26,103 bases of DNA from Chromera velia (lineage: Eukaryota > Sar > Chromeraceae), in NCBI GenBank assembly GCA_018398765.1, contig JAHBMJ010001255.1, positions 1 to 26,103 on the forward strand, in the 5' to 3' direction. A program made the translations under genes and the position numbers. This document shows positions 1-26,103 of the stretch, piece after piece (the first letter of the stretch is position 1; each line of letters starts with the position of its first letter). The notes below the pieces were generated by a model that was not told the DNA's origin, did not search any database, and saw only the letters and a list, made by a program, of their open reading frames with translations.

Positions 1-62
1 GTGGGTGGGTGTGTGGGTGTGTGTGTGTGTGGGTGGGTGGGCGGGTGCGCGCGCGCGCGTGC
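1..62. repeat. GT/GC simple repeat
   Basis: Alternating purine-pyrimidine run made of GT and GGGT units that passes into a short GC run. It is low-complexity sequence at the window edge and may continue outside. Confidence 0.9.
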
Positions 63-2110
63 GTGAGGGAGCGAATGAGAGATAGAGGTTCATAGGTAAA
101 GAATGGGAGAGTGAAGATTATTGAAAAGAACGGGCAGACTTCACATTCGTATTCACGTGCAGCCTAGCGATTCGAAAAAGTTGCAAGCAAAAAGGCCAAA
201 AAACAATGTGCTGCGTCAGATCATGTGAATTTCTTTGTGAGGAAGTCCTTGCAGTGCAGTTCGAGGCAGTAGCAAAAGGCTGTGCTCTAATTCTCCTCCA
301 GACCTGCTCTCGTACTGATAGTCCTGGCTGAGAAGCTCCGTCTTCACTCGTTTTGAAAAGGTGTTGGATTGAAACACCAGTGAATTGACTGACCTTCGCA
401 ACTTGCATAATTGACAACCCATGATCGAATCGGCAGTCCTTTATGGTGACGCACTTCTCAAACTGTGTACGAAGAAATAAAGGGCACAATCACAGTGAGA
501 TGTGCCCGAAGATGTCCCGTTCCTTGGAGTGTCAGAGAAGACCCAGTCTGCCTGTCGCACGCCGTTTAGTATTCGCCCTCTTCAGGACGCGTAACGCCTC
601 TTTTTGCGTTGGCTATGCATACACTTTTCCTACCAGTATCCATTTGTTGAATGAGCCACGACCGACAGATCAATTCGGACTGTTGAAATTCACTTCTCTG
701 CGGACAGCTTGCATTCGTGAGTCCCGTTTACAAGCTAAGAAGAGGAAAGGTGACGCGGCCTTCCTACACGGGGTACACGGCAGTGATCAAATTGATTTTG
801 GCTGCATGCATGCGCGCGAGATGCGCGCGCGTCCTGAGTGCCGCGCCCCCTTCACTGCAGGCAAAATCATGCATTAGACCAAACCGGCTGACATAAATTT
901 CAATGCCCACTGACTGATGGTCTAGCTGACGGTATACTGCTATGAGGTTACTATCATTAGCGAGTTTGAGATCGAGGGGGGTATACGGGCTTTGATGACA
1001 CACTGTTTTTCAAAATGTATCGAAATGCTATAAAAAGTTGATTTCTTTAGATTTCACTCTCCTTGATGCTTCTTAATTTCCTTGACGATCTTTAATCTTC
1101 TTCTTTATTTACTTTTACTAAATCAAAAACTAGATTAAAAATAATAGACTACATGATTGTCTGCACTTTAATTATGTATGGTCTGTACTTTAATTAATTA
1201 TGTATGTTTCTGTATGTATGTTAAAATTGTGATTTTTTAAACTATGATCAATGATTTCACCTACTAGTATAATGACATATTATTGGCTTTCAGATAATTA
1301 AGAATAAACTCAAGTACATATCATGCAACATATGTTTTTAAAACATTATTTCAGAAACGCAAGAACAACTTTCCGGAATATTGACAATTAACTCCAAAGA
1401 ATAAAACGTTTTTGTTTTTAATACATGCAAGTCCTCTGGCCAAACTCTTCACGTCCAACTCAAATAGTTCACATCTCCAAGGGCTCTGCAGCACGCAGAA
1501 ACGCAAACCGTGGGTGAGAGAGAGGGAGAAGAAGAGGGAGACTGAGTCAGAGAAAGTCAGCTATCTGGCGAAGCGGGATGTTGATACATACAGCGAGCCG
1601 GCAACTCAGAAACCTTTTCGTGGATCTACAAGCTTGAGAAAAATTGCCGAGAAACAAAAAGGTGGAGGGAAGCACGAGGAGACCCACGATCAATGGACAG
1701 GAAGGAGCGTGACTGGATTGCACTATGATGGGCCGTCCATTTGATACTGACAGACGGCTGGCAGTTGCAAAGCCATGCATGCAAGAATTGACGGCAGAGG
1801 GAGACAAATGGGATGACGCACGCAAAACGCGAAGACAAAGGACGGCCTCTCATCTCACCAAACCACCCAGCAGCAGGCAGAGAGGAGGCAGGAAAAAAAG
1901 CAGACGAGAAATGCAAACAGAGAGGAGGCAGGAAAAAAAGCAGACGAGAAATGCAAACAAACGGCCGCAAAATTCAAGCCCAACGTGGATGCAAGCAGGG
2001 CTGCAGCCCTCAACAGATCCTTTTCACTTCACTGCGTTTCGAGAACGAATGACGCGATCAACGAACAACGACACAAACGAAAAAGAACCCTACGTGCATG
2101 CCCAACTCAA
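63..2110. other. Intergenic stretch, no gene recognised
   Basis: No open frame here resembles a known protein or shows convincing coding structure. Bases about 1020-1430 are AT-rich with TTAATTATGTATG-like short repeats. Around 800-832 there is a GCATGCATGCGCGCG-type alternating run. From about 1500 the + strand becomes purine-rich (GA). The 3' end of the CDC50 gene follows at 2111, so 1500-2110 probably includes its 3' UTR. Confidence 0.5.
1879..1958. repeat. Perfect 40-bp tandem duplication
   Basis: Two back-to-back identical 40-bp units, 1879-1918 and 1919-1958, each beginning AGAGAGGAGGCAGG and ending GAAATGCAAAC. They lie just beyond the 3' end of the CDC50 coding region and look like a recent tandem duplication. 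Confidence 0.95.
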
Positions 2111-2837
2111 CTAGCTCGTCGAAGGAAATTGACATCTTTCGAACTCGAGGGACCGCCAGCTGGCATGACAGACTGACCGTGGGCTCCGTATTTGTTTCCC
2201 GAAGAAGAAGAGCCCCAGCACGACGCAGATTCCTCCAGCTGCAAAGTAGCACCAGGCAAGGAAGAAGTTCCTTCCTCCCAGAGGAGATGCCGTTGAGAGG
2301 ACGACCTTCTTGCTCCCCCCAAATGAGCTCACAGGATACCCTGCAGGAAGAGAAGAAGAAGAAGAGGAAGAACAGGAAATTGCAAATTTCAAGAGTACGT
2401 ACGGGATTGAGGAGGCAAACAGACAGGAGGAAAGGAAAGGAGAAGCAGGTGGTTCCCCCCCCCAACCAGGGAAAAGTTTTTTCTTTTCTCACTTTCTCAT
2501 GAACAGATGTGAAGGCACGGGAGGAGTCAGGCTGCACATTCAGAAGGCAAAAACGCGGATTTGGATGACAAGAACCAAAAACGCAGGAGAGATGAAGACG
2601 ATCGAACCAATGAGCAAAACGAACGAGGGAAGAAGAGAAGGAAGGAAGGAAGGAAGGAAGGAAGGAACAAATAACAGGCATAAAAAAAGAAAAGAACAGA
2701 AAAGAAAGAAGGAAGGAAACAAAGACAAAAAGAGATATAAAAAGAAAGGACGTGAGAAATGAACCAAAAAAACCAACGAACGAAAGAGTGAATGCATGAC
2801 AGAAAAAAAAAAAGAGAACAAAGAGAGAAACGAACGA

Positions 2838-2881
<44 letters not shown>

Positions 2882-3774
2882 AAGAAAGACAGAAAGAAAG
2901 AAACAAAGAAACAAAGAAACAAACAAAGAAAGAAAGAAAGAAAAAAAAGGCAGAACAGAAGAAAGGAAAGAAAACAAAGGAAGAAAACAAACAAAGAAAG
3001 AAATAATGAATGAATGAATGAATGAATGAAAGAAAGAGAGAGGGGAAAAAGGGAATCAAGGCAAGGAAGGTGCCAAGAAACGAAGACAAAACGCGGGAAA
3101 CAAAGAACGAGGAAATCCACAAAGAAATAGCGAGGAAAGAAAGAAGGAAATGCTAACAGACGGACAGAGAGACAGAAAACAGTAAAGAACCGAAGGGAAG
3201 GAATGTTCGGAGGAAGTGACGGGCAGAAGACACAGGGGGAAGCAGGCTCTCCCTTATTATCCCTCATGTATTCTTCAAAGGGAAAGAGCAGAGACACACA
3301 CACAGGAAGAGGAAAGAGTACAATTGTAACAGGGAAGAGAGAGGGGCGCGTCTCAAGAGGACGGAGCGAAATCTGTCACGAACAAGAAAAAACTCAATCG
3401 AAAGAGAGGCCAACAAAACATGCAGCAGGGAATCCTTCAGGGAAACACATATGAGGATTGAAAAAAGAAGCAAAACTGCCCTTCCTACGCCAACCAAACC
3501 AGACAGTCGAATCGACTCACGATTGTCTACGACGACTTTGACGGGTAAGTCAACCGTGCTGTCGATCTTCCCCCACAATTTCCTGCAGACAATCAGGCAC
3601 AGAAAGATCCGAGCCCCAGAAGACTGCGCATTTGCCCTTCCATCATGGTTTTGTTTCTTTCCTCTATTTTCCGTCCGTCTGTCTGACTGTCTTTCTTTCC
3701 TTCCTTCCTTCGTTTCCTTCTTTCTTTCTTTCTTTCTTTTTCTTTCTTTCCTTCTTTTTCTTTCTTTCCTTCTT

Positions 3775-3806
<32 letters not shown>

Positions 3807-3837
3807 TTTCTTCCTTTCTTCCTTCCTTCCTTCCTTC

Positions 3838-3880
<43 letters not shown>

Positions 3881-4931
3881 TTCTTCCTTCCTTCTTTGTC
3901 TCTGCTTTTCTTCCTTTGTCTGTTGCTTTATTTGCTCCTCTGTTTGTTGTTTTGTTTGTTCTTTCGCTTCTTTTCTTGTTTGTTCCATCGTTTGGTCCTT
4001 CCTTCCTTCCCTTTCGGTTCTCCCTTCTTTCCCACCTACGTCCTCCTGTCTGATGTTGAGCAATCGCATGACAGGACCACAGCCAAAGGTAACGAGGGAC
4101 GACAGCTAGTAAGTACTCAGATTCAGAAAGTACAAACAACCACGCGCCCACGCACGCTGAAGGGCAGGCAGTAAGCCGAACTGACCGAAAACTTGGGAGG
4201 CCCGCGACCCGCATCCAATTGATGAAATGGCCATTCGAGACCCCCCCGGGGAAGAGTTCAGACTCATCCGGCGTCGACAGCCAGGGGTCAATTTTCGTCA
4301 ACGTGCTATCACTGAAGGAATCGGGCTGTACGAACTTTTCCTTCCTGTCCGTTTCCCATGTGATTGCTTCGGCACTCGTGTCTACTCCAATCTGGTCTTC
4401 CGAATCTCCCTTATACAGCATGAAGGTGTCATTGAATACAGATCTTGCAATCAGGCCGCACGGATAGAAGTACTTCCCAGAAGTCTCATTCTTCTCCCAC
4501 GGATCACAGTCGGATAAGTCAGTTACGTCCTGTCCTCCCGCCCTCAACTGGTCGTCTGATCGCGACTTGACGTATCGCCGGTGGTTCTGGTAGAAGTTCG
4601 TTAACTGGTAGTATACAAACACTGGGCTGCCCAGTGAAGAAGGGGACCCGTCTGGGCCAGTGCAGTCTGAAGACTTGATGGTCACGTTGGTGAAGGTAGA
4701 GTTCTGCCCTGACACCGGATCTGAGTAGTCCTTCACACACTCCTTCACAGAATTGGCAGACGCATACAGAATCCCCCCAACACCCAGAAGAACAGCACCA
4801 GTCACGAGAAACACGGAGATCACCCATCGTGGAGTTAAGACAGGTTGCCACGCTCGAAGCTTCTGTTGCTTGAATGCGTGAAGCAGCCCCTTCTTCGCTG
4901 GGAGCTTTTTCGACGGAGAAGACTCTGCCAT
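2111..4931 (-). CDS. CDC50/LEM3 family protein (P4-ATPase beta subunit), 3 exons
   Basis: Exons in transcript order are 4931-4186, 3582-3521 and 2340-2111, giving 345 codons plus a TAG stop. Splice sites are GTCAGT...CTGCAG and GTGAGT...CTGCAG, and all phases agree. The protein has a short cytosolic N-terminus and a first membrane helix at about residues 36-59. A lumenal domain follows with family hallmarks 'VYYQLTNFYQNHRRYVKSR' (106-124) and 'CGLIARSVFNDTF' (158-170), then 'NGHFINWMRVAGLPSFRKLW' over the exon 1/2 junction. 'YPVSSFGGSKKVVLSTAS' and the second membrane helix (about 295-316) are in exon 3. N77, N82, N148 and N167 sit in N-glycosylation sequons, and several lumenal cysteines could pair. 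Proteins of this family bind P4-ATPase flippases, take them out of the ER and are needed for phospholipid flipping. Length matches the family. Both introns are dominated by tetranucleotide repeats. Confidence 0.93.
2630..3060. repeat. GGAA/GAAA/GA simple-repeat tract in CDC50 intron 2
   Basis: Purine-only sequence on the + strand: (GGAA)n near 2636-2665, (GA)n near 2838-2876, (GAAA)n variants to about 3005, then (GAAT)n near 3005-3027. In the minus-strand transcript it reads as pyrimidine-rich TTTC. Long open frames across it on both strands are artefacts of the repeat. Confidence 0.95.
3688..3900. repeat. TTTC/TTCC simple-repeat tract in CDC50 intron 1
   Basis: Pyrimidine-only tract on the + strand built of CTTT and CCTT units. 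In the CDC50 pre-mRNA it reads as GAAA/GGAA, so it is complementary to the tract in intron 2 on the other side of exon 2. Confidence 0.95.
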
Positions 4932-5532
4932 CCTGCCGCAAACGCCCCTGACAACGACTCTCTGACTGACTGTCGGACTTCGTCAGAACTGCAAGGACTA
5001 GCGATACGCCTCCTTCCGTATCAAGAGAGAGAAAAGACTGATAGGGATGAGTCTACTGATCTGAAAACAGGATTGCCTTGTGTAGGTTGCTTTTGTCGTC
5101 CAACAGTGGAACTTTTCTGGAAATGTTGAAGTCCAATGAACTCTCTGCGGCATCCATCCAGCTAAGGACCGGCCGGTCAGTTCATGGATGCTGCATGTTC
5201 GATCTGCATGTTCGAAGGACCCCGGCATGCATCCGGCAATAATTCAATCATTAATCCGGCATGCATATGCATTGCATTGCCATATTGCATGCCGCGCGGA
5301 TAGATTGCCGGGGCATGCCGGGCCGGGCTCTTTTGGAGCGTGTGCACACTCAGTGAGGAACCCAGTCAAAGGTCTCTATAGCTGTGGTGCTGTCATGTGC
5401 TGTCCTGTTGGTCAAACTACATACACAACTCTACTTTGCGCGGCAAATTGCGCCATTCCACACAGTTCTCAATACGTTCGACAAGATGCTTGAAGCCGAA
5501 CGTGCACTGATGTTCTGAAAATTGGAGCCACG
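4932..5532. promoter_or_regulatory. Divergent promoter region with GCATGC cluster
   Basis: This roughly 600-bp gap separates the start codons of the divergent CDC50 (-) and RMD1-type (+) genes, so it should hold both promoters and 5' UTRs. GCATGC occurs at 5225-5230, 5259-5264, 5287-5292 and 5313-5318, with related TGCATG words nearby (about 5191-5215 and 5261-5275). No TATA box is clear. GCATGC-type motifs are bound by some ApiAP2 factors in apicomplexans; a similar role here is only an inference. Confidence 0.5.
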
Positions 5533-6929
5533 ATGCTGATCCCACTCAGTGTGTGTTCCCGTCTATGGTTGGTCGTCTCCGTCCTTCTTCTCAGCATTGG
5601 AAGCGAATACAGGCAGTGCCATGCGTTTCTGCCGCCTTCCCTGAGAACAACGCGATGGAGACGCGTCCAAAGACTCTCTCGAACGCACCTACGAATGCAG
5701 CTGAACAACAGGGGAGAGGGTTTCTTTTTCTCACAACTCATCCAACCCCCCTCGTTCAAAGGCGCAAAGGGGTCTATCAAAGCGGCACAAAAGAAGCGAA
5801 ATCCCAGAAAGTCCCTGTATAGCGACAGCATTCAACCTGATGGAAAGGTATATTCCGTTTGTCTGGGTCAGTCAGTCACGCCACCTCGCTCAGAAGATCA
5901 TGCGTGGTGTTCGTTCCCATGCCCCCCCGCCCTCTTTCTTTGCAGGTGGCGGTTTGGATCTCGAGCGACTGGCCTCAAACTTTCAAGGTCACTGAGCGAG
6001 CTGGTGAAATGCGCTCTTCTAACCTCCAATTCCTTCACAGATTCATTCTCATCCTTGCCTTCCGTTTGCCGCCTATCGCCTTCTCACCGCTCGCGGCTCG
6101 TCGGACTCTGCCTCCCTCACTCCCTGTCTCCGCCCCGCCCTTCATGTCTCTATGAGCTTGTGGATAGTCCTCGCGCTTCGCATCTTGCTCCACCATATGT
6201 GATTGTGTATTGTCATTTCGTCGGTGGTCCTTTCCATTCTTGCAGCTCACGATCAGGAGGAGAATGACATCTTCTAGAATAATTATTAAGAACAGAGTAT
6301 TATTCTAGAAGATACCTTTCCATGTTTGCAGCTCACGATCAGGAGGAGAATGACCAGTCGCCCATCAAGATCACGAGCGAGTTTGAGGAGGTTTGCTTTG
6401 CAAAGGTGTGTGTCTCTTTTTTCTTTTGCTGTACAGCCCGCCGAGTCGTCTCGGTGGTGGAACGAACGCGGTGCTTTTCTGTCGAAGCAACCTTGTCACT
6501 TCCTTCTTTGTTACTGTCTGCAGGCTTTCGGAGGCAAGAAAGACGTCTTCTTTTTTCGTTTCGGGTGTGTGGTGACGTGGGGCCTTTCCGAGAAGGAACA
6601 GGAGAAGATCAAAACACTCCTGGAGCCCTATGTGTTTCAGCCAGGTCAATCAACCAGCCCTTGTCAGAAGAATCTGTCTCTCTCTCGCTCGCTCACGCGC
6701 TCCTGCGAGTGTGTGTACAGAGAGAGAGATGGAGAGAGAAATGGAGAGAAAGAGCATGAACCTCTTTGTTTCTCTCAGTGTCTGGAACAATGAGTGCTCC
6801 CTCTGCTGGCTGGGCGCAAGGTCGCATTTGGAGGGGGGGGGCGGATTCGTTGCTTTATTACAGTCGTGTGCCGGGGAGTGGGGCTGAGAATCGAACCGAG
6901 AGGTTGCAGTGCACGGCAGAGGTATGCAG

Positions 6930-6968
<39 letters not shown>

Positions 6969-7492
6969 CCCCGCCTGCTGATATCGAGGAAGACGAAATG
7001 TATTTCACGATTGCCAAGGAGGAGAACGCAAAGCCGCAATTGAGTCAGTGAAAGATGCGAAAGAAGAACGATAGAAAGGCTTTGCAGGAAACTGCCGCTG
7101 GAGCTTTAAAAGTCTGAAGAAGTAAAGCCATCATTGCAATGCCTTTCATTGCATCCACACTGCCGGCCGGAATTTCTTTCTTTCTTTCTCTACTCTTTGT
7201 GAATCACCACGGTCCATCGGGGTTTTCTCTTTCTCCCGGTGGACCGCTTTTCGGTTTGACAACGGGGGAGCCCGAGCAACGACAGAGAAATCGTTATTTT
7301 CCTTCCTTTTTCCTTGTTGTTCACATGCAGATGGAAGGGCAGCAAAGAAAAGAGCGAATCAGAGAGAGCTTCCTTTCGCGCTAAGGAAATCAAAGAGTCC
7401 TTCACCTCCTGTTTCCTTCCATTCACGTGCTATGTTCGTGTATGAAGGTCTGTGTAAAACAACGTTCTCTCTCTTCGTAAAACAACGTTCTG

Positions 7493-7526
<34 letters not shown>

Positions 7527-10500
7527 TGCAGAGAGGGACGTATTCCTCCTAGTTACGTCCAATACCTTCGAACGGCTGGCTTACTCTTACTCTCTTGCAC
7601 AGGTTGGTCGGTCAGTCGGTCCGGTTGTTTGTTTTGTTTGACTCTTTCGTTGCTTTGCTGCGACAGAGTTGTAAAATTCGTTGCCATGGATCCTGAGAGC
7701 GAAAGGAAACTTGTTCATCTGCGTTCCTTCCTTCCTCGCTGTATGGCTTCAGTCTACCAAGCTCGCCATGTTTGCGGTCAGGGTACAGAAGAGCGACTGC
7801 TGCATTGTTTCTTGCGTGAGATAGATAAAGTACACGCACATTGCATGCAGTCCACCAAGCTGGCGGTGTTCGAGGACATCGTCGGGTCAGAAATACATTA
7901 TTGTATTTATTTATATATTTATATTTGCATGCAGTCCACCAAGCTGGCGGTGTTCGAGGACATCGTCGGGTCGACTATCGAGAGGACCAGGCGCGTCCCC
8001 GAGAATTTGGCGAAGGACGGAACAACGTGGATGAGCAGGACGCACATCGCTCAGCAGCTCGGGCAGCTGTTCATCATTCGGTAGGTGCACGTGCATGCAT
8101 GCGTGCGTGTTCATTGAGGAACAGTTTAGAGAGAGCAAGGAAGAAAGTGGTACCGGTTGTCTTGGTGTGTGTTTCTATCGTGTAGTGCCAATGGGGGGCA
8201 GTGTCGTTGAGGCTGAATGTATGCGGATTTGAGATGGGCTTTCATGAAGATATCCGGTCACGTTTTTGACTTTTTTTGAATTTGTCACGCAGATGCAACG
8301 TGAATCTCCAAACAGACATCTTGGACATTCCGGAAATTCTTTGGGAGTTTGATGAGTGGGACGTTCTTTACGAGAAGGCGCGAGACTATCTGGGAGTGAC
8401 AGACAGGGCAGACATCCTGAACCAACGTCTGGACATCATCAAAGACCTGTATGAAATCCTGAACGATGAGCTGGAAGTCCAGCAGTCGCACAGGGAAGGG
8501 CTCGTCGTTATCTCACTTCTCTCGCTGGAACTCTTTGTGGCCATTCTCACCGTCAGTCAGTTAGTCAATTATCTCCCTGCCTGTACCTGCTTTCCTCACT
8601 GGCAGTGGGTCACGCAGTTGTCTTCTGCTTGGCGGGTTACGCGTTCAGCTTCAGCGTCATTCAAGGGAATCGTCCCACCTCGCTGTATTTCTTCCCCATC
8701 TAGGACTGTCCCTGTATTCCCTCCCATATCCCGTCCCTTCACTCTTCGCCCCCTTTTTTTCCCGGTGTGGCCGACCTCTTTCGCTCTCTCTCCGTGGCTG
8801 GGAGGGATCGCGAAACAGGCACCAAAATTTTCTCTGTCAGCGCAGCGAGAGGCACTGTCGGATGCCGTGACGACCTGGGATAGATTTGAGAGTTCCGGCA
8901 TCAGGCTCTGATTTGTGGGTGAGGGAGAGACGAAGAGAAAGGAAGAAAGGAAGAGGTCCTGCATGGAGCACAATGAACGTCGTTGATTGACTTGCTTCTT
9001 TTTACCACCACGATGCCTGAGGATGAAAGGGACAGCTTCGTTGTCTCTCTTTCGCTTCTCTAGGATTGAACGATCCATAAGCAACCAAGCTAAGTGGCCG
9101 CGTGAATCTGGAAGTGTCCTTCCGTCCATCCATCCATGGATCCCTTCATCCATCCATGGATCCGTGTGCATGTGCACACAGGAACTGGTGGACATCAAAA
9201 TGCTGGGACGGTACCTGAGGAACATAGCGGGTCCCCGTCTGAGTCCCATCCGGGGCGCCCTGTTCTCGTGGATGCCCCCTGCTCTGGGCTGGTTTCTCCT
9301 AGGTTGGTACTGGAATTCTTGTTTGTTTGTTGTCATACTTGTGACCCGGCTTTTGTGTCTCCCTCTCGTCTCTCTGTCTGTCATGCTTTCCTTCTTTTTC
9401 GTTCCTTTCTGCCAATGTGTATTTTTCTTTCCGTACATCCCACCACACTGTGCTATGCAGGTGGAGCCGTCGCAGCAGCTGCCGGTCCACCCCTTCTTCG
9501 GTCTGCCCGCAACGTGGTGACGTCAATGCGGGAGAGTTCCGAATTCGCAGACGCGGTGCGGGTCTCAAAGGTCTGCCTGCCTGTCTGTTTGTCTGTCTCG
9601 AACTGACTGTACTCTTCATCCTTTCAATCAGTCGTTGGGTGCGTTTTTTTATCTCCAGCTCCCCCCGCCCGATTTCTTGTCTCCTAAGTATACACCCCCC
9701 CACTGTTCCTTCGACGCCATTTAGAGAAAAGTTCAGTCGGAACGGTTTAATTAAGAAACTTACAGGTCGAGCTGTTTTGTGTTTAGCCTCCCTTATGAAT
9801 GGTTTGAAAATTTTTCAATCTGCATTTGTCTGTCTGTCTGCATGTGTCTCTGCACAGAAAAAGCCTTCGCTTTTCCCAACTTCGTTTTCGTCGTCCTCGA
9901 AGACTACCTCACCCCTCAAGGAGGAAGAAGAGAGACCCACCAACCGGGGGGACTCTTTCCTTCTTTCTGAGGGCTCAGAGGAAAAGGAGGGAGGTGTTGA
10001 CCGCAGTACTAGTGGAAGCAGGTGGGGGGTGAGGAGACGGTTGCAGTCGGCGGGCCGTTCCCTTTTTGAGTGGATACGTCCGGTTGATCGGACTCGTGAA
10101 GAGGAAGAGGGGGAAGCAATGGGTGGGAGAGCTTCTACATCTGTTTCTTCCGCGGGAGGCTCTGGAAGGGGGGAGGTGAGTGCGTCGTCTTCGCCTTCGG
10201 CGGATGAAATGGAGTCCCGACGGCAGGCGAGGGATCGGAGAGGCGAGCAGGCGGCAGGGCTTTCGATAGAACCTGATGATTTCTATTCGTCTTCTGCTGT
10301 CCGAGAGAGGGGAGAGAGAGTCGTTGTGAAGGGATCAGAAGATCCTCGAGAGAGCGTTTTGAGAGAAGCGGTAGAGAATGAGTTTGAGGGGGAAGGGGGT
10401 AGAGATTTTTTACACGACGATGAGGAGAACTTGGACAACCTGAGTGAGCTTGGAGACAGGAGGACACTGTCGAATGACGTAGAGCGAGACTCTGAGGTAG

Positions 10501-11825
10501 CAGAAGAGGCATTGAGAACTTCTTCTCCTTCCTCCTCCTCGTCTTCCTCCTACGAGGAGTCCGTGCGAGAAATGCAGAAAGCCGTGGAACTCCGACAGAT
10601 GGCGGATGATGCCTTCATGAATGCAATGCGATCGGCCGCCGCGGCCTCCTCTCACCATCGCCCTGTGCCTTTCCGGGGCCCTCAAAGTTTTTTTCCGCCT
10701 CCAGCCGGGGCCCTGGTCCCTCTTGAGGGCCCCACTCCGGTCCTACCCGGAGGCTCCTCAGAGGCACGCGTTCCCTCAGAAGACGGAAGCCAGGTGCCGC
10801 CATTTCCGATGATGTTTCCCCCATGGGGGTTTTTAAATCCGTACTTGATGGGGGGGCTAAATCCCTACGCCCAAGCGGCGTCCGTGGGCCCCGGCATGGC
10901 CCAATTTGCCCCGTCGACTATTCAAGGGCAAAACACAGTAGTACCGGGTCCCGGTCAGTTTCCGTTCGGTGGCACCTCCGGTGGAGGCCCACACGTGAGT
11001 CCATCGTCGGACGAGCGCGCGCGAGAGAGGGAGGCGTTGGAGCAGTTGCTGCAGAGCATGACGTCAGCAGGCGGGGCGTCAGCAGATGGCCTCAGTGCGG
11101 AGGTCCCCGAAGACCCGTTTTTACAATTTCTTGTCGGGGGGCCGCCTGGATTGGCAGTCCCCTCAGCAGCAGGAGCGGGAGGGAGCCCTCAGGAGGGCGG
11201 GAAGGGGGCGAGTCAGAAAGAACGGCAGCAGAGTCACACAGCAGCGGAGGAGGTGAAGGTAGGAGGAGGGAAAAGCCCAATGGAGGCAGCAGGGGACGGA
11301 CGGTGGCTGTCTCCTTTTGGGTGCCCTCCCCTTTTTCCCCTCCCGCCCCCCTTTCTATTGGGTGGTGGCGGTCAAGGGGGCTCTTTGGAATCTCTAGAAG
11401 TCCCCCCCGCCCCCGTCGGTTGGCCCTCCCAATCCCTCCCATCTGATGCTGTTGCATCATCGAGGGGAACACCTGCGAGTGCAGTATTTGGAGACTTGTA
11501 CAGAAATGGAGGGGGTAATTTGAGAGAGAGAGAAAAGGAAATGCAGTCGGAGTCCAACATGGGGAGTCCGTTTCAAGTTGGAGGGATGAGCTTTGATGAG
11601 AATTTTCCTTTTCCCTCTCCTTCTCTTCCCTCCTGGTTTACCCCTTCCTCTGCTGGTGTGCGTTGGAGCTCCTCTTCTTCTTCTGCTGCTGCAGAACACC
11701 CTAATTCCTCTTCCGCTTCCGTTCATGGGAACGGTTTCCTTCCTTTGTCAGCTGAAGAGCCTCCGATGCCACAAAGTTCAGAGGTTCAAAAGAGGGCAGA
11801 AGAGAGCAGAGAAGATAAGGAGTGA
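5533..11825 (+). CDS. RMD1/DUF155-family protein with plastid presequence and long C-terminal extension, 11 exons
   Basis: Inferred exons: 5533-5866, 5946-5987, 6332-6405, 6524-6644, 6969-7043, 7532-7602, 7935-8080, 8293-8551, 9182-9302, 9461-9570, 9858-11825. All phases join to 1106 codons and TGA. Residues 1-31 are a hydrophobic signal peptide, followed by F32 and an Arg/Ser-rich stretch, as in bipartite presequences for complex plastids. The DUF155 domain runs from about 106 ('KVYSVCLGGGLDLERLA') to 374. It includes 'DVFFFRFGCVVTWGLSEKEQ', 'RLAYSYSLAQ|STKLAVFE', 'RRVPENLAKDG', 'DILDIPEILWEFDEWDVLYE' and a hydrophobic helix 'VVISLLSLELFVAIL'. Exons 9-10 add a second hydrophobic segment ('GWFLLGGAVAAAAGPPLL'). 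Exon 11 is 655 codons of Ser/Gly/Pro/Glu-rich, probably disordered sequence. Yeast Rmd1 and plant RRG-type relatives are organelle or membrane associated, and their biochemical activity is unknown. Exons 1-8 are well supported. The link from exon 8 to 9 and the unusual tail are less certain. Confidence 0.82.
6229..6354 (+). repeat. Duplicated 3' splice site with palindromic spacer (copy 1 of 3 such loci)
   Basis: Direct repeats of 40 bp at 6229-6268 and 6315-6354 (two mismatches) each carry an acceptor (TTGCAG) plus the start of exon 3. The 46-bp spacer holds a perfect 15-bp inverted repeat, ATCTTCTAGAATAAT at 6269-6283 and its complement at 6299-6313, with a 15-nt loop. Using the first acceptor would reach an in-frame TAG inside the left arm, so the second (exon from 6332) is taken as functional. 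Confidence 0.9.
6929..6966 (+). repeat. (TG)n tract before the exon 5 acceptor
   Basis: About 17 TG units lie directly before the GCAG acceptor at 6965-6968 of the RMD1-type gene, in place of an ordinary polypyrimidine tract. A shorter (TG)n stands in the same position before exon 6 (about 7510-7528). Confidence 0.9.
7841..7972 (+). repeat. Duplicated 3' splice site with AT-rich palindromic spacer (copy 2 of 3)
   Basis: Perfect 48-bp direct repeats at 7841-7888 and 7925-7972 each hold TTGCATGCAG and the first 38 nt of exon 7. The 36-bp spacer is almost all A/T and contains a 7-bp inverted repeat, AAATACA (7891-7897) and TGTATTT (7902-7908). The offset is 84 bp and the frame stays open through the spacer, so use of the first acceptor would insert 28 codons in frame and duplicate 'STKLAVFEDIVG'. 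Confidence 0.92.
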
Positions 11826-12989
11826 ACAGACGGGTAAGGGGGTAATGCAAATTTCAGATCGACTGATCACTCGTCTTTTCTGTCTTCGCTTCGAATGCGA
11901 AGACTGGCGTCAAAAAGGAGGGAGGGATCGATCGACGAGCAGATGCTCTCCCCTGTGCATTGATTATAGTTTCAGCAGCCTCCTTCTTTCCGCTCGGACA
12001 CGAAGTTGATTCACGTCGTCAAGCACAGCTCAGGTCTTATGGGAGGGAGGCAAGAGAGAATTTCGAAGAGAGCCCCGAGAGAGAGGGGGGGGGGGAGAGA
12101 GAGAGCGAGAGAGCGAGAAAAAGAGAGAGAGAGAGAGAGAGGTGGCGGGGATGTTCGAGAGACGGCCCAAAGAGGAATGGCACACCGTCTCTTTTGCTGA
12201 GATGAAGAAGGAAAAAATAGTCTGAAATACATTCGCTAACTTGAATGGTGGAAACCTTCACTGCACTGCATGAGTAAGAATGGCCTTCTGTGCTTGTGTG
12301 TCCCATTTGGGGTTCTGCCTGACCGCTTCGATTAGATTTCTCGCGAGACGCGACTCCAACAAATGTCTGTAGTAACGCTTGATGTCAGACCACAGTCTTT
12401 GGAGGAATCCGGGACAACTTTGAGTGTCACCCGATTCTGCAGTGAGGTGAGGAGGTGCGGTCCTTCTGTCCCTCGTATGCCCTTCCAGTAGTGCTCCTGT
12501 AGTGAAGTTGCTTCCACCCGTTTTTCCTGAAGATCTCTTTTCACCCAAATACATCAGCTGAGGTGCTAGTACTATAACCAGTGAAAACCAGTGTTTAAAG
12601 TTTAAACCATTCAGCTGGGTAGCCATAATGACTCAGAAGACTTTAGACTGAAAAACAATATTATTGATGTATAGTAATCTAAACAGCTAGTATGATGCGT
12701 GTATACAGCCTCAGTTACTAAAATTAAAAATGATCTTAACATTTTTGAAATAAATTTTAGAGGCACTGTGGCACACTGCTCCCTTTACTTATACATCGTG
12801 ATACTAAGGATTAAAAATTAATATTCAAATTATCTAACTTTAACTTTGAGTCAAAAAATAAGAATAATAAGACGAGATAGGACTATAACAAATATAGACT
12901 AGAGGATAGAGTAGTTTTTTCTAAAGATGAATTAAAATTTCTAGGGGTATTACAGCAAACAAAAAAAATAATTAAAGCCAATTCTGGCT
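11826..12989. other. 3' flank of RMD1-type gene and AT-rich spacer
   Basis: About 11826-12230 is likely 3' UTR and flank, with a (GA)n run near 12085-12142. A reverse-strand open frame at 12258-12626 encodes 122 residues ending in a helical, Arg-rich segment ('LWSDIKRYYRHLLESRLARN'). I do not recognise it and cannot show that it is a gene. From about 12640 base composition becomes strongly AT-rich and nothing else is seen. Confidence 0.45.
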
Positions 12990-13617
12990 TACCCTGCACG
13001 CAGCCAGGATTTTGTGGGATTTCAGCCCAGGATTTTAGCGGATTTTACGGGATTTTGGCCAGGATTTTAGCGGATTTTAGCGGATTTTGCCCAGGATTCT
13101 GCCGGACTCTTAACGTTAAAAATATAATCCCTACACCTAGGATTTTAGGATTTTAGAATATAAAATCCTGGAAGAAAGCTAAAATCCTAGCCTCTTCCTA
13201 GGATTTTACGGGATTATACGGGATTATACGGGATTTTACGGGATTTTAAAGAAATGAATAAAATCAAATTCAAAGATGAATGACACACTTCAAGGCTGTA
13301 CAGAAGGGATAACCGGCATCGATTGTGATCGACTTTTATTTCATTGTTTTTGTTTATGTTAAAATCCCGTAAAATCCCGTATAATTCCGTAAAATTCCAT
13401 AAAATCCTGGCATTCATTTCTAAAATCCTAGGATCCAGGATTTTAGTCTTTATAATCCTTAGAGCCAGGATTTTAAATTCTAAAATCTTGGAGAAATAGT
13501 TCGGCAGAATCTTGGGCAAAATCCGCCTAAATCCGCTATAATCTTAGCCAAAATCCCGTAAAATCCGCTAAAATCCTGGGCTAAAATCCCGCAAAATCCT
13601 AGCTACCTGCAGGGTAC
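12990..13617. mobile_element. Fold-back/MITE-like element with long inverted arms
   Basis: The left end TACCCTGCA at 12990 and the right end TGCAGGGTA ending at 13617 are perfect inverses. Inside, the first about 270 bp and the reverse complement of the last about 260 bp align with moderate divergence. Both are made of GGATTTTAGC and ACGGGATTTT units. No coding frame is present. Flanking target duplication is not clear. This is a non-autonomous palindromic element. Confidence 0.8.
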
Positions 13618-13936
13618 TATTTTGTTTTTTTACTGATGATGTTAAGTGACAAACTAGGTGATAAACACATCTATAAACCAGGGCGATATGACATATTCGG
13701 ACATGATCATATGAGAGGTGATATATAAGTCTCATATTCGGTTCCATATCACCCATGCATATCACGGATATGGGGATATAGAGCGATATGAGTATCTGAT
13801 ATGGGGATATGACGTAATATGGTCATATCTAATAGTTGGCAACTGTTGTTTGGTGATGTTTGCGTGTTACGTAACTGTTGTTTGGGTGTTGCACAACTGT
13901 TGCTTAGCTGCCAGTGTTGCTAGCTAGATCTAAAAA
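13618..13936. repeat. GATATG-rich, partly palindromic spacer
   Basis: Bases about 13680-13830 contain many GATATG, CATATC and GGATATGGGGATAT words, with imperfect inverted symmetry between the two ends (GATATGACATATT against the complement of AATATGGTCATATC). It may be another small degenerate fold-back repeat. No gene is seen. Confidence 0.5.
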
Positions 13937-14036
13937 AAAAAAAATAATTAAAGCTAATTCTGGTTTACTTTTTTTTTTAACTACTATGATACGCCTAGTA
14001 GTCAGGCCATAAATGAAGGAACGAAAAGAAAGTTGA

Positions 14037-14420
14037 AGAAAGGTAGAGGAGACAGCAGCGGAGGAAAAGGAAAAGAAAAGGGAAGTGAGAAAGGGGCAGA
14101 GAGATGGAGATGCGAAGTGTGAGGCATGTGGACGAACGTTTTCCACCCCCCGGGGGCTTTGCATTCACACAAGCAAAGCACACAAGGACCTTGCCCCCAG
14201 ACAGCCAGAGCAGCCGAAGAAGGCAGTCAAAGAAAAGAAGGGAAGCTGGGTTCAGGGCTGTCAGGTGAAGGAAATTCTTAGGAAGTACAAGCAGGGAAGA
14301 GGATGGCGTTATGAGGTGGCATGGCATGGCTAGCAGTCAACATCACATGAAGCAGCCTCGCTCATACGCAAGCACGCCCTGCCAGAAGTGGAAGAGTTTG
14401 AGAAAAAATGTAGCTGTTAA
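14037..14420 (+). pseudogene. Retroelement fragment: C2H2 zinc finger plus chromodomain, interrupted by TAG
   Basis: One reading frame runs from after a stop at 14034-14036 to TAA at 14418-14420. It encodes a basic Glu/Lys leader, a C2H2 finger 'CEACGRTFSTPRGLCIHTSKAH' (first 20 shown across 14118-14183) and a chromodomain-like segment 'VKEILRKYKQGRGWRYEVAW'. A TAG at 14331-14333 falls right after the conserved Trp-His-Gly. The same frame then continues with a typical chromodomain end helix ('EAASLIRKHALPEVEEFEKK'). Fingers of this type and chromodomains occur in retrotransposon proteins. The TGATGATGATGATGA run at about 14533-14547 could be a retroelement tail. It is probably a 5'-truncated, decayed copy. 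Confidence 0.65.
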
Positions 14421-15797
14421 GCTATTTGCCAAAGGTTGTGAAATAAAGGTCCATCATTTAATAATCTGCCTTATGTGTTGTGACTTGCCGAATGCTAGAC
14501 GCCTATTATGGGCCGATAGCGATGGCGTATGATGATGATGATGACTCAACTATGGGCATTTCTTCTTTTGTTTTGTTTCGAGCGGTTCCGAGTCCCTCTC
14601 TTTCCTTTATTTTATTACTTCTGCTTTGTTCGGATTCACCCCAGGGCCCCCTCTGCCTCTCCCTAACTTTCCCTTTTTTTCCCTTTTTATCCGTTTATGG
14701 CCCCATTGTTTCTCTCAGTTAGAGCTTTTACTTTTTCCATAACCGTATCCCTTTTTGTGTTTCAAATTTGGTAGAAATGAAAGAAATTCAATTTGGGGAA
14801 AAGATCAAAAGAAGCGTTGAGGGAAAGAAATCAGAGAGAGGATGAAAGAGAGAAAAGAGCTTTTTGACAGATAGTTAAACTTCTCTTCTTTCAAAATCTC
14901 TTTCTTCTTTTCCTTCTTCTGTCGTCTACTTTCCTTTCTTTCCTTTTCATTTCTTTTCCTTCTTTCTCCTCTTCTTTTCCTTTTCTCACCTCTTTCTCCT
15001 CTCGCAGTGTAGTCTTCTCCTCTTTTCTCCATAATATACCGTGATCCAATGGCGTGTCCTGTTTAAAAGGTTTCAGTGACAATCCAACGATTCGACTTCT
15101 CCTTTATTCATTCTGTATCTAACCTTCCTTCTTCCTTTCTACTTGTTGAATCTTTTTCTTTTGTTCTTTCCGTCTTCTCTTTCCCTCCTTTTGTGTTTTT
15201 ATGTATATGCACCGTCAAACATGCATGCAGAGACACTGAGTTATGCATACATACATGAAAGTATCACTAAATCCAACTCGTTCTGACGGACCGGAACCTT
15301 TTTGCACACAATATCAGAGCAAACCATTCGAACGTAGACGGACGTCTCCATAAAGCCGCGATGGAAAGCTTTGAACAGTTACTTTTTGAAGCATGTACAC
15401 CTACTAAAAATGAATGTTCATGTTCTAACTGTTTGTGGAAAAGGTAGAAATTTATGGCACTTCTACCTGACAGTGTCTGTACGTGTGGCATGTCAGTGCT
15501 TCCATACTCTTTGTCACTGAATTTTGTTTGTTAAACTTTGTCTTGAATATGAGGACGTTCAACTTGGTATCTGAACCTCTCACATCTACTTGCATTAGTG
15601 AAAATCTATTGGGAGACCCCCTTTTTGTCTTAAAGTAAACTGAAGGAATTTGTTGAAGTGACTGTCTACATGAGTGAAAAGAAGTTTAACTTAACGAAAG
15701 CAAACGACGGAACTGTGTGAAGATAAGCCGATATACCAATCGAGCTGCACCTCCAAAAATTTTTGTGCTTTGAGCATGCTTCAGGACATCAATCGCA
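14421..15797. other. Non-coding spacer, pyrimidine-rich
   Basis: No gene is recognised. Bases 14421-14550 look like the 3' tail of the preceding retroelement fragment. About 14590-15200 is C/T-rich with TTTC and TTCC words, so reverse-strand open frames there are Lys/Glu/Arg low complexity. Bases 15240-15797 show nothing identifiable. Confidence 0.5.
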
Positions 15798-16022
15798 TGG
15801 ACTCAGACCTTAGCCGATTTGTCTGGGATTTTTGGCACTGATCCCAAAGTTATGGGGGTCAGGGACCCCAAAATAACCTTAAACAGCCACTTTTAAAATT
15901 GTTTCTAATGAGTTCCTAATTAACCACATATCAACCCTTAAAAACACTTTAATAAGCCTCCAATATGTCATTTGCACAGATCTCGAAGTTAGTCCAGACA
16001 AATCGGCTAAGGTCTGAGTCCA
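15798..16022. mobile_element. MITE-like element with perfect 29-bp inverted repeats
   Basis: The 29-bp sequence starting TGGACTCAGACCTTAGCCGA at 15798-15826 recurs as its exact reverse complement at 15994-16022. The 167-bp interior is non-coding and includes a GGGTCAGGGACCCC palindrome. The outer flanks also keep partial similarity (ATCGC words), so the true ends may lie a few bases further out. A small non-autonomous DNA transposon is the simplest reading. Confidence 0.75.
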
Positions 16023-16514
16023 CGCGAGCGATCTCCGTGGTGTGTTCACAGGTCTGCATGACTGGATATTGAGTCTCGGTGCGAACCGAGTGGGAGATAG
16101 CCATACAAGTGGTGCTTATGTGCCGTCCCTGACCCTGTTCATTCCTCAACCTGCTTTGACATATACTTTTGTCCTCCTTCATCCTTTTTGTGATCGTGAA
16201 CGTTTTCCCATTCAAAAATGAAAAAACTATTAGGCTAGTAAAATCTTAATTAAAATCATAACTCGAATCACTGGCAGTCATAACTAAAAATCGGTATAGA
16301 CTACAATATAGCTAGGCTCCGTATATGTAAAAAATAAATAAATAAATTCAGGTCAAAACCTGAATCATTTTTTTTATTTTTGTACATCAGCTGGGCTGTA
16401 CCACGTGAGCTTCGAACTTGAAGTCACGGTGTTTACTTCAAAAAAGAAAATAAATAAATAAAAAGTAAAAGTGGTTTTAGCACAAAAAAAAATGTTTTTT
16501 TTATTGTTTTACGA
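16023..16514. other. AT-rich spacer with a short hairpin
   Basis: No gene is seen. A small palindrome ATTCAGGT-CAAA-ACCTGAAT lies near 16347-16366 between A-rich TAAA repeats and a T run. The A-rich sequence continues up to the start of the reverse transcriptase remnant. Confidence 0.5.
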
Positions 16515-19244
16515 ATGGAAAGAATCATAAGTCAGCTGGCAGAGAAAGGAGGAGAATGGAAGGTATGGAACCAGCTGAGCAAAAAAAAAGAGGTAAGAAA
16601 AGAAGATATACTGACTGAAGAAGAGATAGCAAGAGGGTGGGAAAAACAGTGGAAGAAAAATGAAAACGAAGACGTAGAGGAAGAAATCATGAAAACCGTC
16701 TCACGTATCAGATTCTTCAAAGCACTGACAGAAGCAAAAGAATGGAGGATAGACACAAAGAAGGTATATGAAGGATTAAAAAAGAATGGAAACCCCAAGA
16801 AAGCGGCAGGGAAAGATGGCATGCCTCCGGGTGTGCATGGTGCAATGGCAAAGTCGGCAACAGTAGTCGAGTGTTACCATGGATTAATAAATGTGTGTGC
16901 TCGTTTCGCATGGTGGCCGTCTGGATAGAATGATCTCGTGATCTCCGCACTTCCCAAACCAGGGAAGCCGCAGAGCATTCAAAAAGGATGGAGACCAATC
17001 CACTTAGACTCAGCCGATGCGAAATGGGGGGAGTTGTACATGAGGGATGCGGTAGAGACCGAGGGAAGGGAGAAACGAAACCATGTATAGTTCGCCTACA
17101 GTAAAGGGGTAGGAACCTTGAATACAATTTTTCTTTTGCTTCAATCGATCGCTCGTCTCGAGATTCTTTTTGTTTCTTTTATTGATTTCACAAGTGTATT
17201 TGATGAAGCATCTCACAGTAGAATGCCTGAACAGTTGAGAAAGCACGAGGTACGGGAAGAGACCATTAAGTGGGTATGTGAGTCGCTGTGAAATATCAGA
17301 ACAAGGGTGAAGGGGAGTGATTTCTGGTTTTAGGAAGAAAAGGGGTTAAAGTAGGGAGGTCCGGCAGGACCTTCTTTGTTTAAGGGATATACAAATGATA
17401 TGCCAGCACTGCCAGACATTGGGAGGAGGGCAGGCCTCACCGGGAGGGGTCCCAAGCTCCAGAAAGGCCCCGAGGGTGTGCAAAAGAACTTCCCTGTCGG
17501 GCTTTTTACTGACGACACGTACCTTTAATCGATAGAGGCAGAGGAGATGGAGAGGCTTCTGAAGGCACTGGAGGAGTATGCAAGGCCTTTGAAGCTCCTT
17601 CTGTCAGATAAGTCAAGAATAATGAAGTTTAGACAGAAAACGGGGGAGAGAAGAAAGCGATTCACATTGGGTGGGGCGGAGTTAGTTCAGGCAAACAAAT
17701 ATCCGTACCTGGGCCTTCTTTTAACAGAAGATTACTCCACAGATGTAATGATGAGAGAGAGAATGATTAAGGCAGAAAGATTCTTTTTTGCATTGAAAAG
17801 TAAGATCAGTGCAGGAGGAGAGATCCCACCCGCAACTTATTTTCAATGGTTCAGGCAGACAGTGTGTGCAGTTTGGTCATACGGCTGCGAAGTACATTCA
17901 CACTCGCAGGAAGTGTTTGTAGAGTTTGACAGACTGCAAAGAAGATTCATTCGATGGGTGCTGCAACTGAGAGAGAAAGAAAGCATACTCACCACTTTCC
18001 TTGAGGCAGGCCTTCTTTCTATCGATCTGGTGGTTGCACAGAGAACCCTGATGTGGACAAGGAAGGTAATCCAAAAAGGAAGAGACACACTGACAGGCCA
18101 TGCACTCATTCAATCATTGCAGGAAAGAGTCGATTCAGAACTGAGAAGAAGGAAGCTTCACCCTTTTCACTTTTTCCCCTACTTGAAGAAATGTGTCGAA
18201 ACACTTTTTACAGAGATAAGAAGCCATCCCTTCCAGATAGGAAGAGAACCAGAAGCTGCAAGCAGACAACCTTCCTTTGAGAGAAGAGACAGAATAGTAA
18301 GGTGGATAGAAGTGCTAAAAAAAGAAAAAATTATAAAGAGGAAAAAGGAAGTATTTGCAGAGAGAGTTGAGAGGTCAGTGTAGAAAAGAGGAAGGGCCGA
18401 GAAGGGAGAGCTGAGAGAAGGCATCATGCATCCTATCTATGCATCTCTATGCAACAGAAATCGCCTAAATCTGTGGCTTCACAACAGCAAGAATAGAAAA
18501 GATACAGACAGGAGCATTTCATAAGATAGAGATAAGATAGGGAGAACTCCCGTCTGCTATACAAAGATAGCTCCCTGGCCTGTCCATAGAAGAAGGGCTG
18601 CATTTCGGGTAGAAGAGAGAAACTTAGAGGTAAACAGGGGGAAGTTCTCAACAAAAGGAGACAGAGGGACCCCATTAACAGAAAAGAAATGCATGGTTTG
18701 CTCTGACCTGCTTGACATTCAAGCAGTCGAAGATGAAATCCATGTGCTGACTGAATGCCCTCTGCATGATGGAGAGAGGGCAGGCTGCTTGCAAGCTTTG
18801 ATGACACATTGGAGTTCGGTGAAAGGGAGAGAGGAGAGAGCTGCAAATAGCAACAGATGGAAAGTGGGAGGGGAAGAGAAGGTAGACAAGATCGCTCTAT
18901 TCTTTTTTCTTTTGAATGAGGCCGACAAGAATGTTGATACCTTTTTGAAAGACATCATGATGAAAAGACAGGTAGTGAAAGAATGGAAAAGAAAAAAGGG
19001 AGACAATTTGAGTCAAGCTTTAGGAAGAGAGTTAGATAGGCTGCATCAGGAGACTTGGAAAAGTGAAAAAGAAAGAGAGCAAAGAATTAAAGAGTATGAA
19101 AGGGTGTGGAGTGATACAAAGAAAGCAAAAGAGGAGGGAAAAAGGAGGAGGATGGGATGTTGGGAGGTTTTGGAACTCGCTTCGAGCCGTTCATCTACAA
19201 TTCTGGGATCGTTCCCTTTCAAACCCTGCTTTGGAATGGAGTAA
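16515..19244 (+). pseudogene. LINE-like (non-LTR) reverse transcriptase pseudogene
   Basis: One frame can be followed over about 2.7 kb. It shows finger and palm features ('KKAAGKDGMPPGVHGAM', 'VISALPKPGKPQ', 'FAYSKGVGTLNT', 'FIDFTSVFD'), a 'GGPAGPSLFKGYTNDMPAL' block, the catalytic-type 'GLFTDDTYL' (about 17499-17525), then 'KYPYLGLLLTEDYS' and a thumb region. A C-terminal Cys/His motif follows ('CMVCSDL...EDEIHVLTECPL'), as in many non-LTR elements. In-frame stops at 16926, 17088, 17289, 17331, 17352, 17526, 18381 and 18522 break it, with no frameshift seen. No endonuclease domain is visible upstream, so the copy is probably 5'-truncated. The exact 3' end is uncertain. Confidence 0.85.
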
Positions 19245-19529
19245 GCCCTCTCGCATACATACGCAGGTGATTGACTGTTCAATGTGATCCGTTTGCGGCA
19301 CAAGCAAGACCTGTGCGGGCCGGCCAGGGAGGTCTGATGCGTTTAGACGCTTTCCCTGGAAGCCGTACGTCGGATATTCGGCATTAGGGTGGGAGGCCAA
19401 TCCTCCGGACATTAATCCTAATCCTAATCCTAATAGATTACTTGCTTATGCGGTGGCCCGATCCTTGGTTATATCCCCTCTGGCTTTGAACCTGCTTGAA
19501 TATTATATACCCAATATTAAATTCCTATA
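19245..19529. other. 3' flank of the retroelement
   Basis: No gene is seen. CCTAAT is repeated about three times at 19413-19432, a short telomere-like or tail-like run. It may be part of the retroelement end. Confidence 0.4.
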
Positions 19530-19835
19530 TACCCTACAAAAAAACATGGAAACCGTAGGGAAAACTGTGGGAAATTGATGGGAAATCCTCGTGAAATCCG
19601 AGAGAAATCTAAGTTTAAATTTAGGGAAATCCACGGGAAATTGATGGGGAATCTAACGTGGGAAATGAATGGAAAAATGATAGGAAATTGATGGAAATCC
19701 TAGGGAAATCATGCAGTGGGAAATCTCTGGGAAATTTCAGCCTAGATTTCCCATCAATTTCCCTCGGATTTCACTAAGATTTCCTATCAATTTCCCATAG
19801 TTTTCGCTATGATTTCCATATTTTTTTGTAAGGTA
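19530..19835. mobile_element. Second fold-back/MITE-like element (GGGAAAT-rich)
   Basis: The ends are inverted repeats of 29 bp with four transitions: TACCCTACAAAAAAACATGG at 19530 and its counterpart ending TTGTAAGGTA at 19835. The interior is rich in GGGAAATTGATGGGAAATC units on the left and their complements on the right. The terminal TACCCT(A/G)CA matches the element at 12990-13617, so they may be related families. No target duplication is obvious and there is no coding frame. Confidence 0.75.
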
Positions 19836-20043
19836 GTCATAGGTAGTCACATTTCATAAACATCGGTAGAAACACCGGCCCCTGGGTCTAGCACCGGGTA
19901 CTAGACCAGCCGGGTACAGAGATTGCTAGAGCATGACCTGGGTTGGCCAGAGCCAAAGAGGTCGGCTCACCGGCTTTTACGACTTCAATCTAATTCAAAA
20001 AAGAGATCGCTAGAAAGATTGTCACTTTGAGTGTACGTACATC

Positions 20044-20088
20044 GTGTGTGTGTGTGTGTGTGTCTGTGTGCATGTGTGTGTGTGTGTG

Positions 20089-20156
<68 letters not shown>

Positions 20157-20167
20157 CGCGCGCGCGC
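20044..20167. repeat. Long (GT)n followed by (GC)n
   Basis: About 120 bp of almost pure alternating TG with rare CATG interruptions, ending in GCGCGCGCGCGCGC. It lies about 40 bp beyond the stop codon of the PfkB-family kinase. Alternating GT/GC is the classic type of sequence able to adopt left-handed Z-DNA. Confidence 0.95.
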
Positions 20168-20207
20168 AACAATAGACGCAACTTAAACGAACCACTCGGT
20201 CATGAAG

Positions 20208-21296
20208 TCAGCTGGCGAAATTCTGAGGATCAAAGTCCGCACCATAATATGACTCGCAGCTTTTCGATGCCGCTCTCAACCCCTTCTTGAATGCCTCCTG
20301 AGCTGTGACCCCCATGGCTAGCAACGCAAACATCACACCCGACACCGTGTCTCCTGCTCCTATGGGGTTCTTCACTTGGATCTTTGGAAGCTCCTCAGGG
20401 CCAATATAGCTGCGTCTCACATGCTCTTTGCCCTCTCCTCCTCGTTCCCACAGAACCCCGCCATCACCCCCCATCGTCACCCCGACCACACGAAGCCGGG
20501 GATATTTCTCCATGACCTTTGCTGCTGCAGAGTCGAGGCTGCTATCTTTGCTCAACCCCGCAATCTTCAAAAGTTCGTCACCGTTCACTTTCAAAATTGA
20601 AGTCTCCGGCAAAACGTTCAAACCGTCTACCAGCAAGTCGCATCCGTAATCCACAGCCAGCCGACTGAACAAGGATGCATCGACTGTAGAAGGCCAAGAG
20701 CCGCAAATGGCTAAGCCTTTGCACTCTTTTTTGGCCATCTCATTCCGCACCGTCTCTAGAGTTGACGTCAAACAAGAATCACTCCATGCAGGCGATGGTT
20801 CGACGAGCTCTGTCATCCTGTGACCACCGCCTTCAGCCTCTTCCAGAATGGTTGTGCAAATTCGTACATCCTTTCCAGAGTCACAAATAAATCGCGAGTG
20901 ACAGTTCGGGTGGCGGCTCCTCAGTATGTCCTCCATGAATCTGGAATTCATGCCGTCTCCGGATGGAGTGACGAGGACCGTCTCGTGAAATTTGGAAGCT
21001 GCCAGGGCAGTGTGGAGAGCCTTCCCCCCCACATATTCGATAACCTGTTCAAACCGATTAACTTCTCCAATCTGCATCTCCTTCTGTCTCATGATCAGCG
21101 AGCGCTGACGACCGCTGCTGAAGCCAAGAACTACAATCATTGCGCAGGCAAGGAGAGAGGACATACAGGCGCAAATCTTGCTAACTTGCAGGACCACGTT
21201 TGAACTCTTGAATCGGCAACCGACCCTCTTCCACAGCACCCAAATCTGACAAGCCCGCACAGCGTCCATACTCCTGTCACACTTGTACGTGTGCAC
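20208..21296 (-). CDS. PfkB/ribokinase-family sugar kinase (1-phosphofructokinase/tagatose-6-phosphate kinase-like)
   Basis: Intronless frame of 362 residues from ATG at 21296 to TGA. The C-terminal PfkB signature 'NPIGAGDTVSG' (310-320) includes the presumed catalytic base D316 and the GAGD anion hole. 'VGGKALHTALA' (89-99) matches the sugar-binding Gly-Gly region, 'MTELVEPSP' (161-169) matches the T-x-x-x-EP block of the LacC/FruK branch, 'LKVNGDELLKIAG' (235-247) matches the usual N-x-x-E-L motif, and 'VTMGGDGGV' (273-281) is the ATP-site loop. Such enzymes phosphorylate sugars or sugar phosphates with ATP; the substrate cannot be told. The family core seems to begin near M53 ('MIVVLGFSS', codon at 21140). 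The first 44-52 residues are therefore an extension, and the real start may be 21164 or 21140. It is divergent from the BAR-like gene. Confidence 0.85.
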   Translation of the reverse strand: MHTYKCDRSMDAVRACQIWVLWKRVGCRFKSSNVVLQVSKICACMSSLLACAMIVVLGFSSGRQRSLIMRQKEMQIGEVNRFEQVIEYVGGKALHTALAASKFHETVLVTPSGDGMNSRFMEDILRSRHPNCHSRFICDSGKDVRICTTILEEAEGGGHRMTELVEPSPAWSDSCLTSTLETVRNEMAKKECKGLAICGSWPSTVDASLFSRLAVDYGCDLLVDGLNVLPETSILKVNGDELLKIAGLSKDSSLDSAAAKVMEKYPRLRVVGVTMGGDGGVLWERGGEGKEHVRRSYIGPEELPKIQVKNPIGAGDTVSGVMFALLAMGVTAQEAFKKGLRAASKSCESYYGADFDPQNFAS

Positions 21297-21825
21297 AATG
21301 ATACGGCATTGAATTGAAGCGAGATAGAGAGAGAGAGAGAGAGAGAGTCTGATACATGAGAGATATACGATCGATAAGTCAGTATTAAGTCTGGCACAGT
21401 CAGACTGTGTACGATCGACCGTCTATATTATTAACAATACATCCCGCGCCCCCGCGCAGGGGCCCAAAACTATCCAAAACTCGAGCCAAAAGCCACGTTT
21501 GCAAGTGGAAAAATCCGTATCCACACAAAACATCACAAAACAAATCAAAACAACGCTCAAATGTCTCCTTGACTGATCGAGTTTCTGTCGTACAGCTCCC
21601 TTCATCCAAAGTCTCAACGTCTGACACATCGGCTGTGCTTTGAAGCAGTATAAGAGCATCTGGGCAACGCATTTTTCATACACGTGCGCAAAGTGGTGCC
21701 TGACGCTCGTCTTGCGTTGAGCATTCTCCCTATCTCTTTTTCCTGTTCTCTGTGTGTTCAGAACGGTGCGACCGTGACAGGCGAGGCAAGCGTGCCATCT
21801 CTTTTCTCCTCACCGTAGGGGCACC
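21297..21825. promoter_or_regulatory. Divergent intergenic region between kinase and BAR-like gene
   Basis: About 530 bp between two start codons pointing away from each other, presumably holding both promoters. It contains a (GA)n run at about 21328-21347. Near 21750-21826, TGTGTGTTCAG resembles a 3' splice site, so the + gene may have a 5' UTR intron. Open frames here resemble nothing known. Confidence 0.4.
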
Positions 21826-24800
21826 ATGCTGCAGTACGAGGAGCTGGCAGCGGTGCCCCAGGAGAGGCAACCAGACCCTGTGCACCGCCTCCAGTCGGCT
21901 CTGCGCACAGTGTCCGCAGTGCTCGAAATAGAGAACAAAGCCGTGGGGATTTTTGATGCACTGCAGCAACTGATCAAGCAAAAGATCTCCGCAGGCACCA
22001 AACAGGAAGCCCGGGCATTTGATGTCGAGTTCGACGGGTGTGCGGACGCATGCAAGGGGCTTCTCACTTTCTTTGAGCAGTTTGCCAGCGGAGCTGAGCA
22101 GACAGCCTCCATTCTCAAAGCAAAGGCTTGTGAGCCCCTGTCGGAAGCAAAGGAAAACTTGAAGAGAGAGGTGGACAATGTCGAAAAGATGCAACGGGGG
22201 GGTTCACGGGGATCTGTTGCTGTCCGAGCTCCACCGCCGCGTTCCTCTCCTCGAGGCTCTGCGGAACTGTCCGAGGCAGACCGTGCGTTGCTGGAAAAGC
22301 TTGAAGGGAAACTGCGGAAGGCAGAGGAAGACGTTCAGGTCAGCTGGTGAAGTGAGCACAGTGTCACCTTTACACTCACAACTTTTTCCCCCCTCTTTGT
22401 CCCTCTTCCCCCCTATTCCCGCTTTGACGCTTTGCCCTCGTTTTCCTGTACTCCGGAGGCTGCACTTGCCAGCCCCCCATCTCCCAAATCGCCTTTGCGC
22501 CATTGAGTAAAGGAAGGAGGAGATGGCCGTCTCCGGCTCACTGGTGCCGTCTTCTATGAATGAATGAATGAGACTTTCTGTCTGTCTGCAGAAAGCGCAA
22601 GACGGGGCAGAGAACCTGAAGAGGAGGTACAAGGGGAAGAATATGGAGTACCCCGAGACCCTCGCGAAGGTTCAACAAGACCGCGTGGCGAAAGCACAAA
22701 ACGAAAAGGAAGGAATCGAGGCCCAGATCGCTGCCATCCGGGCCCGTGCCTCTGTGCAGCCCCCCCTCTCGCACAGGTCACAACAGGACTCTGCGAGGGG
22801 ATCAGGGGAGGGCCCTGCGAATAGGGCCGATACATGGAGAGCTGTGGAAAAGGCAGATCAGGCCAGGCTGACAGCTGTGCGGGCGGCACTTGTTGGGGCT
22901 GTGGACGCTTTCAGGGCTCAGTACGTTTTGTTTGGTAGTGCTCTGTCGGAGATGAACATGCTGGTGAACGAGTTTGACCCTGTGGTGGACATGCAGGAGT
23001 ATGTCGGGGGAGCTTTGGGGGTCAGTTGGTGTAGATGCTGAGTATGGACGTGTTTTACTTCAAGTATTGCATGAATTCATACATGAAAGAAAGCGATGCC
23101 GAAGCACGCAGCGCTGTGGGAGAAGCTGGCAGGGATGGTCTGTACACTGCTCCCTCTCTCGTGTATTGCAATGGGTCGGTGTTGCAATTTGTCATTCGGC
23201 CCTTGTTTCTCGGTCGTCTTCGTTTCTTATGTTTCCTCCCTGCTCCTCTTCTCTCGCCGTCTGCCAGTCTTTTGTTCGGCTCTCTCCCACTTTTGGCGCA
23301 CAGTATTCAAGAAAGTGAGGTTGGAATTCTGAGGCATCGAACTTCTCCCCCCCCCTGCAGATGGATGTGGACGGTCGGAAGCTGAAGGAGGAGAGGCGGA
23401 AAAGCGGAAGGGGCCCTGCGCGATCTCCGTCGATCATAGCCGCGGGGGCCGCAGGGGCCGTAGGGGGTGCTTTGGGAGCGCGAGAAGCGGCCCAGTTGCA
23501 GAGAGATCTGGAGGACGCGAGGGAGCAGGCACGAGACCAAGAGGTCAAGGCCGCTTCGTACAAGAATCAAAACGAGAAACTGAAAAAAGAACTTGCGGAC
23601 TATAAGAGTGGGGCAGCGCTCTCGCCCAATTCTGCTGTGGGTGCGGGAGTGGTTGGAGGGGCTGCAGGGGGGGCAGCGGTTGCTGCAGGGAGTGGGGCCT
23701 TATCTCGTAATGGCTCGGTTGTAGTGTCCGGTGTCCCCGGAAAGCCGACAGAATTTCCGCAAGGGGGAGTGGTAGGTGATGGAGGGGCCGGACGGGAAAG
23801 CGCGGTGGCGAATGCGCGACAGAGAATTCGGCAGGGAAACGCACGTGGCTCAAGCATGACGGCATCGGAAGATCCTGGAGGAGGATTGCGTCCCAGTCGG
23901 AACAGCGACCCTGCAATGGCGACCTCGGGGGGGCAGCGGGGGGGGGAAGGTAGGGGGGAGCTTGCACGATACCCTAGCGGCCTAGGTGCCGTCGGGGGGT
24001 CTGCAGAGCGCTTCCCCCCCCCGCCAGGAGAAATTGACGCTGGACCCATCCTCCCTTGGGCCACGAACATCTTTTTTGTGGGAGGCGCTACGGCTTCTGC
24101 CGAGCAGCGCTGGAGGAAAATGGCGGTGGTTGGGATGCCGCAGACGGCAAGTCTGGTCAGTCATAGAGAGGAACTTGAATGTGCATTGTGCAAAAATGAA
24201 AGGAAGAACAAGCTGTGTGCAAAGGGCGGTGGAGGTGGTAGCTTTCTCTTTCTGGGTGGGCATTCAAAGGCCCCTCCTGTCAGTCCTCAAGGCCCCTCCC
24301 CGACCATCACTGGTCGCACATGTACTGGTCGCCTGTCAGATGGCCCCGGCGATTCGTGCAGAGGTTTTTTTTTTTTTTCCTTTCATACTGTATCATACAG
24401 AAAAAGGAAGAAAGTGCAAGAATTCTGTATGACGCCTGCAGATGGCCCCGGCGAATCGTGCAGAGGTTTTTTGGAGGTGGGCATCGACAGCGCGGAGATT
24501 GGAGCTTTCATCCATTGGACTATTACAGAGTCACAAGAGACAGCCACCTGCGATATTGGAGGGATCCTCTTCGTTTCATCCCGGAGAAGAAAAAGGAAAA
24601 CACATTACACTGACCAGAAAAACGTCACTGCAACACAGTGGTACTGCCCCTGCAGAACAGGCAACCGCCGCCGCCTTAGTGGCTCGTCAGGGAACGATTT
24701 CGTTGTCGCAGCCGCAGAGTCGAAGGGGGTCCCTGTCGAAGGACGCATCCGACTGGACCTCCCTCTCGTTCCTCAGAGACAGGTCTGTGGAGAAGGACTT

Positions 24801-25515
24801 TTCAGAATATCCCCTCTTGCTGCCATCATGGTCCGGCGCGCCCTCTGTGGCGACGCCACAGGGTCAGACAGAGGCGGCGCGCGTTGGAGGGGGCTCCACT
24901 GGAAGTTGTGTGGCAATTGAGTGGGGTTCACAGCGGATGGATGAGCAGCAGTGGGCCGGTCTCGCCTACGAGACTTTGCTGCTTTGTCATCACCACTTGG
25001 CTCAGAAAGTCGCGCCACTGCGTCAAATGGCGCGCCGCGCTGGACACCGCAAGAGCCGATTGGGAAATACTGGGGGGGGTGCTGAGCAGAGGCAGCGGCA
25101 TCGCCTGGAAGAGACTGGACGGGTGGCTGCGAGATCGGATAGCGATGACGAAGGAGACGGGGAGGACGACTCAGATCTCGAGGGGGGGCGGTGCATTTTC
25201 AGGAGTTTGGCTGATGACGTCGGCCTTCCGAGTCCTGAGAGGAAGCAGACAGAGACAAAGGACGGTCCAGGCAGATCACCCCCCACAAGGGCACGTTCGG
25301 TGATGGGGGCACCGGGGCAGGTGGGGCTGGGAGCGTCCACCTCCAACGTTGGTCGGGCGCGTGCGAAATCTGTGGCTACAACAAACGCAGACGGAGAGGG
25401 AGGCGCTTTTGACGATGAATTTGATGCAGAGAAAATTTCGTCTGAGAGCAAAAATCTCAGAAAAGCCCTGGACAGCGTGAGAGCCGTCGTGCAACTTGCA
25501 AGGTGTGTCGGCTGA
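21826..25515 (+). CDS. Putative BAR/F-BAR-type coiled-coil protein with disordered regions, 5 exons
   Basis: Inferred exons: 21826-22338, 22592-23020, 23090-23137, 23361-24155 and 24442-25515, all phase 0, giving 952 codons and TGA. Donors are GTCAGC, GTCAGT, GTCTGT and GTCAGT; acceptors are TGCAG except a weak AAAG at 23089, so exon 3 is the least certain. Residues about 1-330 are long amphipathic helices with a dimer-like pattern: 'LLTFFEQFASGAEQTASILK', 'EPLSEAKENLKREVDNVEK', 'ENLKRRYKGKNMEYPETLAK' and 'MLVNEFDPVVDMQEYV', ending 'AALWEKLAG'. Order and pattern resemble BAR/F-BAR domains that bind and bend membranes, but no single motif proves this. Residues about 350-420 are coiled coil ('AQLQRDLEDAREQARDQEVK'). 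The rest is Gly/Ala/Ser-rich, with acidic patches near 840-860. No membrane helix is obvious. The cargo or pathway is unknown. Confidence 0.62.
24330..24472 (+). repeat. Duplicated 3' splice site with palindromic spacer (copy 3 of 3)
   Basis: About 40-bp direct repeats at 24330-24370 and 24433-24472 differ by one inserted T and one substitution. Each holds the acceptor (CTGTCAG or CTGCAG) and the start of exon 5 of the BAR-like gene. The spacer ends with a perfect 10-bp inverted repeat, TCATACAGAA (24393-24402) and TTCTGTATGA (24423-24432), abutting the second copy. Reading on from the first acceptor meets TGA in the right arm, so the second is taken as functional. Confidence 0.9.
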
Positions 25516-26103
25516 GTCAGGCATAGTCGAGTGGCAGTCAGGTAGAAAAGAAGTACCGATAATGATCCATGTGAAAATAAGTTGTCAAGCCTGTGACTCA
25601 ACGGGGAGCGAAATGTTCTCGCGAGTTGGGCGAATGGATTGCCTGCCCGAGGACACATTTCTCCTTGTATGCACATCATTGACGCACGCAAGGACGCATC
25701 AAAATTTTTCACCCAGCGCTAAATGAGTGCCTCAAGAAGCTGGGGTGATGGGTTGCCAGAGGACACATTTCTTTTCTGCTTGTACGCACAGAGAGAGACC
25801 CGTAGATGGCCATAGCTGTGAGAATGAGAATGCAGCATGGCGGTATGCATCTGTACCTTCTCAGCGGTCCATTTTTGGCGACATACTTTTCTTCTCAACA
25901 CTCCAATCGTGTTTCTGTTTTTGCTTTGTCTTTGCATACTGTGTTCATTTGTCCACAGTCTCCTTCCTGAGCTGGCATGTTTCCCCGTCTTTTTTTGCCT
26001 TTTTCTCACCAGTCACCATTTCATCTGTCGGTTTTGTCTGTATTTTAATATCAGTGCCAATCAATGAAGCTCTCGAACTTTCTCCCCATCCCCCCCCCCC
26101 CCC
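25516..26103. other. 3' flank of BAR-like gene
   Basis: No further gene is recognised. Two imperfect copies of a GGACACATTTCT...TTGTAYGCACA segment occur near 25650-25676 and 25758-25790, with a period of about 110 bp. From about 25840 the + strand is T/C-rich. The window ends in a run of about 14 C. Confidence 0.5.

Follow-up and report, generated by a model that had tools for sequence, protein, structure and literature searches.

Long direct repeats, many of them carrying splice sites, flank short inverted-repeat elements in Chromera velia

MITEs and Foldback-type elements are short and noncoding, have long terminal inverted repeats, reach a high copy number and lie across genes, and the target duplications of common DNA transposons with inverted repeats measure about 2-11 bp. 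The duplication length of DNA transposons is fixed within each family (PMC8969392). Introners are inverted-repeat elements that persist in genes through splicing, with splice sites recruited from target duplications of 3-9 bp or 3-5 nt (PMC9860276, PMC7789003). In mammalian cells, fill-in at staggered breaks with overhangs down to 43 bp gives rise to tandem duplications whose length is set by the overhang, with no mobile element family between the copies (PMC8355091). Tandem duplication of a proto-splice site creates a new intron between the copies, the duplicated splice signal neutralising the genic duplication (PMC2891723), and direct repeats of 4-30 bp (mean 11.4) that pair the two ends of an intron have been taken as insertion scars (PMC11782384).

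The elements described here share features with each of these systems and match none of them. They resemble MITEs in their terminal inverted repeats, small size, noncoding nature, many copies and spread through genes, whereas their ends are ragged and their duplications long and variable. In contrast to introners, in the cases read they lengthen one end of an existing intron, and their persistence through splicing is predicted. A mobile element family stands between the copies, unlike in the fill-in duplications; the site that was copied was the border of an intron beforehand, unlike a proto-splice site; and both repeat copies lie at one intron end and are longer than the intron-border repeats. 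Among the titles and abstract openings listed by a literature search that covered few subscription journals, and that is no proof of absence, none described elements with inverted repeats and target duplications of 20-60 bp, or such an arrangement in any species.

The window, that is, the whole 26,103-nt stretch of C. velia DNA analysed, was found to hold 13 acceptors and 12 donors that could be placed, instead of the approximately 16 introns counted in an earlier note on this sequence. Each exon start was compared with the intron upstream, using 300 shuffles per acceptor and p values uncorrected for multiple testing. Three of the 13 acceptors rose above background (scores of 31, 40 and 34, equalled in 0/300 shuffles each); the lowest p among the other 10 acceptors was 0.010 (acceptor 6523). 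None of the 12 donors stood out (lowest p 0.017, donor 6004). Each outlying acceptor had a 34-48 bp direct repeat containing the acceptor and exon start, with a spacer of 36-68 nt. A scan of the full window left exactly three direct-repeat pairs once low-complexity arrays had been dropped, and these were the three acceptor-spanning pairs that had been reported before.

All three loci lie on the plus strand. At locus 1, the upstream copy (6229..6268) has a CAG acceptor ending at 6245, followed by the exon start, and is now intronic; a 46-nt spacer with a perfect 15-bp inverted repeat (6269..6314) separates it from the downstream copy (6315..6354), whose predicted working acceptor ends at 6331. 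The two copies are 40 bp long and 95% identical, with a period of 86. Locus 2 comprises an upstream copy (7841..7888, acceptor ending at 7850), a 36-nt AT-rich spacer with a 7-bp stem (7889..7924) and a downstream copy (7925..7972) with the predicted working acceptor ending at 7934 and a DUF155 match in the exon. This 48-bp pair is 100% identical and has a period of 84. An older, decayed third copy of the acceptor and exon start lies further upstream (7750..7780, 21/31 bases), its score of 17 exceeding the maximum of 15 in 1000 shuffles. At locus 3, the upstream copy (24337..24370, acceptor CAG at 24337-24339) and the downstream copy (24439..24472, predicted working acceptor ending at 24441) are 34 bp long, 97% identical and have a period of 102; the 68-nt spacer (24371..24438) has a 10-bp inverted repeat. 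The measured periods agreed with the 84-103 bp given earlier. The proposed repeat length of 40-48 bp described loci 1 and 2 and not locus 3, and the hairpin expected in each spacer was strong only in locus 1 (folding z of -5.2, against -2.9 and -1.7 in loci 2 and 3).

The reading frames favoured use of the second acceptor at each locus, since at loci 1 and 3 the frame from the first acceptor reaches a stop within the spacer, and at locus 2 it would insert 28 residues into the DUF155 domain. Once the insert and the outer repeat were skipped, the frame was unbroken across the junction at all three loci. The same held for a gene with one element on a donor and another on the following acceptor. 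Pfam searches of flank and window exons returned no family for 7/10, 3/6 and 6/10 in three sets, and the codon-usage track gave a weak signal.

Spacer 3 proved to be a diverged member of a family of short elements with inverted repeats that is present in many copies, scoring 25 against the family compared with a maximum of 17 in 200 shuffles. In the 177.8 Mb genome, about 0.26 Mb of which was read in detail, there are 884 occurrences of the 12-base end motif versus 14 of its reversal, and two-ended copies number 89 versus 0 for the reversed pattern. Scoring 40 of 136 candidates gave 100 family alignments at no fewer than 40 places. The sampled elements are 55-115 nt long with near-palindromic ends; these ends are ragged, the interiors vary and some filler derives from repeats, which suggests copying with slips. 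Rfam searches of the window and five loci found nothing within the elements and one tRNA, in L007. Spacers 1 and 2 did not match the family above shuffles (p of 0.50 and 0.135, respectively), and the genome has no second place with the arms of spacer 1. The shuffle comparison and these unique arms rule out a single family for all three spacers; a single element class for them is unsupported.

Flanking direct repeats were present at 26 of 28 family copies and absent from two. Their length ranged from 17 to 62 bp (median 35.5, sd 10.8), a variability foreign to the fixed short duplications of MITEs and shared with LINE retroposons. None of 756 mismatched flank pairs scored as high as the true pairs, which, together with the window shuffle tests, rules out chance repeats. 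Assembly error could be rejected as a general cause because the two repeats of many pairs are not fully identical, some bases having changed, and because inserts of this one family turn up at numerous locations. The process is recurrent, as the earlier note had proposed; locus 3 agrees with its suggestion of a mobile element that makes long staggered cuts, whereas spacers 1 and 2 show no detectable kinship with the family.

Read by eye, 15-16 of the 26 family duplications span a splice junction (11 donors and 4-5 acceptors), and 10 have no readable junction. An automatic boundary score, compared with random segments, gave p values of 0.020 for donors, 0.0087 for acceptors and 2.8e-4 combined, with only 7/26 loci individually significant. 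As donors outnumber acceptors in this sample, the specificity for 3' splice sites considered at first is ruled out, and the association with junctions holds. In the cases read, five of the 26 having stayed unread, an intron that is there in any event is extended by the insert together with one of the repeat copies, and the frames are continuous; the birth of new introns, also envisaged earlier, was not seen in any of them.

We consider, with a probability of about 0.55, that these are fold-back elements inserting with long, variable duplications, and that splicing removes the insert where a splice site has been copied. Non-autonomous, hairpin-forming, high-copy elements would enter a target opened by opposite-strand nicks about 36 bp apart; an element copy would be set between the opened ends, and fill-in of both overhangs would copy the target on each side of it. 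Where the target lies over an exon-intron boundary, the duplicate would carry a whole splice site and exon edge, so that the spliceosome could use the outer copy, which is the downstream one at acceptors and the upstream one at donors. The insert would be absorbed into a longer intron and the protein would stay unchanged; judging from the sequences, the insert can probably leave with the intron thanks to the copied splice site, which keeps the gene intact. Selection would remove most exonic insertions in which no splice site was copied, and repeated events at one boundary, with exchange between repeats, may yield double or triple units and arrays. Locus 3 is a family member, and loci 1 and 2, which share its layout, are attributed to this process working on different inserts. 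Against this reading stand the lack of family kinship of spacers 1 and 2, the duplications without a readable junction, the two copies without a repeat, and L038:1208, where an acceptor is duplicated in tandem despite the absence of a foreign insert. If the reading holds, a duplication carrying a complete splice site would make an insertion that otherwise breaks the gene harmless, the intron merely growing. Introns could become longer in this simple way, which would also create alternative splice sites and place copies of exon edges within introns. Each insertion would leave a datable scar, and intron growth could be tested directly by comparing filled and empty sites among strains.

A more tentative reading is that integration is directed to exon-intron boundaries, for example by transcription-opened DNA or by machinery that recognises 5' splice sites, with tolerance through splicing as a second filter. 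The share of junction-spanning duplications compares with 2.9% of random 36-base window segments and 7.4% of random genic segments with a placed junction, both values being too low because only plus-strand genes were counted. Among the donor duplications, 6/11 have their intronic end 5-8 bases past the junction (P 0.0013 if placement were uniform), in a test of 11 by-eye cases with one length trimmed by hand. At 45 loci (58 hits) an element end lies beside donor-like sequence, compared with 29 loci (41 hits) for a complement control, at least 8 of these 29 also having a donor; CAYNCA, with 172 hits, was invalid as a control pattern because the end of the element itself fits it. One boundary was hit repeatedly at locus 2, L042 and L050. 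However, the donor excess is modest, acceptor offsets are less tightly clustered, and exon-biased insertion followed by selection predicts a much similar picture. Equally tentative is the related proposal that the elements form a class not described before, one that makes breaks of about 36 bp (17-62) and is steered to donors and acceptors alike, the duplication serving as a spare splice site that renders the insertion silent. Boundary targeting, if true, would be a new integration mechanism, and such a class a genomic parasite that hides through intron lengthening.

Passive break repair, which would produce tandem duplications with captured filler at any site and would often happen to pick up hairpin DNA, appears unlikely. 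Duplications with filler are reportedly known for rice insertions from Vaughn and Bennetzen in 2014. L038:1208 indicates that duplication is possible without an element; plain tandem duplications also occur in the window (1873-1959 and 7454-7497), and 3/6 non-family repeat pairs lie on acceptors. Yet flanking repeats accompany 26 of 28 same-ended copies, and capture would not start and stop near the same points 884 times.

Still less probable is an identity as short retroposons that depend on a LINE-type reverse transcriptase for movement, although LINEs characteristically leave duplications of varying length (PMC8969392) and retroposition of short DNA-transposon pieces can occur in primates (PMC11195612). 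The window has a broken reverse-transcriptase-like stretch (16515-19244), for which 17547-18380 gave no Pfam match and a search for a flanking duplication (16.5-19.2 kb) just one 12-base match. An A-tail was absent, by eye, from the 28 copies, whose two ends are both near-palindromic and ragged, and the duplications of primate retro-DNA peak at 8 bp and those of L1 at 15 bp (PMC11195612), far under 35.

That each insertion makes a new intron, as with introners, which are likewise short, inverted-repeat, genic and intron-linked, is improbable, since in readable cases, which do not include L024 in an exon, a pre-existing intron is extended and the reported introner duplications are far shorter (PMC9860276, PMC7789003). 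Reverse-spliced RNA, raised in the earlier note, we infer to be disfavoured because none of the inserts is an intron and exon sequence forms part of the duplications.

The direct-repeat scan of the whole window (pairs of at least 22 bases, at most 400 bases apart, with low-complexity arrays removed) left exactly three pairs, each duplicating an acceptor and the start of its exon. Locus 1 (6229-6354) has a 40-bp repeat (95% identity, period 86) around a 46-nt spacer, locus 2 (7841-7972) a 48-bp repeat (100% identity, period 84) around 36 nt, and locus 3 (24337-24472) a 34-bp repeat (97% identity, period 102) around 68 nt. The only striking inverted repeat lies in spacer 1 (15 bp, folding z -5.2), that of spacer 2 being short (7 bp, z -2.9) and that of spacer 3 partial (10 bp, z -1.7). 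The three loci and periods described in the earlier note were thus recovered, but its repeat length of 40-48 bp does not extend to locus 3, and the strong spacer hairpin is confined to locus 1. An upstream copy of the exon start was present at 3 of the 13 placed window acceptors, which none of 300 shuffles equaled; the best p among the remaining acceptors was 0.010 (uncorrected). No clear downstream copy was detected at the 12 placed window donors (minimum p 0.017, uncorrected). Head-to-tail duplications with no spacer lie at 1873-1959 (40 bases) and 7454-7497 (23 bases).

At loci 1 and 3, the frame from the first acceptor meets a stop inside the spacer and the second acceptor leads to an open frame. 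At locus 2, use of the first acceptor would add 28 residues, and the exon 3' of the second matches DUF155 (PF02582) positions 83-131, the next exon covering 133-174. Based on these reading frames and the DUF155 match, the downstream repeat copy is predicted to be the working boundary and the upstream copy to be intronic. A third, decayed copy with its own CAG at the start lies in the intron upstream of locus 2 (~7750-7780; 21/31 bases matched, score 17 vs. a maximum of 15 among 1000 shuffles). Hence, the same boundary was probably struck at least twice.

We have scanned for this layout 19 genome stretches picked irrespective of content (~166 kb), and found it twice in L004 and also in L007 and L014; the spacers have common ends, TTTCATACAGAATTC and its complement. 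In the 177.8-Mb assembly (4040 contigs, the window being contig C1253), one such copy used as query gave at least 100 alignments at at least 40 places (40 of 136 candidates scored). The two-ended pattern occurred 89 times vs. 0 for the reversed pattern, and the 12-base end motif 884 times vs. 14 for its reversal. The sampled copies measure 55-115 nt, bar one nested case, with variable interiors and ragged ends, and the three tested fold as hairpins (z -9.3, -11.9 and -4.0). Tandem arrays of element ends were seen at C90:37491-38062, C306:30386-30767, C1:391-583 and C1875:105022-106043 (periods ~103, 74, 96 and 100, respectively), as if repeat plus element had turned minisatellite.

The flanks were aligned for 28 copies, comprising L007, L014 and 26 distinct loci of 30 from the genome search (the other four were the same place on the opposite strand). 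A direct repeat of score ≥17 joined the left and right flanks of 26 copies, and 756 mismatched flank pairs never scored above 12; none was found for L048 and for the nested copy L029. Repeat length was 17-62 bp (median 35.5, SD 10.8). DNA transposon target duplications are typically about 2-11 bp long. Each DNA transposon family is reported to have a characteristic, fixed length (PMC8969392), and the present family departs from these since its duplications are long and variable.

Junctions in the 26 repeats were called by eye from the flanks, with the repeat position known to the caller. Eleven repeats hold a donor plus upstream coding sequence (L007, L021, L022, L027, L028, L033, L034, L036, L039, L042 and L047; a stop codon could replace the donor in L027 and L047) and four or five an acceptor plus downstream coding sequence (L025, L026, L035, L049, perhaps L050), so that the specificity for 3' splice sites suggested earlier does not hold for the family. 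Three are intronic and clear of any junction (L031, L038, L045), one lies 3' of a stop codon (L023), one in an exon without a junction call (L024), and L014, L032, L040, L043 and L044 received no call. In support of these calls, the PF00069 match of the L035 kinase exon begins with the residue immediately 3' of the acceptor, L027 has a PF00230 match, and L034 has a weak PF00069 match in the exon following the intron. In one gene of L004, element L021 sits on a donor and L049 on the next acceptor; skipping both yields a single open frame through a CGSC motif like that of papain-type peptidases, with no Pfam match in a later stretch of the locus.

Random genome segments, scored identically, served as the reference for an automatic score combining boundary and coding contrast. 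Against them the p values were 0.020 (donors), 0.0087 (acceptors) and 2.8e-4 (both combined), and 7/26 loci were individually below 0.05; the p values from a plain matrix test were 0.024, 0.10 and 0.013, respectively. Random 36-base window segments held one of 26 placed plus-strand junctions in 2.9% of cases (7.4% in the genic part), rates that are too low because minus-strand genes were left out. The window minus strand carries a CDC50 family gene (4218-4931) and a PfkB family gene (20211-21296).

Tolerance, by which exon-edge insertions survive if the repeat carries the splice site, explains why surviving insertions there have one within the repeat, but alone it does not account for intergenic copies being possibly at most ~6/26. 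Targeting to exon-intron boundaries has two modest signs in its favor. In six of the 11 donor repeats, the end lies 5-8 bases inside the intron (P 0.0013 if placement were uniform; one length was hand-trimmed). Sequence resembling a donor was found beside the ends of the element at 45 loci (58 hits) vs. 29 loci (41 hits) in the complement control, ~22 hits being expected by arithmetic from 884 ends; at least 8 of the 29 control loci likewise contain a donor. If boundary targeting holds, the fold-back family would be a new class of mobile element; we give this reading, targeting included, a probability of roughly 0.3.

A mobile element making long staggered cuts, as proposed earlier, agrees with spacer 3, whose match to the family has an nhmmer E value of 0.003 and reaches a score of 25 (maximum 17 in 200 shuffles). 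Spacers 1 and 2 gave no family match over shuffles (p 0.50 and 0.135), and the arms of spacer 1 have no second occurrence in the genome. Further long repeat pairs with differing spacers were found in 246 kb of fetched sequence. With arrays and fragments of longer shared repeats set aside, three of six non-family pairs contain an acceptor followed by coding sequence (L033:844, L038:1208, L042:2666); of these, L038:1208 is a simple tandem duplication with no foreign insert. The long boundary duplications therefore extend beyond one family. The L003:5311 pair (spacer 19) of the first scan was excluded by the stricter filter of the 246-kb scan. In L042, a single gene that looks light-harvesting-like by eye carries a triple element unit on a donor (1450-1700), while one of its acceptors bears another long duplication, whose spacer is unrelated (2666-2791).

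We favor a mechanism in which the target would be nicked in staggered fashion, a hairpin-forming element copy placed there and both overhangs filled in. In mammalian cells, fill-in at overhangs down to 43 bp is reported to produce tandem duplications (PMC8355091). The mosaic family interiors, the repeat-like filler in L033, the triple units in L042 and L050 and the element arrays (period 74-103; C306, C1, C90, C1875) are consistent with template switching during copying and with exchange between the repeats. The family resembles MITEs in form but lacks their short fixed target duplication. As with introners, the target duplication would be used for splicing, but the copies that could be read lengthen an existing intron and show no new one, the introner trait.

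The short repeat ACGCACGCAAGGACGCATC serves as spacer in L024 (2321) and L044 (850), where the direct repeats on either side measure 38-41 bp; in L044 it has a 9-bp hairpin. It also occurs once in the window (25682-25700) and is perhaps a second family with long duplications. Broken open frames, reverse-transcriptase-like by eye, occupy 16515-19244, with no Pfam match in 17547-18380 and no clear flanking duplication of the stretch. Imperfect short repeats (GGATTTTA / TAAAATCC; GGGAAAT / ATTTCCC) lie at 13003-13599 and 19545-19825; within each of these stretches they are in opposite orientation either side of a center, so that each resembles a large inverted repeat.
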